Positions 1 to 64,000 are shown, counted from the stretch's first letter. The stretch is 64,000 nucleotides of DNA from Ignavibacteria bacterium (GCA_013177855.1 JABLYA010000001.1:2126983-2190982); one strand, 5' to 3'. Numbers and translations: made by a program. The notes: generated by a model from the sequence alone, not told the origin.

Positions 1-33
1 GTCGAAGTAAATAATTATCTAAAATTTTCACTT

Positions 34-1410
34 TCATTGATAAACATTCTCTTCAGTTGGCGGGAAGAATGACTTTGGTAAGTATTTTTTCAGGAATGAA
101 AAGTCAATCATAATTTGTTCTTTGTTCATTCTGTAAGTCAGGAAAATCCCAAGTGCTCCAATAATAAAATTTGCCATCCACATTCCTAAAAAAGGATTTA
201 AGAGGCGTCTATCTGCTAATTTTTCACCTCCAATTAAACAAATCCAATAAACTAAAAAGAAAAATAAACTTATACTTGCAGCAACACCAAAACTTCCTTT
301 TCTTGTTAAAACACCAAGAGGCGCACCAACAAGAACGAAAACAATACAAGCGAAGGGAATAGCGTATTTCTTATGAATCTCAACTTCATATTTATAAATT
401 TCTGACTCAAAATATTCTATTCTGCTGTCAAAGTTCATTACATTAGTTAAGAATGATCTTGCAGAATTCAAAGCAAAATAGTTTGGATTTCGAGATGGAG
501 AAGCAGTAGCAGGATTTGATGTCGTTTCAAAGTCTCCAAAAATATTTTGATTAAAACTTTTGATATTGGTTCTAAATTCATTAATCACTTCAGTTTTCAA
601 TACACTTAGACTATCAACAATTTTTTGCATATCTCCAGCACTGAGTTCACGATCCCCTCTCGGAAGTCCAGGACCGCTCTGTTCAAATGTGAATTGAGAT
701 GCATCGAGGGCAATTTTGTGTTTTCTGAAGTAAATTCTTCTGTAAGATTGATTTGTCCCACTCACTTCTTGATGAATAACGCCGTCCTCCATATCGAACA
801 GCATTTTTTTGTTGTCGGGAGTGAAATAAATGTTAGCTTTTTTAGCCGTAATGATATTTATATTAAATGGATTAGTGTAATCATAAATCAGAACATCGTA
901 AATCTCATTAGTAGTTTTACTCACTCTCCTTGCCATAATTGAATAATTTGGAATTTGATTTGAAAATACATTTGCTTCGAGTTTCAAGGTTGGTTTAGTT
1001 CTGCTTATATCATACATCAAAGTTTTTGCTTTGTAATTTGTCTCAGGAAGCACTGCATTGTTAAACCAGATAAGAAAAACACAAAGTAAAGTTCCAACAA
1101 TAAATGCTGGAACCATTAATCGAATAAGACTTACACCGGAAGATTTTAAGATTGTAAATTCATTATCCTGGGTTAGTGAGCCATAAGCCATTAATACCAT
1201 TCCGAGAGCACCCATTGGAATTGCAAGCACGAGCATCCAGGCAAGATTGTAAACAATTAATTTAATAATAATGTCTGCACTAAGTCCCTTACCAATTAGA
1301 TTGTCAGCTGTTTTCATCAAAAACTGTAACAGGAAAACAAACATTATTGTAAATGACCCAAATGCAAATGGGCCAATCAACTTTCTAATTATGTAACGAT
1401 CTATAATCAT
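34..1410 (-). CDS. LptF/LptG-family lipopolysaccharide export permease
   Basis: Predicted inner-membrane permease of the LptF/LptG (YjgP/YjgQ) family, which with the ATPase LptB extracts lipopolysaccharide and hands it to the Lpt bridge. The 458-residue product has the family layout: hydrophobic segments at about 10-35, 55-80 and 100-120, a soluble beta-rich stretch at about 130-260, and three C-terminal hydrophobic segments from about 350 to 440. The start (MIIDRYIIRKLIGPF) matches the usual family N-terminus. It is longer than the E. coli proteins (about 360 residues), mainly through a polar insert at about 265-330. It stands alone, separated from the upstream gene by a terminator. F and G cannot be told apart from this gene alone. 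Confidence 0.88.
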   Translation of the reverse strand: MIIDRYIIRKLIGPFAFGSFTIMFVFLLQFLMKTADNLIGKGLSADIIIKLIVYNLAWMLVLAIPMGALGMVLMAYGSLTQDNEFTILKSSGVSLIRLMVPAFIVGTLLCVFLIWFNNAVLPETNYKAKTLMYDISRTKPTLKLEANVFSNQIPNYSIMARRVSKTTNEIYDVLIYDYTNPFNINIITAKKANIYFTPDNKKMLFDMEDGVIHQEVSGTNQSYRRIYFRKHKIALDASQFTFEQSGPGLPRGDRELSAGDMQKIVDSLSVLKTEVINEFRTNIKSFNQNIFGDFETTSNPATASPSRNPNYFALNSARSFLTNVMNFDSRIEYFESEIYKYEVEIHKKYAIPFACIVFVLVGAPLGVLTRKGSFGVAASISLFFFLVYWICLIGGEKLADRRLLNPFLGMWMANFIIGALGIFLTYRMNKEQIMIDFSFLKKYLPKSFFPPTEENVYQ

Positions 1411-1461
1411 AATTCAAAATAAAGAATGATTGATAATCTCACAAAGAAAGAATATATAGAA

Positions 1462-1495
1462 TATAAAAAATTAGCCAGAATGTTCTGGCTAATTT
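1462..1495 (-). terminator. Intrinsic terminator after the acyl-CoA synthetase gene
   Basis: Bases 1468-1480 (AAATTAGCCAGAA) are complementary to 1483-1495. Read on the minus strand the hairpin is followed by a T run (the A run at 1465-1470 on +). It lies 27 bases past the synthetase stop codon and insulates the permease gene. Confidence 0.8.
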
Positions 1496-1521
1496 ATGTC
1501 GGTTGAGATAGTTTGGTAAAG

Positions 1522-3255
1522 TTAATGAACACTATCTTCCTGTTTTATCAGGTATCGTTTAATTTTTTGTGTTGTGGTTTTCTCGAATTCTTGTTCTTGA
1601 ATTCTAATCACACGAACTTGTTTGTAGATTGGAAGTTCTTTGTTTAATTCTCTTACTTCCTTGTTTAGAATTTCTTCAATTAGTTCCTTTGTAACTTCTT
1701 TACCAGTTTTCTGTGAATATTCAATGAATTCTTCTGCGTTTGGAACAAGAATGGCTCCAATTGTCTCGTCACCATTAATATCTTTTGCAGCGTAGACAAC
1801 ACATTCAAGAATAAAAGGACTTCGTTTCAAATGATCTTCAATTTCTTCAGGGAAAATATTTTTCCCGGTTTTCGTTACGATCACATTCTTTTTCCTTCCA
1901 GTGATGTGTAAAAATCCGTCTTTATCGAAGTAACCATAATCACCAGTGTAGAACCAGCCGTCTTTCAGAACTTCTTCAGTTGCTTTTGGATTTTTATAAT
2001 AACCGAGCATTACATTTGGACCTTTTGCAACAACTTCACCTCTGCCTTCTTCGTCTGGATTTTCTATTCTAATTTGAACTGAAGGAAGGGGAAGTCCGGC
2101 AGCATCATCTTTAAATTTTCGAAGTCTATTTAAAGCTAAAATCGGTGAGGTTTCTGTCAAACCATATCCTTGAATAAAATTAAATCCAAAGCTTCTCATT
2201 CCTTTGGCAACTTCTGGATTTGGAGCCGCACCTCCTACAATAAAGATCCTTATTGAGCCGCCAAACTTTTTATGAATTTCTTTGAAGATTTTTTTCCTCA
2301 ATCCTTCAATTCCAAAATTTTCAATCAAGGAGACAGCAGTCTTTAAAGTAGGGACTAAAATTGATTTTAGTTTATCTTCCTCAATTGCTTTTGTGATTCT
2401 TTTATAAACTTTTTCATAGAGCAATGGAACACCAAGTAAAATTGTTGCTTTAACTTTTTGAATATCTTCAACAACAGTTTTCAGAGATCTTGCGTAGTGT
2501 ACCGAACAACCTGCAGAGACAGGACAGAGGAATCCACAAGTGCATTCATAAGTATGATGAATTGGTAAAACTGATAAAAATCTATCTTCGGGATAAAGTT
2601 CTACCATTGATCGCATATCAATAATATTTGAACAAATATTGTATTGTGAAAGCATTACACCTTTAGCGCTGCCCATCGTACCTGATGTAAAAATTAAGGC
2701 AGACATTTCTTTTGGATTGATAGGCGGGAAGTCATCTTTACCCTCTTCAAATTTTTGCTTTTGAATTAATTCCATCATCGAAAGAATGCCTTCGCTTTCT
2801 TCCTCTAAATCCATATCTATGTAAAAGTCAAGTCCTTTGATAGTTTTCTTATACTCTAAAAAGATCTCTCTATAATTTTCTGAGAATATAACAGCTTTCG
2901 CATCTGATTGATGTAAGATAGTTAATATTTCATTTTCTTTTAGATTTCGGTCAATTGGAACAACTACATAATTAAAAGTAGTAATTGCCAGGTAAGAAAT
3001 TCCCCATTGAACTCGATTCTCACCAATTAACGCAATATGAGTTCTTTCTTTTAATCCAAGCTTGCGAAGAGCTTTACCAAATCTGATTACATATTCGTAA
3101 AGTTCTCGGTAAGTAACTCTGTTTATCGGGGTATTGTTTAAATCTTCTAAAGCGATTTTATTTTGAAATTTTGTGAAGGATTGCTTTAACATTTCCTGAA
3201 AGGATTCAAATTTTTGAACGGGATAAAGAGGATAGTCTTCGAGTAGATTTTTCAT
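1522..3255 (-). CDS. Long-chain fatty acid-CoA ligase (AMP-forming)
   Basis: ATP-dependent acyl-CoA synthetase of the ANL (adenylate-forming) superfamily, activating fatty acids to acyl-CoA through an acyl-AMP. All core motifs are visible in the 577 residues: the P-loop LIFTSGTMGSAKGVMLS at about 190, GYGLTETSP at about 365, the hinge region TGDYGYFDKDGFLHITGR at about 440, and the KTGKNIFPEEIE block just after. Length and motif order resemble FAA1/FadD15-type enzymes of the Bacteroidota. It has no signal peptide and should act in the cytosol or at the inner face of the membrane. It is monocistronic, with tRNA-Val upstream and a terminator downstream. Chain-length specificity cannot be read from the sequence. 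Confidence 0.92.
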   Translation of the reverse strand: MKNLLEDYPLYPVQKFESFQEMLKQSFTKFQNKIALEDLNNTPINRVTYRELYEYVIRFGKALRKLGLKERTHIALIGENRVQWGISYLAITTFNYVVVPIDRNLKENEILTILHQSDAKAVIFSENYREIFLEYKKTIKGLDFYIDMDLEEESEGILSMMELIQKQKFEEGKDDFPPINPKEMSALIFTSGTMGSAKGVMLSQYNICSNIIDMRSMVELYPEDRFLSVLPIHHTYECTCGFLCPVSAGCSVHYARSLKTVVEDIQKVKATILLGVPLLYEKVYKRITKAIEEDKLKSILVPTLKTAVSLIENFGIEGLRKKIFKEIHKKFGGSIRIFIVGGAAPNPEVAKGMRSFGFNFIQGYGLTETSPILALNRLRKFKDDAAGLPLPSVQIRIENPDEEGRGEVVAKGPNVMLGYYKNPKATEEVLKDGWFYTGDYGYFDKDGFLHITGRKKNVIVTKTGKNIFPEEIEDHLKRSPFILECVVYAAKDINGDETIGAILVPNAEEFIEYSQKTGKEVTKELIEEILNKEVRELNKELPIYKQVRVIRIQEQEFEKTTTQKIKRYLIKQEDSVH

Positions 3256-3338
3256 TTTTTGATCTCCCTATAATTTTTTGGTGGGCTGCTTTTGATTTGT
3301 CTTTTTATTTATCAACTCTCTTTCACCTTCAAGCTTTG

Positions 3339-3413
3339 TGGGCGCAGTAGGATTCGAACCTACGACCTTACGCGTGTGAAGCGTACGCTCTGGACCAACT
3401 GAGCTATGCGCCC
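3339..3413 (-). tRNA. tRNA-Val (anticodon CAC)
   Basis: Cloverleaf read on the minus strand. The acceptor stem GGGCGCA pairs with TGCGCCC, followed by discriminator A. The D stem GCTC/GAGC, an anticodon stem TACGC/GCGTA with loop TTCACAC (anticodon CAC, reading GUG), and a T arm with GTTCGAATC are all present. CCA is not encoded. Length 75 nt. Confidence 0.93.
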
Positions 3414-3480
3414 TTATTTTCAAATTTTCAAAAACCGTTTGCAATTTAATTATTTGAGCAATTTTTATAAATCTCTTATA

Positions 3481-4131
3481 TCAAAGAACAAAAAGCCGGT
3501 AGTAGATTAATTTTATGAATTCGGAAAAAGTAGTTGAAAGCCCCGAGTCTGTTTTCCACCAGGTTTCTTTCGTAATTCCAAGCTCCGCCGGTATCGTCGC
3601 AATTTCTACACCTGAATTTTCAAAAGCTTTCTCAAATGCAAGTTTACTTCTATATGAATGATAAGATTCACTTATTAAGATTATTCTTTTGTATCCTTTT
3701 GATTTTAAATGTTGAAAAACCTGACTTGCAAGATTTAATGTAATAGGATCTTTTGGCTCGATAGGAATTTTTTTGAAAAGTGATGTATCGGGTGAATATT
3801 CATAGATATATAAATTGATAATTTTATCGATATACTTTGGAACTTCACCTCCCGCATAAAATTTACCTGGTTCATATTTGAAATGGGTTATGTAAATGTC
3901 TTTGACCAATTTTTTTTGAAAAAGTGAATCAGCAATTCTGATCATTGTGGATTGTGGTTTTGTCCAGCATTCAATGACTACCGCATCATATTGACCTTGA
4001 ATTTTATCTTCGGCAACTAAAATACTATGAAAAGACTGAAGTAACCAGTTTCCAGCAAGAAAATAAATCAATCCAACTATAAAAATTACAGTAAAAATTC
4101 TTCCTGCACAGGATTTAGGAACTATTCTCAT
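3481..4131 (-). CDS. DUF218 (YdcF/SanA/ElyC-like) membrane-anchored protein
   Basis: 216-residue protein with an N-terminal hydrophobic segment (about 10-30, FTVIFIVGLIYFLAGNWLL) followed by a DUF218-type Rossmann domain. The signature parts are visible: DAVVIECW near residue 50 in place of the usual D-A-I-V-V-L-G start, LNLASQVFQHLKSKGYKRIILISESYHSYRS in the middle, and a C-terminal hydrophobic tail. Family members such as SanA and ElyC act at the cell envelope, but no reaction is established for most of them. It lies alone between tRNA-Val and the divergent htpX. Function beyond the family level is not claimed. Confidence 0.7.
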   Translation of the reverse strand: MRIVPKSCAGRIFTVIFIVGLIYFLAGNWLLQSFHSILVAEDKIQGQYDAVVIECWTKPQSTMIRIADSLFQKKLVKDIYITHFKYEPGKFYAGGEVPKYIDKIINLYIYEYSPDTSLFKKIPIEPKDPITLNLASQVFQHLKSKGYKRIILISESYHSYRSKLAFEKAFENSGVEIATIPAELGITKETWWKTDSGLSTTFSEFIKLIYYRLFVL

Positions 4132-4260
4132 TTCAAATTCCGTTTATTTGCAAGATAAATCAGTTGTTGGAAACTTGAAATCTCAAACTAAGTTTAATCA
4201 TTCAAGTTTGATAAAACATTTAAGGTTAACTAAATTGTATAACAAAATGAGGATTGAAAG

Positions 4261-5115
4261 ATGAATACAATAAAAACAGTTTTCTTGATGACTTTGATGA
4301 TGATGCTCTTTCTTCTTGTAGGTGGACTACTTGGAGGAAGAGACGGGCTTGTTATCGCATTTATATTTTCACTTGGAATGAACTTTTTTTCTTACTGGTT
4401 CTCGGATAAAATCGTCCTTGCAATGTATGGTGCAAAAGAGATAACAGAAAGAGAAGCTCCGCAATTATATCGATTGGTAAGAAAACTTACACAAAATGCC
4501 GGCTTACCAATGCCAAAAGTATATGTTATTGATAATCCAAATCCGAATGCTTTTGCAACTGGCAGAAATCCACAAAATGCTGCAGTTGCTGTGACAACTG
4601 GAATTTTAAGAATTCTAAATGACGATGAACTTGAAGGTGTACTTGCCCACGAATTAGCTCACATTAAACATCGGGATATTTTGCTTGCAACCATAGTCGC
4701 TACTTTTGTCGGTACAATTACTTTTATTTCAAGAATGGCAGGCTGGACAATGATGTTTGCTGGTGGAAATAGGGATAGAGAAGATAGTGGAAATGTTATT
4801 GCCTCACTTGTCCTGTTAATTGTTGCACCAATTGCAGCTGTAATATTGCAACTTGCAATAAGCAGAGCAAGAGAATTTATGGCAGATGAAGGTGGAGCAA
4901 GAATTTCGGGGAAACCATTGTCTTTAGCTTCTGCTTTAAGTAAACTCGAACAGGCAGCCCAAATGGTTCCAATGCAGAATGCAAACCCTTCAACTGCACA
5001 TTTATTTATAGTTAATCCTTTGAGAGGTGGAGGAATTGCAAAATTATTCTCAACTCATCCACCGATTGAAGAAAGAATTAAACGTCTGCAATTAATTGCT
5101 CAGGGTCGAATTTAA
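4261..5115 (+). CDS. htpX: HtpX-type M48B membrane metalloprotease
   Basis: Zinc metalloprotease of the inner membrane that degrades misfolded membrane proteins together with FtsH in studied bacteria. Of 284 residues, the first 50 form two hydrophobic segments. The catalytic motif HELAH is at residues 130-134, the third-ligand region SRAREFMADEGG is at about 200, and further hydrophobic segments lie at about 145 and 180. The length is typical for HtpX. It starts a + strand run and is followed after 12 bases by a small exported protein. The start ATG has an AG-rich stretch (GAGGATTGAAAG) just upstream. Confidence 0.93.
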   Translation: MNTIKTVFLMTLMMMLFLLVGGLLGGRDGLVIAFIFSLGMNFFSYWFSDKIVLAMYGAKEITEREAPQLYRLVRKLTQNAGLPMPKVYVIDNPNPNAFATGRNPQNAAVAVTTGILRILNDDELEGVLAHELAHIKHRDILLATIVATFVGTITFISRMAGWTMMFAGGNRDREDSGNVIASLVLLIVAPIAAVILQLAISRAREFMADEGGARISGKPLSLASALSKLEQAAQMVPMQNANPSTAHLFIVNPLRGGGIAKLFSTHPPIEERIKRLQLIAQGRI

Positions 5116-5127
5116 TTTATTAGCTTA

Positions 5128-5694
5128 ATGAAGATTTATTTTTTGTTAATATTCTTTTTGTTGAAAAATTTTGTCTTTGCTCAGGTTAATGATGATTTTC
5201 AAGTCCTGAACCGGCTTATTGAAAAATCTCTGATCCCGGTTCAGGATTTTTTTATTGCTGATTCAATAAAAAGTGCGAAAGTACAAATCTATTCATCTGA
5301 GCCAAAATTAAATGATTTAATTAGATTTCATCTGTTGAAAAATATTGATGAACAACCTAATTCGATTTATTCAATGGAGGTTTTAGTAAATAAGTACGAA
5401 GTTGTTCTACCAGAAGTTGTTTCTTATCCATTATTTGGTGAAGAGAAAATACAAAGAAAAAGCAGTCTTGATGTATCTTATCTTATTTCTAAAAATGGAG
5501 TAAAGATTAAGAATTTTAATTTTAGCGAGACCATTACCGATACACTAACAATTTCTCAGATTTCTGATGAAATATCACCAAAATCGTTAAAACTGCCTCA
5601 GGTACCGTTTTATAGAAAAATTATTGAGCCGGCTATAATTTCGACAGCAACGGGAATTATTGTGTATCTTTTCTTTATAACGAGAAGCAAGTAA
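5128..5694 (+). CDS. Small exported or membrane-anchored protein of unknown function
   Basis: No family is recognised. The 188-residue product begins with a clear signal-peptide-like segment (MKIYFLLIFFLLKNFVFAQ, with a plausible cleavage after FA) and ends with a hydrophobic stretch (about 165-182) followed by a short basic tail, suggesting a periplasmic domain tethered at its C-terminus. The middle is polar and predicted mixed alpha/beta. It sits 12 bases after htpX and 38 bases before the BamD-like lipoprotein, so an envelope role is likely by context only. Confidence 0.6.
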   Translation: MKIYFLLIFFLLKNFVFAQVNDDFQVLNRLIEKSLIPVQDFFIADSIKSAKVQIYSSEPKLNDLIRFHLLKNIDEQPNSIYSMEVLVNKYEVVLPEVVSYPLFGEEKIQRKSSLDVSYLISKNGVKIKNFNFSETITDTLTISQISDEISPKSLKLPQVPFYRKIIEPAIISTATGIIVYLFFITRSK

Positions 5695-5732
5695 ACTTAG
5701 TTTTTAACTCGAATTAAATTTAAATTTGTATA

Positions 5733-6482
5733 ATGAAAACGATTAAAATTTTATTAATTATTTTACTAACTCAAATCTTAATAAGTTGTTCAGGTTCAAA
5801 GGACTTATCTTCACTGAGTTCAGAGGAAAGATTTCTTCTTGCAAAGCAAAAATTCGATAAGAAGGATTATCTGGAAGCAATCTCTGATTTTGAAAGCATT
5901 ATAATTCAATACTCTGGAACGGGAATAGTGGATGATGCGCAATACTATCTTGCTTACTCCTATTTCAAGAGAGAAGAATTCATTAAGTCAGCGTATGAAT
6001 TCAGTAAGTTGATAAGAGATTATCCGACAAGCGAGTATGTGAAAGATGCTCAGTTTATGCTGGCAGAATCTTATTATAATCTTTCACCTCACTACTCACT
6101 CGATCAACGATTTACTGAAAAAGCGATTGAAGAATATCAAGCTTTTATTGATTTCTTTCCAGATGATCCAAGAAAATCAATAGCTGAGCAAAAGATAAGA
6201 GAACTTAACGATAAACTTGCTAAGAAAATCTTCGAAACCGCTGAACAATATCGTCGGATGAAATACATAAAATCGGCGATGATTTATTATGATCTTTTGC
6301 TTGAGAAATATCCGGATAGTAAGTATTCATCTCAAGCACTTTACACAAAAATTAAATTGTTAGTTGAAAGGTCGCGAAACAAAGAAGCTCTGGATGAAGC
6401 TAAAAGATATCTTCAGAGATTTCCAAACGGAGAGTATGCAAAAGAAATTCAAAAAATAATAAGTGAGCTTCAAAAAGGTTGA
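5733..6482 (+). CDS. BamD-like outer-membrane assembly lipoprotein with TPR repeats
   Basis: 249-residue lipoprotein: signal peptide with lipobox ending ILISC (Cys near residue 20), then TPR-like helical pairs. Repeated patterns such as RFLLAKQKFDKKDYLEAISDF, DAQYYLAYSYFKREEFIKSA and DAQFMLAESYYNLSP are visible. This is the organisation of BamD (YfiO), the essential lipoprotein of the beta-barrel assembly machine. It overlaps the start region of the following thioesterase gene by a few bases or abuts it, and is part of the same + strand run. Other TPR lipoproteins cannot be wholly excluded. Confidence 0.8.
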   Translation: MKTIKILLIILLTQILISCSGSKDLSSLSSEERFLLAKQKFDKKDYLEAISDFESIIIQYSGTGIVDDAQYYLAYSYFKREEFIKSAYEFSKLIRDYPTSEYVKDAQFMLAESYYNLSPHYSLDQRFTEKAIEEYQAFIDFFPDDPRKSIAEQKIRELNDKLAKKIFETAEQYRRMKYIKSAMIYYDLLLEKYPDSKYSSQALYTKIKLLVERSRNKEALDEAKRYLQRFPNGEYAKEIQKIISELQKG

Positions 6483-6484
6483 AT

Positions 6485-6979
6485 ATGAAAGAGATCATCG
6501 AAGAGGGTAGACCTTTTAAATATGTTTCCGAGTCTGAAACAATAATGACAGAGCTTGTTCTGCCAAACGATACAAATCAGCTTGGAAATTTGCTCGGTGG
6601 TCGCTTGATGCATTGGATTGATATTTGTGCTGCAACTGCAGCTGCAAGACATTCTAATAAAGTATGTGTAACTGCCTCTGTTGATAAAATTGATTTTCAT
6701 CATCCAATAAAGCTTGGTGAACTTGTAATTTTGAAAGCCTCAGTCAATCGAGTCTTTAATACCTCGATGGAAGTTGGCGTTAAAGTTTATGCTGAAAATA
6801 TAAAAACAGGTGAAATCAAACACACAAATTCTGCTTATCTGACTTTTGTCAGTCTTGATGAAAATGGTAAACCATGCCTTGCACCTCTTGTTAAACCTGT
6901 AACAGATGACCAAAAACGAAGATATGAACAGGCTCTCATTCGTAGAGGATACAGAATCGAACAGGCAAAAAAGAAGTAG
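6485..6979 (+). CDS. Acyl-CoA thioesterase, hotdog fold (YciA/BFIT type)
   Basis: Hydrolyses acyl-CoA thioesters. The 164-residue product carries the hotdog signature: LVLPNDTNQLGNLLGGRLMHWIDICAATAA at about 24-53, with the N and D typical of the cytosolic acyl-CoA hydrolase group, and VDKIDFHHPIKLGELV at about 66. An in-frame TTG lies two codons earlier (6479), but the ATG at 6485 is preferred because an AAAAAGG stretch sits just upstream. Its 3' end overlaps the signal-peptide region of the next gene, so the two are translationally coupled or one start is misplaced. Confidence 0.85.
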   Translation: MKEIIEEGRPFKYVSESETIMTELVLPNDTNQLGNLLGGRLMHWIDICAATAAARHSNKVCVTASVDKIDFHHPIKLGELVILKASVNRVFNTSMEVGVKVYAENIKTGEIKHTNSAYLTFVSLDENGKPCLAPLVKPVTDDQKRRYEQALIRRGYRIEQAKKK

Positions 6980-9089
6980 ATTACTGTTCTTGATCAGCCT
7001 TTCGATATTGTTGATCCCATTAAATGCTCTACCTCAAATTGAAAGAAATTTTGAAAAATTTTCTTTAAATGGATTTGGCAGATATATTTTCATAGACGAT
7101 AAATTAAAACTCGTTTCGATTCTAACTTATGATTTTGATGGTGACGGAATAATAGATATTGGCGGACTCGATGAAAGCGGGAAAAACTTTTTCGTTTATT
7201 ATGGCAAGGGGTCGAATGAATTTTCAACACCTGTTAAATACTCTCTTTCAAAAAGTTATTCTGGATTTTTGGTTAAAAAATTGAGAATTGATGGAAGGAC
7301 AAATTTAATTTTATACTCAAGATTAGAAGGACAGATAAGTATCTATTCTTTTTATGGTAGAAATATCTCTCGTTCTGCAAATATTACAGTCGATTGTTGT
7401 TTTTTTAATGTTGACGCAGTTAACCTGGATAACACACCTGAATTAGAATTGGTAATCTACGGCTCTAATTTTAGGGGATTGGGAATTTTGTCATTTAGAA
7501 ATTTTTACAATTACACATACAAAAAAATCGGCGAAGATATTTTTAAGAATTTGTTGGCGATTAATCTAAACGCAGATAATAAAATTGATTTTGTCGGATA
7601 TAATCCGATCTCACGAGAACTTATTTTACTTCGAAATAATTCTTTATTTAATTATTCAAGATTTGTCTATAAAAAATTTGATATTCAAATTGATGAAATC
7701 CTTGAAGGAAATTTCGATGATGATTTTTTGAGTGATGTTGCACTAATCTCAAATCAATCTAAAAATTTATTTATACTCTACGGAAATGGAATTGGAAGTT
7801 ATTCTAACCAAAATAGTTATAGATTGATTTCAAATTACTCCTCAACAATTGTTTTTGATTACAATCGTGATCTTATTGATGAATTTGTAGTTTACGATAA
7901 ATTCAGTAAAAAATTAATCCTAAAAAGTCTGGGTGATAATAATAATTTAAAATCTCTTCCTTTAATTGAAATAGAAAACTTGTATTCAATGAATATTTAC
8001 AGAACAACTACCACAAAGGGAGTTGTAGTTTCATCAAGTCAGGGTTTATTCTTAATTGTCCAATCGAATCTAAATTTTAAATCACAAAAGTTCGCTGTTT
8101 CCTCAAATCCTGTTGATTTGCAGACTTTTCGTGCCTCAAACGAGCTATATCCAAAGATAATCTTCATCGATAGAGAAAATTTGAAGTTAAATATCTTAAA
8201 TCGAAATGAATTTAACTCCCCGCAAGATTTATATTCTATACCTATCAGTTATAAGTATGAGAGATTAAAAATACTTTATGAAAGTGATAATGAACTTCAT
8301 ATAGTTTGTTATAAACCGATGATTTATAACTTTGACTATTTTGTTATCAAACTTAATGAGGGTAAATATTTTAGGGAAATTATCACGGTTGGCGGGTTAA
8401 TAAAAGAAATTAATCCTGAACCATCTCAAACCGTAAAATTTTTATTAAACATAATTGTCCAGAATAAGAATGAATTGCGGGTTATTGTTTTAAAACCATT
8501 TGATGTGAATAAAATTCTTTTGAATGAGAAATTAATTTCTCTGGATTTTCTTGATTTTGCTTATGATTATCAAAACAGATCGTTATTTACAATCAATCGT
8601 GATGGAAGTAATATTACTCTGAAAAAAATAAATTTTGATCAAAGTTTCAGGAATTCAGAAATTAGAGATATAATGAAAATAAAAGATGAGAATTACTTCT
8701 CAGCTTCACTTTCAGTTTGCGAAAATTTTAAAAATGAAAGATTTCTATATTTAAATCTTTCTAACCAGAATCAGAGCAAGATTTTAATAATAAATGCTGA
8801 AAAGCATTCTCAAAATTTTGTAATTGAAAAAGTTTTGATTGAAGATAAAAGTAGTTGTAAATGTAAAGAACGAATGAATTACTCGATTAAGGATTTCACT
8901 TATTTTAATTCAATCTCAAAAGATATTGAGGTTATACAATTTAGTGGAAGAGGCAAACCTGTAAATCTGCCTGTGAAGAGTTTACCGCTTTACAGCAGTT
9001 ATGCAATTGATTATTCGCTCAAGAGAAGAGCTGAGATTGTTTATATTTCAAATTATTCAATAATAAATATTGAACAGATTAACTTATGA
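6906..9089 (+). CDS. Large exported repeat protein, FG-GAP/VCBS-like
   Basis: Up to 727 residues with a signal-peptide-like segment (RSRLLFLISLSILLIPLNALPQ) that starts about 23 residues into the longest reading. The start is uncertain: ATG at 6906 or 6924, both inside the preceding thioesterase gene, giving a 56-74 base overlap. The body has many degenerate repeats of the type TYDFDGDGIIDIGGLDE, NLDNTPELELVIYG and NLNADNKIDFVGYN, which resemble FG-GAP/VCBS blades of extracellular beta-propellers with Asp-rich metal loops. It is probably secreted or surface-attached. No enzyme motif is seen. It overlaps the next secreted-protein gene by 4 bases. Confidence 0.68.
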   Translation: MTKNEDMNRLSFVEDTESNRQKRSRLLFLISLSILLIPLNALPQIERNFEKFSLNGFGRYIFIDDKLKLVSILTYDFDGDGIIDIGGLDESGKNFFVYYGKGSNEFSTPVKYSLSKSYSGFLVKKLRIDGRTNLILYSRLEGQISIYSFYGRNISRSANITVDCCFFNVDAVNLDNTPELELVIYGSNFRGLGILSFRNFYNYTYKKIGEDIFKNLLAINLNADNKIDFVGYNPISRELILLRNNSLFNYSRFVYKKFDIQIDEILEGNFDDDFLSDVALISNQSKNLFILYGNGIGSYSNQNSYRLISNYSSTIVFDYNRDLIDEFVVYDKFSKKLILKSLGDNNNLKSLPLIEIENLYSMNIYRTTTTKGVVVSSSQGLFLIVQSNLNFKSQKFAVSSNPVDLQTFRASNELYPKIIFIDRENLKLNILNRNEFNSPQDLYSIPISYKYERLKILYESDNELHIVCYKPMIYNFDYFVIKLNEGKYFREIITVGGLIKEINPEPSQTVKFLLNIIVQNKNELRVIVLKPFDVNKILLNEKLISLDFLDFAYDYQNRSLFTINRDGSNITLKKINFDQSFRNSEIRDIMKIKDENYFSASLSVCENFKNERFLYLNLSNQNQSKILIINAEKHSQNFVIEKVLIEDKSSCKCKERMNYSIKDFTYFNSISKDIEVIQFSGRGKPVNLPVKSLPLYSSYAIDYSLKRRAEIVYISNYSIINIEQINL

Positions 9090-10753
9090 AGATGATTTTA
9101 GCTGTTGCGACTTTATTGTTCAATTGGAACTTAATGGCTCACAATCATTTAGATGAACAATTTATTCCTTCTGACTCAAATTACATTGCCTATTTGAGAA
9201 TTAAAGGATTATTAGGCGAAGAATACAACTCTTACATAACTGATCATAAATGCGGATTCCATTTAATTAATTCTGTAAAATCAAACATTGATAAATTTAC
9301 ACCCGATAAAAGGGAAAAGATACAATCAGTAATGCAAAGACCAGTCAAACAAACATTCATTATCTCACCGAGCGGAAAATTCAAAATTCATTTTGATACA
9401 ACTGGTATTCACGCTGTTCAGTATTCTGTGACGGAAATTGCCAAAGCAATTGATTCGGTTTATAATTTTGAAGTACTTTATATGGGTTTCCCCCCGGCTC
9501 CAGCAGATAACGGTGTGGGCGGAGATAATAGATATGATATTTATATTCACAACATTAGTCCATTATACGGTTATACTGAATTTGAAAATTCAATTGGCGC
9601 TGATAGATACACATCATTTATGGTGATTGATAATTCCTATCACGAAAGTGATTATTACACAAAAGGAATCGATGCAGCAAGGGTAACTCTTGCTCACGAG
9701 TATCATCACGCAATTCAAATTGGAAATTACCGTTACGCTAATAATGATGTGTGGTTTTACGAATTAACTTCGACCTCGATGGAAGAGTTTGTCTTTGATT
9801 CTATAAATGATTACTACGCATATATGCCAACTTTCTTCAGTCGTCCAGATAAAATCTTTACAGGTTTTGATGGTTACTCGCAGGCTGTTTGGAATATTTA
9901 TCTTCATAAGATTTTTGATTATGACTTCACAATTTTTGTTCGTCAATGGGAATTGATGCGAGTTTATCCAGCTTTGGAGTGTGTTCGAAAGTCGATTGAG
10001 GAAAGAGGAAAATCTTTCAAAAGTGTGTTTTCGCAATTTTATCTTTATAATTATTACACTGGTTACAGATCAATTCCGAATAAGTATTATGAGGAGGGTT
10101 CGAATTATCCGCTCGTTAGATTTAATTACTCAATTCAGTTCATTCAACCAGGCAGGACAATTAATGGAAATTCTCAGGCTTGTGCGGCAAATTATTATGT
10201 CATCGTAGATTCAATTTTGAAATTACCTTTTCAGCCTGATACAATAGTCGTAATTTTGGTAAATGTAAATGTAGACTCGGCTCTTAATTGGTCAGGACTT
10301 TCGCGATTATTTAATTATACTTTGAGAATTTCAAGCTCTCAATCAGATCAAAACTTTAAAAAAATATCGACAAATTTATTCACAAAGTTTGAAGTAACTG
10401 ATCCAGCAAATTGGAATGATATTTACATTGTAAATGATACAACATCTGCGACCGTGATAAAAGAAGCAGCAAGTTATGCTTTCCCAATGCCGGCAAATCT
10501 GAATAAACATCGTTTCATTAATATTCCTGTACCGAAAGATTGGACTGGTGAACTTGATCTTTACATATATTCAGCAGGGATGAATTTAATTTATAATTCA
10601 AAAAAAATTCCTCAACTGTTTGATGATCGTTTGGTTGTTCAATGGAATGGGATTAACAATTCGAATGAAAAAACATCTTCAGGTGTATATTTTTATTTTT
10701 TAATTAATGGTGAAAATCAATCACTTGGAAAAATCTTAATAATCAATGAATAA
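9086..10753 (+). CDS. Secreted putative metalloprotease with C-terminal sorting-like domain
   Basis: 555-residue exported protein with a short N-terminal hydrophobic signal. A zinc-protease-type HEYHH motif (H204, E205, H208) in the context ARVTLAHEYHHAIQIG resembles the MXAN_6640 family of putative metalloproteases. The last ~80 residues (YIYSAGMNLIYNSKK, then WNGINNSNEKTSSGVYFY and GKILIINE) have the pattern of a type IX secretion/Por-type C-terminal sorting domain, common in this phylum. It overlaps its neighbours on both sides: 4 bases upstream, and 8 bases with ccmA downstream. Protease activity is inferred from the motif only. Confidence 0.75.
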   Translation: MKMILAVATLLFNWNLMAHNHLDEQFIPSDSNYIAYLRIKGLLGEEYNSYITDHKCGFHLINSVKSNIDKFTPDKREKIQSVMQRPVKQTFIISPSGKFKIHFDTTGIHAVQYSVTEIAKAIDSVYNFEVLYMGFPPAPADNGVGGDNRYDIYIHNISPLYGYTEFENSIGADRYTSFMVIDNSYHESDYYTKGIDAARVTLAHEYHHAIQIGNYRYANNDVWFYELTSTSMEEFVFDSINDYYAYMPTFFSRPDKIFTGFDGYSQAVWNIYLHKIFDYDFTIFVRQWELMRVYPALECVRKSIEERGKSFKSVFSQFYLYNYYTGYRSIPNKYYEEGSNYPLVRFNYSIQFIQPGRTINGNSQACAANYYVIVDSILKLPFQPDTIVVILVNVNVDSALNWSGLSRLFNYTLRISSSQSDQNFKKISTNLFTKFEVTDPANWNDIYIVNDTTSATVIKEAASYAFPMPANLNKHRFINIPVPKDWTGELDLYIYSAGMNLIYNSKKIPQLFDDRLVVQWNGINNSNEKTSSGVYFYFLINGENQSLGKILIINE

Positions 10754-11393
10754 AGTTGAATTAAGAGTCAAAGAGCTTAAAAAGACTTTTAATAATCGTC
10801 TTGTATTTAATAAACTAAATTTTGAATTAGATTCAGGCGATAAGTTAGTTGTAACTGGAAGAAATGGTTCCGGGAAATCTACACTTATCAAAATTCTTGC
10901 AGGTGTACTGACTGAGTCGGGTGGAAAAATTGAATACTTAATAAATGATAAAAAAATTGATCGAGAGAATTTTTATCAAATTGTTGGACTTGTTTCACCT
11001 TATCTTGTAGTTTATGAAGAATTTACAGCTTTTGAAAATTTGAGCTTGTTCTCAAAGATCAGAGGATTAAAAACTTCTGACGAAGAAATTAATGAGATAC
11101 TAAACAGAGTGGGACTTTTTGAAAGAAGAAATGATCTTGTCAGAACATATTCATCGGGAATGAAGCAAAGGATTAAATATGCTTCGGCAATTTTGCACAA
11201 TCCTCTGGTGCTTTTACTCGATGAACCAACTTCAAATCTTGATATTGAAGGTAAAAATTTTGTTGATGAATTAGTCTCTAATTTCAGAAAAGACGGAATT
11301 GTTATTGTTGCAACAAATGAAACTCAAGACTTTAAATACGGTGAAAAGATTATAAACTTAGATGAGTACAAAAATCTCAATACTAGAATATGA
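10746..11393 (+). CDS. ccmA: Heme exporter ATP-binding protein CcmA
   Basis: ATPase subunit of the CcmAB(CD) complex that releases holo-CcmE during cytochrome c maturation. The 215 residues carry Walker A GRNGSGKSTL near residue 40, the ABC signature YSSGMKQRIKYASAI near 138, and Walker B LVLLLDEPTSNLD near 160, with the small size typical of CcmA. Assignment rests mainly on its place immediately before ccmB, which it overlaps by 4 bases (ATGA). The start overlaps the preceding metalloprotease gene by 8 bases. Confidence 0.88.
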   Translation: MNKVELRVKELKKTFNNRLVFNKLNFELDSGDKLVVTGRNGSGKSTLIKILAGVLTESGGKIEYLINDKKIDRENFYQIVGLVSPYLVVYEEFTAFENLSLFSKIRGLKTSDEEINEILNRVGLFERRNDLVRTYSSGMKQRIKYASAILHNPLVLLLDEPTSNLDIEGKNFVDELVSNFRKDGIVIVATNETQDFKYGEKIINLDEYKNLNTRI

Positions 11394-12052
11394 AAAAAGT
11401 GTTTTATATTTTTTATAAAGACTTCTCATCTGAATTAAGAATGCGTTTTGCCATAAATGCGTTGATTATGTTTGTTGTAGTTGCAGTTAGTACGATCTTA
11501 TTTGCAATTGGCAGCGAACGAGCACCTCAAAATGTTTATGCGGGAATGTTTTGGGTTGTTGTTTTCTTCTCGGCAATGTCAGGGCTTTCTCGCGCTTTTG
11601 TATCTGAAGAGGAAAGAGGAACAAATTTGATTCTTTCTTTAATCGCAAGTCCAATAACTATCTTCCTTGGAAAATTTTTCTTTAATCTTATTTTGATCTT
11701 TTTCATTAATTCAATCATTGCATTTTTGTATCTAACATTGTTTCAAGACTTTATAATTCAAAACTGGAACAGCTTTTTACTTGCTTTCATTTTGGGGAAT
11801 ATTGGAATTGCAGGTTCTTCCACAATAATTGCAGCTATTATTTCAAAAGCAAATGTTAAAGGAACACTTTATCCTGTTCTGGCATTTCCTGTATTGCTTC
11901 CTTTGGTTTTAATGTTAATTGAAATAACAAAATCTTCAATGGAAGGAAATCCAATAGGCGAAGTTAACGCAGAGTTTATGGTTCTCATTTCGTACGATGT
12001 TGTGATGCTTACAGCTTCGATACTGGTTTTTGACATAATTTGGAGGGATTAA
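11390..12052 (+). CDS. ccmB: Heme exporter membrane protein CcmB
   Basis: 220-residue integral membrane protein with six predicted hydrophobic segments. The N-terminus FYKDFSSELRMRFAINALIMF and the GLSRAFVSEEERGTNLILSLIASP block are characteristic of CcmB. With CcmA it forms the ABC transporter part of System I cytochrome c maturation. It overlaps ccmA by 4 bases and is followed by ccmC after a 47-base gap. Confidence 0.9.
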   Translation: MKKVFYIFYKDFSSELRMRFAINALIMFVVVAVSTILFAIGSERAPQNVYAGMFWVVVFFSAMSGLSRAFVSEEERGTNLILSLIASPITIFLGKFFFNLILIFFINSIIAFLYLTLFQDFIIQNWNSFLLAFILGNIGIAGSSTIIAAIISKANVKGTLYPVLAFPVLLPLVLMLIEITKSSMEGNPIGEVNAEFMVLISYDVVMLTASILVFDIIWRD

Positions 12053-12099
12053 ATCTTTCATTGATTAAATTAATCATTACAAATATTTTTGGAGTGTAT

Positions 12100-12825
12100 A
12101 TGAAAAACATTTGGAAAATTTTATTATTTATATTGATGACAATTGTACTCTTTGCAGGCATTGTTCCACCTATTGTCGATCATCCAAAATCTTTTTTTGA
12201 ATTTCCATTAATTCCAGGACTTGAAGATAAAGCTAAGATTATTTTCTTCCATGTTCCGACTGCCTGGCTAACAGTCCTGGCTTATTTAGTTGCAATGTAT
12301 TATGGAATTCGATACCTCCGGAAAAAAGAAATTTATGATGATATGAAATCTGTCTCAGCAGCAGCACTGGGACTGCTTTTTTGTATTCTGGCGACGGTTA
12401 CAGGTTCTGTATGGGCTAAATTCAATTGGGGTTCATTCTGGCACTGGGACCCGAGAGAGACAAGTATTTTTATTTTGTTATTAATTTATGGTGCTTATTT
12501 CGCGCTTAGAAGCGCTCTTGAAGGAGAAGAGAAGCGGGCAAGACTTTCAGCTATATATTCGATATTGGCATTTTTAACAACACCATTTTTTATTTTTATT
12601 ATGCCAAGATTGATGATTGGTCTTCACCCAGGTGCACTTGAACTTGATCCAGCTACAGGTCAGGTAAAAGCAAGTGCAAATCCTGTGATTAAATTTCAAA
12701 TGGCTCCAAATATGAGAATTGTTTTCTTTATGTCTTTAATTGCATTTACGATTTTATTTTTCTGGCTCTGGAATTTGACACATAGAATTCTAAAAATTGA
12801 ACACAAAACCCAACAAGAAAATTAA
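12100..12825 (+). CDS. ccmC: Heme-handling protein CcmC
   Basis: Membrane protein of the heme-handling protein family that loads heme onto CcmE. The WWD-type segment is visible as WAKFNWGSFWHWDPRETS (about 105-122), preceded by the conserved FFHVPTAWL. About six hydrophobic segments fill its 241 residues. The start is set at the ATG at 12100 because GGAG lies 6-9 bases before it. An in-frame upstream start at 12040 would give an unlikely hydrophobic extension and overlap ccmB. Confidence 0.92.
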   Translation: MKNIWKILLFILMTIVLFAGIVPPIVDHPKSFFEFPLIPGLEDKAKIIFFHVPTAWLTVLAYLVAMYYGIRYLRKKEIYDDMKSVSAAALGLLFCILATVTGSVWAKFNWGSFWHWDPRETSIFILLLIYGAYFALRSALEGEEKRARLSAIYSILAFLTTPFFIFIMPRLMIGLHPGALELDPATGQVKASANPVIKFQMAPNMRIVFFMSLIAFTILFFWLWNLTHRILKIEHKTQQEN

Positions 12826-12836
12826 GGAGAAGAACA

Positions 12837-12980
12837 GTGGAAAGTTTGTATGATTTCTTAAATCAAAACTCAATTTATATCGTAATGTTGATTGTTTTAC
12901 TTGTCTGGATCGGAATTTTTCTTTTTGTTTATAAGCTTGATAAAAAAGTCAAAAAATTAGAGGAGAGAGTAAATCTATGA
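12837..12980 (+). CDS. ccmD: Small membrane protein CcmD-like
   Basis: A 47-codon frame starting at GTG, preceded by AAGGAGAAG 4-12 bases upstream, and ending in an ATGA overlap with ccmE. The product has a short polar start, one hydrophobic helix (IYIVMLIVLLVWIGIFLFVY) and a charged lysine/glutamate tail. That is the layout of CcmD, the small protein stabilising the CcmABC-CcmE complex. Position between ccmC and ccmE is the strongest support. Sequence similarity in CcmD is low in general. Confidence 0.82.
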   Translation: MESLYDFLNQNSIYIVMLIVLLVWIGIFLFVYKLDKKVKKLEERVNL

Positions 12981-13366
12981 AAGCAAGACATTATATTGGC
13001 GGTGCAATTATTCTGGTCTTTTTAGGTTTATTATTTTACAATTTCACTCGAACTAATATTGAATATGAAAGTGATTTTACAAAGGTAATGCAAAGCGGAA
13101 AAGTGTGTAAAGCAACTGGTGTATGGGTCAAGGAAAAATCTTTTCAAGAGAATATTCAGGATAGAACTTTTATCTTTTATTTGAGAGATGCAAAGAATAA
13201 CGAAATGAAGGTTGTGTATAAAGGCACAAAGCCAAATAATTTCGAAATCGCTACAAATGTTGTTGTAACAGGTAAATATGAAAATGGATATTTTCAAGCA
13301 ACCGATGTTTTAACTAAGTGTCCATCTAAATACGAAGGTCAGAATATAAATACAAGTGGTTCTTAA
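12977..13366 (+). CDS. ccmE: Heme chaperone CcmE, CxxxY variant
   Basis: Periplasmic heme chaperone anchored by an N-terminal helix (about 6-24). 129 residues with the OB-fold pattern of CcmE. The heme-binding site, normally HxxxY in E. coli-type proteins, reads KCPSKYE here, so Cys115 replaces His and Tyr119 is kept. CxxxY CcmE proteins are known from some archaea and Desulfovibrio and go with a variant System I. The ATG overlaps the ccmD stop. No ccmG, ccmH or ccmI gene is seen nearby. Confidence 0.92.
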   Translation: MKARHYIGGAIILVFLGLLFYNFTRTNIEYESDFTKVMQSGKVCKATGVWVKEKSFQENIQDRTFIFYLRDAKNNEMKVVYKGTKPNNFEIATNVVVTGKYENGYFQATDVLTKCPSKYEGQNINTSGS

Positions 13367-13381
13367 TAACAGGAGAAAGTT

Positions 13382-15778
13382 ATGATTGGAAATATTTTAA
13401 TAACAATTGCTTTTATTGGTGCGGTGTTTTCTGGTTTGATGTATTTTTTGAATTATCGCGGCTACCAGAATACTTTGAATTTTGCGAGAATAGCCTTTCA
13501 TACAATGGCTACTTCAACAATTCTTGCAAGTGTCTTCTTGTTATATCTAATTCTCACACACCAATTTCAATATAAATATGTATATAGTTACAGCGACACT
13601 TCGCTTCCATTAGGGCTTTTAATTTCAACCTTTTATGCGGGACAGGAAGGAAGTTTTCTTCTCTGGGCATTATGGATGGCGATTATTGGAGTAATTCTTC
13701 AGCAATACACTGCCGTTCGAGGAGATCTTGAACCGAGAGTAATGGCAGTTTATTCACTTGTTCAATCGTTCTTACTTTTAATGATTACTCCAATGGTGAA
13801 AAATCCTTTTGCCTTGATTTATTCAGAACCTTTTATGGCTACTGCCAACACAATAAATTCTCAATTACTGAAATTACCTATACTTGCTGATTATATTTTT
13901 TCTGATAAAGCAACAGGTCAACTCTATGTAAAAATAGACCAGTCACTGGTTTCAGCCTTGCAAAGTGCAGGAATTAGCTTGAGAGAATTCATTATTAATG
14001 GGCGAGGCTTAAATCCATTATTGCAAAATTTCTGGATGCAAATTCATCCGCCTGTTTTGTTTATTGGCTTTGCTTCGATGAGTGTTCCATTTGCATTTGC
14101 ATTTGCTGCTTTAATCAAGAATGATTATAAAGAGTGGATTAAACAATCATTTCCATGGATTCTTTTTGCTTCTATGGTTCTTGGATTAGGAATTATGCTT
14201 GGCGGTTATTGGGCTTATGGTGTTTTAGGTTGGGGTGGTTACTGGGCATGGGATCCTGTTGAAAATTCTTCTTTAATTCCATGGATAGTCTCAGTAGCGG
14301 CTATTCACACAATGCTTGTTCAAAAGAAAACAGCTAATGAGAATAGTATTGGCGCATTTGCTAAAACAAATCTGGTTTTAGTAATCCTTTCATTTGTTTT
14401 GGTATTGTATTCTACATTCTTAACAAGAAGCGGTGTTTTGGGTGATGCTTCTGTTCATAGTTTTGTCGATCCAGGTTATTTTGCTTACCTACTATTATTA
14501 ATCTTTATGGGAACATTTATCGCACTTGGTGCGGGATTATTAATTTATCGATGGAAATATCTCCAACAAATTACACCTCCTCAAAATAAATTACTTTCAC
14601 GAGAATTTGCATTATTTACAGGTTCGGTTGTTTTAGGTGCTTCTGCACTTGTGACTTTTCTTGGAACCTCAGCTCCGATATTAGGGAAATCTGTTCAGGT
14701 TGAATTTTATAATAAGATGAATCTTCCTCTTGGAATTATAATTGGATTGATTAATGGACTGAGTCTTTTAATTAAATGGAAAGAAACTGAAGGTAAAGAA
14801 CTTCTAAGAAAATCAACCTTCTCGTTAGTTTCATCAATTATATTGACCATTATTATGTTTATCGCTGGTGTGAAAGATTTTAATATGATATTATTTGCTT
14901 TTGCATCAGCTTTCGCATTTTTTGTTAATGCTGAGATTGCATATAAAATCATTCGTAGAAACTTAGAAAAGGCAGGTGCTTATATTGCGCATATGGGATT
15001 GGCTCTTTTATTCATTGGAGTAATTGCCTCTTCAAAATATGACAAATCAATTGATGTTAATCTTGTGAAAAACGAACCAGCAGATGTCTTTGGATATAAA
15101 ATGATTTTTACAGGTTATTCTCCAACAGAAGATGGAAAATATGCATTCAAAATTTTGATCGAAAAAGATGGAAAGCAATATGAAGCAGCACCAATAATGT
15201 ATTACAGTGAATTTAATCAAGGAATAATGCGAAATCCAGATATTGTTCCTTTTGTAACCAAAGATATTTACATATCTCCTCTATCTTATGATGATGGTAC
15301 TTCGTCATCTAGTTCTGAGGGAACGACTTTACAAATTAAAAAAGGGGAAAAAGTTAAATATGGAGAATCTGAGATAGAATTCGTCTCATTTAATTTTCCT
15401 CAGGATGCGATGCAAAAAATGATGGCTGGTGGTGATTTCGAGATTGGTGTAAAATTGATCGTTAGAAATTACGGTTCGAAATATGAAATAGAACCGAAAT
15501 ATGGAATTCGAAATGGTGAACGAATTGATGAACCAACAAGAATTAAAGATGCTAATATCCAAATTTCTGTCCAATCAATAAGCGCTAATGAAGGAGCTGT
15601 AAGTTTAACTGTTGGGCCTTATTCAAGTGAAACAAAAACAAGTGAAGTTAAAAGAGAAGTACTAGCAGTTACAGCAAGCATTAAACCTTTTGTCGGTCTT
15701 GTCTGGTTAGGAACGGTTGTAATTGTCCTAGGTTTCTTTATTGCTATGGTCAGAAGAACAAAAGAATCCAGGGTGTAA
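13382..15778 (+). CDS. ccmF: Cytochrome c heme lyase subunit CcmF
   Basis: Large membrane protein of the CcmF/NrfE/CcsA superfamily that attaches heme to apocytochrome c. 798 residues, with many hydrophobic segments and the WWD domain GYWAYGVLGWGGYWAWDPVE near residue 280. Other conserved parts are the periplasmic FWMQIHPPVLFIGFA block near 218 and LTRSGVLGDASVHSF near 352. A long C-terminal soluble region (about 560-770) precedes the last helix, as in other CcmF proteins. It is the last gene of the ccm run and is followed by a strong terminator. Confidence 0.94.
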   Translation: MIGNILITIAFIGAVFSGLMYFLNYRGYQNTLNFARIAFHTMATSTILASVFLLYLILTHQFQYKYVYSYSDTSLPLGLLISTFYAGQEGSFLLWALWMAIIGVILQQYTAVRGDLEPRVMAVYSLVQSFLLLMITPMVKNPFALIYSEPFMATANTINSQLLKLPILADYIFSDKATGQLYVKIDQSLVSALQSAGISLREFIINGRGLNPLLQNFWMQIHPPVLFIGFASMSVPFAFAFAALIKNDYKEWIKQSFPWILFASMVLGLGIMLGGYWAYGVLGWGGYWAWDPVENSSLIPWIVSVAAIHTMLVQKKTANENSIGAFAKTNLVLVILSFVLVLYSTFLTRSGVLGDASVHSFVDPGYFAYLLLLIFMGTFIALGAGLLIYRWKYLQQITPPQNKLLSREFALFTGSVVLGASALVTFLGTSAPILGKSVQVEFYNKMNLPLGIIIGLINGLSLLIKWKETEGKELLRKSTFSLVSSIILTIIMFIAGVKDFNMILFAFASAFAFFVNAEIAYKIIRRNLEKAGAYIAHMGLALLFIGVIASSKYDKSIDVNLVKNEPADVFGYKMIFTGYSPTEDGKYAFKILIEKDGKQYEAAPIMYYSEFNQGIMRNPDIVPFVTKDIYISPLSYDDGTSSSSSEGTTLQIKKGEKVKYGESEIEFVSFNFPQDAMQKMMAGGDFEIGVKLIVRNYGSKYEIEPKYGIRNGERIDEPTRIKDANIQISVQSISANEGAVSLTVGPYSSETKTSEVKREVLAVTASIKPFVGLVWLGTVVIVLGFFIAMVRRTKESRV

Positions 15779-15810
15779 TAATTAATCAAATTTTTAATGA
15801 TAGTTTTAGG

Positions 15811-15854
15811 TTAAGTCACCTTGATAAATTTTTCAAGGTGACTTAATTTTTTTT
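15811..15854 (+). terminator. Strong intrinsic terminator after ccmF
   Basis: TTAAGTCACCTTGA (15811-15824) pairs perfectly with 15833-15846 across an 8-base loop, and eight T residues follow. It ends the + strand ccm operon. Confidence 0.92.
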
Positions 15855-15875
15855 AAAAATTTTTTCTAATTAGAA

Positions 15876-16859
15876 ATGTCATACCATAAAATTTCTACCA
15901 CTGAAAATTCCAACAATTCATTGTTATCCAAACCAAGGATAGTTTTAAGCCGATGCATTAACATTGAGCCAACAAGGTATAATGGCGGAATTGTAAGAAG
16001 TTTATTTGTTGAGGAATTGGGAAAGTATGTTGAATTCATAACAGTTTGTCCCGAAGTTGATATAGGAATGTCAGTTCCAAGACCAACTGTCTTACTTGCA
16101 AAAATTGGCGGTAAAATTCGAATGATTGAGCCAACATCTATGAAAGATTACACTGATGAAATGGAAAATTTCTCAAAAAGATTCTTGGAGAATTTAAAGG
16201 AAGTTGATGGTTTTTTATTAAAAGCTAAATCACCGAGCTGTGGTGTTAAAGATGCTAAACTCTACAAAGATGATTTAAAAAACTCACTTGGTAAAACAAA
16301 TGGAATCTTTGCTGATTTTGCAATTAATTACTTCCCAAATTTACCAGTAGAAGATGAAGGAAGACTTCAGGATTTTTGGATCAGGCAGGAATTCTTAACG
16401 AAAATTTTCGCATTTGCCGACATAAGAAGATTAAAACGAACCGCTAAATCAATAAAAGATTTAATAAAATATCATCAGGATTATAAATACTTGTTAATGC
16501 TTTACTCTTCTGCAAATCAAAAGAAAATGGGCAGATTAATTGCAAATTGGGATGAATTTGGTCTAGATGTAACCTTAAATGAATATGAAAAAATCTTTAG
16601 AGAAACTTTTACAAAAAAACAATCAATACTAAAACATATAAATGTTTTGCAGCACATTTATGGTCATTATTCGGATTTTATTAAACCGAAGGAACAAAGA
16701 TATTTTAATTATCTCTTGAATAAACTGAAGAATGACAGACAATATCTCAAAGTTGTTTTAGAATTTACTCGTAACTTAGTTTATAGATTTGAAGATCAAT
16801 ATCTATCAACTCAGAAATATCTGCATCCCTACCCGGAAGCACTCGAAGATGTTCTATAA
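15876..16859 (+). CDS. DUF523-DUF1722 (YbgA-type) fusion protein
   Basis: 327 residues in two parts. Residues about 22-170 match DUF523 (PRIVLSRCINIEPTRYNGG, TVCPEVDIGMSVPRPTV, KSPSCGVKDAKLY), with conserved cysteines that may bind a metal or cluster. Residues about 185-320 match DUF1722/YbgA (RRLKRTAKSIKDLIKYHQDYKYLLMLYS). The two-domain fusion is widespread. Its biochemical role is not firmly known, although related proteins have been linked to photolyase neighbourhoods or thiouracil handling. It is a single gene between two terminators. Confidence 0.82.
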   Translation: MSYHKISTTENSNNSLLSKPRIVLSRCINIEPTRYNGGIVRSLFVEELGKYVEFITVCPEVDIGMSVPRPTVLLAKIGGKIRMIEPTSMKDYTDEMENFSKRFLENLKEVDGFLLKAKSPSCGVKDAKLYKDDLKNSLGKTNGIFADFAINYFPNLPVEDEGRLQDFWIRQEFLTKIFAFADIRRLKRTAKSIKDLIKYHQDYKYLLMLYSSANQKKMGRLIANWDEFGLDVTLNEYEKIFRETFTKKQSILKHINVLQHIYGHYSDFIKPKEQRYFNYLLNKLKNDRQYLKVVLEFTRNLVYRFEDQYLSTQKYLHPYPEALEDVL

Positions 16860-16867
16860 CACAAAAT

Positions 16868-16895
16868 AAAAAGCCAGACAATGTCTGGCTTTTTT
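16868..16895. terminator. Bidirectional terminator between convergent genes
   Basis: AAAAAGCCAGA (16868-16878) pairs with TCTGGCTTTTT (16884-16894), giving a T run in either direction. It separates the DUF523 gene (+) from the YHS gene (-). Confidence 0.88.
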
Positions 16896-16923
16896 AATTT
16901 TTGAAATAACAAAAGATGGAAAA

Positions 16924-17247
16924 TCAGGACTTGGATTTAATGTACTTTTCAGGATTATCTTTAAATTTTTTCATACATTTTTTACAGCAGAAATAGTAAG
17001 TCTCGCCTTTATATTCCATTTTTAATTCAGGGTCAGCCTCTTCACCTGTAACTACGCAGACGAGCTTTTCTGAATCTTTCAGTTTTGTTTGTGTTTCAGT
17101 TTTAGTTGTTTTGACAGCTTCTTTCTTTGATTGTTTATCCTGAAACACATTTGAAGAAAAAGCTTGATTAAAATTTCCTGCAAGGAAAATCAGCATCAAA
17201 ACTGAAGAGATTATTAATTGAACCTTGTTGAATGATGTAATTTTCAT
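16924..17247 (-). CDS. Exported YHS-domain protein, probable metal-binding
   Basis: 107-residue protein with an N-terminal signal-like hydrophobic segment (about 9-29), a Lys/Thr-rich linker and a C-terminal YHS/TRASH-like domain with CVVTGEEADP, YYFCCKKCMKKF and the terminal NPEKYI. The Cys pattern suggests binding of a soft metal such as copper or iron. YHS domains are often fused to or near heavy-metal ATPases, but none is present here. It is monocistronic with its own terminator. Confidence 0.82.
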   Translation of the reverse strand: MKITSFNKVQLIISSVLMLIFLAGNFNQAFSSNVFQDKQSKKEAVKTTKTETQTKLKDSEKLVCVVTGEEADPELKMEYKGETYYFCCKKCMKKFKDNPEKYIKSKS

Positions 17248-17318
17248 TTGTTTACTCCTATGATTTAGTTATTGATTAAATTACATCATTCTAACAAAGT
17301 GAATTTGAATAAAAGTTT

Positions 17319-17876
17319 CTACTTAACAAGTTTTGAAATTGCTTTGAATTCATCTGACCTGCATTCTTCGAGCAATTCGAATAGAACAGATTCGGTTGAA
17401 GTGATAATTGCTCCTTCGTTACTAAACCTCATTAGTGCTGCATTGTAATCTGCTTCTTTTCGAGAGGAAATTGCATCGACCGGAACATTTACTTGAAAAC
17501 CATTGGCGAGTAGGTCCAGAACTGTTTGCATTACACATACATGTGACTCAATTCCACAAACAACAATTTGATCTAACTTTTTCTCCCTTAATTGATAAAA
17601 AAGGTTTTCGGCGCCATAACAACTGAAAGTAAGTTTTTGAATTGCCTCGTGTGGTTGAAGGTTGTGAAGAATTAATTCAGTAGTTGGTCCTAAACCTTTG
17701 GGATATTGTTCGGTGTAAAAAATTGGAAGTTTGAGAATCTTAAATCCATTGATAAGCTTATTTATATTTTCAACTAATTGTTCGTGATTACGCATCACTT
17801 TTAGAATTCTCTCTTGTACATCAATAATAAGTAAAGCGGTTCTGGACTTGTTTAGAATTTTTGGATTTCTAATCAT
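17319..17876 (-). CDS. Isochorismatase-fold cysteine hydrolase
   Basis: 185-residue cysteine hydrolase of the isochorismatase/nicotinamidase superfamily. The catalytic triad is visible as Asp in LLIIDVQERIL (about residue 19), Lys in the QKLTFSCYG region (about 80) and Cys in GIESHVCVMQT (about 113), with the cis-peptide-forming GIESHV. The size and the missing zinc ligands of true nicotinamidases suggest a YcaC/ribonuclease-Z-type hydrolase of unknown substrate. It is preceded by bshB1 in the same direction, 52 bases away. Confidence 0.85.
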   Translation of the reverse strand: MIRNPKILNKSRTALLIIDVQERILKVMRNHEQLVENINKLINGFKILKLPIFYTEQYPKGLGPTTELILHNLQPHEAIQKLTFSCYGAENLFYQLREKKLDQIVVCGIESHVCVMQTVLDLLANGFQVNVPVDAISSRKEADYNAALMRFSNEGAIITSTESVLFELLEECRSDEFKAISKLVK

Positions 17877-17927
17877 CTCGCCTCCAATTAAAATTTTGTA
17901 AGTGATGTTTTGAAATAAATATTTATA

Positions 17928-18644
17928 TCATTTTAAATAAGGGCTAAAATCGAATTCGATTTTTTCTTCGCAGTAAAATGGTTCTCCATATTGTTTCCCG
18001 ATCTGAAACCCATAAAATTCAGCTCGTGCTTTTAAGTAGTTCAAAAATTCAGGTCTCGAAATAAAGGTTTCGGGTTCTTTTGATTGGGGATTATAAAATT
18101 GACTTGAATAAGCAAGTACCGCTTCCATCTTTAAATCAAAATAGGGAGAAATATCATAAATAAATGTTGGTTCAAAAGGATAAGTTTGCATAAAATAAAA
18201 TATTTTATTTGGTCGAAATGGTTGGAAAGAATTTTTTGTTTGATATTTCTTTAATCCAGCAAAGAAACAAGCTTCTTTAATTAATTGAGCTGAATTTTCA
18301 TGATCTGGATGACGATCAATAAAATGTGGAGCAAAAACTATTTTGGGTCTGAATTTTCTGATTACATCAACAACTTTTGAAATTGAATTTTTATCGAGTT
18401 GAATTTCACCATCTTTTAATTTCAAATTTTCACGATAATGAATTCCTAAAATTTTGCTGGCTTTTTCTGTTTCTTTTTTTCTTATTTCGAGTGTTCCTCT
18501 TGAACTTAATTCACCTTGACTCAAATCAATTATCCCAACCTTAAAACCTTTTTCAACTAATGAAATGATTGTTCCGCCCATTGAAAGTTCAACATCATCT
18601 GGATGAGCGCCGAAAGCAAGAATGTCAAGTCTGATTTGTTTCAT
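17928..18644 (-). CDS. bshB1: Bacillithiol biosynthesis deacetylase BshB1-type (LmbE/PIG-L family)
   Basis: Zn-dependent N-acetylglucosaminyl-malate deacetylase, the second step of bacillithiol synthesis. 238 residues show LDILAFGAHPDDVELSMGGT at the N-terminus, GELSSRGTLEIRKKE, and PHFIDRHPDHENSAQL with the metal-binding His/Asp residues. These are the BshB1 hallmarks. The start is set at the second ATG (18644), since GGGAAAC lies just before it. The alternative start at 18656 adds four residues. It overlaps the upstream hydrogenase protease gene. No bshA or bshC is in the window. Confidence 0.85.
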   Translation of the reverse strand: MKQIRLDILAFGAHPDDVELSMGGTIISLVEKGFKVGIIDLSQGELSSRGTLEIRKKETEKASKILGIHYRENLKLKDGEIQLDKNSISKVVDVIRKFRPKIVFAPHFIDRHPDHENSAQLIKEACFFAGLKKYQTKNSFQPFRPNKIFYFMQTYPFEPTFIYDISPYFDLKMEAVLAYSSQFYNPQSKEPETFISRPEFLNYLKARAEFYGFQIGKQYGEPFYCEEKIEFDFSPYLK

Positions 18645-19104
18645 TTTGTTTCCCATTTTTATTGCAAGTTAAAAAATCCATTAAAATGTTAATTGCTTCG
18701 AGCATTTTGGATTTAGTTTCAGGATGGAGTTCTGTGCCAAATTTGAAATCAATGACCGGGATTTTAAGAAGATAAGCGTCTTGCTTTTTATTAAATAATT
18801 TTTCGGCAAAACCTAAAATTACTTCTGGTGATAAAAAATGAAATGTGCTTAAATCGGTATAGTCATTTTTATTTTCAATCTTTATTAACTCAACTTTATT
18901 TTTTTCATCTATTGATGCATCAATAAATATCACCTGATCATAGTTCGAAATTTTCTCGCTTAATTCCGGAAGTAATTGATGAGAGGTGTAAATTTCAGTT
19001 TCCTGTAATTCATACTTTCCTAATTCTTTAGCAAGATGAATGGCAACTCCATCATCTGAACGAATTTCATTCCCAATACAGATTAATAATGTCTTTTTCT
19101 TCAT
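18625..19104 (-). CDS. [NiFe] hydrogenase maturation protease (HycI/HoxW type)
   Basis: 159-residue endopeptidase of peptidase family M52 that removes the C-terminal extension of a hydrogenase large subunit after nickel insertion. The signature GNEIRSDDGVAIHLAKEL near the N-terminus carries the first metal-binding acid. VIFIDASID near residue 60 and a later His-containing segment (HFLSPE) give the other ligands. It lies directly downstream of the hox genes and probably serves HoxH, though the second protease at 24144 could equally do so. It overlaps bshB1 by about 20 bases. Confidence 0.87.
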   Translation of the reverse strand: MKKKTLLICIGNEIRSDDGVAIHLAKELGKYELQETEIYTSHQLLPELSEKISNYDQVIFIDASIDEKNKVELIKIENKNDYTDLSTFHFLSPEVILGFAEKLFNKKQDAYLLKIPVIDFKFGTELHPETKSKMLEAINILMDFLTCNKNGKQNETNQT

Positions 19105-19227
19105 CTTAGAATGACTAATAATTCCTGTTCAAAATATAAATAAAGTTAATTATAAATAATCCAGGTTCTAATAATGACTGAATGATTTTTAAAAGATTTC
19201 AAATTGAAGTAAAGAGCAAAGTGAATA

Positions 19228-19261
19228 TTTAAAAAAACAAGTCAGCCCTTGAAGGCTGACT
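19228..19261 (-). terminator. Intrinsic terminator after hoxH
   Basis: AGTCAGCC (19240-19247) pairs with GGCTGACT (19254-19261). On the minus strand the hairpin is followed by a T run (A run at 19231-19237 on +). It ends the hydrogenase operon. Confidence 0.82.
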
Positions 19262-19290
19262 AAAGATTTTCATAAAAAATTGATGAGGAT

Positions 19291-20715
19291 TTAATTTCTA
19301 ACTTTTTCAGATATCACATTACCATTTTTGTCAATTAATTGAATTTTAATCGGCATTGAACCAAATGCATGAGTAGAGCAACTCAAGCAAGGATCGTATG
19401 CGCGAATTCCAGCTTCTATTTTATTAAGTAATGGTTCAGGAATATCAAAACCATGAATAAAATTTCTTGCTATTTGCAAGATGGTTCTATTCATAGCCAG
19501 GTTATTCTGACCAGTAGCAATGATTAAATTGACAAATGTAATCAAACCATCATCATCAACTTTATAATGATGGAATAAAATCCCACGAGGAGCTTCACTG
19601 CAACCAACCGCTTCTGATCTATTCACACCAGCACGAGCTTTTAATTTGCTTGATTTTAAATCAGGATCGTCTATCATCATAAAAATTTTTTCGATACTTG
19701 CAATAATTTCAATCAATCTTGCATAATGATAAAAGAATGCAGAATTAACCGAACCAGAACCAAATTTCCTAAATGCAATTAATTCTTTATCTGCGATTTC
19801 AGTGCCAATTTCTTTGCAAATATTTAAGCGAGCCAGTGGACCAACTCTATAAATGCCCGCTGGATAACCGAGAGGTTTATAATATGGGAACTTTAGATAA
19901 GACCATTCTTCCACAGCCTCGCCGATAAAATCTTGATAATTATTTGGGTCTAAATTGTCTGCTATTATATTACCCATACTATCAACAATTCTTATCAAGC
20001 CATCGTAATGTTCCCAATTTCCTTCTTTATCAACCAAACCCATATAATATGTTAAGAAGTTACCAAACGTGTAAAATTCACTTTCGAAACTTTTAATTTT
20101 CGATTTGAAAAGCTTTAAAGCACTTTTAGCAATTTCAAGCGCTTCAGGTAATCGTGATTTGATGTAATTAATTGAATCTTGTGTAAGGCTGCTTCTTACG
20201 CCACCAGCAATTGACCAGGAAGGATGAATCTTTTTTCCACCTAAGATTTCGATAATTTCCTGACCGAATTGTCTTAATCGAATTCCATTCCTTGCCAATT
20301 CAGGATTTTCTTTAATTAAGCCAAAAATATTTCTTTTTTCTTTTGGTGTATCCCATCCAAGAATTAGATCAGGTGAACTCAAGTGGAAAAAGCTTAATGC
20401 GTGTGATTGTATAATTTGTGCAAGATTCATTAGTCTTCGTAATTTTTCTGCTGGTGCAGGAATATCAACAGAAAGAATGTTATCGCAAGCTTTTGATGAA
20501 GCCAAAATATGACTGACAGGACATATACCACATATTCTTGCTGTTAAACTGGGCATTTCTCTAAATGGTCTACCAATGCAAAATTGTTCGAAACCTCTAA
20601 ACTCATTCACATGAAATCTTGCATCTACCACTTCACCTAAATCATCAAGATAAAGTGAAATTTTTGCGTGACCTTCAACTCTTGTAACAGGTTCAATGAT
20701 AATTTGCTTTTTCAT
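19291..20715 (-). CDS. hoxH: Bidirectional [NiFe] hydrogenase large subunit HoxH
   Basis: Catalytic subunit of a group 3d NAD(P)-linked hydrogenase. The two CxxC pairs that bind the Ni-Fe centre are visible: RICGIC in [12 protein letters not shown] (about 60-70) and DPCLSCSTH (about 445-453). Roughly 20 residues follow the final His and form the cleavable C-terminal tail removed by a maturation protease. 474 residues is normal for HoxH. It is the last gene of hoxEFUYH in the minus-strand operon, so it depends on the hyp maturation genes elsewhere. Confidence 0.95.
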   Translation of the reverse strand: MKKQIIIEPVTRVEGHAKISLYLDDLGEVVDARFHVNEFRGFEQFCIGRPFREMPSLTARICGICPVSHILASSKACDNILSVDIPAPAEKLRRLMNLAQIIQSHALSFFHLSSPDLILGWDTPKEKRNIFGLIKENPELARNGIRLRQFGQEIIEILGGKKIHPSWSIAGGVRSSLTQDSINYIKSRLPEALEIAKSALKLFKSKIKSFESEFYTFGNFLTYYMGLVDKEGNWEHYDGLIRIVDSMGNIIADNLDPNNYQDFIGEAVEEWSYLKFPYYKPLGYPAGIYRVGPLARLNICKEIGTEIADKELIAFRKFGSGSVNSAFFYHYARLIEIIASIEKIFMMIDDPDLKSSKLKARAGVNRSEAVGCSEAPRGILFHHYKVDDDGLITFVNLIIATGQNNLAMNRTILQIARNFIHGFDIPEPLLNKIEAGIRAYDPCLSCSTHAFGSMPIKIQLIDKNGNVISEKVRN

Positions 20716-20751
20716 AAAACATTTACCACTAGTTTATTCCTCGAAATATTT

Positions 20752-21294
20752 TTATCCATTCTTTAAAAATTGACCTTGAAGCTCGGGAACTTCGTTATTA
20801 ATTAATTTTTCAAGAAGAAATTTAATTCTTGCTGCATCAGGTGGACAACCAGGTAAGAAGTAGTCAATTTTTACTATCTCATGCAAAGGTCTTACTCTGT
20901 CGAGTAATTTTGAGATTGAGTTGTAATCAAATTCAGAGATGTTGTTAAGGTTTACCAACTTTTTGTAGCTAAGTTCTAAAGATTTATCTGCCTTTCCATG
21001 TAAATTTCTTAAAGCAGTAACATTACCATTCAAAGCGCAATCACCAAAAGATACAAGCGTTTTAGTTTTTTTTCTTATTTCTTTTAAGAAATGATAATTT
21101 TCTTCATTTGCAACTGCTCCTTCAATCAAACATAGATCAACACCATCTGGATAATCTTTATTATCCATAAAGGGACTAAAAACCAATTCAACTTTTTCAG
21201 ACAAGTCGATTAACCATTCATCTAAGTCTAAAAAAGACATATGGCAACCGGAGCAACCTGCAAGCCAGACTGTAGCGAATTTTATCTTATCCAT
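20752..21294 (-). CDS. hoxY: Bidirectional hydrogenase small subunit HoxY
   Basis: Carries the proximal [4Fe-4S] cluster that relays electrons from the Ni-Fe site. In 180 residues the ligand motifs [13 protein letters not shown] (about 12-24), FGDCALNGN (about 94) and [16 protein letters not shown] (about 150) are all present. The short length is typical of HoxY, without the extra clusters of uptake-type small subunits. It overlaps hoxU by 13 bases. Confidence 0.94.
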
Positions 21295-21998
21295 TGTTTC
21301 TTTACCCTCGCCTGAATTATAAATTCGAGATGACTTTTATCTTTCTGAAGCTCGGCTACTGAGACACCTCGCTTAAACAACGCACCAGTTGGACAAACAA
21401 GCACGCATTTACCACAAGATGTACAACTTTCCGATTCACCCCAGGGCTGGTTCATATCTGTTATTACTATTGCATTTGCGCCTCTGTTTGCAACATCCCA
21501 GGTATGAGCTCCTTCTATTTCGTCACAGACTCTAACACATCTTGTACAGAGAATACATCGATTATGATCTATTCCGAATAACTCATGAGAGATATCAACA
21601 GGTAAATTGGGAAATCTAAAATCGAATCTTACATGGTCAACACCTAAAGTCATAGCTAAATTTTGAAGCTCGCAATTCCCATTTGCAACACAAACTGAAC
21701 ATTGATGATTTCTTTCTGATAACAACAGCTCAATAATGAGCTTACGATACTCTTTTAATTTTTCACTATTGGACCTTACTTCCATACCTTCAGATACTTT
21801 TGTGGTGCAAGCAGGTTGAAGTTTTGATGAATTAGAAACTTCAACAAGACATAAACGACATGCACCTACGTTGGTTAGACCCGGGAAATGGCAAAGTGTT
21901 GGGATAAAAATTCCGGCATCTCTAGCTGCTTCAAGAATAGTTTGGCCTTCTTTAGCGCTTATGACTTTTCCGTCAATAGAAAAAGTTTTTACAGACAT
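21282..21998 (-). CDS. hoxU: Diaphorase iron-sulfur subunit HoxU
   Basis: 238-residue NuoG-N-terminus-like subunit. It has an N-terminal [2Fe-2S] ferredoxin domain ([19 protein letters not shown] and ACTTKV), a Cys/His cluster region ([16 protein letters not shown]) and two [4Fe-4S] motifs ([13 protein letters not shown] and [14 protein letters not shown]). It carries electrons between HoxF and HoxY. It lies 9 bases after hoxF. Confidence 0.94.
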
Positions 21999-22007
21999 TT
22001 TTTACCT

Positions 22008-23603
22008 CTAAATATCTTCTTTTAAGAGACTTAAATATTCGTCTTCGAAATTCATAATTGTACTTAAAACAGGATTTGGTGCTGATTGACCTAATCCACA
22101 TAGACTGGTTTCTTTTACCATTTTGCAAAGTAATTTCAATTTTTCGAAATCGTATTGAGTAGCTTCACCATTTAATATCTTGGATAAAATATTATGGATT
22201 TCATACGTTCCGGCTCTGCAAGGAATACATTTACCACACGACTCATCTTTACTGAACTCCATAAAGAACTTAGCAACTTCGACCATGTTTGTATTTTCAT
22301 CCATTACAATCATTCCACCAGAGCCCATCATTGAACCAAGTTCTATTAATGATTCGTAATCAACTGGTGTATCAAGTTTACTTGCTGGAATGCATCCGCC
22401 TGAAGGACCACCAGTTTGGATAGCTTTTATCTTGCCTTTGTTTGGTACACCTCCACCGATTTCTTCAACAATTTCTCTTAAAGTCGTTCCCATTGGTACT
22501 TCAATCAAACCTGTCCTTGCAATTTTACCAGCTAAAGCAAAAACTTTGGTTCCCTTTGAATTTTCAGTTCCAATTTTTGAAAACCATTCACTTCCATTTC
22601 TGATAATTGGAACAACATTAGCAAAAGTTTCGACATTATTAATTAAAGTTGGATATCCCCACAATCCATATTCAGCAGGGTAGGGTGGTCGTGGATAAGG
22701 AGTCCCTCTCTTACCTTCAATTGATTGCATTAAAGCTGTCTCTTCACCGCAAACAAAAGCACCGGCACCAATTCTTAAATCAATTTTGAAGTCAAAATTT
22801 GCTTCAAAAATCTGGCTACCGAGTAAGCCATATTTCTTTGCTTGACGAATTGCTGTTTGTAGTCTACTAATTGCAAGAGGATATTCTCCACGGATATAAA
22901 TGTAACCCTGCTGAGCACCAACAGCATAAGCTGCAATAGTCATCCCTTCAATTATTTTGTGTGGATCGCTTTCAAGAACACTTCTATCCATAAATGCACC
23001 CGGATCTCCTTCATCAGCGTTACAAACAACAAATTTTTTTTCTGCTACCGATTTTGCAACTAATGACCATTTTAGTCCAGTTGGATAACCAGCACCTCCG
23101 CGTCCTCTTAAACCACTTTTGGTAATTTCCTCGATTACTTCTTGAGGTGTCATCTCATGAAGAACTTGATAAAGAGTAATATATCCGCCGTTGGCTATAT
23201 AAGATTCGATACTTTCAGGATCGATTTTACCAGAATTTTCTAAAACTATGTGCATCTGTTTTTTGTAAAATGGATCATCTGGTGAAATCTTTTCAATTCT
23301 GCATTTTTCGCCTTTTAAATCTTTGAGGATTTCTTCAACATTATCTAAGGAAACATTACAATAAAATTCACCGCTTTGAGAATTTCTAAGTAAAGGACCT
23401 TTGCTGCATAATCCTAAACACCCAACGCCTATAACATCAACCTTATCGGCTAAATTTTGATTTCTTAAAATTTCAGTTAGCTTATCTTTAATTGATTGAG
23501 AATTAGAAGAAACACAGCTTGCAGCAACACAGCAGTGTATTTCCAGTGGCTTCTTTTTTCTTCTCTCTTTTTCAGAGATTTCTAATAATTCTGCAAGATC
23601 CAT
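22008..23603 (-). CDS. hoxF: Diaphorase NADH-binding subunit HoxF
   Basis: NuoF-like flavoprotein that binds FMN and NAD(H) and is the site of NAD reduction. 531 residues, with an N-terminal thioredoxin-like [2Fe-2S] segment (CCVAASC and VGCLGLCSKGPLL), the Gly-rich NADH/FMN motif GLRGRGGAGYPTGLKW at about 166, and a C-terminal [4Fe-4S] site DESCGKCIPCRAGTYEI plus SLCGLGQSAPNP. It is 2 bases from hoxE, in the same operon. Confidence 0.95.
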   Translation of the reverse strand: MDLAELLEISEKERRKKKPLEIHCCVAASCVSSNSQSIKDKLTEILRNQNLADKVDVIGVGCLGLCSKGPLLRNSQSGEFYCNVSLDNVEEILKDLKGEKCRIEKISPDDPFYKKQMHIVLENSGKIDPESIESYIANGGYITLYQVLHEMTPQEVIEEITKSGLRGRGGAGYPTGLKWSLVAKSVAEKKFVVCNADEGDPGAFMDRSVLESDPHKIIEGMTIAAYAVGAQQGYIYIRGEYPLAISRLQTAIRQAKKYGLLGSQIFEANFDFKIDLRIGAGAFVCGEETALMQSIEGKRGTPYPRPPYPAEYGLWGYPTLINNVETFANVVPIIRNGSEWFSKIGTENSKGTKVFALAGKIARTGLIEVPMGTTLREIVEEIGGGVPNKGKIKAIQTGGPSGGCIPASKLDTPVDYESLIELGSMMGSGGMIVMDENTNMVEVAKFFMEFSKDESCGKCIPCRAGTYEIHNILSKILNGEATQYDFEKLKLLCKMVKETSLCGLGQSAPNPVLSTIMNFEDEYLSLLKEDI

Positions 23604-23604
23604 A

Positions 23605-24105
23605 TTATAACCATTCCTTTAATTTTTTTATGACAGTTTCTTTTGTTTGATAGGCAGCAACTTGATTATCATAGATTATGGCTGGTGCACTGCCACAGGT
23701 TCCAATACATCTTGCAGTTGCAATTGAAACCTTGCCGTCTGGAGTAGTTTCACCAGCCTTTATGTTCAGGAATTTTTCCATTTCAGAAAGAAGTTCAGCT
23801 GCACCTTTCACATAACAAGCAGTCCCCATACAAACTATGCAGGTATGTTCTCCTTTAGGCTTTAGAGAAAAGAAATTATAAAATGTTGCAACACCATAAA
23901 CTTTACTCGGGGGAAGTTTAAGTTCTCTTGTTATATATTCAAGTGTTTCTCTGCTTAAGTATCCAAATAGCTCTTGAGCTGTATGAAGAATTTCAATCAA
24001 AGCATCGGGTTGGTAAAGATTTTTCTTTAATGCGGCGTTTAAAAATTTTAATCGATTGTCAGTTTGTTCGGTAGATTTTGTTTTGTTTTTAACTGCAGGT
24101 TCCAT
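23605..24105 (-). CDS. hoxE: Diaphorase [2Fe-2S] subunit HoxE
   Basis: 166-residue NuoE-like thioredoxin-fold ferredoxin. The four Cys ligands are in CMGTACYVKG (about 92-101) and ARCIGTCGSAP (about 131-141). The GVATFYNFFSLKPKGEH block is typical. HoxE is present in cyanobacterial-type group 3d hydrogenases. It is the first gene of hoxEFUYH and lies 38 bases after a maturation protease gene, without an obvious terminator between them. Confidence 0.93.
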   Translation of the reverse strand: MEPAVKNKTKSTEQTDNRLKFLNAALKKNLYQPDALIEILHTAQELFGYLSRETLEYITRELKLPPSKVYGVATFYNFFSLKPKGEHTCIVCMGTACYVKGAAELLSEMEKFLNIKAGETTPDGKVSIATARCIGTCGSAPAIIYDNQVAAYQTKETVIKKLKEWL

Positions 24106-24143
24106 ATGAATTCCAGATTTGTCAGAGATTTGAGGTTAATATA

Positions 24144-24593
24144 TTAAAAGTGTTTTTTAATAATAATATCCAAAATTTTCTCTGAAGCTTCTTTAACCTT
24201 TTGAGAAATTTCTTGACCAAAAGAAAAATTACTTGAAAAAATTAAGTAAAGATATAATTCCTTTGGTAGAATATTTAATTGTTTAGCTAATCTTAATGCA
24301 CTTAATAAACTAAAAGCATGAGATGAAAATAGGTTTATCTCGGAGAAATCTAAATCATCTGTAACTTTTATCTCTTTTATTCGCCCAATATCTTCAGGAT
24401 TTTCTGAAATGGCAGCGTCAATAATGATGAGTTTATCGTAATTCTGAAAGTAGTTTAATAAATCAGTACCATTTCCATCACTTTCAATTATATCAAAATC
24501 CGGATAGAGTTCTTTTAATTTGCGGGCTACGATAAGACCCACTGCATCATCAGATCTGAATTCATTACCAATCCCTATAATTTTTTGCCGCAT
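24144..24593 (-). CDS. [NiFe] hydrogenase maturation protease
   Basis: 149-residue M52-family endopeptidase. It shows GIGNEFRSDDAVGLIVARKL at the N-terminus, LIIIDAAIS near residue 55 and FSSHAFSLLSAL near residue 90, which provide the nickel-sensing acids and His. It lies 14 bases after the group 3b large subunit gene and probably matures that subunit. It shares the general fold but is clearly diverged from the protease at 18625, which fits one protease per hydrogenase. Confidence 0.88.
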   Translation of the reverse strand: MRQKIIGIGNEFRSDDAVGLIVARKLKELYPDFDIIESDGNGTDLLNYFQNYDKLIIIDAAISENPEDIGRIKEIKVTDDLDFSEINLFSSHAFSLLSALRLAKQLNILPKELYLYLIFSSNFSFGQEISQKVKEASEKILDIIIKKHF

Positions 24594-24607
24594 AAAACAA
24601 TTTTATT

Positions 24608-25897
24608 TCATTCTTGAATAAATTCGATTTTCAAAAAGTGAGTTGCACAGGAAATGCAGGGGTCGTAATTACGAATTGCCTGTTCTAATTTCCATTGTAA
24701 TTCATTTTTGGGGAGATTGATGTATTTATTTACAAATTCGTAAAGATCGCGTTCAATTTGTTTTTGATTTTGAGATGTTGGAGGAACAATTTTAGCGGAT
24801 TGTATCAAACCATCTGGACCAACTTTATATCTATGATACAAAATTCCTCTCGGCGCTTCCGTGCAGCCGTAGCCAATACCTCCAGGCATTTCAAAGTCAA
24901 TATAGGGTTTTGTATTCCAATCCATATTATCAATAATTCTGATTGCTTCATCGCAAGCGTAGACAGTTTCAACTGCCCTTGCAATTATGCTCTTAAATGG
25001 ATTTGTAACCGGCGGAAGGAAGCCAACTTCTTTTGAAATTTCCTGAGCAAGCGGAGAGAGTTTATCAAAGTTTAAATTAAATCTTGCAAGAGGTCCTACA
25101 AAGTATGGTTCACCTTTTTTATTAACCGAATGCAATGCATTTGAATGAGCAATGTGTTCTTCGAAGAAATTGTTTTCATATTCTGAAATATCAATATCAA
25201 GTCCTTTGTTTGAAACAAGTCTTCCTTCATTAAATGGATATTCATCAGGATGTCGAAGAGCGACAAACTCGTAATCAAAATCAAAATCTGGGAAAGGAAG
25301 AGAAGCAGCCCACCGCACTGTTTCTAAAGCAGCATCTCGTGCCCACTTCAGTCGTTCCAGTAAGAGGAGGAATTCATTTTTTGACGGGATGCTGTAGAAA
25401 CCACCTACCCGCACATTTATTGGATGAATTTCTCTTCCTCCCAGAAGATTTACAATATCATTTCCAATTTTCTTAAGTTCAAGAGCTTTCTTAACTACAT
25501 CGGGATGATCTTTAGCAATTTGTAGTGCATCTTCATAACCGAGAAAGTCTGGAGCGTGAAGCAAATAAATATGAAGTACATGACTTTCTATCCACTCACC
25601 ACAATAGATTAATCTTCTTAAATCTCGAATAGGTCCTTCTATCTTAACTCCTGCGATTCTTTCCATTGCATGAACTGAACTCATTTGATATGCAATTGGG
25701 CAGATTCCACAAATTCTTGCAGTAATGTCAGGAGCTTCGGTGTAATGCCTTCCAATTAGAAATGCTTCGAAAAATCTTGGCGGTTCAAAAATTTTAAATT
25801 TTAAATCTTTTATCTTATTGCCTTTTATGTTTACAACTAGTGAACCTTCGCCTTCAACACGGGCAAGGTAATCAACTTTAATTGTTTTACTTTTCAT
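24608..25897 (-). CDS. hydA: Group 3b [NiFe] hydrogenase (sulfhydrogenase) alpha/large subunit
   Basis: Catalytic subunit of a cytosolic NADP-linked hydrogenase of the HydBGDA (Pyrococcus sulfhydrogenase) type. Ni-Fe ligands are in [13 protein letters not shown] (about 64-76) and [20 protein letters not shown] at the very C-terminus. The cleavable tail after the His is therefore only about eight residues. The start is set at the ATG at 25897 ([18 protein letters not shown]), which overlaps hydD by 11 bases. A start at 25924 would add nine non-conserved residues. Confidence 0.93.
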
Positions 25898-26672
25898 ATG
25901 CTTCACTCTCCTTGCGGAATGCATCTGAGTATGCGTTAAAACCTCTAAAGGTTCTTACAATATCGTAATTTGATAACCCCATTTCTTCAAATTGATTAGA
26001 AAGAGAAGAGGTATTTGATCCTTCTTTTGGTCCATAACATCCAAAACATCCACGATTATATGTTGGGCATAAAGCATTGCAGCCAGCATGAGTGACAGGG
26101 CCCAAGCAAACTTTACCTTCGGCTACCATTACACAGGTTATTCCTTTTCGTTTGCATTCAATACAAACACTTGTGTTTGGAATATTTGGCTTTCGATTAT
26201 TAATAAATGCATTTAAGACTTCAAGTAATTGATATTTGTTTATTGGACATCCACGCAATTCATAATCAACATAGACATGGTAAGAAATGGGAGTAGAATT
26301 TTGAAGTGTTGAGATAAATTTTGGATTTGCGTAAACAATATTTATAAATTCTCGAACATCCTTAAAATTTCTAAGTGCCTGAATTCCTCCGGCAGTTGCA
26401 CAGGCTCCAATTGTTATTAATACTTTTGATTGCCTTCTTATTTTGTGAATTCTTTCAGCATCATGTGGAGTTGTTATTGACCCTTCGACAAGTGAAATAT
26501 CATATGGACCTGATTGTATTGCTCTTGATGCTTCGGGGAAATTTGCAATTTCCACAATCTCGGCTACTTGAAGTAATTCATCTTCGCAATCGAGAAGGCT
26601 TAGTTGACACCCATCACAAGATGCAAATTTCCATACTGCTAATTTGGGTTTTTTGTTTTTTGTTGCTGCCAT
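25887..26672 (-). CDS. hydD: Group 3b hydrogenase delta/small subunit
   Basis: 261 residues with the [4Fe-4S] ligand motifs of a hydrogenase small subunit: [16 protein letters not shown] (about 17-32), [11 protein letters not shown] (about 92) and [15 protein letters not shown] (about 148). A C-terminal Cys-rich region ([32 protein letters not shown]) holds further clusters. This extended Cys-rich end separates it from the shorter HoxY. It lies between hydG (2-base gap) and hydA (overlap). Confidence 0.93.
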
Positions 26673-26674
26673 AA

Positions 26675-27499
26675 TTATATCTCTCTTTTTCCAAAAAGAT
26701 GTTCGATTTCTTTGTAATTAAAAACGGGACCATCTTTGCAAACGAATTCTGTACCATATTGGCAATGGCCGCAGAAACCAACACCGCATTTCATATTTCT
26801 TTCCATCGAAACATAAATATTTTCTTTTGAGAGTCCTCTTTTAATGAGCTCAACTATTGTGTATCTCATCATAATTTCAGGACCACAAATCATTGCAATT
26901 GTATTTAATGGATCAAATGGAGCTCGGGGGATTAAAGTCGTTACAACTCCCACATTTCCTGTCCAATTTTTTACTGCACGATCGACGGTTACAATTATAT
27001 CAATATCCAGTCGTGATCTTAATTTTTCTAATTCTTTTCGATAAAGTATATCCTGTGGAGTTCTTGCGCCGTAGAGTAGAATTATTCTTCCATAATATTC
27101 ACGATTTGAAAGAAGGTGATAGATCACTGGTCTTAATGGAGCCAATCCAATACCACCAGCGACTAAAAGAACATCATTACCAATTGCTTCTTTGACAGGC
27201 CAGGGCTTACCAAATGGACCTCGAATACCAACAATATCATCTTTTTTTAACTTAGCCATTTGCTTGGTAACTGTTCCAACTGCTCTGGTTGTGTGAACAA
27301 GAATTCCACTCTTATTTGGATCGCCGCTTATTGAAATTGGAATTTCACCAACTCCAAAAATGTAAATCATATTAAATTGACCAGGCTCAAAACTAAATCC
27401 ATTTCGGCTCTCAAGAGATTTTAATTCAATCGTAAATGTATAGTGCGTTTCTTTTATAAATCTCTGAACTTTATAAGTTGATGGAAACATTACCTGCAT
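26675..27499 (-). CDS. hydG: Group 3b hydrogenase gamma subunit, FAD/NAD(P)-binding oxidoreductase
   Basis: 274-residue ferredoxin-NADP reductase-like protein. It has an FAD domain with [15 protein letters not shown] and PISISG, an NAD(P) domain with [20 protein letters not shown] near residue 103, and a C-terminal [2Fe-2S] segment [25 protein letters not shown]. It is the site of NADP(H) exchange in sulfhydrogenase-type enzymes. It is separated from the upstream cNMP-domain gene by 31 bases. Confidence 0.93.
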
Positions 27500-27530
27500 A
27501 GCTTTTCCTTTCCCAGAACATTTTTACAAA

Positions 27531-27989
27531 TTATTTTCTACCATAGAGATCGAGTAACTGTAGTCTCATTGCATTGATTCGTTGTTCAAAAACATTGGCA
27601 ACACGTTTCATAAGTTCATAACCTAGTCTAGGATCACTTTCACATTTGTTTCTGAGGCAGGTAGCATCTAATTCAATCACCCTTGTAAGTTCTACTGCTC
27701 TTGCATCAAATCTCCACTGGTAAGGAGGAACCATCCAGGACCATCCGATTATATCACCTTCACCAAGGGTTTGAATTATTATTGAACCGACCTCTGGTGA
27801 ATAAATTTCAATTGCAACTTTGCCTGAACGAATTATATAAAAATTGTTTGCTTCATCATTTTCTTTAAAGAGATATTTACCTGGCTCGAACACAGCATTT
27901 TTTGCACAGCCAACTATTAAACTGATGTGTTCGGATGGTAATCCTTCTACAAAAGGATGTTGAACAAGAATTTTTTCAAGTGATTCCAT
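27531..27989 (-). CDS. Cyclic-nucleotide-binding-domain protein without DNA-binding domain
   Basis: 152-residue protein made almost only of a CRP-type effector domain: FEPGKYLFKENDEANNFYIIRSGKVAIEI, then GEGDIIGWSWMVPPYQWRFDARAVE as the phosphate-binding-cassette region, and a C-terminal helix. No helix-turn-helix follows, so it should not bind DNA on its own. The cassette Glu that contacts cAMP ribose in CRP appears to be replaced (GDIIGWSW instead of GDFIGELG), so the ligand, if any, is unknown. It lies inside the hydrogenase operon between hydB and hydG, with no spacer to hydB, which suggests a regulatory or structural role for this enzyme. Confidence 0.82.
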   Translation of the reverse strand: MESLEKILVQHPFVEGLPSEHISLIVGCAKNAVFEPGKYLFKENDEANNFYIIRSGKVAIEIYSPEVGSIIIQTLGEGDIIGWSWMVPPYQWRFDARAVELTRVIELDATCLRNKCESDPRLGYELMKRVANVFEQRINAMRLQLLDLYGRK

Positions 27990-29120
27990 TTAGATTTCCT
28001 CCCTTGAAGTAGTTTGATATTGTGAGCTTTTAATAAATTTTGTTGCTTCTTCTGTTATGTCAATTCCTACTGGACACCAGGTAATGCATCTTCCGCAACC
28101 AACGCATCCAGAGGTGCCAAATTGTTCGTGCCAGGATGCAAGTTTATGAGTTAACCATTGTCTGTATCGACTTCCAATTGAAACTCGAACACTTCCCCCG
28201 TGAATGTAAGAATATTCTAACGTGAAACAGGAATCCCACTTCTGTATTCTTTCGGCCTTTGTTTTTTGGAGATCTGTGTAGTCTTCAACAGTCATGCAGA
28301 AACAGGTTGGACAAACCATTGTGCAATTTCCACAAGCCAGACATCTTTTAGCAATTTCATCCCAGATAGGATTTTCAAGATTTTTTAATAAAGTTTCCTT
28401 TAAATTATATGTTTCGAGATGTTTATTAATTTGAGAGATTGTTTTTTGAATGACTTGATTTTTCTTTTGTAAATCAGATTCAATTGCTTCTTTCGTGTTT
28501 AATTCATTAACGATTTCAGAACCTTTTTCACTATTTGTTTCAATTAAGAAGTAGTGCTCTTTATCGTTTATAATTTCTGTTAATAAAATATCATATCCAG
28601 ATTTGACTTCCGGACCAGTTCCCATCGAAGTACAAAAACAATTGCCTTCTGCTTTAGAGCAATTAACTGCAACTATCAAAGAATTCTTTCTTAAATTTTT
28701 ATATCTGTTATTTTGAAATTCACCCCCAAAGAAAACTCTATCCTGAATTTCAATTGAATTAATTTCACAGGACCTAACACCTATAAAGGCATATTTCGAT
28801 TCATTTGTTTCAGCTTTTTCGATTTCGAGCTTATTGTTTTTATAATAAGCTGTAAAAATTTTTTGTACTGGAGGATATAGAAATTTTTTCCAGGATTGAG
28901 GTCCAACAACATAATTAAAGAATGCACCATTGTTTGATTTTTCCAGACGATAATAACCAGGCTTTTGTGTGTCGGTATAACCAATTGGTAATTCATTCGC
29001 TGAATTAATTTCAGAATAAATAATAGCCCCATTTTGAATGGTTGGACCTACGGTTGTATAACCTTTTTCTTTTAGTTTATTAAGAAGGTTATCAAATTCA
29101 TAAATGTCAATTATTTTCAT
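27990..29120 (-). CDS. hydB: Group 3b hydrogenase beta subunit, iron-sulfur protein
   Basis: 376-residue electron-transfer subunit of the sulfhydrogenase type. The C-terminal third has two [4Fe-4S] ferredoxin motifs, CLACGNCTMVCPTCFC (about 265) and CVGCGRCITWCPVGIDITEEA (about 340). The N-terminal part has Cys residues of the family (FIGVRSCEINSIEIQD, then NCSKAEGNCFCTSMGTGPE). It is the first gene of the long minus-strand hydrogenase operon and is preceded by a 320-base intergenic region with a perfect inverted repeat. Confidence 0.92.
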   Translation of the reverse strand: MKIIDIYEFDNLLNKLKEKGYTTVGPTIQNGAIIYSEINSANELPIGYTDTQKPGYYRLEKSNNGAFFNYVVGPQSWKKFLYPPVQKIFTAYYKNNKLEIEKAETNESKYAFIGVRSCEINSIEIQDRVFFGGEFQNNRYKNLRKNSLIVAVNCSKAEGNCFCTSMGTGPEVKSGYDILLTEIINDKEHYFLIETNSEKGSEIVNELNTKEAIESDLQKKNQVIQKTISQINKHLETYNLKETLLKNLENPIWDEIAKRCLACGNCTMVCPTCFCMTVEDYTDLQKTKAERIQKWDSCFTLEYSYIHGGSVRVSIGSRYRQWLTHKLASWHEQFGTSGCVGCGRCITWCPVGIDITEEATKFIKSSQYQTTSREEI

Positions 29121-29201
29121 ATCTAACCTTTATTAGGTTTTTTACTTATTGAGCAATGTATATGCCAGATATTAAACTATAAAATTTCGATTAAAATATA
29201 A

Positions 29202-29224
29202 TTTGAGAAATTTTATTTCTCAAA
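29202..29224. promoter_or_regulatory. Perfect inverted repeat upstream of the hydrogenase operon
   Basis: TTTGAGAAAT (29202-29211) and ATTTCTCAAA (29215-29224) flank a 3-base centre, about 80 bases before the hydB start. It could be an operator for a dimeric regulator of hydB or of the divergent OsmC gene. A weak terminator is less likely because no gene ends here. The rest of 29121-29469 is AT-rich and shows no gene. Confidence 0.45.
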
Positions 29225-29469
29225 TTTGAAATTTTTTAACATTAAATTTTTTAGATATGAATTCTACTTGTTAATTATAAATATTAAAGAAAAATGTAAT
29301 AAACAGAATTAAATTTTTTGGACTGATAAGCTCCTTCGGTAAAGTCCACAATAAAATATTAGATTGTTTAAAGCTTCTTCTAATTCATAACTTTAATCGC
29401 AAAAATTGAAAAACTTTTTTTGAAACTAACATTTAATATTTGCATCCAATTAATAAAAAAAGGATCAAT

Positions 29470-29862
29470 ATGTTTGAAATGGAAATTGTTTTTTCAGGTA
29501 ACAAAAAAGTAGATGCAATTTTTAACGGGCAGGTGATTAGAACCGATCAACCTATTCAAGCTGGTGGAGATGGAACGGCTCCAGCCCCATTTGATTTATT
29601 TCTTGCCTCGATTGGAACCTGTGCTGGAATTTATGTTTTAGGATTTTGCCAGGCACGTGGTATACCGACAGATGGAATAAAACTCATTCAAAAAATGAAT
29701 TATAATTTTCAAAAGAGACTTTTTGATAAAATTGAAGTTGAGATCAAGCTACCTCCCGATTTCCCCGAAAAATATAAAGCAGCTGTAATTAATGCTGCTG
29801 AAAATTGCGCTGTCAAGAAGCATCTTCTTAATCCACCAGAATTAATTGTCAAGGCAGTTTAA
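29470..29862 (+). CDS. OsmC-family protein
   Basis: 130-residue protein of the OsmC/Ohr superfamily, cysteine-based peroxidases. It shows APAPFDLFLASIGTCAGIYVLGFCQARGI near residue 35-60, with one conserved Cys, and a second Cys in NAAENCAVKKHL near residue 115. It lacks the full Ohr signature, so the YhfA-like OsmC subgroup is most likely. The ATG at 29470 is chosen because AAAAAAAGGA lies 7-16 bases before it. An in-frame TTG at 29440 is not needed. It is followed by a terminator. Confidence 0.85.
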   Translation: MFEMEIVFSGNKKVDAIFNGQVIRTDQPIQAGGDGTAPAPFDLFLASIGTCAGIYVLGFCQARGIPTDGIKLIQKMNYNFQKRLFDKIEVEIKLPPDFPEKYKAAVINAAENCAVKKHLLNPPELIVKAV

Positions 29863-29887
29863 ACCTTATCAGTTCTCTCCTATAGTT

Positions 29888-29927
29888 AAGTGGTTTGTAG
29901 ATTTCTACAAGCCACTTCTTTTTTTTA
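29888..29927 (+). terminator. Intrinsic terminator after the OsmC gene
   Basis: AAGTGGTTTGTAG (29888-29900) pairs with CTACAAGCCACTT (29905-29917, one G-T pair), followed by a run of eight T residues. Confidence 0.88.
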
Positions 29928-29952
29928 ATTTGTTTACAAAAAGGAATCTAAA

Positions 29953-31338
29953 ATGACAATACTTATTAAGAACGGATTAATTATTTCTCCGCCTGATGAA
30001 TTTATCGGTGATGTGTTTATTGAAAATGATAAAATTGCTTCAGTTGGTGAGCATATTTTCAAAACAGCTGATAGAGTAATTGATGCAAAAGGAAAATTTG
30101 TAATCCCCGGCGGAATTGATGTTCATACTCATCTTGATATGCCTTATGTTGATGATATTAAATCGAGAGATGATTTTTATACTGGTACGGTTGCCGCTGC
30201 ATTTGGAGGAACTACAAGTATTATTGATTTTCCTACACAATCTAAGGGTGAAAAACTTAAAGATACATTCCAAAAATGGCAGGAAAAAGCTAAAGATAAA
30301 GCAGTTATTGATTATTCTTTTCATATGATAATAACTGATCTTTCAGTTCTTGATGATTCTGATTTTAAGTTTTTGGTAGAAAATGGGATCACGAGTATTA
30401 AAATTTTTACTGCTTATCCAGATAGATTAATGTTAGATGATGGAGAAATTTTTGAAATAATGAAAATTGCAAAGAAATATAATTTGCTTGTAATGGTCCA
30501 TGCAGAAAATGGAATTATAATCGATAAACTGGTAGCATTTGCTCTTTCAATGGGTTATAAGTCTCCGAAGTATCATGCACTCTCAAGACCGCCAATCCTT
30601 GAAGCCGAGGCAATTAATAGAGTAATAACTTATGCGACTTTACTCGATATTCCAATTTACATTGTTCATGTTTCTTCATTCGAAGGAATGAAAGTAATAA
30701 TGCAGGCAAGGGAAAGAAAAAGTGATGTGTTGGGTGAGACTTGTCCTCAATATCTTTACCTGAGTATTGATGATATATCGAAAGGAAATGATGATGATTA
30801 TAAGTTTGTTTTTACTCCGCCAGTAAGGGAAAAATGGAATCAAGAATTATTATGGAATGGATTAAGTCAGAATGTACTGCAAATATTATCAACTGATCAT
30901 TGCCCATTTAATTTATCGGACAGGATGATTGGTAAAGATGATTTTACAAAAATCCCAAATGGTGGAGCTGTAATTGAACATCGCCTGGAGTTATCTTTTA
31001 AAGGTGTTAAACAAAATAGAATTAATTTAAGAAGATGGGTAGAGATCAATTCCACAAATCCAGCAAAAATTTTTGGGATGTATCCGAATAAAGGAGCTAT
31101 AAAAGTTGGAAGTGATGCAGATATAGTTATCTGGGATCCAGAATTTACAAAGACAATTTCTGTTTCAAATCATCATATGAATATTGATTATTCTATGTTT
31201 GAAGGTATTGAAGCTGCAGGAAAAGCAGAAATAGTGATTTCTAAAGGGGAAATTATCATTGAAGGCGATAAGTTTATTGGAAAAGCTGGAAATGGAAAGT
31301 TTATAAAAAGAAAAAGCTTTGATAAACAATTACTTTAA
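29953..31338 (+). CDS. Dihydropyrimidinase / D-hydantoinase
   Basis: Binuclear-zinc amidohydrolase of 461 residues that opens dihydropyrimidine or hydantoin rings. The metal ligands are visible: HTHLDMP near residue 58, a Lys in GITSIKIFTAYPD near 150 that would be carbamylated, MVHAENG near 185, IVHVSS near 240, and the catalytic Asp in LSTDHCPF near 316. The overall pattern fits dihydropyrimidinase better than dihydroorotase or allantoinase. It is preceded by an AAAAAGGA-type binding site and stands alone. No partner carbamoylase or dihydropyrimidine dehydrogenase is in the window. Confidence 0.9.
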   Translation: MTILIKNGLIISPPDEFIGDVFIENDKIASVGEHIFKTADRVIDAKGKFVIPGGIDVHTHLDMPYVDDIKSRDDFYTGTVAAAFGGTTSIIDFPTQSKGEKLKDTFQKWQEKAKDKAVIDYSFHMIITDLSVLDDSDFKFLVENGITSIKIFTAYPDRLMLDDGEIFEIMKIAKKYNLLVMVHAENGIIIDKLVAFALSMGYKSPKYHALSRPPILEAEAINRVITYATLLDIPIYIVHVSSFEGMKVIMQARERKSDVLGETCPQYLYLSIDDISKGNDDDYKFVFTPPVREKWNQELLWNGLSQNVLQILSTDHCPFNLSDRMIGKDDFTKIPNGGAVIEHRLELSFKGVKQNRINLRRWVEINSTNPAKIFGMYPNKGAIKVGSDADIVIWDPEFTKTISVSNHHMNIDYSMFEGIEAAGKAEIVISKGEIIIEGDKFIGKAGNGKFIKRKSFDKQLL

Positions 31339-31433
31339 GCTTTATTTTCTATTAACATTTAATAAAATATTTTTCATTATCCGGCATTGCTTTACATTTT
31401 TATTACTTTTCATTATGTTCAAGTGGAGGTTCT

Positions 31434-31541
31434 ATGGAATTCTTAATACTCATTTCGATCGTTATTGTCTCTTACTGGATTGCCTCTAAACTTTTCAAAC
31501 CTGGTAAGCCCGACCCATTCCGCAATTATGATAATGACTAA
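31434..31541 (+). CDS. Small single-helix membrane protein
   Basis: A 35-codon frame with a good ribosome-binding site (AAGTGGAGGT, 4-13 bases before ATG). The product is one hydrophobic helix (FLILISIVIVSYWIAS) followed by a polar tail with KPGKPDPF. No family is recognised. Its strong binding site and the clean membrane-helix/tail layout support it as real despite the size. It ends where the opposite-strand disrupted gene ends. Confidence 0.55.
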   Translation: MEFLILISIVIVSYWIASKLFKPGKPDPFRNYDND

Positions 31542-32048
31542 TCCATTTTAATCTTCTTCCATTTAGCAATCCTCAATCGCATCTCATTTAATTCCCTTAC
31601 CTTTATCAAATAATACCAATTAAAACACAACTGCAAATCTAAATTTATAATTACCTCATATCTAGAAATATCGCCATCAGAGAGTCTGAATACTATTGGA
31701 TCTATTCCGACCTGCACAGGTTCATAAAATGAAACTCTCAAATTAGTTAAATCTTCAAGCTCTATAATGACTCGATCATTCTCATCATTTAAGTCTGGGA
31801 AGAGTTGGTCGTATTTTTCATCAAACTACTTTTTCTGGAAAAAAATCCTTGATTATCATATTGACTTCTTCAAAATCATCTTCATTTATATCACATCTTA
31901 TCCTCACTCTATCATATTCAATATTAACATCTCTAATTTTTATGTATGATCCATCGACAAAATACGTTTCGATTTCCTTGATTAAACCCTTGATAATATT
32001 TTCATTATTGACATTCTGAGTTGACTCTGCATAAAAATTAAAACTCAT
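31538..32048 (-). pseudogene. Frame-disrupted hypothetical gene (two frames joined by a +1 shift)
   Basis: On the minus strand a 75-residue frame starts at ATG 32048, after AGG, and stops at 31821. The +1 frame continues past that stop without any good start codon down to 31538, encoding about 90 more residues. A single extra T in GTTTGA near 31821-31828 would explain it. Removing one base gives a continuous product of about 170 residues reading PEKVV then DEKYDQLFPDL. No family is recognised. It may be a real frameshift mutation, a sequencing error, or recoding. Confidence 0.5.
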
Positions 32049-32194
32049 TTTGCCTAAAAGAATTCTATTATCCTTACCTACTTGAATAAACTAAATGATT
32101 AATTTGATTATTGAGTTCAAGAAAAAAGTTTATTGAAACAGAAAAAAATTAAAACTCTTGATTGTTTAAAAAAATTTTATAACTTGCATTTGCG

Positions 32195-32284
32195 ATGAAA
32201 CAAAAAATCTTTTTTACAAAAATTTTAAGAACTAATCTTTCCTTCTGGAATTCTCTCACCTGGTGGCCTCGCCTTGAGGCCTAA
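32195..32284 (+). CDS. trpL: Tryptophan-rich leader peptide before trpB2
   Basis: A 29-codon frame with three Trp codons near its end (W18, W23, W24; the segment reads SFWNSLTWWPRLEA, then stop). The tandem TGG TGG at 32261-32266 overlaps the 5' arm of a hairpin, as in ribosome-mediated trp attenuation. A TTG (32158-32160) and TAACTTG (32180-32186) upstream are a possible Bacteroidota-type promoter. If so, the leader RNA would be nearly leaderless, and no Shine-Dalgarno sequence is seen. That weakens the start but not the Trp-codon pattern. Confidence 0.72.
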   Translation: MKQKIFFTKILRTNLSFWNSLTWWPRLEA

Positions 32285-32325
32285 AAACTCACCTTTGCGC
32301 TAAGCGCATCTCGACATATTTTTTT
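32262..32325 (+). promoter_or_regulatory. Putative trp attenuator hairpins
   Basis: GGCCTC (32265-32270) pairs with GAGGCC (32276-32281), and GGTG (32262-32265) can pair with CACC (32290-32293) around it. A second hairpin, TGCGC (32296-32300) with GCGCA (32304-32308), is followed ten bases later by seven T residues (32319-32325). A ribosome stalled on the Trp codons would cover the first arm. The exact antiterminator pairing is not clear by eye. These GC-rich hairpins stand out in an otherwise AT-rich region. Confidence 0.55.
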
Positions 32326-32367
32326 CAAAAAACTAATTAACCAATAACAATTAATCTGGAGGATTTT

Positions 32368-33723
32368 ATGGAATCAAAAAAATTTCTTTTAAATGAATCT
32401 GATATTCCAAAATTTTATTACAACATTCTTGCTGATTTGCCCGAACCTTTACCACCTGTACTTCATCCAGGAACAAAACAACCAATTACACCTGATGATT
32501 TAAAACCTCTTTTCCCTATGGAATTGATTAAGCAAGAAGTTAGTAGTGAAAGATATATCGAAATTCCCAAAGAAGTAGTTGATGTTTACAAAATTTGGAG
32601 ACCAACTCCTTTGATTAGAGCATATAATCTGGAAAAGTTCTTAGATACGCCTGCAAGAATTTATTATAAATACGAAGGTACGAGTCCAACTGGAAGTCAC
32701 AAACCAAATACCGCTGTGGCTCAAGTTTTTTATAATAAATTAGAGGGGATAAAAAAGTTAACAACAGAAACCGGTGCAGGTCAGTGGGGTTCCGCTTTGT
32801 CTTTTGCCGGCTCATTGTTTGGTGTGGAAGTAAAAGTCTTTATGGTTAAAGTGAGTTATCATCAAAAACCGTATAGAAAAATTATGATGGAAAGCTTTGG
32901 TGCAAAAGTAATTCCAAGTCCCAGTACAGAAACGAATTCAGGGAAGAAAATATTAAGTGAAAATCCTGATCATCCGGGTAGTCTTGGAGTTGCAATAAGT
33001 GAGGCAGTAGAAGTTGCAGCTTTAAATTCAGATACTAATTATTCCCTGGGAAGTGTTTTAAATCATGTGATGCTTCATCAATCAATAATTGGACTTGAAG
33101 CAATGAAACAATTTGAATTGGCAAATGATGAACCTGATATTTTAATTGGTTGTGTTGGCGGTGGAAGTAATTTTGCTGGCTTTACTTTTCCATTCATTGG
33201 AAAAATGTTAAGAGAAAATAAAAATTATAAAGTTATAGCAGTTGAACCTGCTGCATGCCCAAGTCTAACGCTTGGAAAATACACTTATGATTTTGGTGAT
33301 ACAGCTCACTTAACTCCTTTGATCAAAATGCATACGCTTGGTAGTACATTTATTCCACCAAAAATTCATGCGGGCGGATTGAGATATCACGGTATGGCTC
33401 CAACGGTGAGTTTCCTGAAAGAAAAAAATTTAATTGAAGCGAGAGCAGTTGAACAAAATGAATGTTTTGAAGCAGGTTTGATTTTTGCTAAAACTGAAGG
33501 GATAATTCCTGCACCCGAATCGACACACGCTGTTAGAGTAGCGATTGATGAGGCATTAAAGTGCAAAGAAACTGGTGAGAAAAAAGTCATTGCATTTAAT
33601 TTGAGTGGTCATGGAAACTTTGATCTTCAGGCATATGATGATTATTTATCAAATAGATTATCAAATAATAAACTTGATTATAAACAGATCGAAATGAGCA
33701 TAGCAGAAGTTCCTGTAGTTTAA
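32368..33723 (+). CDS. trpB: Tryptophan synthase beta chain, TrpB2 type
   Basis: PLP-dependent synthesis of tryptophan from indole and serine. The 451 residues are longer than TrpB1 (about 400) and carry the TrpB2-type N-terminal extension ([17 protein letters not shown]) and [12 protein letters not shown]. The PLP lysine is in [16 protein letters not shown] near residue 110, with [11 protein letters not shown] near 137 and the phosphate-binding [12 protein letters not shown] near 255. No trpA is adjacent; TrpB2 proteins often act without tight TrpA pairing and salvage indole. A GGAGG site precedes the ATG. The trp leader upstream implies control by tryptophan. Confidence 0.92.
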
Positions 33724-33776
33724 TCTGTTTTTCTTATCAAGAAAATTCATAAACTTTATTTGTCATAAAAGTTCTT

Positions 33777-33808
33777 AGCCCTGTAAGTTAAAATCTTACA
33801 GGGCTGTT
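33777..33808 (+). terminator. Intrinsic terminator after trpB2
   Basis: AGCCCTGTAAG (33777-33787) pairs with CTTACAGGGCT (33795-33805), followed by a short T-rich stretch. The remaining 33809-34171 is AT-rich and shows no convincing gene. TTTG at 34093-34096 and TAAACTTG at 34117-34124 may be the tRNA-Asp promoter. Confidence 0.75.
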
Positions 33809-34171
33809 TAAATTTATTGTTAATGAAAACACCTTAAAGATATTCGATTTATGAGAACTCAATTTTAGCTGATAGAGTAATTACAAGGACTTTACAGCGA
33901 ATTCGAAGCTTATCTTAGGACTATTTGTAGAATTGGATTTGACATCTTAGAGATGAAAAAACGCATAGAAATTCAACCACTAATTTTCAAAAGATTGATT
34001 TTATATAAATAAAGAATCAAGATTTGTAATAATTGGAATTTTGAGAGTTTGAATTTTTCGTAATTGCAGATTTTAAACTTGTGAGATGTTAATTTGATTA
34101 GATAAAAAAATTTTTGTAAACTTGCATCGCTTTTGAAATCGAATAAGCAATTACGTTAGATTGAAAAGATT

Positions 34172-34245
34172 GGGGTCGTAGTTCAGTTGGTTAGAACGCC
34201 TGCCTGTCACGCAGGAGGTCGCGAGTTCGAGTCTCGTCGGCCCCG
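34172..34245 (+). tRNA. tRNA-Asp (anticodon GTC)
   Basis: Acceptor GGGGTCG pairs with CGGCCCC (one G-T pair), and the discriminator is G. The anticodon stem CTGCC/GGCAG-type hairpin has loop CTGTCAC with anticodon GTC. The T arm contains GTTCGAGTC. CCA is not encoded. It marks the left edge of the defence-gene region. Confidence 0.95.
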
Positions 34246-34251
34246 CTTCCT

Positions 34252-34286
34252 AAAGCCCTGTAAAACAATAATTTACAGGGCTTTTT
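34252..34286 (+). terminator. Intrinsic terminator after tRNA-Asp
   Basis: AAAGCCCTGTAAA (34252-34264) pairs with TTTACAGGGCTTT (34272-34284) and is followed by T residues. The core AGCCCTGTAA/TTACAGGGCT is shared with the terminator at 33777. Confidence 0.88.
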
Positions 34287-34703
34287 AGTTTTAAAGAAAA
34301 ATAGAATAAATATTTTATAAACATTCCTAATGTCTTACACTCTGAATGCGGCTGAGTAAAAAGATGGGCTCGCATCGAAAAAAATGGGTCCCATCATAAG
34401 GGAGTTACATCAAGGACTGGGTTGGAGGTAGAGGGAGGGGAGTGCAATAAACTTATCTTAATAGGTAGTTGCAAAAAAATTAAAAGTGAAGATGATATGG
34501 TTCTTAATTGTTGCCATTAAACAGGAAAGAACTGAAGTAAGATAAATTAAAGGTAAAAGCTATATTTCTTTTGCTTTTTTAATTTTAGTAAGTACTATTG
34601 TGCATTATAATGAGTTTTTTTTTTGGATGGGTATTAGATCACATATCTTTAATGATTATATGTTTACATTTATTATAATGAAATTTTAAGACATTAAAAT
34701 GCT

Positions 34704-34844
34704 TTAATTTAAAGTCCAGACAATGTCAATCACCCGATTTATCTCTTTTTTGTAAGATTTCTCCAAATCACGGAGGTTGTCTATCACCTTCCTCGCGGCT
34801 TCAGTTTTGTCGACGATGCGCTGCTAGACTTCAAGGGGGTGGAA
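34704..34844 (-). pseudogene. Relict 3' end of an hsdS specificity gene
   Basis: Minus-strand translation reads HPLEV, a TAG stop (34824-34826), then QRIVDKTEAARKVIDNL, DLEKSYKKEINRVID and a natural stop. This is the conserved PLPPLEVQ-type motif and coiled coil that close HsdS domains. It is closely similar to the end of the intact HsdM-HsdS protein encoded at 37492-40086 (PPLEVQSRIVDKIESERKVI). No start or target-recognition domain remains, so it is non-functional. Bases 34287-34703 show nothing recognisable. Confidence 0.78.
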
Positions 34845-34849
34845 CTATT

Positions 34850-37495
34850 TTATTTCACTCCATATTTATTTTTTCTTTTTTCAAATGCAGCTTTACCCCC
34901 TTCTAATATCCTGCATACATTTTCAATAATATCTTTGTTTTCAAGAGAACCAGAAAAATATGACAAACATTCATCTTCATTATTTGCTACAATGACCTGT
35001 TCTGAATCTGCTGTTACAACGAGATTAGCATTATGAGTCGATATTATAATCTGCCTATATTTTTTAAGCTCTTTAATTAAATCAACAAGTTCTTTTGTAA
35101 TAAATTCATTATCCAAATCATCCTCGGGTTGATCAAAAATAAGTGGAGAAGAAAAAGCATTTGTAGCTAATTGAAGTAAAAGATACAGAGTTCCTCTTTG
35201 GCCAACGGACAGCTGGTCAAGTGTTTTATCCATAAATTTTATCTCAGGAATTACATATAGATAATCTTTTCTCTCTTTTAAATTAAAGAATAACTCGTCT
35301 AATGGTTTCTTTGTTGTTTTTTCTTTTTCACCTTCAATATATTCTGATAATTCATTTTTAATAAATTCCCAATAATTATCTAATTTTTCTATTCCAAGGT
35401 TTTCTGATAAATTTTTATGTGTTCTGAGATCTAAGTATTCTTTTAATTTTTCGTCGAACTTATTAATATCAAAGTAAATTTCACCCTCAAAAGTTATACC
35501 TTTATCTTTTAGTAGTTTTTCTATAATTTTTCTTTGTTGTTCGTCTGAGAACTTTTCTAAAAGATTCTTCCATGCCTTTTCAATTTCATTTTTTTGTCTA
35601 TTATATTCATTCTTCAATCTTTCACCCAGCTCGTTTCTTTTCTTTATTTTTTCTCTTAATAGTTCCTCCTGCTTTTCAATCTCTCTTAATTTAGACTTAG
35701 CTTCTTGAATGTCTTTCTGATATTTTTCGGCATTGCTTAATAGAGTTTCTAAGTCACCTTTGTAACCTTGTTTTTCGAATTCTTTTTTAATTTTAGAATT
35801 TTCTTGTTGCTTCTGTTGTAAAATCTCGTTTAACTTATTTTGCATTTTTTCTATTGCATCAAGTTGTTCATTAAATTCAATAAGTGGTATGTATATATCT
35901 TTTATATCATTTTGTATTTTAGAATTAATATTACTTATAGTTTCGTTTGTGTTTGTCTGATATTTTTCTAAACTATCTTTTAATTCGTTTAATTCAGATA
36001 AAACATTTTTGTAATCGCTAATTTTTTTAATGTTTAATGTGTAAGATTCTAATTTTTGCCTATTTTCTTTTGTAGTTATAGTTTCCAATAATTTTTCTGC
36101 GTTTTCTTTTTTTGTTTTATTAAATTCTTTGCTGTTTATCATTTCACCTTTTTCATTTTCATATTTAAACCAATCTTTAAGTTTTTTAATACTATCTAAT
36201 AGTTGTATTATTTCCATATCTAATCTTTTATCAAATTCCAAATCTTCAATTTTTAATAATTTTTTTATTTCGCTTGATAGAATTCTAAAATCGGAGATGT
36301 TTTTTAGCTTACCTTGTTCAATAAAGATAAAATCCAAATTTCCTTTATTTTGTGAGTCAAAAGTTATTATTTCTGGCGTAGGGGTGTTATTTTTTTGCCA
36401 CTCTATTAAAAATTTCTCTGAATCACTAAACTTAACAGTTTTATCTTCTTTCTGATAAGCAAGAATTTTTTTATTAAAAGTATTTGCAATGTAGTTTAAA
36501 AGCAAACTTTTCCCTGTTCCCCTTCCCCCAATGATAGTCACCAAATTCTTATTTAATGGTATCTCATTTTTATCAAACTTAACTTTTTCATCTTGGAATA
36601 TTTCTATAGTATCTGTAATAGTAATTTTTGAAAAAGTCGGCTTGTCAAAATTAAATTCTGGATTATTTTCTTGAATCATAACCCTTTCTTCCGGTTCATA
36701 AATTATTTGCCTTAATCCTTCAAAAGTGGGATCAGCTTTAATCCAGGTAAATTCTTTTCCGAACTTACTATTTATGTCATCAAAACTATGACAATCCGAG
36801 CCTTTCAATACTGCTTTGGGAGGTAAGTTATATTTATCACGATCTCCAACTTTATTTAGATAAAAATCCACATTATCATTATTTCCAAAAAATGCTTGGC
36901 ATATTTTATCAATTTCTTTTGCATATTCAGCACCTCTCCCATCATTTGGACCAGGTCTTAGTGAGCCATATCCATTGGAAACTCCTATAATCAAATACTG
37001 GTCAATCGTAAAACTTCTTTCTAGCTGCTTTTTTAAGTCTTTTATTCTCACCATAGCCTTTTCATAACCAACCTCTCTCAAGTCGTTAGATGTACAAAAC
37101 TTGTTTGTCAGATCAGTATCATCTGTTGAAACTAATTCTAATCTAATTAAAAATTGTTCCAACTTATCTTTATCAATTTCATTAGAAAAAATTACATGTA
37201 TTTGAATATGTTCATCACTTCTGTTTTTTGAATCAATTCTAAATTCAATGTTTGGGAAGAATACTTTTTTTGAGTCTGGATATTTCCCTTTGAACTTTTC
37301 TATAAAAATAAAGTAATTATCAAAAGAGAAATAATCTGTTATACCAAAAACTGAAACGTCAGATGCTTCTATCTTTTCACAAAAAATATCCCAGATATTA
37401 ATATCAGAGCCATACTTGTTATTGAGTTTTGTAAATGGCGTATGCAGATGTAGATCCCATTTACGCCATTCTGAACCTTTTGGATAATTGCTCAT
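34850..37495 (-). CDS. PHP-domain AAA/SMC-like ATPase, TrlF-like, linked to type I restriction
   Basis: 881-residue protein. The N-terminus is a PHP phosphoesterase-like domain (KWDLHLHTPF at 12-21, later GSDCHSFDD near 233). It continues into an SMC/ABC-type ATPase with Walker A IIGGRGTGKSLLLNYIA (about 308-324), a long Glu/Lys-rich coiled coil (about 420-690), LSVGQRGTLYLLL (about 770) and Walker B SPLIFDQPEDDLD, then STHNANLV. This architecture resembles TrlF-type proteins encoded beside type I restriction genes and recalls RloC/PrrC-style effectors. A nuclease role is inference. It overlaps the hsdM-hsdS gene by 4 bases, so it is co-transcribed with it. The relict hsdS end lies 5 bases downstream. 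Confidence 0.78.
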   Translation of the reverse strand: MSNYPKGSEWRKWDLHLHTPFTKLNNKYGSDINIWDIFCEKIEASDVSVFGITDYFSFDNYFIFIEKFKGKYPDSKKVFFPNIEFRIDSKNRSDEHIQIHVIFSNEIDKDKLEQFLIRLELVSTDDTDLTNKFCTSNDLREVGYEKAMVRIKDLKKQLERSFTIDQYLIIGVSNGYGSLRPGPNDGRGAEYAKEIDKICQAFFGNNDNVDFYLNKVGDRDKYNLPPKAVLKGSDCHSFDDINSKFGKEFTWIKADPTFEGLRQIIYEPEERVMIQENNPEFNFDKPTFSKITITDTIEIFQDEKVKFDKNEIPLNKNLVTIIGGRGTGKSLLLNYIANTFNKKILAYQKEDKTVKFSDSEKFLIEWQKNNTPTPEIITFDSQNKGNLDFIFIEQGKLKNISDFRILSSEIKKLLKIEDLEFDKRLDMEIIQLLDSIKKLKDWFKYENEKGEMINSKEFNKTKKENAEKLLETITTKENRQKLESYTLNIKKISDYKNVLSELNELKDSLEKYQTNTNETISNINSKIQNDIKDIYIPLIEFNEQLDAIEKMQNKLNEILQQKQQENSKIKKEFEKQGYKGDLETLLSNAEKYQKDIQEAKSKLREIEKQEELLREKIKKRNELGERLKNEYNRQKNEIEKAWKNLLEKFSDEQQRKIIEKLLKDKGITFEGEIYFDINKFDEKLKEYLDLRTHKNLSENLGIEKLDNYWEFIKNELSEYIEGEKEKTTKKPLDELFFNLKERKDYLYVIPEIKFMDKTLDQLSVGQRGTLYLLLQLATNAFSSPLIFDQPEDDLDNEFITKELVDLIKELKKYRQIIISTHNANLVVTADSEQVIVANNEDECLSYFSGSLENKDIIENVCRILEGGKAAFEKRKNKYGVK

Positions 37496-40086
37496 ATGTT
37501 TACCTCCTTATATAATTTGTTATATTTTATACCCCCCCACACTCTATCAATCACTTTTTTAATTTTTTCTTTGTAGATTTTGATCATTTCCTTCAGGCTG
37601 TCGATTACCTTCCGCTCGGATTCGATTTTATCGACTATACGGCTCTGGACTTCAAGGGGCGGAAGGGGAATTTGAAGATTGACCATGTAATTAAAATTAA
37701 CCCTTGGTAATTGCGCACCACCTAATCCTTGTAAAACCTGCTTATTAAAATTTTTTGATCTTAGAAAGCAATCAAGATATTCTGGTTTAATATTTTTTTT
37801 AGTTCTAAAAACATAAATATCTGTGGAACAGATACCAGAAAATTTTGTTAAATGAACTTTATTTAAATTAGGCCTAAGTTTTCCATATAAAATATCTTTT
37901 TCTTGGAATACATTTTTGGTGCTTTTTATATTCTCATATTGAGCTACAATGGAACCTATTAAATTCCCAGTATTTGATTCAATATGTTCTAATCCAATAT
38001 ATTTCACTTCTCCTTTTAAATTGTTTGGTTCAATTGTATCTGAAATCTTCTCACACACTTCCCCCAGCTTAACCATTGGCCAGCCATTGGCGAGTTCTTC
38101 CTGCTTCTCAGGGTGCTGGGCAAGGTAGGCTTTGAGTTCTTCTTCAAGGTAGGTTTCGACATCGGGCTTCCATGCGTCTATCACCTGCTTGCAGCCATCG
38201 ATTATCTTCTGGTAGCCCTCTATCTCTGCCACGATCTCTTGCTGCACTTCAAGTGGCGGAAGGGGGATTTGAATTTCAAGAAAATCTGAAGCTGGTATAT
38301 CTCTTCTACGACTTACTGTACCTCTCATTCTAGATTTATAGATTTCCCGTGCTTGTTTAGAACGGAATATTATTTCCAAATAGGGAATGAAGATGTTAGC
38401 TTGCTCTTTTAACTTCCAAATATCATATGCAGGACTTACAGCAGCTACTTTATATTTTGTTTGAAAACCAAGTACTCCTTCATCAATGGGGAAGCCTACT
38501 ACTAATTCATCTTTATATACTTTTTTATAGTTTTCAATATTTTTACTTGCTATACGCTTTTTAAATTTTTCATCTTGATCGATTAGTCCTCTATACATTG
38601 TTATTGACATGATTGGTAATTCTTCTTCACCAACACGATCTTTTCCAGATAATTCTAAAACCTCCCCCAACCGTACCATTGGCCATTTCTGGTGTTTGCG
38701 TCTTTCTACCACGCGGTATCTATCGCCGGTGAGGTTGTATTCGCCGTTTTCGGCAAGTTTTTCTTTTTTCACCAGCAGGGCAGAACAGGGTTTTTCTTCG
38801 GCATTAAATTCATCTACTTTGCCATTTCTTACTTTATCAATGTATTCACGAATAACCTGCAGGGCATCGGGCAGATCGTTTTTGTCAATTGGGCGGCGCT
38901 GGGCACCAAGGTCAAAGCCATCGTTTTCAATTTTTACAAACAAAATGCTATCGGTCTTTTTAGCAAGTTCTTTGTCCATTATAAGGATAGAAGTTTTCAC
39001 CCCAGAATATGGATTAAAAACACCAGCAGGCAGGGAGACAACAGCTATAAGAAAATTTTCTACAAGCATCTTGCGAAGCTGTTTATAGGCTCTGGCACTC
39101 TGGAAAACAATGCCTTCAGGCACAATCACTGCAGCTCTCCCCGTGGGGGTAAGATGTTCGGCAATGTAATCTACAAAAAGAACTTCACTGCGATTACTCT
39201 GTACACTGAACCTTTTATGCGGTTTGATACCTCCCTTTGGTGTCATAAATGGAGGATTGGCAAGAATAACATCAGCATATTCGTTCCACCTCTCTTCATT
39301 TGTCAATGTATCATATTCATAAATTTGAGGGTTTACAAATCCATGCAGATACATATTGACAAGCGAAATTCTTACCAAATCTGGAGAAATATCATATCCT
39401 TTAAAGTTGGTGAGTAGTTTTTTCTTTTCTTCTGTAGTAAGCAAATTTCCTATTCCATTGCCATTTCTGGAACGAAATTTTTCAGAAGTATTTTCGCGCA
39501 TAATGTATTTGTATGAGGAAATTAAAAAACCAGCCGTTCCACATGCAGGGTCAAGGATAAGTTCATTTTTCTTTGGGCTGATAATTTCTACCATAAAATC
39601 AATGATATGACGCGGTGTGCGAAATTGTCCGGCATCACCCTGACTTCCAAGAACCGAAAGCAGATATTCAAAAGCATCTCCAAGTCTCTCGGAATGGTCA
39701 TATGTGAATTCGTTAATTGTTTTCAAAAAGAGCTTGAGGATTTCGGGATCGCGATAGGGCAGATAAGCATTTTTAAAAATGTTTCGGAAAAGCTCGGGCA
39801 GGTTTGGGTTCTGGCTCATACGTGCAATGGCTTCTGCATACAAATTGAGCATTTCATGACCACCAAGGCGAGGGTTAAATATATTGCTCCAGCTGTATTT
39901 TTCGAAATCACCCGTGAAAAATGTCCGTTTACCGCCCATTTCAACTGCCTCTCTATCCATATCCTCCATAAATTTGTAAATCAGTGCGATGGTAATCTGT
40001 TCCACCTGACTTTTAGGGTCAGGTAATTTCCCAACAAGTATATCACGGGCAGTGTCTATTCTTCTTCTGGTTTCAGCGTCGAGCAT
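37492..40086 (-). CDS. Type I restriction-modification methylase/specificity fusion (HsdM-HsdS)
   Basis: 864 residues joining a complete N6-adenine methyltransferase and a complete specificity subunit. Residues 1-460: HsdM with DPACGTAGF (179-187) as the SAM motif and NPPF (277-280) as the catalytic motif. Residues about 467-660: first target-recognition domain, closing with IPLPPLEVQQEIVAEIEGYQ. Residues about 675-860: second domain, closing with IPLPPLEVQSRIVDKIE. The two closing repeats are the conserved HsdS regions. Its methylase part is visibly richer in G+C than neighbouring genes, a sign of transfer. HsdR is encoded two genes upstream. Confidence 0.9.
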   Translation of the reverse strand: MLDAETRRRIDTARDILVGKLPDPKSQVEQITIALIYKFMEDMDREAVEMGGKRTFFTGDFEKYSWSNIFNPRLGGHEMLNLYAEAIARMSQNPNLPELFRNIFKNAYLPYRDPEILKLFLKTINEFTYDHSERLGDAFEYLLSVLGSQGDAGQFRTPRHIIDFMVEIISPKKNELILDPACGTAGFLISSYKYIMRENTSEKFRSRNGNGIGNLLTTEEKKKLLTNFKGYDISPDLVRISLVNMYLHGFVNPQIYEYDTLTNEERWNEYADVILANPPFMTPKGGIKPHKRFSVQSNRSEVLFVDYIAEHLTPTGRAAVIVPEGIVFQSARAYKQLRKMLVENFLIAVVSLPAGVFNPYSGVKTSILIMDKELAKKTDSILFVKIENDGFDLGAQRRPIDKNDLPDALQVIREYIDKVRNGKVDEFNAEEKPCSALLVKKEKLAENGEYNLTGDRYRVVERRKHQKWPMVRLGEVLELSGKDRVGEEELPIMSITMYRGLIDQDEKFKKRIASKNIENYKKVYKDELVVGFPIDEGVLGFQTKYKVAAVSPAYDIWKLKEQANIFIPYLEIIFRSKQAREIYKSRMRGTVSRRRDIPASDFLEIQIPLPPLEVQQEIVAEIEGYQKIIDGCKQVIDAWKPDVETYLEEELKAYLAQHPEKQEELANGWPMVKLGEVCEKISDTIEPNNLKGEVKYIGLEHIESNTGNLIGSIVAQYENIKSTKNVFQEKDILYGKLRPNLNKVHLTKFSGICSTDIYVFRTKKNIKPEYLDCFLRSKNFNKQVLQGLGGAQLPRVNFNYMVNLQIPLPPLEVQSRIVDKIESERKVIDSLKEMIKIYKEKIKKVIDRVWGGIKYNKLYKEVNI

Positions 40087-40205
40087 GGCTTCTCCTCTTG
40101 AATAACTTCACTTTTTTCATCACATCTAAAAAATATGTCGAACTTTTCGTTTTTTTTCGACATATCAAACAGAACATGTCGAAATTTTGCATTATTTTCG
40201 ACATG

Positions 40206-41303
40206 TTAACTCTTCGATAACGATATTTCTGAAGTTAAATCAAAGTTTGCAAATAACCGGAACAAAGGATCGTTAATAAAATAGTTGTTTTTCCCTATTT
40301 TTTCTTTCTTAAGCAGTCCACCTTTTGCTAATTTATCCAGATAACTCGCTGCAGTTTGTCGATGAATATTCAAATCCTTATGCAAATATTCAATCTTTGT
40401 ATACGGATGTTTAAAAAGGTTATTGAGTAAATCCTGAGAATAGAATTTATACTTACTTCTGATTGTATGTTTATATTCCTTCATTAGTTTTGATATTTCG
40501 TTGATAAGATAAATTGTACCTTTCGATGTAATTTCTATACCTTTAAGCATATATAAAATCCAATCTTCCCAATTCCCTTTATCTCTTACTTCCTGAAGCA
40601 AGCGATAATAATCAGCTTTCGTTTTAATGATGTAACTACTTAAGTAAAGTATTGGTAAATCAAGCAAACCTTTCTGGACAAGATAAAGAATATTAATTAT
40701 TCTTCCTGTTCTTCCGTTGCCATCGTAGAAGGGGTGTATTGATTCAAACTGATAATGAATTATTGCCATTTTAATTAAAGGATCGACTGGATGAAGGTTG
40801 TCATTATTTATGTATTGTTCGAGATTCTGCATGAGTTGGACAATTGTATCATAATCCTGAGGGGGAACATATATAGTTTCACCAGTGGATGTATTTTTAA
40901 GTTCTGTTCCAGGAAGCTTCCTATATCCTGCGTTGTTAGAAACTATAATTTCCTGGATACTTAAGATGATACTACTAGTAAGAAGTTGTTTATTTTTTAG
41001 AGCATCGTACCCCATTTTCAAAGCTTTAGCGTAGTTTTGAACTTCTTTTGCATTGGGATTTGATATAAAATTTTCAAATAGATTTTCTTTATAGATTTCT
41101 TCGTGCGTTGTAATAATATTTTCAATGGCAGAGCTATCCTTTGCTTCAAGTAACGGCAGTGTATTTATCAGGATAGCTTCATTTGGAATTGTTTTTGAAA
41201 TCCCTTTCAACTCTGCCAGATAACGATGTGCCTGAGAAAGTTGTTTGAGTATCGCTCTAGTCTCAACATCAATAGTTGGTGGTAACGTATTTAGTTTACT
41301 CAT
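40206..41303 (-). CDS. Fic-domain AMPylase, class II
   Basis: 365-residue Fic protein that would transfer AMP (or another nucleotide moiety) to a target protein. The catalytic loop HPFYDGNGRTGR matches HPFxxGNGRxxR (about 190-201). An N-terminal inhibitory-helix motif SSAIEN (about 57-62) resembles S/TxxxE(G/N), making it a self-inhibited class II Fic. A C-terminal winged-helix-like segment (about 310-345, HRQTAASYLDKLAKGGLLKK) suggests DNA binding or autoregulation. It lies between hsdR and hsdM-hsdS, a frequent place for Fic genes. The ATG at 41303 avoids overlap with hsdR. Confidence 0.9.
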   Translation of the reverse strand: MSKLNTLPPTIDVETRAILKQLSQAHRYLAELKGISKTIPNEAILINTLPLLEAKDSSAIENIITTHEEIYKENLFENFISNPNAKEVQNYAKALKMGYDALKNKQLLTSSIILSIQEIIVSNNAGYRKLPGTELKNTSTGETIYVPPQDYDTIVQLMQNLEQYINNDNLHPVDPLIKMAIIHYQFESIHPFYDGNGRTGRIINILYLVQKGLLDLPILYLSSYIIKTKADYYRLLQEVRDKGNWEDWILYMLKGIEITSKGTIYLINEISKLMKEYKHTIRSKYKFYSQDLLNNLFKHPYTKIEYLHKDLNIHRQTAASYLDKLAKGGLLKKEKIGKNNYFINDPLFRLFANFDLTSEISLSKS

Positions 41304-41316
41304 TTTTTTGTATTCT

Positions 41317-43845
41317 TTATGCAACAAATTTATTTAGTGAAACAAAATCCTTTATATATTCTGGAATAGCTTTACGAAGTTCTGGGGATAATCGCTTGAA
41401 TGCTTCACCATATGGCGAAAGATTTAAGAGAGCGAAATTACCGCTCTCTATAATGTTTCTGAATTCATCATCGAGTATATAGGCTTTAAATACTGTTTTT
41501 GCGTATTCAAAATATTCTTCTTTTGGAAGGTATCGACTGTCAAATTTATCAAACTCTTCTTCAAGGAGTTCATCTCGAGTTTTGAAGTAAGGAATTATGC
41601 CAAGAATTTTTTCAATGATTTCTCTTAATGAAATTCTGCGATCAATATTAATTGATTTTCGTAACTTTTCGAGTGTAAAATATTCTTCGGGTTTATTGAG
41701 AATATATTTTTCAAGATATGTGATCAATTCATCCCATCTTTCGGCTGCTGCTAATTCTTTTATTGTTGGATGTTCAAGCACCTTTTGTTCAAATTTTTGA
41801 AAATACATACGGTCGATTTTCATTCCATCAGAGCCAATGACGGTTTCTTTAATTAATACAATTTGATCAGGCTGAGTATTTTTATAGTATTCTATTTGAG
41901 GACTGTTAATATCGCCGCCTGTACCTGTACCGCTTGGTGAACTTTTGGGTAATTCTAAAATTTCATCGTAATTAAATTTTTCTTCGAAGTATTCACAGTT
42001 TGCAAAGAAATCAAAAATCTTGAATTTATCTTTTATCTTTTCGCCTAAATCGTTTTTGACCTTTAGATCAGTAATATCATTAGAAAAATTATATTTTCTG
42101 GTACCTCTGCCTTTAATTTGGATGAATTCTGTAGCTGAGAATATAGGCCTCATCAAGCAAAGGTTAAGAATATCCGGGCAATCATATCCTGTTGTCATCA
42201 TCGCAACTGTTACGCATACTCTGGTTTTGCTTGTTTTGTAATAAGGTAAGAAATTACCATAACCGGAAAGGTTATTATTGGCAAAGTTAATAGAAAATTG
42301 TTGTGCATCTGGAATGCTTGAAGTTACCTGAACAGCAAAATCTGATTGATATTTTCCGGGGAACATTTTATCCGCTAATTCATTAAGGATTTGAGTTATT
42401 TTGGCAGCATGGTTTTGTGAGACGCAGTAAACTATTGTTTTACCGATTTCGTTGCTTACTGGATCTCTAAGAGCATTTTTCAGGAAAACTTCACAGAATG
42501 ATTTATTAGTATTTTCAGAAAAGAATTTCTTTTCAAAATCTTTGTGAACAAATATTTCTTCAATCGTTTCACCATCCTCGGTCTGCATAATAACAGCGTA
42601 ACCTTCATCAGAAAGTAATTGAGTTGTTATTTCCGTTCGAGCATCTGCTACAACCGGGTTTACCAGAAACCCATCTTTTACACCATCAATAAGTGAGTAT
42701 CTAAAAGTTGGTTCTCCATCTTCACAACCAAATGTTTTGTAAGTATCAAGAAGTAGTCTTCTTTCCAGTTGTCGAGGATCATTTTCACCAAGTTTTGTTA
42801 TATCAATGTTCTTTAAATAATTTTTCGGTGTAGCAGTAAGACCGAGTTTAAATCCAATAAAATACTCGAAAACTGCCCGACTATTACCTCCTATGCTTCT
42901 ATGTGCTTCGTCAGAAATCACCAGATCAAAATCATCAGGAGAGAATGATCTTTTGTATCTGTTTTTTGAAAGGAATGTTTGAATAGTTGAGACAACAATT
43001 TCGGCTTTTCTCCAATCATCACGATTTTCTTTATAAATCACTGTTGTATAATCATTTTTAAGATATTCTCGGAAAGCCTTAAATGCCTGTTCTTCAAGTT
43101 CAAGACGATCCACCAGGAATAAAACTCGACGTGCATTCCCGGTTCTTAAAAATAATTTAATCACAGCAGCTGAAACTAGAGTTTTGCCTGTACCTGTTGC
43201 CATTTCAAAAAGGAAACGATCTTTCCCCTCATTAACCGCTTTCTGAATAGATTTGATTGCGAGTAATTGATACTTTCTTAGAAATCGTAATTTATTATCC
43301 TCTATGAAACGTTTGCGTGTAGTTTCGTTAATATATGATGGATCATTCTTGTAATCGGGCTTTTGTGTCAGAACTATATAATCATCATTGACAATTTCAT
43401 TAGCTAAACGATTTCTATCAGGCTTAAAAGTTTCATATCCTTTTATTGCTTTTAATGATGGAATTTTACTTATGATATGAGGATTTCCTCTTTCCAGATC
43501 CCAGAGATAATGAATATTCCCATTAGAAAGAATTACAAAGCGACAATTTTGTGATAGAGCATATCTTCGAGCTTGTTCTTTACCAAATAGCGGATTTTTA
43601 TCTTCGGACTTTGCTTCCAAAACAGCCAGTGGAAAACCGTTTTCATCAAGAAGTAAAAAGTCAATATATCCATTCTTTGTTTGTTCGAAATTTTCACCCA
43701 ATTCATTTAGAGTTTCTACAGTAATTTTTGTCCTGTTTTCTAGAAGGATATTTGCTTTGCCTTCTTCATTGTCAAAAAATCGCCAACCTGCCTCTTCGAG
43801 TAACCTATTGATTTTAATTCTTGCTCTGGCTTCTTTTTCAGGCAT
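41317..43845 (-). CDS. hsdR: Type I restriction endonuclease subunit R
   Basis: 842-residue motor and nuclease subunit. An N-terminal PD-(D/E)xK nuclease is visible as YIDFLLLDENGFPLAVLEAKS (Asp about 62, Glu-x-Lys about 77-79). SF2 helicase motifs follow: EMATGTGKTLVSAAVIKL (about 215), VISDEAHRSIGG (about 310), LGLTATP (about 335) and IKGRGTRKYNF (about 600). The C-terminal part fits the EcoEI-type R subunit. It is the first gene of the minus-strand restriction operon hsdR, fic, hsdM-hsdS, PHP-ATPase. Confidence 0.93.
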   Translation of the reverse strand: MPEKEARARIKINRLLEEAGWRFFDNEEGKANILLENRTKITVETLNELGENFEQTKNGYIDFLLLDENGFPLAVLEAKSEDKNPLFGKEQARRYALSQNCRFVILSNGNIHYLWDLERGNPHIISKIPSLKAIKGYETFKPDRNRLANEIVNDDYIVLTQKPDYKNDPSYINETTRKRFIEDNKLRFLRKYQLLAIKSIQKAVNEGKDRFLFEMATGTGKTLVSAAVIKLFLRTGNARRVLFLVDRLELEEQAFKAFREYLKNDYTTVIYKENRDDWRKAEIVVSTIQTFLSKNRYKRSFSPDDFDLVISDEAHRSIGGNSRAVFEYFIGFKLGLTATPKNYLKNIDITKLGENDPRQLERRLLLDTYKTFGCEDGEPTFRYSLIDGVKDGFLVNPVVADARTEITTQLLSDEGYAVIMQTEDGETIEEIFVHKDFEKKFFSENTNKSFCEVFLKNALRDPVSNEIGKTIVYCVSQNHAAKITQILNELADKMFPGKYQSDFAVQVTSSIPDAQQFSINFANNNLSGYGNFLPYYKTSKTRVCVTVAMMTTGYDCPDILNLCLMRPIFSATEFIQIKGRGTRKYNFSNDITDLKVKNDLGEKIKDKFKIFDFFANCEYFEEKFNYDEILELPKSSPSGTGTGGDINSPQIEYYKNTQPDQIVLIKETVIGSDGMKIDRMYFQKFEQKVLEHPTIKELAAAERWDELITYLEKYILNKPEEYFTLEKLRKSINIDRRISLREIIEKILGIIPYFKTRDELLEEEFDKFDSRYLPKEEYFEYAKTVFKAYILDDEFRNIIESGNFALLNLSPYGEAFKRLSPELRKAIPEYIKDFVSLNKFVA

Positions 43846-44330
43846 AAATTTTTAATCTAGAGGTAATTAAATATTCATATAGATTTTATTATGCAAATAA
43901 AAATGTCTAATAAGTTTTTTGAATATCTTTGAGTTCTTTAAACCATAAATTAAATGTCATCGGAATTACTCAGGGAAACATGTTACATTAAGAAATTGAA
44001 TGCACCTCATACATCATTTTACAGGCAACTTAAAAAAAATTAAGATACTCTTCAATTACGGATTGCAGAAGGAAACTTAGAAACACTAAACAATATGAGA
44101 TAATAGCTTTTTTATCTGGTAAAATGTAAAGGAGAATTATTACAGGTAGGAAATTAGAAGCGGCGAGAGTTTATGAAGGGAATGTATGATTTATTTAGTG
44201 TTTTGATTATCAATACAGGGCAGGGGATTTAAAAAAGATAATTGACTACAAGTGATTTCTTTTTTTATAGAAAAAATTTATATTAGCCCCAGAATTTTTA
44301 ACTATTAGTTCCTTCAAAATCTGGTACTAA

Positions 44331-44431
44331 CTATCAAGACAGGGGGAGAGATCCGCTCGATGAACCCTGACCAACCTGTCCCGCCAGGGATAAGGTGGTA
44401 AAGCGGAATTGGGATTATCCCAAGACGATAG
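44331..44431 (+). promoter_or_regulatory. SAM-I (S-box) riboswitch aptamer
   Basis: The conserved S-box layout is present. P1: CTATC (44331-44335) with GATAG (44427-44431). P2: CAGGG (44340-44344) with CCCTG (44365-44369), containing GGAG and CGATGAA of the kink-turn. P3: ACC-AACCT (44370-44377) with AGGTGGT (44393-44399) and an inner TCCC/GGGA stem. J3/4: TAAAG. P4: TTGGGA (44409-44414) with TCCCAA (44418-44423). A pseudoknot TCCGC (44352-44356) with GCGGA (44403-44407) also fits. TTGACT (44242) and TATAGA (44266), 18 bases apart, are a possible promoter. The rest of 43846-44330 shows no gene. Confidence 0.85.
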
Positions 44432-44458
44432 GAGTTGTCCAGTACAATTCCCTGTTAA

Positions 44459-44569
44459 ATAGTTAGTGATTACTTTTTAATGTAAAATGAGCTTATGTTT
44501 TTGTTTCAATATAAAATTGAAAAAGCTCGAGTATAAGTTTTATTTTTAATTCTTTTGGGTAATCACTAA
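44459..44569 (+). promoter_or_regulatory. Candidate expression platform of the SAM riboswitch
   Basis: Segment B (ATAGTTAGTGATTAC, 44459-44473) is complementary in its first nine bases to the 5' side of P1 (ACTAACTAT, 44326-44334). In its last eleven bases (TTAGTGATTAC) it is complementary to segment C (GTAATCACTAA, 44559-44569). These pairings exclude each other, so ligand binding in P1 could decide whether B pairs with C. A further hairpin (GAGCTT/AAGCTC with inner TTTCAAT/ATTGAAA) lies at about 44489-44528. No classic T-run terminator follows. Confidence 0.5.
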
Positions 44570-44647
44570 TTCCGCATACATTCCAATCGAGTGAAAAATT
44601 TCCCCCTGAACAAATAAACAAAAATCAAAAAAATAGGAGGATCAACT

Positions 44648-46129
44648 ATGATTAATTCAGAAAATCCAATTAAAATGATTCATCCAAAAGATGAATTAGG
44701 AAGATACGATTTTGATAGTTTTATCTTCAAGGATTTTGGAATTAAAGGTCTCGAAAAATTTGAGACCTTTTTCATCCATGCTTTAATTCTTAAAAAACCA
44801 ATTCTAACGATTGATGTACTTGAAAAGAATATAAACCCTATTGTTTATGCTCTGGCTCATACTTTTAATTTGAGTTATATCATTTACGAAGATTACATTC
44901 AAAAATGGTGGCCAACCCTACAGGATGATCAATTATTTGAAGCAAATCAAAGGAAAGTGATAGAAGCCCTTCTTAGTCATGATCTTGTTTGTTTCAAAAA
45001 TGCATCGAAATATGAAAAGTTTATAATGAAATTTCTAAAAATCTATAATGAATTGAGCGATAAATTTAAGGATACGAACAAGCTAATCTGGTTTAACAGT
45101 CCAAGTGTAATTAAAAATCCTTTCATTAATGATTATATTTATTTCTTTATAAAACCTCCAGAAATAACAGTTGATGAATGTGAAAGTTTACTTGATTGCT
45201 TGAAAAGATATCCCAAGCATCTTAATTATCTGATCGAATACATTAGAATTATGAATAAGGGATACAATGATATTGATCCTGAACTTCAAAATTTATGTGA
45301 AAAAGCTGGTGAGATTATCATAAGAGAGGTTTCAAATTTTCTTCCATACGAACAGGCCATTGATGAATTGACCAAACAAAAACTAATTGATTTAACTAAG
45401 TTACTTTTCTTTACCAGTAACAGGTTCGACCTACAGGGTATATATTATATTATCTATCACGCTTTAACATTTGAGCAACGTAAGAAAATTCAAAAGGCTA
45501 GTGATTTTGGCGATAGATTTAGCAAAGTTGAAAATGAATTAAAATCACTTGTGGAAAAACATGAGATTAAACTTTATGCTTCTGAAGTTTACTACGAAAG
45601 ACAGTTTGTAAAAAAGTTTAATTTACTTTCGTATTGGTACAGCAGAGATTATTTACTTAATGATTACATTAAGTTATTCATAGAAAAAACTGAGGAATTA
45701 AGAATAAGAGATTTAAAACCTAATTCTCAATCAATATATTATCCTAAAGACTACAATCTCAATGAGTTAGAACTATACGTAGTAAATTTAATTTTTCTAA
45801 TTTACATCTTCCCATTAATTATTAGAGATGTTTTACCTACAGAGCAGAATTTGTTAATTCAGGTTGCGAAAATTTTAGTGAGGTTCTATGATGTTGAGAC
45901 AAACCGACTTGGTGCACATCATTCCAGGTATACTGATTTAGTTAATAAGGAAATTGTAAATGATTTTATTGTAAGTCACTTACTGGGAATAATTCTGTGT
46001 TTTTTTAATAGAGATCTGGGCATCCCAATTTTTGAATTTGTTTATGGAGAAGTAAAAGGATTATTCAAATATTTTAATTCAAATAAACTACTAAAAACAA
46101 AATTTAAGGAGGAAATATGTACTATTTAG
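44648..46129 (+). CDS. Uncharacterised protein, first gene of a riboswitch-led operon
   Basis: Not recognised. The 493-residue soluble protein is rich in aromatic and charged residues and is predicted mostly helical. No signal peptide, no nucleotide-binding loop and no catalytic motif is seen. A mildly hydrophobic stretch (about 375-392, LYVVNLIFLIYIFPLII) could be buried helix. A strong ribosome-binding site (AGGAGG) lies 6-11 bases before the ATG. It lies 216 bases downstream of a SAM-I riboswitch and overlaps the next gene by 13 bases. A link to methionine or SAM metabolism is suggested only by the riboswitch. Confidence 0.72.
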   Translation: MINSENPIKMIHPKDELGRYDFDSFIFKDFGIKGLEKFETFFIHALILKKPILTIDVLEKNINPIVYALAHTFNLSYIIYEDYIQKWWPTLQDDQLFEANQRKVIEALLSHDLVCFKNASKYEKFIMKFLKIYNELSDKFKDTNKLIWFNSPSVIKNPFINDYIYFFIKPPEITVDECESLLDCLKRYPKHLNYLIEYIRIMNKGYNDIDPELQNLCEKAGEIIIREVSNFLPYEQAIDELTKQKLIDLTKLLFFTSNRFDLQGIYYIIYHALTFEQRKKIQKASDFGDRFSKVENELKSLVEKHEIKLYASEVYYERQFVKKFNLLSYWYSRDYLLNDYIKLFIEKTEELRIRDLKPNSQSIYYPKDYNLNELELYVVNLIFLIYIFPLIIRDVLPTEQNLLIQVAKILVRFYDVETNRLGAHHSRYTDLVNKEIVNDFIVSHLLGIILCFFNRDLGIPIFEFVYGEVKGLFKYFNSNKLLKTKFKEEICTI

Positions 46130-46596
46130 TAAGGTATCATGCATCGTATTTTTCATATTATTATAGTAATTCATTCAAACGAATTCTGACTGCTGGTTTT
46201 AAGTTTGAAAGTGAAGAACCAACTAAGGTTATTTCTAGGTTTCTGTCAGATTTTAATTTAGAATCCATTGACCAATTAAGAGGGTTGATTGACTGTCCAA
46301 CCAAAAAATATTTTGTTCACTCAATTTATTGGAACGATTATAAAGACTATATTGAGAATTGTGTTAACAAAGTAAAATGTTTTCCTGAATTTCAGGAGAT
46401 GATATTCTATAAATCAGATTTAAATACTCAAAAAATTTTGAAGCATGCTTTTATACTTACTCATTGTTTCACTGATGATAGAGGATATGGTATATACGAT
46501 CCAGATGCAAATGCTGAATTTTCTGACATAAGTCTCAATAGAATTGTAATGCTTTTTGATCCAGTGAATTTTTATAATTATCCATATTATGATTAA
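46117..46596 (+). CDS. Uncharacterised protein, second gene of the riboswitch-led operon
   Basis: 159 residues, not recognised. It has an AAGGAGGAAAT site just before its ATG and overlaps the upstream gene by 13 bases, so the two are coupled. The sequence is Tyr/Phe-rich with several Cys and His (DCPTKKYFVHSIYW, HAFILTHCFTDDRGYGIYDPD), which might bind a metal, but no known pattern is matched. It is soluble, with no signal peptide. A terminator-like hairpin follows 140 bases later. Confidence 0.65.
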   Translation: MYYLVRYHASYFSYYYSNSFKRILTAGFKFESEEPTKVISRFLSDFNLESIDQLRGLIDCPTKKYFVHSIYWNDYKDYIENCVNKVKCFPEFQEMIFYKSDLNTQKILKHAFILTHCFTDDRGYGIYDPDANAEFSDISLNRIVMLFDPVNFYNYPYYD

Positions 46597-46734
46597 CAAT
46601 AAATGTAAAGAGTAAAATTTTTTTGGTAATTGTTCGATTAATTTGATTTCATGTGTGAAGTTCAATGGTTTGCTGATATTTTTGAAACAAGCATTAGGAA
46701 AACACTATAAAGTCGTCTGTAAGATTGAATAGAT

Positions 46735-46790
46735 AAAAAATTCCTCCCCTGAATGAAATTGAAGAAGGTCAGGGGAGGAATAATATTTTT
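46735..46790. terminator. Bidirectional terminator hairpin
   Basis: ATTCCTCCCCTGA (46740-46752) is perfectly complementary to 46769-46781. On the minus strand six T residues follow immediately, ending the small gene at 46883. On + a weaker T stretch follows, which would end the riboswitch-led operon. Confidence 0.85.
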
Positions 46791-46882
46791 GGATAAAGAA
46801 TGAAAATTAGTTGTAAAACTTAAAAATGAAACGTGTAATACTTACCAGATTAATGAAAGATTTATCGGCTTATGATTTTGGT

Positions 46883-47041
46883 TTATTTTTTCCCCTCATC
46901 CTCTGGATCATCGTGTATTCCTAAAAGTCTTCTGCGAAGGCTCTTTTTGATAGCTTCCCAGTCTCCGTAACCATCTTTAAAAGCTTCTAATACCTGCCCC
47001 AAAACAATAAGTAACGCCACTAAAAAAGCCGTCCACCACAT
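46883..47041 (-). CDS. Small membrane protein, 52 residues
   Basis: Minus-strand frame with ATG at 47041 and AAGAAGGG about ten bases before it. The product has one N-terminal hydrophobic helix (WWTAFLVALLIVLGQVLEAF), an amphipathic basic stretch (WEAIKKSLRRRLLG) and an acidic end (DDPEDEGKK). Its stop lies about 100 bases before a terminator with a T run on its strand, which supports real expression. No family is recognised. Confidence 0.55.
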   Translation of the reverse strand: MWWTAFLVALLIVLGQVLEAFKDGYGDWEAIKKSLRRRLLGIHDDPEDEGKK

Positions 47042-47648
47042 TTTGTTTTACCCTTCTTTTAATTCAAAAATCAAATTCAATTTACAAAGGTTCGATTAAT
47101 TTTTCGTATTCATCATTAACTTCAAGTTTATTCTATTAAAAAAAGAAAATCATGGAAACAAATTTTTTGGTAAGAAAGCAAGTTTATTATGGTGGGAATT
47201 TCTCTGGTATTTCGTTAACGAATAAAAAATTATTTAAATAGCAAAATGAGACAATGAGCTTTCAAAATATCGAGTTTAGTTTATATCAAATATTTTTCGT
47301 GAACCGGGTTCACAAAACCAATAACACCTCAAATTTTTCTGAACTTCGGTATTGTTCGACTATGAATGTTGTTTAAGTTTCTGGATTTAGATTAAAAAGC
47401 TATTTAGTTCTTTTTGTTGGTTTGATAATTTAAGAACAAATAAAAGTGAAACACTACGGCTGGCAGAGGACTGTCTTAGGAAAAGTCTTAAAGAATGTTA
47501 TTTTCTTTTTTTTATGTTTCTTATCGTTTTCTTTAAACTCTGATTTTAGATCAGAGAGCAATTCTTTTATTGCCCTTAGAGCTATGAATATCATAAATAA
47601 AATAAATACAGTGTTGATAGTTTTATCTCCTGATGTATTCGAATGTTA
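47042..47648. other. Intergenic stretch without a convincing gene
   Basis: AT-rich. A short minus-strand frame around 47459-47640 would encode a membrane helix followed by a Lys-rich tail, but it has no well-placed start codon. A + strand frame at 47446 starts with GTG, without a ribosome-binding site. Neither is accepted as a gene. Confidence 0.4.
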
Positions 47649-48258
47649 AGTTTCAATTCTAATCAAGTTCCGCTAATGCAAAAAACTTTAAATCGATAAA
47701 CTAGATCAAAATTTGATTTGTCGGGATAGGTTCGAAGCTGGAAGCTTCGACTACATTTGTCTCAATTCCACTCGAGTTCTACGTGCGATTAGGAAATTTC
47801 AATCAATCAGCGAGAACTAATCTTGATTTGTGGAGATACATTCGAAGCTGGAAGCTTCGACTACGATTGTCTCAATTCCACTCGAGTTCCATGTGTGATT
47901 AAAAAATTTCAATAAATCAGCTAGAATTATTCTTGATTTGTCGGGACAAATGCGAAGCTGGAAGCTTCGATTACGGTTGTCTCAATTCCACTCGAGTTCC
48001 GCTAACGATTAAAAAATTCAATCAATCAGCGGAACGAGATCCCGACCTGTCGGGATATGGTTCGATTATGCTTCGTCAAGCTCAGCATAAACTCGATCAT
48101 AATTCTAACCCACCTTAATCATTTAACTAAATGTAAAATCAAAACTTGTTCTCAATTCCACACGAGTTCCATGTGTGATTAAAAAATTTTAATAAATCAG
48201 CTAGAATTAATCTTGATTTGTCGGGACAAATGCGAAGCTGGAAGCTTCGGCTACATTT
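47649..48258. repeat. 110-bp tandem repeats carrying half of the CRISPR repeat
   Basis: Units begin at about 47650 (degenerate), 47759, 47869, 47979, 48149 (degenerate) and 48259. Steps are 109-110 bp except 47979-48149 (170). Each good unit starts with GTCTCAATTCCACT, identical to one half of the CRISPR repeat, then CGAGTTC. It continues with a TTTCAATCAATCAGC-type stretch, TTGATTTGTCGGGA, and a small hairpin CGAAGC-TGGA-GCTTCG. They lie at the trailer side of the array and contain no coding signal. Confidence 0.85.
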
Positions 48259-48351
48259 GTCTCAATTCCACTCGAGTTCCGCTAACAAAAAAAATTTCAA
48301 TCAATCAGCGGAACGAGATCCCGACCTGTCGGGATATGGTTCGATTACAAC
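48259..48351 (-). repeat. Trailer-end CRISPR repeat split by a 63-base palindromic insert
   Basis: GTCTCAATTCCACT (48259-48272) and ATGGTTCGATTACAAC (48336-48351) together make one complete 30-base CRISPR repeat, interrupted by 63 bases. The insert has two inverted repeats, GTTCCGCT/AGCGGAAC and ATCCCGA/TCGGGAT. The 40 bases that follow (48352-48391) have spacer length and lead into the first intact repeat. A second copy of the same split arrangement, with only 12 bases of the right half, is at 47979-48068. Confidence 0.82.
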
Positions 48352-48391
48352 TTATTAAAGTCCAGGTAGTACCTGGCGTTTCAGTTCAAAA

Positions 48392-49169
48392 GTTTCAATT
48401 CCACTATGGTTCGATTACAACGGAAAGATTATTTATTGGAAAAAGCTTTTGAGTGCGTGTCTCAATTCCACTATGGTTCGATTACAACCGTTTTCGTGAT
48501 CAAACTGTAATAGAAATTTGGAAACCAGGTCTCAATTCCACTATGGTTCGATTACAACGTAAAGAGGAGAACATCGACGTCAGCGTCGACGTAGAGTCTC
48601 AATTCCACTATGGTTCGATTACAACTGGTCGTATTTTTACTTGAGGGTAAGGAAATCGATGAATCAAGTCTCAATTCCACTATGGTTCGATTACAACAAA
48701 TCAATGTCCTAATTGTTTCAATTTAAGAGAATCGCAGTCTCAATTCCACTATGGTTCGATTACAACCAAACACATTAATAACTAATATTTAAGGAGAAGA
48801 AAGTCTCAATTCCACTATGGTTCGATTACAACTCGTTAAAAATCGTTCTTATTATAAACGTTGTTTCATGTCTCAATTCCACTATGGTTCGATTACAACT
48901 GATATAGTTGACGACGATGTAAAGAAATTAATTACAAGGTCTCAATTCCACTATGGTTCGATTACAACTTCGATCCCAAGCTCGGCAAATATGTCGTAGC
49001 AGTCAGTCTCAATTCCACTATGGTTCGATTACAACTGGCGAGCTTGATATATTTTATAAAGACAATATGGTAGTCTCAATTCCACTATGGTTCGATTACA
49101 ACTATTGAAGAATTGGCGGCATTCGCGACCAAGTGGCTGGTCTCAATTCCACTATGGTTCGATTACAAC
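48392..49169 (-). CRISPR. CRISPR array, 12 repeats and 11 spacers
   Basis: 30-base repeats start at 48392, 48459, 48529, 48596, 48668, 48737, 48803, 48870, 48939, 49006, 49073 and 49140. Spacers are 36-42 bases. The minus strand is the likely sense: the repeat then starts GTTGTAATCGAACC and ends GGAATTGAGAC, giving an ATTGAGAC 5' handle close to the common ATTGAAAC. The cas genes lie upstream on that strand. The repeat at 48392 has one substitution, fitting a trailer end, and the right-hand repeats are exact. Spacer origins cannot be judged here. Confidence 0.97.
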
Positions 49170-49513
49170 AGGTTTATTTTCTGCAATTATAATTTATTTT
49201 TGCAGAAATGTCAAGCATTTTTTCTCCGAACCTCATTTTCTTTAAAAACCCTAGGGGGTTCGGGAAAGAAATTTCTTGAAAAATTTTAAAAAATCGCAAC
49301 TTTGCTCCCTTCACTCATCAACTGTCTAATTATTTGCACGGGGGTTCGGGAAAATGCTGTCAGATATTGCTTACAAGTGAATAATATATACATTTTTTTG
49401 TTCATTATTATTTAAGATTAACTGCTAAAATTTTATTGTTAATTGATTTATCTCTGATTAGAATTATAAAAATTTTAGTATTATTATTTAATGATAAATT
49501 TGGGGCGATATTT
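49170..49513 (-). promoter_or_regulatory. CRISPR leader region
   Basis: 344 AT-rich bases between the last cas-operon gene and the perfect-repeat end of the array, the expected leader position for minus-strand transcription. The motif GGGGGTTCGGGAAA occurs twice (49254-49267 and 49340-49353). CCGAACC (49226-49232) can pair with the first copy. No gene is seen. Confidence 0.7.
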
Positions 49514-51412
49514 TTATTCGTTTGCTGTGAGAACTTTGAATATAAGTTGGGAATATAAGTCGGCAGATTTTCTGAGCTGGTAAATGTTGTTTTTTCCTAT
49601 TTTGTCTTGATCTGGAAAGCTTTTAGAGTGTTCTTTTTTTGTTATTCCTAATTCCTTCAAAATTAGATCATCTCTCATATTTTGCAGTTCAAGAAGGATT
49701 GCTTTACAGAAAAGCAGTTCTTTTCTGTAGATTGGATTTCCATTTCTAATCAAATTATCAATTTGGTTTTCTGCTTTTTTAAATTCTTTACAAGAGAGAT
49801 ACGCATAGATTAATGTAATATTAATGTATTGGTCCAATCGATTTTTCTGGTTCAAGTCTTCCAGAAGTTTTATAGCCATATCAGCTTTACCTTCAAAAAT
49901 GAGTGTCTGAGCCAGTAAATTTTGAATATAGAAATCTTTTTCTTTTGGATTAGTTTTCTTTAGTCGAAGAGAATTTAGAAAGAATTTTTTTGCAATTTTA
50001 AGATTGTTAATATCATTAGTGAGAAGGAATAACTCAAAATAAATTTTTCCAAGTTGATAAGATTGTAATCGAGGACTGATAAACTTTGTTGTTTTAAGAG
50101 AGTCTTCATATTCAATTACTTTGATTACATCGGCTTCTTCTTCCGGCGGTATAAATTTTTTATTAACCCATCGAATAAATTTTTCTAAATATTCAAGAGC
50201 TTTTTTGTGATTACGAATTTTATGATCAAACCCGATAATTTCATTCTCACTTACTGATTTAATAGAGGGAAATAACAAGTTTATGATTTTAGTTAGCTTT
50301 TCAGTTTTGCAACTGAGGTTATTTTGGTAAATGGATGCAAGATTGTAGAGAGTTTTTAAATAAGTATTAAAGTAAGGTTTCTTAAAGTCATCTGGGAGAT
50401 TTTGGTTTTCATAGATGTTAATCACTCTTTCGAATGAATGCGTTCCCTCGGTAATTAATAATTTTCTGTCTTTGAATTTATCTGGTATTTTGTTTTTTGA
50501 ATATGAGAATGAAATAATTTGGGGGAGAATGATTCCCAAAATGTATCCTTTCCTGTAATGATCATTAATTCTATTAAAATCCAGTTCGATTGCGTTTTCT
50601 AAATTATCAATAGCTTTTTGAACTTCTTCAAAAAAATTACCATCACGACGTCCACCGGGGAGGATTAATTCATTGAGATTTTGATAATGGAAATAGGCTT
50701 TACTGGAATAATATGATGGATTATGAGGGTCAAGTTCAATTAAACGATCATAAATTTTTTCGCAATTAACTCTATAATATTGTTTTTGATTTAGAAAATT
50801 TTTTCTTTTTTCTGGGTCGGGAAATTGTTTTTTAAGATTGATTGAACATTCGGATAATCGGCTAAGAGCAAATCCAAGTTTATTAAGGATTTGAGGGTTT
50901 GACCATATTTCAATTTCTTCAATTTTATCAAAAGGCTCGAAAAGTTTTGCTAAGTTTTCCCATTGAGAATCTCTTTCAAATATTTTTATTTGAGTTAAAA
51001 GTTTTTCATTTTTTAACAGATTTAGGAATTTAGTTTTTTCTACAATAGTGAAGTAAGGAGTAATTTCATTTGAACTAATATTAAATTCATTTCTTAAATA
51101 AGTTCTTAGAATTTCTTTTATTAGCGAAGAGGAAAATTCGGTTGATTTGTGGAAGTCAAATTCAATATAAATGTATTTAGAGGTTATTTTTAGTTTTTGG
51201 ATATTAATCTGAATTGAGTTTGGTTCAGGATTTTCTTTTTTGGCAGAGTATTTAAAGAATATAATTCCTTCTTTTATTTGTTCCGATTTAAATTCTTTAG
51301 GAAAGAATTTTTGAAAATAGGCTGTGTACTCTTGACCGTAGGTTATTTTTCTTTTTTCGGTTATGTTTATATCGGATGTGGAAATTAAAATTATATTTTC
51401 CATCTTGTTCAA
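49514..51412 (-). CDS. TPR-rich protein of the cas adaptation operon, unknown function
   Basis: 632-residue protein not matched to a named Cas family. Residues 1-130 look like a compact alpha/beta domain (ILISTSDINITEKRKITYG onward). The rest is helical with TPR-like units such as KIYDRLIELDPHNPSYYSSKA, VQKAIDNLENAIELD, LQSYQLGKIYFELFLLT and IQNLLAQTLIFEGKADMAIKLL. No CHAT, HEPN, CARF or nuclease motif is visible. Its ATG overlaps the cas2 stop by 4 bases, so it is coupled to cas2. TPR proteins act in type III-E (Csx29), but there they carry a CHAT protease, which is absent here. Confidence 0.75.
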   Translation of the reverse strand: MNKMENIILISTSDINITEKRKITYGQEYTAYFQKFFPKEFKSEQIKEGIIFFKYSAKKENPEPNSIQINIQKLKITSKYIYIEFDFHKSTEFSSSLIKEILRTYLRNEFNISSNEITPYFTIVEKTKFLNLLKNEKLLTQIKIFERDSQWENLAKLFEPFDKIEEIEIWSNPQILNKLGFALSRLSECSINLKKQFPDPEKRKNFLNQKQYYRVNCEKIYDRLIELDPHNPSYYSSKAYFHYQNLNELILPGGRRDGNFFEEVQKAIDNLENAIELDFNRINDHYRKGYILGIILPQIISFSYSKNKIPDKFKDRKLLITEGTHSFERVINIYENQNLPDDFKKPYFNTYLKTLYNLASIYQNNLSCKTEKLTKIINLLFPSIKSVSENEIIGFDHKIRNHKKALEYLEKFIRWVNKKFIPPEEEADVIKVIEYEDSLKTTKFISPRLQSYQLGKIYFELFLLTNDINNLKIAKKFFLNSLRLKKTNPKEKDFYIQNLLAQTLIFEGKADMAIKLLEDLNQKNRLDQYINITLIYAYLSCKEFKKAENQIDNLIRNGNPIYRKELLFCKAILLELQNMRDDLILKELGITKKEHSKSFPDQDKIGKNNIYQLRKSADLYSQLIFKVLTANE

Positions 51413-51702
51413 AAGAATTTTGTTATTTCGTTCTTTTCAATTCCAACAACTTTTTTGCCAATATGTTTTTGCTCTTCAGCATGATAGAAAATGATTGAAT
51501 CTTGATCTTTTTTGATAACTCCTAAAAGTTCATTAACAAGTGCATGGAATTGTTTTGAATTCAGCTCGCCTTCGAAGGCGGAATTTTGAACCCAATTCAT
51601 ATATTTTCTAAAAATTTTTAGAACTTTGGGCAGTCTTTTTTCATCTGCTATATCATACACGGCTATGTAGAACACTTTATTTTCCGGGATTATAAATTTC
51701 AT
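51409..51702 (-). CDS. cas2: CRISPR adaptation protein Cas2
   Basis: 97-residue ferredoxin-fold protein that bridges two Cas1 dimers during spacer integration. The N-terminal VFYIAVYDIADEKRLPKVLKIF includes the conserved Asp after the first strand. AFEGELNSKQFHALV and DSIIFYHAEEQK follow the Cas2 pattern. Its start overlaps the stop of the 80-codon frame upstream (ATGA), and its end overlaps the TPR gene. Confidence 0.92.
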   Translation of the reverse strand: MKFIIPENKVFYIAVYDIADEKRLPKVLKIFRKYMNWVQNSAFEGELNSKQFHALVNELLGVIKKDQDSIIFYHAEEQKHIGKKVVGIEKNEITKFF

Positions 51703-51941
51703 TTTTGTATTAATTCTTTTAATGCCTCGTTCATATAAGAGTTAAGGTTTAATAATTTTTCCAATTGTCTGAGTTTACAGGTTTGTGTGTGAAAATTAAA
51801 GGACGAAATAAATCTGACTTCAGTAATTTCAAAAATTGTTTTAACCGATTGAGACAAAAATTGTAGTAAGAGGCGGTGTCTATATTTAGTAATATGATAA
51901 CTTAAATTTTGCTGGAATATACAGTAATCAGAATTGAACAT
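51699..51941 (-). CDS. Short frame between cas1 and cas2, doubtful
   Basis: 80 codons ending in an ATGA overlap with cas2. The product (SDYCIFQQNLSYHITKYRHR and so on) matches nothing known and has no ribosome-binding site. It may be a decayed gene that once lay between cas1 and cas2, or a translated coupling sequence. The overlap with cas2 is the only positive sign. Confidence 0.3.
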   Translation of the reverse strand: MFNSDYCIFQQNLSYHITKYRHRLLLQFLSQSVKTIFEITEVRFISSFNFHTQTCKLRQLEKLLNLNSYMNEALKELIQK

Positions 51942-52002
51942 TTTGATTCAATTTTTTATCGAACTGCCAAATGCGTAACAATTAAAGTTTCATATCCAGA
52001 GA

Positions 52003-53079
52003 TTAACTTGCCCGATAAGGTTCGTAGGATTTAAGTTTTCCTGTCATATAGTTAATAAGGTTAAAGCATTCCATTCTAATTAAGGAACGATAAGAGATTC
52101 TTCTATTTAATCGTTTATGAGTAATAACTGTGCTTAATCTTCTTTCAAATTCCTCTATAAATTTCTGTTTTGCATTTTCTTTTAGTAGATAAAATTCATT
52201 TTTGACTTTAAAATCTTTTTCACTAATCATTTTTAGATTAATCATTTTGAAAATTACTTTGTCGGTAATAATTGGCTTAAAGATTTCTGAAATATCATAA
52301 GCTAATGAGTGTTTTTTATCGCCGGCTTCGTGAATAAATCCAATATATGGGTTGAGCCGTGTCCTGTATATTTCCGAAATACAAACAGCATAGAGGAGTG
52401 AATTGCCAAAAGAGATTAAAGAATTAACAATTCCAATTGGTGGATTTTTGATTCTTTTTTCAAATTCAAATTTTTGTTTGAATATGTTTGTCCAGCATTG
52501 GTAATAAATATTTCTAATGTTACCTTCAATTCCTCTTAGTTCATCAATAGAACTTGCGATCCTGATTAGATCAAGCAAAGAATTTATGCTGATAATTTCA
52601 TCTTCAAGTTCAATTCCCTCGTAAAGATATGTATTAAGGTTATCTAAAATATTCCTTGCAGCTGCTTCGAGAATATTTTTTGCAATGTATAAACGTTTTT
52701 GATAATCAAAATAAAAACTTGACTGAACTAAGATTATTGAACCATCAGCTTCACTATCAGCTGGGATAAAACTTCCAACATAATTACCATAGTAATTAAA
52801 AATATGAAGTGGTATGGAGTAATAACTTAAGCATTTTAAGAACTGAGAATTGAATCTAACCTCTCCGAATGAATAAAAAGCTTCAATTGTTTCAGCTGGT
52901 AAATATTTTGGATCTCCATCTCCTTCATATTTAGGTGAAGGGAGGATAACTCTTTCTCTTTCATCTTCATAAATATCAATTTCATGAACTGCCTCAACAT
53001 CAGAAATTTTTTCAATTTTAAAAGTATTGTTCTTTCTGCTCAGGATTGAATTTGAAAATATGTAAATATTATTTTTCAT
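52003..53079 (-). CDS. cas1: CRISPR integrase Cas1
   Basis: 358-residue metal-dependent integrase that inserts spacers at the leader end. Active-site regions are visible: Glu in RGIEGNIRNIYYQCW (about 183), His in YIGFIHEAGDKKHSLAYDISEIFKP (about 250) and Asp in the same block. The N-terminal beta domain is typical (NIYIFSNSILSRKNNTFKIE). It resembles type I-B/III-associated Cas1 proteins. It overlaps the kinase gene upstream by 4 bases and so belongs to the radical SAM-Gre-kinase-cas1-cas2-TPR operon. Confidence 0.95.
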   Translation of the reverse strand: MKNNIYIFSNSILSRKNNTFKIEKISDVEAVHEIDIYEDERERVILPSPKYEGDGDPKYLPAETIEAFYSFGEVRFNSQFLKCLSYYSIPLHIFNYYGNYVGSFIPADSEADGSIILVQSSFYFDYQKRLYIAKNILEAAARNILDNLNTYLYEGIELEDEIISINSLLDLIRIASSIDELRGIEGNIRNIYYQCWTNIFKQKFEFEKRIKNPPIGIVNSLISFGNSLLYAVCISEIYRTRLNPYIGFIHEAGDKKHSLAYDISEIFKPIITDKVIFKMINLKMISEKDFKVKNEFYLLKENAKQKFIEEFERRLSTVITHKRLNRRISYRSLIRMECFNLINYMTGKLKSYEPYRAS

Positions 53080-53699
53080 AGACTGATCCTAATATTTATT
53101 AGTGCATTTTTGATTTGCTTATCGCACTTTGCTAAAATTTCTTCAATTGATTTATTTGTCGTATCGATGACGCAGATATTATTTTGTATCAAATATTCGT
53201 TTTGGACTTCATCGAGCAAATTCTGATCATCTTCGATGAATATATCTGTAGTAAGACATTTCTTTCTTCTGTTTTTAATTCGCTCCAGTCTTGTTTTACG
53301 ATCAGCAGTAAAAACAATATTTAGAAATGGTTCAGGTGGAAAAGGAGAGCTGCAAATTAAATTTTGATATTCTTCGATTAGATTTAATTTTTTGAAAAGG
53401 ACTTTGTGATAAATGCGTGTTGATAAGATGTAACGATCAACTAAAAATATTTGATGCGAGTTGTCATTAATTATGTAAGAATAAACTTCCCATACTGAAC
53501 TTAGATAATAAAAAAATCTTGATGAAGGATATTGATTGAATCTTACTTCGTAGAAATTTTTAACATCAGCTGCGTCTTCAAATGGACATTTTATGTAAAA
53601 ATAATTGTTTAGATCAGCAAGCTTTGTTGCTAAAGTAGTCTTACCTACACCATCAACACCTTCAAAAGCTATGATGATTTTATTAGAAGATTTGTTCAA
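53076..53699 (-). CDS. Thymidylate-kinase-like P-loop kinase in the cas operon
   Basis: 207-residue kinase of the thymidylate/deoxynucleoside kinase group. P-loop FEGVDGVGKTTLATKLA (about 11-27), DRY motif in FLVDRYILSTRIYH (about 85-98), and a LID-like basic segment TRLERIKNRRKKCL (about 137-150). Substrate residues are not conserved enough to name it dTMP kinase. It overlaps cas1 by 4 bases and the Gre-like gene by 17, so all three are translationally coupled. Housekeeping tmk genes are not normally in cas operons. Confidence 0.82.
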   Translation of the reverse strand: MNKSSNKIIIAFEGVDGVGKTTLATKLADLNNYFYIKCPFEDAADVKNFYEVRFNQYPSSRFFYYLSSVWEVYSYIINDNSHQIFLVDRYILSTRIYHKVLFKKLNLIEEYQNLICSSPFPPEPFLNIVFTADRKTRLERIKNRRKKCLTTDIFIEDDQNLLDEVQNEYLIQNNICVIDTTNKSIEEILAKCDKQIKNALINIRISL

Positions 53700-54144
53700 T
53701 TTTAATCTCCTTATTATTTAAGAACACAATATCACCAGCTTTTTTATTGAAAAGCTTTTGACCTAATGGTGAACTTAGACTAATCAGATTAAAACTTTCT
53801 CCATCAATATTGATTGGTTCAGAAGATAAGTAACCGATTACGAAGTATTTTTTCTCGGGTGTGATTATGATTGAACCGAGCTTAACTTCGTTGTGTAATT
53901 CTAATTTCATGAGATTTAATTGTGTTAGTTGTTGATTTAATTGAATTAATTTTTTAGCGTAAGCACCAGCTTTGTATTGAGCTTCTTCTTTGAAAGTATC
54001 GTAACGGGATTCCATCGCACCTTTATGTGAATTAGCTTCTTCTTGAGCTTCGTCCATTGCTTTTTTTGTATGGTAGACTTCTTCCTGAAGAATTCTTTTA
54101 CATTCGTCTATGAGTTTCTTTTTTATTAAGATTTTATCGTTCAT
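53683..54144 (-). CDS. GreA/GreB-like transcription factor in the cas operon
   Basis: 153 residues with an N-terminal coiled-coil stretch (about 20-75) and a C-terminal Gre-type domain ending SSPLGQKLFNKKAGDIVFLNNKEIKIEQIF. The latter matches the SPxGxALxGxxxGD pattern of GreA/GreB. Gre factors enter the RNA polymerase channel and rescue stalled complexes. The N-terminal part differs from canonical GreA, so it may be a Gfh-like competitor. It lies 1-2 bases after the radical SAM gene. With a sigma-like gene nearby it makes a second transcription-related protein in this cas locus. Confidence 0.75.
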   Translation of the reverse strand: MNDKILIKKKLIDECKRILQEEVYHTKKAMDEAQEEANSHKGAMESRYDTFKEEAQYKAGAYAKKLIQLNQQLTQLNLMKLELHNEVKLGSIIITPEKKYFVIGYLSSEPINIDGESFNLISLSSPLGQKLFNKKAGDIVFLNNKEIKIEQIF

Positions 54145-54145
54145 A

Positions 54146-55057
54146 TTAAATTTTTCCTCCTAATTTTAATTTCTCGACTAAATCTTCTTTTGAATTGTTT
54201 GAGAAGAAAAAGACATTATCTTCTCTTACTCCACAAGGTTTAATATACCATGGTGTAATTCTTATTGAATTCCAGCAGCTTTCAAGACATTTATTTCTAA
54301 CCGGACACACATTACAAGCTTCTGGTCTATTGGTGAGACTTTCGGGTAATTTAATGGAGATTTTAAAGCTTTCCTTTAGAGAAAAAACAAGTCTGTTATT
54401 ATCAATACTTTTATCTATGATTTGATCGGATAATTTTGATGCGATTAAATCTGCAAAACTATTTACAACATCTTCAGGGTCTTCTGCTTCAAGACGATGA
54501 AAGAATTTAAGATTAATTTTTTTTGAGAATGCGAAGGATAAAATCTTATCGATGTTCTCAATGATCTCATCATCAATGATAATGTTTAATTCCATCTGGT
54601 TTCGATTGACTTCGTCGAGCTCGCAAATCATGTTAAACCATTTTGTATCAAGATAGGCGATATGATGTAAAGAAAGGTTTATAAATGTATTCCCCATATT
54701 TAAGAACTCATCTCTAACATCTTTCAAGTATGAACCATTAGTCGTGAGTGCAATTGGCAAGTCAGGGAAATTCTTGCGGAGCTGCTCAACTTCAGACAAA
54801 AATCTTTCCTTACCTATCATTAAAGGTTCAGCATGTCCTGAAATATGTATTTTTTGGAAATGATTGTTTGTTTCTCCAATAGAATTATATATTAGTCTAA
54901 TTGCATCAGTGAAAGACAGCATGAAATTTTCGTCGAAATCTGTTGATACATCAAAGTAGTCTTTATGACAATTGAAGCACTTGAGATTGCACTTAGAATT
55001 TTTACCGTTAAGAGCTGAAAAGTTTAATCGAAAATTTTTTTTGATTGTGTCTTGCAT
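54146..55057 (-). CDS. Radical SAM protein in the cas operon
   Basis: 303 residues with the radical SAM cluster motif CNLKCFNCHKDYF (CX3CX2C) near residue 23, followed by HISGHAEPLM and LTTNGSYL, typical barrel segments. The C-terminal Cys-rich region (CNVCPVRNKCLESCWN, then IKPC) could hold an auxiliary iron-sulfur cluster as in SPASM/twitch enzymes. The ATG at 55057 is preferred because AGGGAAG lies about 8-14 bases upstream. A start at 55102 would add 15 residues. It opens the operon, after a 248-base intergenic gap. The substrate is unknown. Confidence 0.85.
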   Translation of the reverse strand: MQDTIKKNFRLNFSALNGKNSKCNLKCFNCHKDYFDVSTDFDENFMLSFTDAIRLIYNSIGETNNHFQKIHISGHAEPLMIGKERFLSEVEQLRKNFPDLPIALTTNGSYLKDVRDEFLNMGNTFINLSLHHIAYLDTKWFNMICELDEVNRNQMELNIIIDDEIIENIDKILSFAFSKKINLKFFHRLEAEDPEDVVNSFADLIASKLSDQIIDKSIDNNRLVFSLKESFKISIKLPESLTNRPEACNVCPVRNKCLESCWNSIRITPWYIKPCGVREDNVFFFSNNSKEDLVEKLKLGGKI

Positions 55058-55305
55058 TTTGAATACTTCCCTTTTTTCTTGCCATTTTAATATGAGTGGC
55101 ATTGCGTTGATTTTTCCAATTTAAGGTGGATTAAAGATATTGGAAGGAAAGGTTGTGGTTAACTTTGTTCAATAAGAGTTAGGAAGGGAAATTGGCGGTA
55201 ATGTAATTTTAGATTTTATTGGTTTAGTAAATTTGTAGATAGTTTCTTAAAAAGCATAATGATGGATTTATTGAAACTCAAACCGGTAAATAATGTAATT
55301 GAAAT

Positions 55306-56439
55306 TTACTTTTTTATTTCAATTGAAGAACCAAGTGAGTAATTAGAATATTTTTCGTATACAACTATATATTTACCAGTATTTATATAATGAACGGCTA
55401 CAAGATTGGATTTATTTATAAAATATTTCATCATTGCGGGGACAAACCAGGTAGGCTTAAAATTATCAAGCAGAAAGTAACGATTACTCATTTTATCATA
55501 TTTATTTAGAATATTTTTTAATGGTGTATCAATGTATTTTAATATTTCAGGTTGTAAATCGGATGAATAATTAAAATTAAGGCTGATTTTTACTGCTTTC
55601 TCACCGCTTTCAAGTTCAACCACTTCGTCTTTGAAAGAGATTTTACCAAAAAAATCTTTGGTGTTCAGCAACTCTTTGAAATTTGGGAAAAATACTTTGA
55701 TGCCTTCTTCTAAATCAGAGACATACTCAATATTAATTTGAGGATACTTCTTTTCGAGCTGTAATTTTTTGCAATCTGCCGGCAAAACAATCTTTTTAAT
55801 TTCAGGATATTCTTCAATTGCTGCTTCAATTTTTTCTTCAGCTCCATCAATAAAAGTGATCTTTAAATTTTCGTCTACATTTCCTGAACAAGCAATTGAT
55901 ATGTCAATTTTTTCATTGATTAGTGCAGAGAAGATTGCAACGCAAAGAGGATATTCGAGTGAGTTGCCGTAAAGGTTTAAATCTGATAAAGGTTCATTCA
56001 AAGGATTTAGAAATTTAAGTTCAAATTTTTTAATTAAATCGGGATAGAAATACGCTTCATCGAGATTTTTCTGGATTAATTTAGCAACATATCCGAAACA
56101 GTTTAGAAAATTATCTTTAAACGCAGTGGCTGAACCAAAAAATTTTAGATTATCAGAATTGGAAGTGTCGTCATAACCAACTTTGAGAATTAAGCAAATA
56201 CTATCGTGCCCATCTTCAGAGACAAAGAGGGAATAAGTTTTACCAACTTCACTTGTCAATGGTGTGAATTCCATATCCTGCCGATTCACTAATTGATTGA
56301 TTTTTTTCATCAAATCGGGATGGATTCTCTTTGCATAATCGGATGCGATAAGATCATTTAATTTATTCTTAAGAAGATAAATATGATCTGGCGTTAATAA
56401 TCTCTTTATATCACGATTCAGAAAGAAAATATCGTTCAT
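55306..56439 (-). CDS. Lon-protease-domain-like protein of the sigma/anti-sigma module
   Basis: 377 residues. Residues about 95-252 resemble the Lon (S16) proteolytic domain: YGNSLEYPLCVAIFSALI, with Ser160 at the nucleophile place, then SIACSGNVDENLKITFIDG, EEKIEAAIEEYPEIKKIVLP and a final EEGIKVFF helix. The catalytic Lys of the GxxK pattern appears as Glu201, with the nearest Lys two residues later (203). It may be inactive, or may use a shifted Lys. There is no AAA ATPase and no SAVED or CARF sensor. The C-terminal 120 residues are unrecognised. It abuts the anti-sigma-like gene with a 1-base overlap. Confidence 0.62.
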   Translation of the reverse strand: MNDIFFLNRDIKRLLTPDHIYLLKNKLNDLIASDYAKRIHPDLMKKINQLVNRQDMEFTPLTSEVGKTYSLFVSEDGHDSICLILKVGYDDTSNSDNLKFFGSATAFKDNFLNCFGYVAKLIQKNLDEAYFYPDLIKKFELKFLNPLNEPLSDLNLYGNSLEYPLCVAIFSALINEKIDISIACSGNVDENLKITFIDGAEEKIEAAIEEYPEIKKIVLPADCKKLQLEKKYPQINIEYVSDLEEGIKVFFPNFKELLNTKDFFGKISFKDEVVELESGEKAVKISLNFNYSSDLQPEILKYIDTPLKNILNKYDKMSNRYFLLDNFKPTWFVPAMMKYFINKSNLVAVHYINTGKYIVVYEKYSNYSLGSSIEIKK

Positions 56440-57896
56440 CAGTGAGCTATAATCTTAAATTTTATGTTTACAACTTTGTAATTATAAATAAAACCAATTT
56501 CGCATCCTGTAGTAAAGTCTATAATTAGGTCCATCGGGAATTTGAAAGGTATTCTTGCTAAATTATTAATAACAGGAATTTCTTCTATCATTACTGCAGC
56601 TTTACTTTCCAGATTAATGATATAGAAATCTTTAATTCCTTTAATTTTAACGTCATCAAGGAAAACTAATTCAAGATAAATATCCTCACCGTAAGCGTTT
56701 ATATAAATTTGAAATTCAAGACCGTCATATAATTTGAGAGGTTCAACGGGCATTTGTTTTCTTAGCTCAAAATATTTTGCTGCAAAACGAACCTTTTCTT
56801 TATCAACCTTTAAATCATCGTAGCTTAGAACCTTCACATCATAATTTCTAAAGATTTTTTTGCGATAATCTTGATAATTAATTTCTCTTAAATCTTTGAA
56901 GTTTAATTCTTCGAATTCTTTAATGTCTACATCTCTAGTTGTCTTAACAGAAGGTTTTGTTAATTGCCTTCCAAAAATCCTATTTAGAGTACCATCCCGA
57001 TCATGAAATATTATGAAATTATCTTCGTCTATTTCGACTGTCTTTTCTGTTAACCTTCGTTGTTCTCTTAAAGCTGCCTTTTCAAAATACTTAACCGATA
57101 GAGAATAAAAGACGGTTTTCGTAAACTCTATCTCATGAGATTCGGGCAATAGTTCTACAATACCTTCATCTCTTAAAACTATATCTTGAAGCTTATTCAA
57201 AATATCACGCACTTTATCATTCCAGATTTCAAATTCTTCATTCCAGTAAATTTTAGATAACTCATCTTCCAAACCGCCGCGCTTAATGGTATTGTTGTCA
57301 ACAAGCGAGTAATCGTGGTGATCAGCTCTGATTACAGCTTCAAAGTTATGCGAAGACATTTCTCCTATAAAATATTCAAGCCAATCAGTAAACAGATTTG
57401 TTGCTAGATGAATGTGGGCGACCACTCCAAATTCTTTGAATGAAATTACATCTTCACTTATTAATAAGTCATACGGCTGTGAAAAGTGAGTTAAACGACT
57501 GAGAGGAATAACTCTAACATCTTTCCCGGTTACAGATCCTTCTGGTTCCTTGACAATAACAAAGAATAGTTCTTCAAGCAATTTTTTTTCATAAGATTTA
57601 ACAGGCAGCTTATCCAAATTGAGCTTATAGATATTGCCTCTTGAGAACTTAATCTTCTTTGAATTCACATTTTTAATCAAATTTAACCAGGTATTCAGCT
57701 GTCTTTCACCAAATTCGAATTGATCAATTTTCCGCAATTTATCTTCTTTAGATTTCACATATTCGTACAGTTGTTTTAATTCTTCATTAATTTCAATTTC
57801 TTTTTTAAGTTTTTTGGATTTTTCTTCATCTAATTTCCCGAGCACAAAATCCACAACATCCTCGTATCTAAACTTAAGTTTATTATTCTCGCTCAT
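56439..57896 (-). CDS. Anti-sigma-like protein with large beta-rich region
   Basis: 485 residues. The first 50 (KFRYEDVVDFVLGKLDEEKS, KKLKKEIEINEELKQLYEYV) follow the helical pattern of anti-sigma N-terminal domains of the zf-HC2 type, but without the zinc-binding His/Cys residues. Residues about 80-485 are not recognised and look alpha/beta with a beta-rich end. It lies 22 bases after the sigma-like gene, the usual order for sigma/anti-sigma pairs. In CalpT-type systems a protease cleaves the anti-sigma. A similar role here is inference. Confidence 0.55.
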   Translation of the reverse strand: MSENNKLKFRYEDVVDFVLGKLDEEKSKKLKKEIEINEELKQLYEYVKSKEDKLRKIDQFEFGERQLNTWLNLIKNVNSKKIKFSRGNIYKLNLDKLPVKSYEKKLLEELFFVIVKEPEGSVTGKDVRVIPLSRLTHFSQPYDLLISEDVISFKEFGVVAHIHLATNLFTDWLEYFIGEMSSHNFEAVIRADHHDYSLVDNNTIKRGGLEDELSKIYWNEEFEIWNDKVRDILNKLQDIVLRDEGIVELLPESHEIEFTKTVFYSLSVKYFEKAALREQRRLTEKTVEIDEDNFIIFHDRDGTLNRIFGRQLTKPSVKTTRDVDIKEFEELNFKDLREINYQDYRKKIFRNYDVKVLSYDDLKVDKEKVRFAAKYFELRKQMPVEPLKLYDGLEFQIYINAYGEDIYLELVFLDDVKIKGIKDFYIINLESKAAVMIEEIPVINNLARIPFKFPMDLIIDFTTGCEIGFIYNYKVVNIKFKIIAH

Positions 57897-57918
57897 AGCT
57901 TAGTCTCCTAACTGATAA

Positions 57919-58944
57919 TTATTCAGAATCATTTTCAGAAATTTCATCAAAAACATCTTTTAATGTCCAGAGAATTTTATTTAAAAGTTGATTTAAGAAA
58001 TCGAAGTGATTTATAAGATTTTGATCAAGCAGTGAAATAGTTTTCAAAAATCCCTCTGGAGTATATTGATAATTATTATTGATCTGGATTTGAATTGTCG
58101 TTGGTGAAGTGTAGCTGAGAAGAGATGCAATATCTTGAAATGTCTTTTCTTCAAAGTATCTATAATAAATTGATTTTAATATCACTCTGCCAGACTTAGA
58201 ATTAGTTAATTCAAACAATTTTTCTCTATACTTTTCGCAGATTGAATTAATAATATTGACCTGTTCAGGTGTATTTATCATATCATTTTCTTCTTCTAGT
58301 ATATGATCTTCATCATCGTTTTCATCTTGATCAGGATTTTCTTTATCAATGTAAATAACATTTAAACATAATTTGATTTTCAATAGATCAATTAACACTG
58401 TAAATTCAATAGAACCAACAATGTTCAAAAAATCGAGAATAACTTCTTTAATGAGCTGTTTCTTCTTTTCCGACCATTTTTCTTCTTTGTTAATTTCTGT
58501 AAAATCATAAGCATAAAATCTGTTTAATACATCATCTCTGTTCCATCGGTTTGAATTAATATCAAATCCATCAACATAATAAAACTTTCCATTATTATAT
58601 GAGTGGATAATGCCGTCATTTTCCAATTCTCTGAGAATATTTTTAAGGTTTGTTATGAGTTTTTGAGTTTCTTTATCGTTGATATCTCTATGTTTAATTG
58701 AGTTTAAGACGATCGTTTTTAAGAATGCTTCTGGATTATCAATCGGATTATCATTTTTCAAATGGATATTAATACTAAGAATTACGTTTGAAATCAGATC
58801 AGATAGATCTTCGAGATCGGGTAAAGAAATGTTAGTTAAAATAATTTGCTTTATTTTGTTTGTTAGTTGATTTAATTGAGATTGAGTGAGAGAATTATTT
58901 TTGATTGCTTCAAATATCTCGTTTAAGCTCAAGTGTGTCCTCAA
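57919..58944 (-). CDS. Sigma-70-family-like protein in the type III CRISPR locus
   Basis: 341 residues. Residues about 41-87 (DLEDLSDLISNVILSI, then NPEAFLKTIVLNSIKHRDI) match the region 2 core-binding pattern of ECF sigma factors. Residues about 252-292 (RVILKSIYYRYFEEKTFQDI, then ASLLSYTSPTTIQIQI) match a region 4 helix-turn-helix. Between them are about 160 unusual residues with an acidic loop (about 203-222), longer than in normal ECF factors. Its start overlaps the 155-residue gene by 4 bases. It could direct RNA polymerase to defence promoters. Homology is judged by eye. Confidence 0.62.
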   Translation of the reverse strand: MRTHLSLNEIFEAIKNNSLTQSQLNQLTNKIKQIILTNISLPDLEDLSDLISNVILSINIHLKNDNPIDNPEAFLKTIVLNSIKHRDINDKETQKLITNLKNILRELENDGIIHSYNNGKFYYVDGFDINSNRWNRDDVLNRFYAYDFTEINKEEKWSEKKKQLIKEVILDFLNIVGSIEFTVLIDLLKIKLCLNVIYIDKENPDQDENDDEDHILEEENDMINTPEQVNIINSICEKYREKLFELTNSKSGRVILKSIYYRYFEEKTFQDIASLLSYTSPTTIQIQINNNYQYTPEGFLKTISLLDQNLINHFDFLNQLLNKILWTLKDVFDEISENDSE

Positions 58945-59408
58945 AAATTTATTTTATTAAGTTTTTCTAAAAGCTCTTTTTGTTTTTCGTAAGAGAGTTT
59001 ACCTTTTCTTTTGCTTAAAGTTTTGAACTTATACCATCCGCGATATCTCAACAAAATTACAGAATCCTGAACAACATCTTCCTTATATCTTTCTAAGAAT
59101 ACGACCTCCCTTAAATTTCTATTATAAATTTTTGAAGACATTGGAACCCATTCAGTTTCAAAATTAGTCTCCTTTGATGGAGAGTTTATAACAACTCCAG
59201 GTCTAATTTTTATTGTAGAGTAATTATCTTTTTCATGGAAACCTCTAATCTTTGAATCATCAATTGTGTGAATTGAGCCAAAGACCTGAGACTTCATTAA
59301 TTCAACTTCATCCCGAGAAAAAATATTTTCATAACTATAAAACTCTTTTCTTTTACGTCTGATTTTTTCGAAGACAGGATCGTCTTCGCTAAATCGTTTG
59401 CTGCTCAT
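58941..59408 (-). CDS. Unknown protein, first gene of the sigma/anti-sigma/Lon module
   Basis: 155 residues, not recognised. It is basic at both ends (RRKRKEFYSYENIF and KTLSKRKGKLSYEKQKELLEKL) with a beta-rich centre (STIKIRPGVVINSPS, then VVFLERYKEDVVQDSVILLRYRGWYKF). No signal peptide, nucleotide site or catalytic motif is visible. Its stop overlaps the ATG of the sigma-like gene by 4 bases, so it is part of that operon. The region upstream (59409-59582) should hold its promoter, divergent from the lipoprotein gene. Confidence 0.6.
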   Translation of the reverse strand: MSSKRFSEDDPVFEKIRRKRKEFYSYENIFSRDEVELMKSQVFGSIHTIDDSKIRGFHEKDNYSTIKIRPGVVINSPSKETNFETEWVPMSSKIYNRNLREVVFLERYKEDVVQDSVILLRYRGWYKFKTLSKRKGKLSYEKQKELLEKLNKINF

Positions 59409-59582
59409 ATTTATTTGTTCAATTTTTTATTAAAAATAAAGTTTTATCCTTTAATTCTAAAGCGTATTTGATTGGAAAATCAAGGGCTGTTTGACTCTTA
59501 TATTTATGATAAAAACTAAATTCACAAAATCAAAGAGTGAGAAATAAGAAAATTTATTAAAGAAAAATAGCAGGTAATTATT

Positions 59583-60092
59583 ATGAAAAAATTATTATAC
59601 CTTCCAATAATTATTCTTACCTTCCTGATTACTTGTAATTCAAATCCCTCTCAAGAAAAGGAGCCTAAATATCTTTGGCAATATCTAACCACCACTCTCT
59701 GGTACGATGTTTATTATGATTATAAGTCGATTGGGATATATGATAATGAAATTGTTCTTTTTTTGAAATATGTTCCACTGGAGTCAGCAAAAGATAAAGT
59801 TATCTCAATGAGAAAAAGAGCTAATGTTGATGACCCAGACTTGGTGAAGAAATATGAAAATTTTGCTTATTCGATTCAGATACACTTCTGGGATTGTGAA
59901 AATAAGCTAAATGCAATCTGGGCATTCGAAGATTATGATAAGGATGATAATTTAATAACTTATCTTTATACTGAATTAGATTCACTTGTATACTTTAATG
60001 TTGAAGGTGATTTGTATGGTGAAACTATGCTCAAGGCAATTTGTAAATTAAAAGCTGAAGAAGAAAACAGAAGAAAAAGCAAGGACAAATAA
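59583..60092 (+). CDS. Small lipoprotein encoded against the cas genes
   Basis: 169 residues with a lipoprotein signal (LYLPIIILTFLITCNSN, lipobox LITC) and a soluble domain with WYDVYYDYKSIGIYDNEIVLF and a Lys/Glu-rich end. The soluble part resembles small surface or periplasmic domains with no known function. It is the only + strand gene among the cas genes and is flanked by the Can2-like gene (convergent) and the 155-residue gene (divergent). Whether it belongs to the CRISPR system or is a bystander is open. Confidence 0.65.
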   Translation: MKKLLYLPIIILTFLITCNSNPSQEKEPKYLWQYLTTTLWYDVYYDYKSIGIYDNEIVLFLKYVPLESAKDKVISMRKRANVDDPDLVKKYENFAYSIQIHFWDCENKLNAIWAFEDYDKDDNLITYLYTELDSLVYFNVEGDLYGETMLKAICKLKAEEENRRKSKDK

Positions 60093-60166
60093 TACAATTT
60101 GAAAGGTCGATTATTGAATAACTTTATAAATCAGTTTAATTAATAAACCGACGAGATTAGAACAAT

Positions 60167-61195
60167 TTAAGCTGGTTTAATTTCTAATACATTTATAACT
60201 TTAATTGATAATTCCTGAGCACGTTTCAGGAATGCTGCTGATTGCTTGTTGGCGGTTACAAAAATTCCTTTACCAAAGGTTCCGCTTGTAATATTTCGTA
60301 GAGTTTCGATTTGATAAAGGTCAAATTGATTATCTTTCTTTCCGCTCTTGCAGGAGTAAAGTATCAATCTGTAATCTTTAAGTTCTATTACATCAATTTC
60401 GTTTTCAACACCTTTTTCGTTAATTAATTTTACACCAAGTTTTAATTGCGAATTTTTGTTTTTGCTTAATAAATAATATGTGTAATATTCAAGCCAGTCG
60501 CCGCTCTTAAAATCTGAGTGAGAGATGAAAAATATTTCTTTGTTACTGGTACCGTATTCAATGAAAAATCCTTTTAAGTCTCTTGTAATTTTAATCCTCT
60601 TATCATGATTAAATTCAGTAAACTTTGGAATTTCCATGTGAATTTTCTGTCTAACCTTTTTATACATATTTACAAACGAAGCCATAAGATTATTTTTCTC
60701 AATGAAATTGAAAAAGTTAAAATATTCATCAAAGTTTATATTTTTCTCATCAATAATTTTATAACCGTAAGAACTTAAATAGTCTTCAATTGTGAGCTCA
60801 GCATTTAAATCTTCAATGTGATAAGATGGATGGATAGTAATAAGCTTTTTATGTTCAGTATCGCAATAAACTATTCTTCTATTGAATTCAGCGAATGCAT
60901 CTCGTGCAGCTAAAGCCATTAATTTTGTACCGCCGGTGAGATTTAGTATTACATCGTTTCCATATTTTTTTAATTCTTCTTTTACAACTTCTCTAAATGC
61001 TTTATAATCATAAGCGTCAAGATTATCTCTTCTGTAGACTTTTATATTTTTTTGAACAAACAGTCTTTCCAGATTATTTGCACATTGTTTTTCTTCTAAA
61101 GTTGAAAGCAATAAGACATTCTTAGGTTTAAGCATAAATACAGGCAGGACATTTGCCATTGCCTGCCTTGAAACAAGACAAAACATTGTTGTCAT
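60167..61195 (-). CDS. CARF-DUF1887 nuclease, Can2/Card1 type
   Basis: 342-residue cyclic-oligoadenylate-activated nuclease. The N-terminal CARF domain shows CLVSRQAMANVLPVFMLKP at the start and NLTGGTKLMALAA at 85-97, part of the ligand pocket. The C-terminal DUF1887 PD-(D/E)xK domain has GDWLEYYTYYLLSK, ENEIDVIELKDYRLILYSCKSG (acidic residues and the x-Lys) and FGKGIFVTA. Can2/Card1 proteins degrade RNA and/or nick DNA when bound to cA4. It follows the 121-residue gene by one base, in the cmr operon. Confidence 0.9.
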   Translation of the reverse strand: MTTMFCLVSRQAMANVLPVFMLKPKNVLLLSTLEEKQCANNLERLFVQKNIKVYRRDNLDAYDYKAFREVVKEELKKYGNDVILNLTGGTKLMALAARDAFAEFNRRIVYCDTEHKKLITIHPSYHIEDLNAELTIEDYLSSYGYKIIDEKNINFDEYFNFFNFIEKNNLMASFVNMYKKVRQKIHMEIPKFTEFNHDKRIKITRDLKGFFIEYGTSNKEIFFISHSDFKSGDWLEYYTYYLLSKNKNSQLKLGVKLINEKGVENEIDVIELKDYRLILYSCKSGKKDNQFDLYQIETLRNITSGTFGKGIFVTANKQSAAFLKRAQELSIKVINVLEIKPA

Positions 61196-61196
61196 A

Positions 61197-61562
61197 TTAA
61201 TATTCCCTGAACCGAACGAAATTAAAAGTGACTATCTTTTTACCGTCTTTTTCTTCTACGATTCTATCTGTAGTTGAGACAATTACTTTGATTTTTTTCT
61301 TCTTCAAGAGATTTACCAGATGATAGACGAAAGTAAATTCACCCATAAGATGGACTGCATTGTTTTTATCTTTGGATTGTTTCAGTGCATCAAGAATAAT
61401 TTTTAAATATTTCTCTGCTTTTCGTTTCACTTGATTTGTTGATGCTTTTGGAGAAATATAGGGGAAGGGGATATCGTAAATTGATTTATATTTTTTCAAA
61501 GCGGTTTCAATCTGTTTTTTAGTCCATTTAATTTGGGGGTGATTAGAAAGGTTTATGAGCAT
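61197..61562 (-). CDS. Small conserved type III-associated protein, Rossmann-like
   Basis: 121 residues with the pattern LINLSNHPQIKWTKKQ at the N-terminus, IPFPYISPKA in the middle and VHLMGEFTFVYHLVNLLKK then STTDRIVEEK and a terminal FVRFREY. This looks like a compact alternating alpha/beta fold. It lies between cmr6 and the CARF nuclease. Small Rossmann proteins in this place include ring nucleases (for example the Csx15/16/20 group), but the specific family cannot be named with certainty from the sequence alone. Confidence 0.65.
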   Translation of the reverse strand: MLINLSNHPQIKWTKKQIETALKKYKSIYDIPFPYISPKASTNQVKRKAEKYLKIILDALKQSKDKNNAVHLMGEFTFVYHLVNLLKKKKIKVIVSTTDRIVEEKDGKKIVTFNFVRFREY

Positions 61563-61585
61563 AGGGAAGCTATCTTAAAAAATTA

Positions 61586-62410
61586 TTATTTAAAATATCC
61601 ATATCCAACAGCGGTTTTTGCTCCTACGCCTTTTTGAGTCAATGCTTCTAAAAGAAATTTTTTACCTAAGTCAAAATAATGTCCTTGAATATTGTCAATT
61701 TTACCTAAATTATTTTCCGTTTCTTTTATCCCGATGATAAATTGAAAACTTGTATTTTCAACTGTAACAAAGAATATTGGATTGGGGTTATAATAATCAG
61801 CTGGAGGTTTAGTATTTGTTTTATCGGAATAATATGGTTGATAATGAGGATTCATAACATCAACCTTTAATTTGGGTGTTTCAATAGGATAAGCATCGAA
61901 AAAAACAAGTGCACCTTGATATTCTTTATTCAGGATGCTTTCCTTGGGACAACCAAATAAATGGCAAAAAGTTTCGCTTTGATAAGCTTTTTCTTCATCT
62001 TTATTGAAATATTCTAATATAACCCAGCTACGCACTACTCCTTTAATCGATTGGCCAGGAATATATGGGAAACCATAGACCGGATGTAGATTTATTGAGG
62101 TTTCGTAGACTGATTCTGAACCGAGGCCAAGAGTTAATCGCCAATCAATTATAAGTTTTTTTACATAATTTATAGTTGGAAATAATTTTTTCGCTGCCTC
62201 AGAAATTTCTTTACAAAGATTGTTAAAATTTATTGAAGGAAAATTAAAATTTTCGACATCATTAAATATTATTTTCCCTTTATCTGTTTTAAAGAAGAGG
62301 AATTTATCCCCATCAAATCTTGCGAATTTGTGAAATTTTAACGCAAAATTTGATACTTGATTTCGATTAATTTTTTCCAAAGTCTCTTTTGGAACTAAAG
62401 AATCTGACAT
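61586..62410 (-). CDS. cmr6: Type III-B effector RAMP protein Cmr6
   Basis: 274-residue Cas7-like subunit at the end of the Cmr backbone. The RAMP motifs are visible: LTLGLGSESVYETSINLHPV, YGFPYIPGQSIKGVVRSW, GALVFFDAYPI and the Gly-rich C-terminal GVGAKTAVGYGYF. DVMNPHYQPYYSD and PNPIFFVTVEN also match Cmr6. It lies 1 base after cmr5 and 23 bases before the small conserved gene. Confidence 0.94.
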   Translation of the reverse strand: MSDSLVPKETLEKINRNQVSNFALKFHKFARFDGDKFLFFKTDKGKIIFNDVENFNFPSINFNNLCKEISEAAKKLFPTINYVKKLIIDWRLTLGLGSESVYETSINLHPVYGFPYIPGQSIKGVVRSWVILEYFNKDEEKAYQSETFCHLFGCPKESILNKEYQGALVFFDAYPIETPKLKVDVMNPHYQPYYSDKTNTKPPADYYNPNPIFFVTVENTSFQFIIGIKETENNLGKIDNIQGHYFDLGKKFLLEALTQKGVGAKTAVGYGYFK

Positions 62411-62411
62411 A

Positions 62412-62801
62412 CTAATCTCCTTCTATTAATCCATCGGCAAAACGTTTTAACCAAGAAAGGAATGATAAAACTTCTGAAGTAATTTTTCTATATTCTACAG
62501 AAGAGATTTGAGAAATCGCAAACACCAATTCATCAAATGATCTTACTTTATCTGAATTAATCATATTTCGATAATTTAACCAATTATAAATGTCTCTACC
62601 AATTGAATTCCAGAATTTCCCTTCTTCTTTGCTCCTTTTTGAATACATAAATGCAAATGCAGCACCTAGTCCATTGGTCTTTATAAGCATTGGTAACTTC
62701 TTAACATAACTTTTATATTCTTTTCCCAATACAGAAGCATTTCTAGCACAATTAAAAGCGAATTCTATTTTTATTTGATCTGTTGTTCTTAGAAATGACA
62801 T
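62412..62801 (-). CDS. cmr5: Type III-B effector small subunit Cmr5
   Basis: 129-residue helical protein. The pattern AFNCARNASVLGKEYKSYVKKLPMLI followed by NGLGAAFAFMYSK is characteristic of Cmr5, the small subunit that lines the target RNA in Cmr complexes. Position between cmr4 and cmr6 settles the call. It lacks enzyme motifs, as expected. Confidence 0.92.
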   Translation of the reverse strand: MSFLRTTDQIKIEFAFNCARNASVLGKEYKSYVKKLPMLIKTNGLGAAFAFMYSKRSKEEGKFWNSIGRDIYNWLNYRNMINSDKVRSFDELVFAISQISSVEYRKITSEVLSFLSWLKRFADGLIEGD

Positions 62802-62802
62802 C

Positions 62803-63840
62803 TCATTTTCCTCCTTTATCGTTATTTTGGTTTATTTCATTAATTTTAATTATACCCTTACCAATTGTAGCGTTACCCCCTAGTTGCATTACTTCTGGAA
62901 GGTTTTTCACAAAAAATTCCATTACAAGTTCTTCTTCTTTTTTCCCATTTTGGTTAAAAATACCTTTTTTCTTTTCCTCTTTTTGAAAAATGGGGGTACT
63001 GAAAACTAAAAAATACATTATTGTTTCTGGTGGAAGATATTCTTCGTTAAACAATGCACCCTGCGCTACCGTACCTGTTAGATTATCAATCTTAGTTCTA
63101 GTAATTATTTCAGTAAATTGATTTACAAAATCTCTAAAATCATCATCATTTAAAACTACTACACGTTCTTTTAATTCATTCATTTCTCTAAATTTTGATA
63201 ATATAGGATCAATATTTAAATTTTGTTGTTCGTTAAATCTGTATTCTTCTAAAACAACTGATGTATTGTTTATGGATATTTTGTTATTAGCGTAAGTAAT
63301 ACATTGCCCGATATCGACACTTGGAATATTTAATCTGAAATCTTTGTAACAAAGCTTCAGATCCTCAACGTATCTATTTAATACATATGGACAGGTTATC
63401 CAAGCGAAGATACCTTTTGCTGATCTTACTGGGAAAAATAAAATGCGAGCATCAGAAAAAGCAAGAGCTCCTGAAAATTCGGAATCCTCTTCAAATTCCT
63501 TTTTTATTAGTTCGTCAAGATTATCTTCATCATATCCAAATAGTAATTGAATTGAATAATCGAAACTCAATTTTAAACGTTTTTTATCATTGATATTCTC
63601 AAATCCAATTTTAGAAGAATCGTTCTTTGATATTATTTCTAAGAACTCAACTTTTTGTTGTTCTAGTTTATTTTCAAAAGCTTCTCTTATAGCTCCTTTA
63701 AGCGAAGAGCTCTCAACTTTTGGGAATGATGTATGTTTTTCCCTTTGAATGGGTAAATCCACCATTCCTAAATCATTACCACTTCCACAGTGGAGTGATG
63801 AAATTGTACGAAAATAAAATGGTTTTGCAATTCTAAACAT
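62803..63840 (-). CDS. cmr4: Type III-B effector RAMP protein Cmr4
   Basis: 345-residue Cas7-like backbone protein that cleaves target RNA at 6-nt steps. The N-terminus shows HCGSGNDLGMVDLPIQREKHT, with the Asp expected to be catalytic, and FPKVESSSLKGAIREAF. The Cmr4 hallmark LFFPVRSAKGIFAWITCPYVL is near residue 155, and GGNATIGKG is at the C-terminus. It is somewhat longer than typical Cmr4 (about 290-300), with an acidic insert around 110-125. It overlaps the upstream partial gene by 8 bases. Confidence 0.94.
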   Translation of the reverse strand: MFRIAKPFYFRTISSLHCGSGNDLGMVDLPIQREKHTSFPKVESSSLKGAIREAFENKLEQQKVEFLEIISKNDSSKIGFENINDKKRLKLSFDYSIQLLFGYDEDNLDELIKKEFEEDSEFSGALAFSDARILFFPVRSAKGIFAWITCPYVLNRYVEDLKLCYKDFRLNIPSVDIGQCITYANNKISINNTSVVLEEYRFNEQQNLNIDPILSKFREMNELKERVVVLNDDDFRDFVNQFTEIITRTKIDNLTGTVAQGALFNEEYLPPETIMYFLVFSTPIFQKEEKKKGIFNQNGKKEEELVMEFFVKNLPEVMQLGGNATIGKGIIKINEINQNNDKGGK

Positions 63841-64000
63841 TTTTCACCTCAATTTTAGTCTTTAAAGATTTCTGGATTATATCGTCTTTGGAGAAACTTC
63901 TTTTAATAAACTCTTTTGCTAATTCTTCGCTTTGAAAAGTTTTATAAATATATATTTTTCTATGACTCTCAAAGTAATAAATTCTATTAGGGTTATCTCC
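63833..64000 (-). CDS. C-terminal end of a gene upstream of cmr4 (partial)
   Basis: About 55 codons of a minus-strand gene that starts beyond the right edge, ending in a TAG at 63833 inside the cmr4 start. The visible part (NRIYYFESHRKIYIYKTFQS, then ELAKEFIKRSF and a Lys-rich end) is too short to assign. By position in type III-B operons cmr3 is most likely, with cmr2/cas10 the other option. Confidence 0.6.
   Translation of the reverse strand, partial: GDNPNRIYYFESHRKIYIYKTFQSEELAKEFIKRSFSKDDIIQKSLKTKIEVKNV

Follow-up and report, generated by a model that had tools for sequence, protein, structure and literature searches.

Four consecutive minus-strand genes in a type III-B CRISPR locus probably encode a Calp-like cascade, gated by cyclic oligoadenylate (cOA), that would lead from proteolysis to transcription, with the sensor of the protease replaced and a MazF-like subunit added. 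The locus lies in the window, the 64,000-nucleotide stretch of Ignavibacteria DNA that was analysed. Read along the minus strand, the genes are A (58941–59408; 155 aa, a MazF/PemK-like ORF), the sigma-like gene (57919–58944; 341 aa, TTG start), T (56439–57896; 485 aa, a putative anti-sigma factor and protease substrate resembling CalpT) and the Lon-Csx3 gene (55306–56439; 377 aa). In the ORF map A and the sigma gene overlap by 4 bases, the sigma gene and T are separated by 22 bases and T and the Lon gene overlap by 1 base; the initial annotation had the ORFs, their junctions and their flanks right. On one side the set is followed, all on the minus strand, by a Card1/Can2-type CARF-PD-DEXK nuclease that is a co-effector (60167–61195), the predicted ring nuclease Csx20 (61197–61562; E 2.4e-48), Cmr6 (61586–62410), a Cmr5-like protein (62412–62801) and Cmr4 (62803–63840). 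Just beyond the window edge are Cas10/Cmr2 with a GGED palm motif and Cmr3-like and Cmr1-like genes. The other flank holds radical-SAM, GreA-C-like and thymidylate-kinase-like genes, then cas1 (52003–53079) and cas2 (51409–51702), both on the minus strand, and a CRISPR array of 12 repeats with a spacing of 66–72 (48391–49188, no strand assigned). The four genes thus sit between the CARF nuclease/Csx20/cmr operon and the cas1–cas2–array segment.

The same gene types occur at 12 further loci (L009, L010, L011, L025, L026, L027, L028, L029, L039, L040, L041 and L112) in a search that covered genomes of the same class and phylum; the relatives are Ignavibacteria/Ignavibacteriales MAGs. All four types are on the stretch read at 10 loci. 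The order sigma–T–Lon is constant wherever the locus is complete, and gene A is always upstream of the sigma gene where both are seen; the full order A–sigma–T–Lon is conserved with the exception of L010, where a truncated Lon gene precedes A. The L025 contig (genome G002) is without Lon, and the C-terminus of a Lon protein ends another contig of that genome. L112 is cut inside the sigma gene, and G004 carries a decayed copy of the module. A chance grouping is unlikely, since 12 other genomes share the gene types and the Ser/Lys dyad of the Lon protein is invariant. Pairwise identities between the window proteins and their orthologues are only ~11–55%, and the gene set is therefore old. Scans of genome contigs and viral contigs with protein A returned two already-known loci and none in viruses; the first alignment was too diverse to yield patterns. 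No shared promoter motif upstream of gene A was apparent by eye. L112 itself emerged as an extra copy of the module when Cas10-positive relatives were searched for SAVED-Lon, for a comparison of T and sigma with CalpT and CalpS; that search identified no intact SAVED-Lon locus.

The Lon (S16) protease core of the 377-residue protein comprises residues ~150–262 (55654–55992, minus strand). On its own the window protein gives a weak Lon_C match (E 0.0019, short of the cut-off); the family profile, run against PDB sequences, matches Lon proteases at E 9e-18, and the Lon part of the orthologues scores best against CRISPR-Lon/SAVED-Lon profiles. The catalytic dyad, Ser160 (codon 55960–55962) and Lys203 (codon 55831–55833, both on the minus strand), has the canonical spacing of 43 and does not vary among the nine full-length sequences compared, nor do G158, S171 and G186. 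Together, the profile match and the dyad bear out the Lon-like domain first proposed for this protein. Structure comparison to E. coli Lon gives VIA Z 8.0; the catalytic half was modelled with a two-row alignment, has pLDDT <50 for residues 54–198 and is not main evidence. Because the model of this region is of low confidence, the catalytic part is assigned from sequence.

The protein had been described as lacking a messenger-sensor domain fused to Lon, a view that the remaining third of the chain overturns. Residues 266–377 (55309–55644, minus strand) are predicted, from family profiles and the structure model, to form a C-terminal Csx3-type fold, that is, a cyclic-oligoadenylate-binding fold in place of SAVED, and the architecture is therefore closer to that of CalpL than was first thought. 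The model of this domain has pLDDT ~76–90 over most of its length. Its best structural match is Csx3/Crn3 with cA4 [6yud; VIA Z 11.6, rmsd 2.2 over 94 residues, 18% identity], followed by Cat1 (9mud; VIA Z 10.9, Foldseek E 2.4e-5), both well above the next unrelated folds; SAVED structures score only 5.3–5.8 against the C-terminal 112 residues. No SAVED sensor fused to the Lon domain was found, the SAVED-Lon profiles matching the Lon part only. The domain family profile aligns with five Csx3 proteins of relatives with an hhalign score of 97.2 (95.9 without the two most Csx3-like members, L026 and L010), and column-shuffled controls stay below 0.3. Against the PDB sequence set the whole-protein profile matches AfCsx3 at 6e-4, the main matched family there besides Lon/RadA-type domains. 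Orthologues match Pfam Cas_csx3 and PADLOC Csx3, and in the genome search one of them lies above the curated Pfam Cas_csx3 cut-off (22.5 vs 21 bits). In the window protein alone Csx3 is undetected by HMM or hhalign (prob 0.2), and the match comes to light only in the structure model and with the profile of the family.

The ring nuclease Csx3/Crn3 sandwiches cA4, and its ring-nuclease residues are H57, H60, D69, R71 and H80 (PMC7371418). In a joint alignment the module family has not conserved these residues (AfCsx3 numbering), the sole exception being the H80 equivalent in L026. Residues that contact cA4 are only partly kept, a point against the cascade proposed below: equivalents of G45, R46 and I49 occur in L027 and L028 and are replaced by N/F/T in the window protein, which has also lost the equivalents of both R71 and H80. 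The activity of Csx3/Crn3, and the degradation of cA4 by the SAVED domain of CalpL as well (PMC11417357), would fit a domain that serves mainly as an off-switch on a protease activated in another way; with the catalytic positions unconserved in the module family we consider this highly improbable. The H60A variant of AfCsx3 turned colloidal with cA4, which its authors took as a sign of fibres (PMC7371418). Cat1, which lacks ring-nuclease activity, assembles into filaments glued by cA4 (PMC12162218). From these two precedents a non-cleaving messenger receptor is therefore the behaviour that we would expect of the Csx3-type domain.

The 341-residue protein is, with moderate support from sequence profiles and a structure model, a putative ECF-type sigma factor, in keeping with its first description as sigma-70-like. 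A region 2-like part covers residues ~1–95 and a region 4-like part ~221–306. Model residues 1–93 match region 2 of E. coli sigmaE (VIA Z 8.3) and residues 221–306 match region 4 of SigL (VIA Z 6.8). The window protein alone gives a weak Sigma70_r2 match (E 0.21); the L112 orthologue exceeds the Sigma70_r4 cut-off (27.2 vs 24.1 bits), and region 4 aligns with the genome's own ECF sigma factors (hhalign 74.9; shuffles <0.2). Plain Foldseek on the sigma model returned nothing below E 0.5. The fold assignment is thus based on VIA Z values of ~8, which are middling for helical proteins, on the Pfam matches of orthologues and on the profile–profile match.

T consists of a helical N-terminal segment, present in some members only, a MazF/PemK-like domain (residues ~80–195) and a beta-rich tail. 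The MazF relationship is drawn from hhalign (prob 95.4 to a PemK/MazF set; shuffled controls <0.2) and from the Pfam PemK match of one orthologue (E 0.001); in hmmsearch the T profile matched no MazF structure. The equivalent of the MazF catalytic Arg is inconsistently kept. CalpT is said to have been described as a MazF homologue in the original Calp paper. Of the anti-sigma-like identity given to T initially, the MazF-like domain, as in CalpT, supports the comparison, and the anti-sigma role itself is putative, by analogy. Protein A, the fourth protein of the locus and listed there as unknown, is predicted to be MazF/PemK-like and keeps the residues that align with the catalytic pair of MazF: the window protein matches PemK at E 0.006, the family aligns with the PemK set (hhalign prob 95.7; shuffles <0.4) and its profile matches MazF structures at 4e-7. 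The columns aligned to the catalytic Arg and Thr of MazF are invariant in 11/11 sequences compared (Arg69 and Ser91 in A, the latter column S/T).

A MazF-like protein with these residues, encoded upstream of sigma and overlapping it by 4 bases in the window, beside a MazF-like T in which the catalytic Arg is not conserved, could be read as a toxin and its inhibitor, the more so as no MazE-like or other antitoxin gene was seen in the operon. T would then pair with A and inhibit it, cutting of T by Lon would set A free to cleave RNA and halt translation, and the role of the sigma-like protein would be limited to autoregulating or boosting the operon. We think this unlikely: the profiles of A and T are weakly related (hhalign 15.8), the toxicity of A is itself a sequence-based prediction, and the MazF-like protein of Calp is reportedly an anti-sigma factor, not a nuclease. 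Somewhat less doubtful, and offered tentatively, is that cutting of T by Lon-Csx3 might release both the sigma factor and an active MazF-like RNase A, giving a dual transcription/translation response to phage distinct from Calp.

Association with CRISPR is strong but not obligatory. At seven of the 13 loci the module lies directly beside type III or CRISPR-adaptation genes, namely the window (type III-B), L026 (a 26-repeat array, cmr genes and cas2), L027 (cmr1 and cas10 beside Lon), L028 (an array, Csx20 and a Card1-like nuclease domain), L029 (an array, an RT-Cas1-type protein, cas2 and Csx20), L039 (III-A cas10–csm genes immediately following Lon) and L040 (an array, cas1 and cas2). With the Csx20 gene at L041 (E 2e-23), Csx20 accompanies at least four loci (the window, L028, L029 and L041). 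Cas10 is present in six of the ten genomes with a protein-A match as against 62 of 391 sampled genomes (hypergeometric p = 0.0016, or 0.0007 without the decayed copy), values that are indicative because the genomes are related. Those module genomes that have Cas10 also have its palm motif, GGDD or GGED (GGED in the window).

At least three loci (L009, L011 and L025) have no CRISPR nearby, so that occurrence outside CRISPR loci, which the initial annotation had named as counter-evidence if wide, applies in part, to some copies. The L009 and L011 copies adjoin priA; the flanks that were fetched contain no CRISPR, and Cas10 was not detected in these near-complete genomes; the gene set can therefore exist without type III, and type III cOA cannot be the signal there. 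The second, Lon-bearing contig of the L025 genome is likewise without CRISPR, and Cas10 was not detected in that genome (G002). Such copies would be at home in a general stress sigma cassette, often captured by CRISPR loci, whose Csx3-like domain senses another cyclic nucleotide or a stress ligand unconnected with type III. The adjacency of more than half of the loci, the enrichment of Cas10, the recurrence of Csx20 and a fold shared with a CRISPR messenger domain argue against it, and we regard it as distinctly improbable.

Starting from the architecture, conservation, catalytic dyad and predicted sensor fold shown above, we infer ligand binding, cleavage and sigma release for the Calp-like cascade as follows. 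The neighbouring Cmr/Cas10 complex would detect foreign RNA and make cOA, as its palm motif suggests. This messenger, most likely cA4, would bind at the C-terminal Csx3-type domain of the protease, sandwiched by stacked dimers, by analogy with cA4 binding in Csx3 and Cat1. As the catalytic residues of Crn3 are missing, it would be held rather than cut, upon which Lon-Csx3 may oligomerise or form filaments. Oligomerisation would activate the Ser160/Lys203 site and T would be cut, as in CalpL/CalpT. Cleavage of T, or its later degradation, would free the sigma-like protein, which may redirect RNA polymerase. A would be either part of the T–sigma complex or a second, RNA-cutting output, and the nearby Csx20 would turn the signal off.

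In CalpL/T/S, cA4 causes CalpL to oligomerise and the anti-sigma factor CalpT to be cleaved (PMC11417357, PMC12751052). The module shares with it a sensor-fused Lon S16 protease, a MazF-like candidate substrate and a sigma-like factor in one operon beside type III. Unlike Calp, it has a Csx3-type rather than a SAVED sensor, an extra MazF-like protein (A), a longer T with the helical N-terminal segment in some members and a sigma-like factor in which a long stretch separates regions 2 and 4. A type III system with a cyclase-motif Cas10, a Calp feature, is present in the window and is not universal across the loci. Thus the module would work like Calp, yet it falls outside Calp because SAVED is absent and a Csx3-type sensor takes its place. 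The earlier proposal of a signalling-protease module analogous to Calp holds for the sigma/T/Lon set in a III-B locus with a fourth protein, and the 'sensorless' architecture has to be given up. These comparisons suggest that the sensor of CRISPR-triggered protease–sigma cascades is exchangeable, from SAVED to a degenerate Csx3, and that the fold of a messenger-destroying enzyme was turned into a messenger receptor.

Reported Csx3 fusions are mainly to AAA/kinase-like domains, with one conflict-system architecture (PMC12409355, PMC7371418, PMC7159879). No Csx3-Lon model was found in PADLOC, which has SAVED-Lon and CARF-Lon models, and no Csx3-Lon fusion was found in the literature searched, a set from which most subscription papers were out of reach, so that a prior description is possible. 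The module domain shares the fold of Csx3/Crn3 and differs from it in the missing catalytic residues and in its fusion to the C-terminus of Lon. Cat1, which has a sensor domain of the same fold acting as a non-cleaving, filament-building cA4 receptor, differs in its effector, an NADase TIR domain instead of a protease; the module would be the second example, after Cat1, of the Csx3 fold in an effector. MazF/PemK toxins share the fold of A and of one T domain, and A keeps the residues aligned to their Arg and Thr, whereas A is encoded together with sigma and protease genes, in an operon where no antitoxin gene was seen. The module offers a defined protein set for studying transcription reprogramming by type III systems and the possible wiring of a MazF-like RNase into the same switch. 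CRISPR-triggered proteolysis affecting a sigma factor is also a feature of the type III-E Craspase (Csx29–Csx30–RpoE), where Csx29 is a TPR-CHAT protease on a single-protein effector; no TPR-CHAT protease with a gRAMP effector was found here, and the protease of the module is instead of the S16 type, its neighbour being a Cmr complex of several subunits encoded by separate cmr genes.

Gene A of the module, which encodes a MazF/PemK-like protein, is separated by a 174-base gap from a divergent gene for a small putative lipoprotein (window 59583-60092), which could be under the regulation of the sigma-like protein. In loci of other genomes the module is adjoined by a recurring pair of genes, one for a multi-helix membrane protein that contains a coiled coil, the other for a protein of lipoprotein type that is vWA-like (L010:3259-5359, L025:2993-5159, L041:6180-8591 and, possibly, L029:11294-13064); the pair is a candidate for a sigma target or a membrane effector. 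Immediately past the module at L026, a single gene (12612-14042) joins a CARF domain (Cas_NE0113; Pfam 2e-22) to a RelA/SpoT domain (4.5e-17), and its product is possibly a (p)ppGpp enzyme controlled by cyclic oligoadenylate.

At L009 (7561-11376) and L011 (9180-13001) a complete module is flanked on one side by priA and on the other by a gene for a MerR-like regulator, and Cas10 is not detectable in either genome. The genome of the decayed copy L012 (G004:C44, about 1294-2471; stop codons in gene A, remnants of Lon) is likewise without Cas10.

Residues 266-377 of the Lon protein, the domain matching Csx3, resemble residues 146-258 of Cat1 (9mud), a TIR protein whose cA4-binding sensor domain is named CARF in the Cat1 paper, where Csx3 is not mentioned (PMC12162218).

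Within the CRISPR loci of the window (53076-55102) and L029 (13158-15189), radical-SAM, GreA-C/coiled-coil and thymidylate-kinase-like genes recur together. The radical-SAM gene has a weak viperin-type match (2e-5, PADLOC), and the set possibly represents a pVip-like nucleotide-analogue pathway. The repeat core CCACTATGGTTCGATT is common to the arrays of the window (48391-49188), L028 and L029, whose genomes belong to different families.
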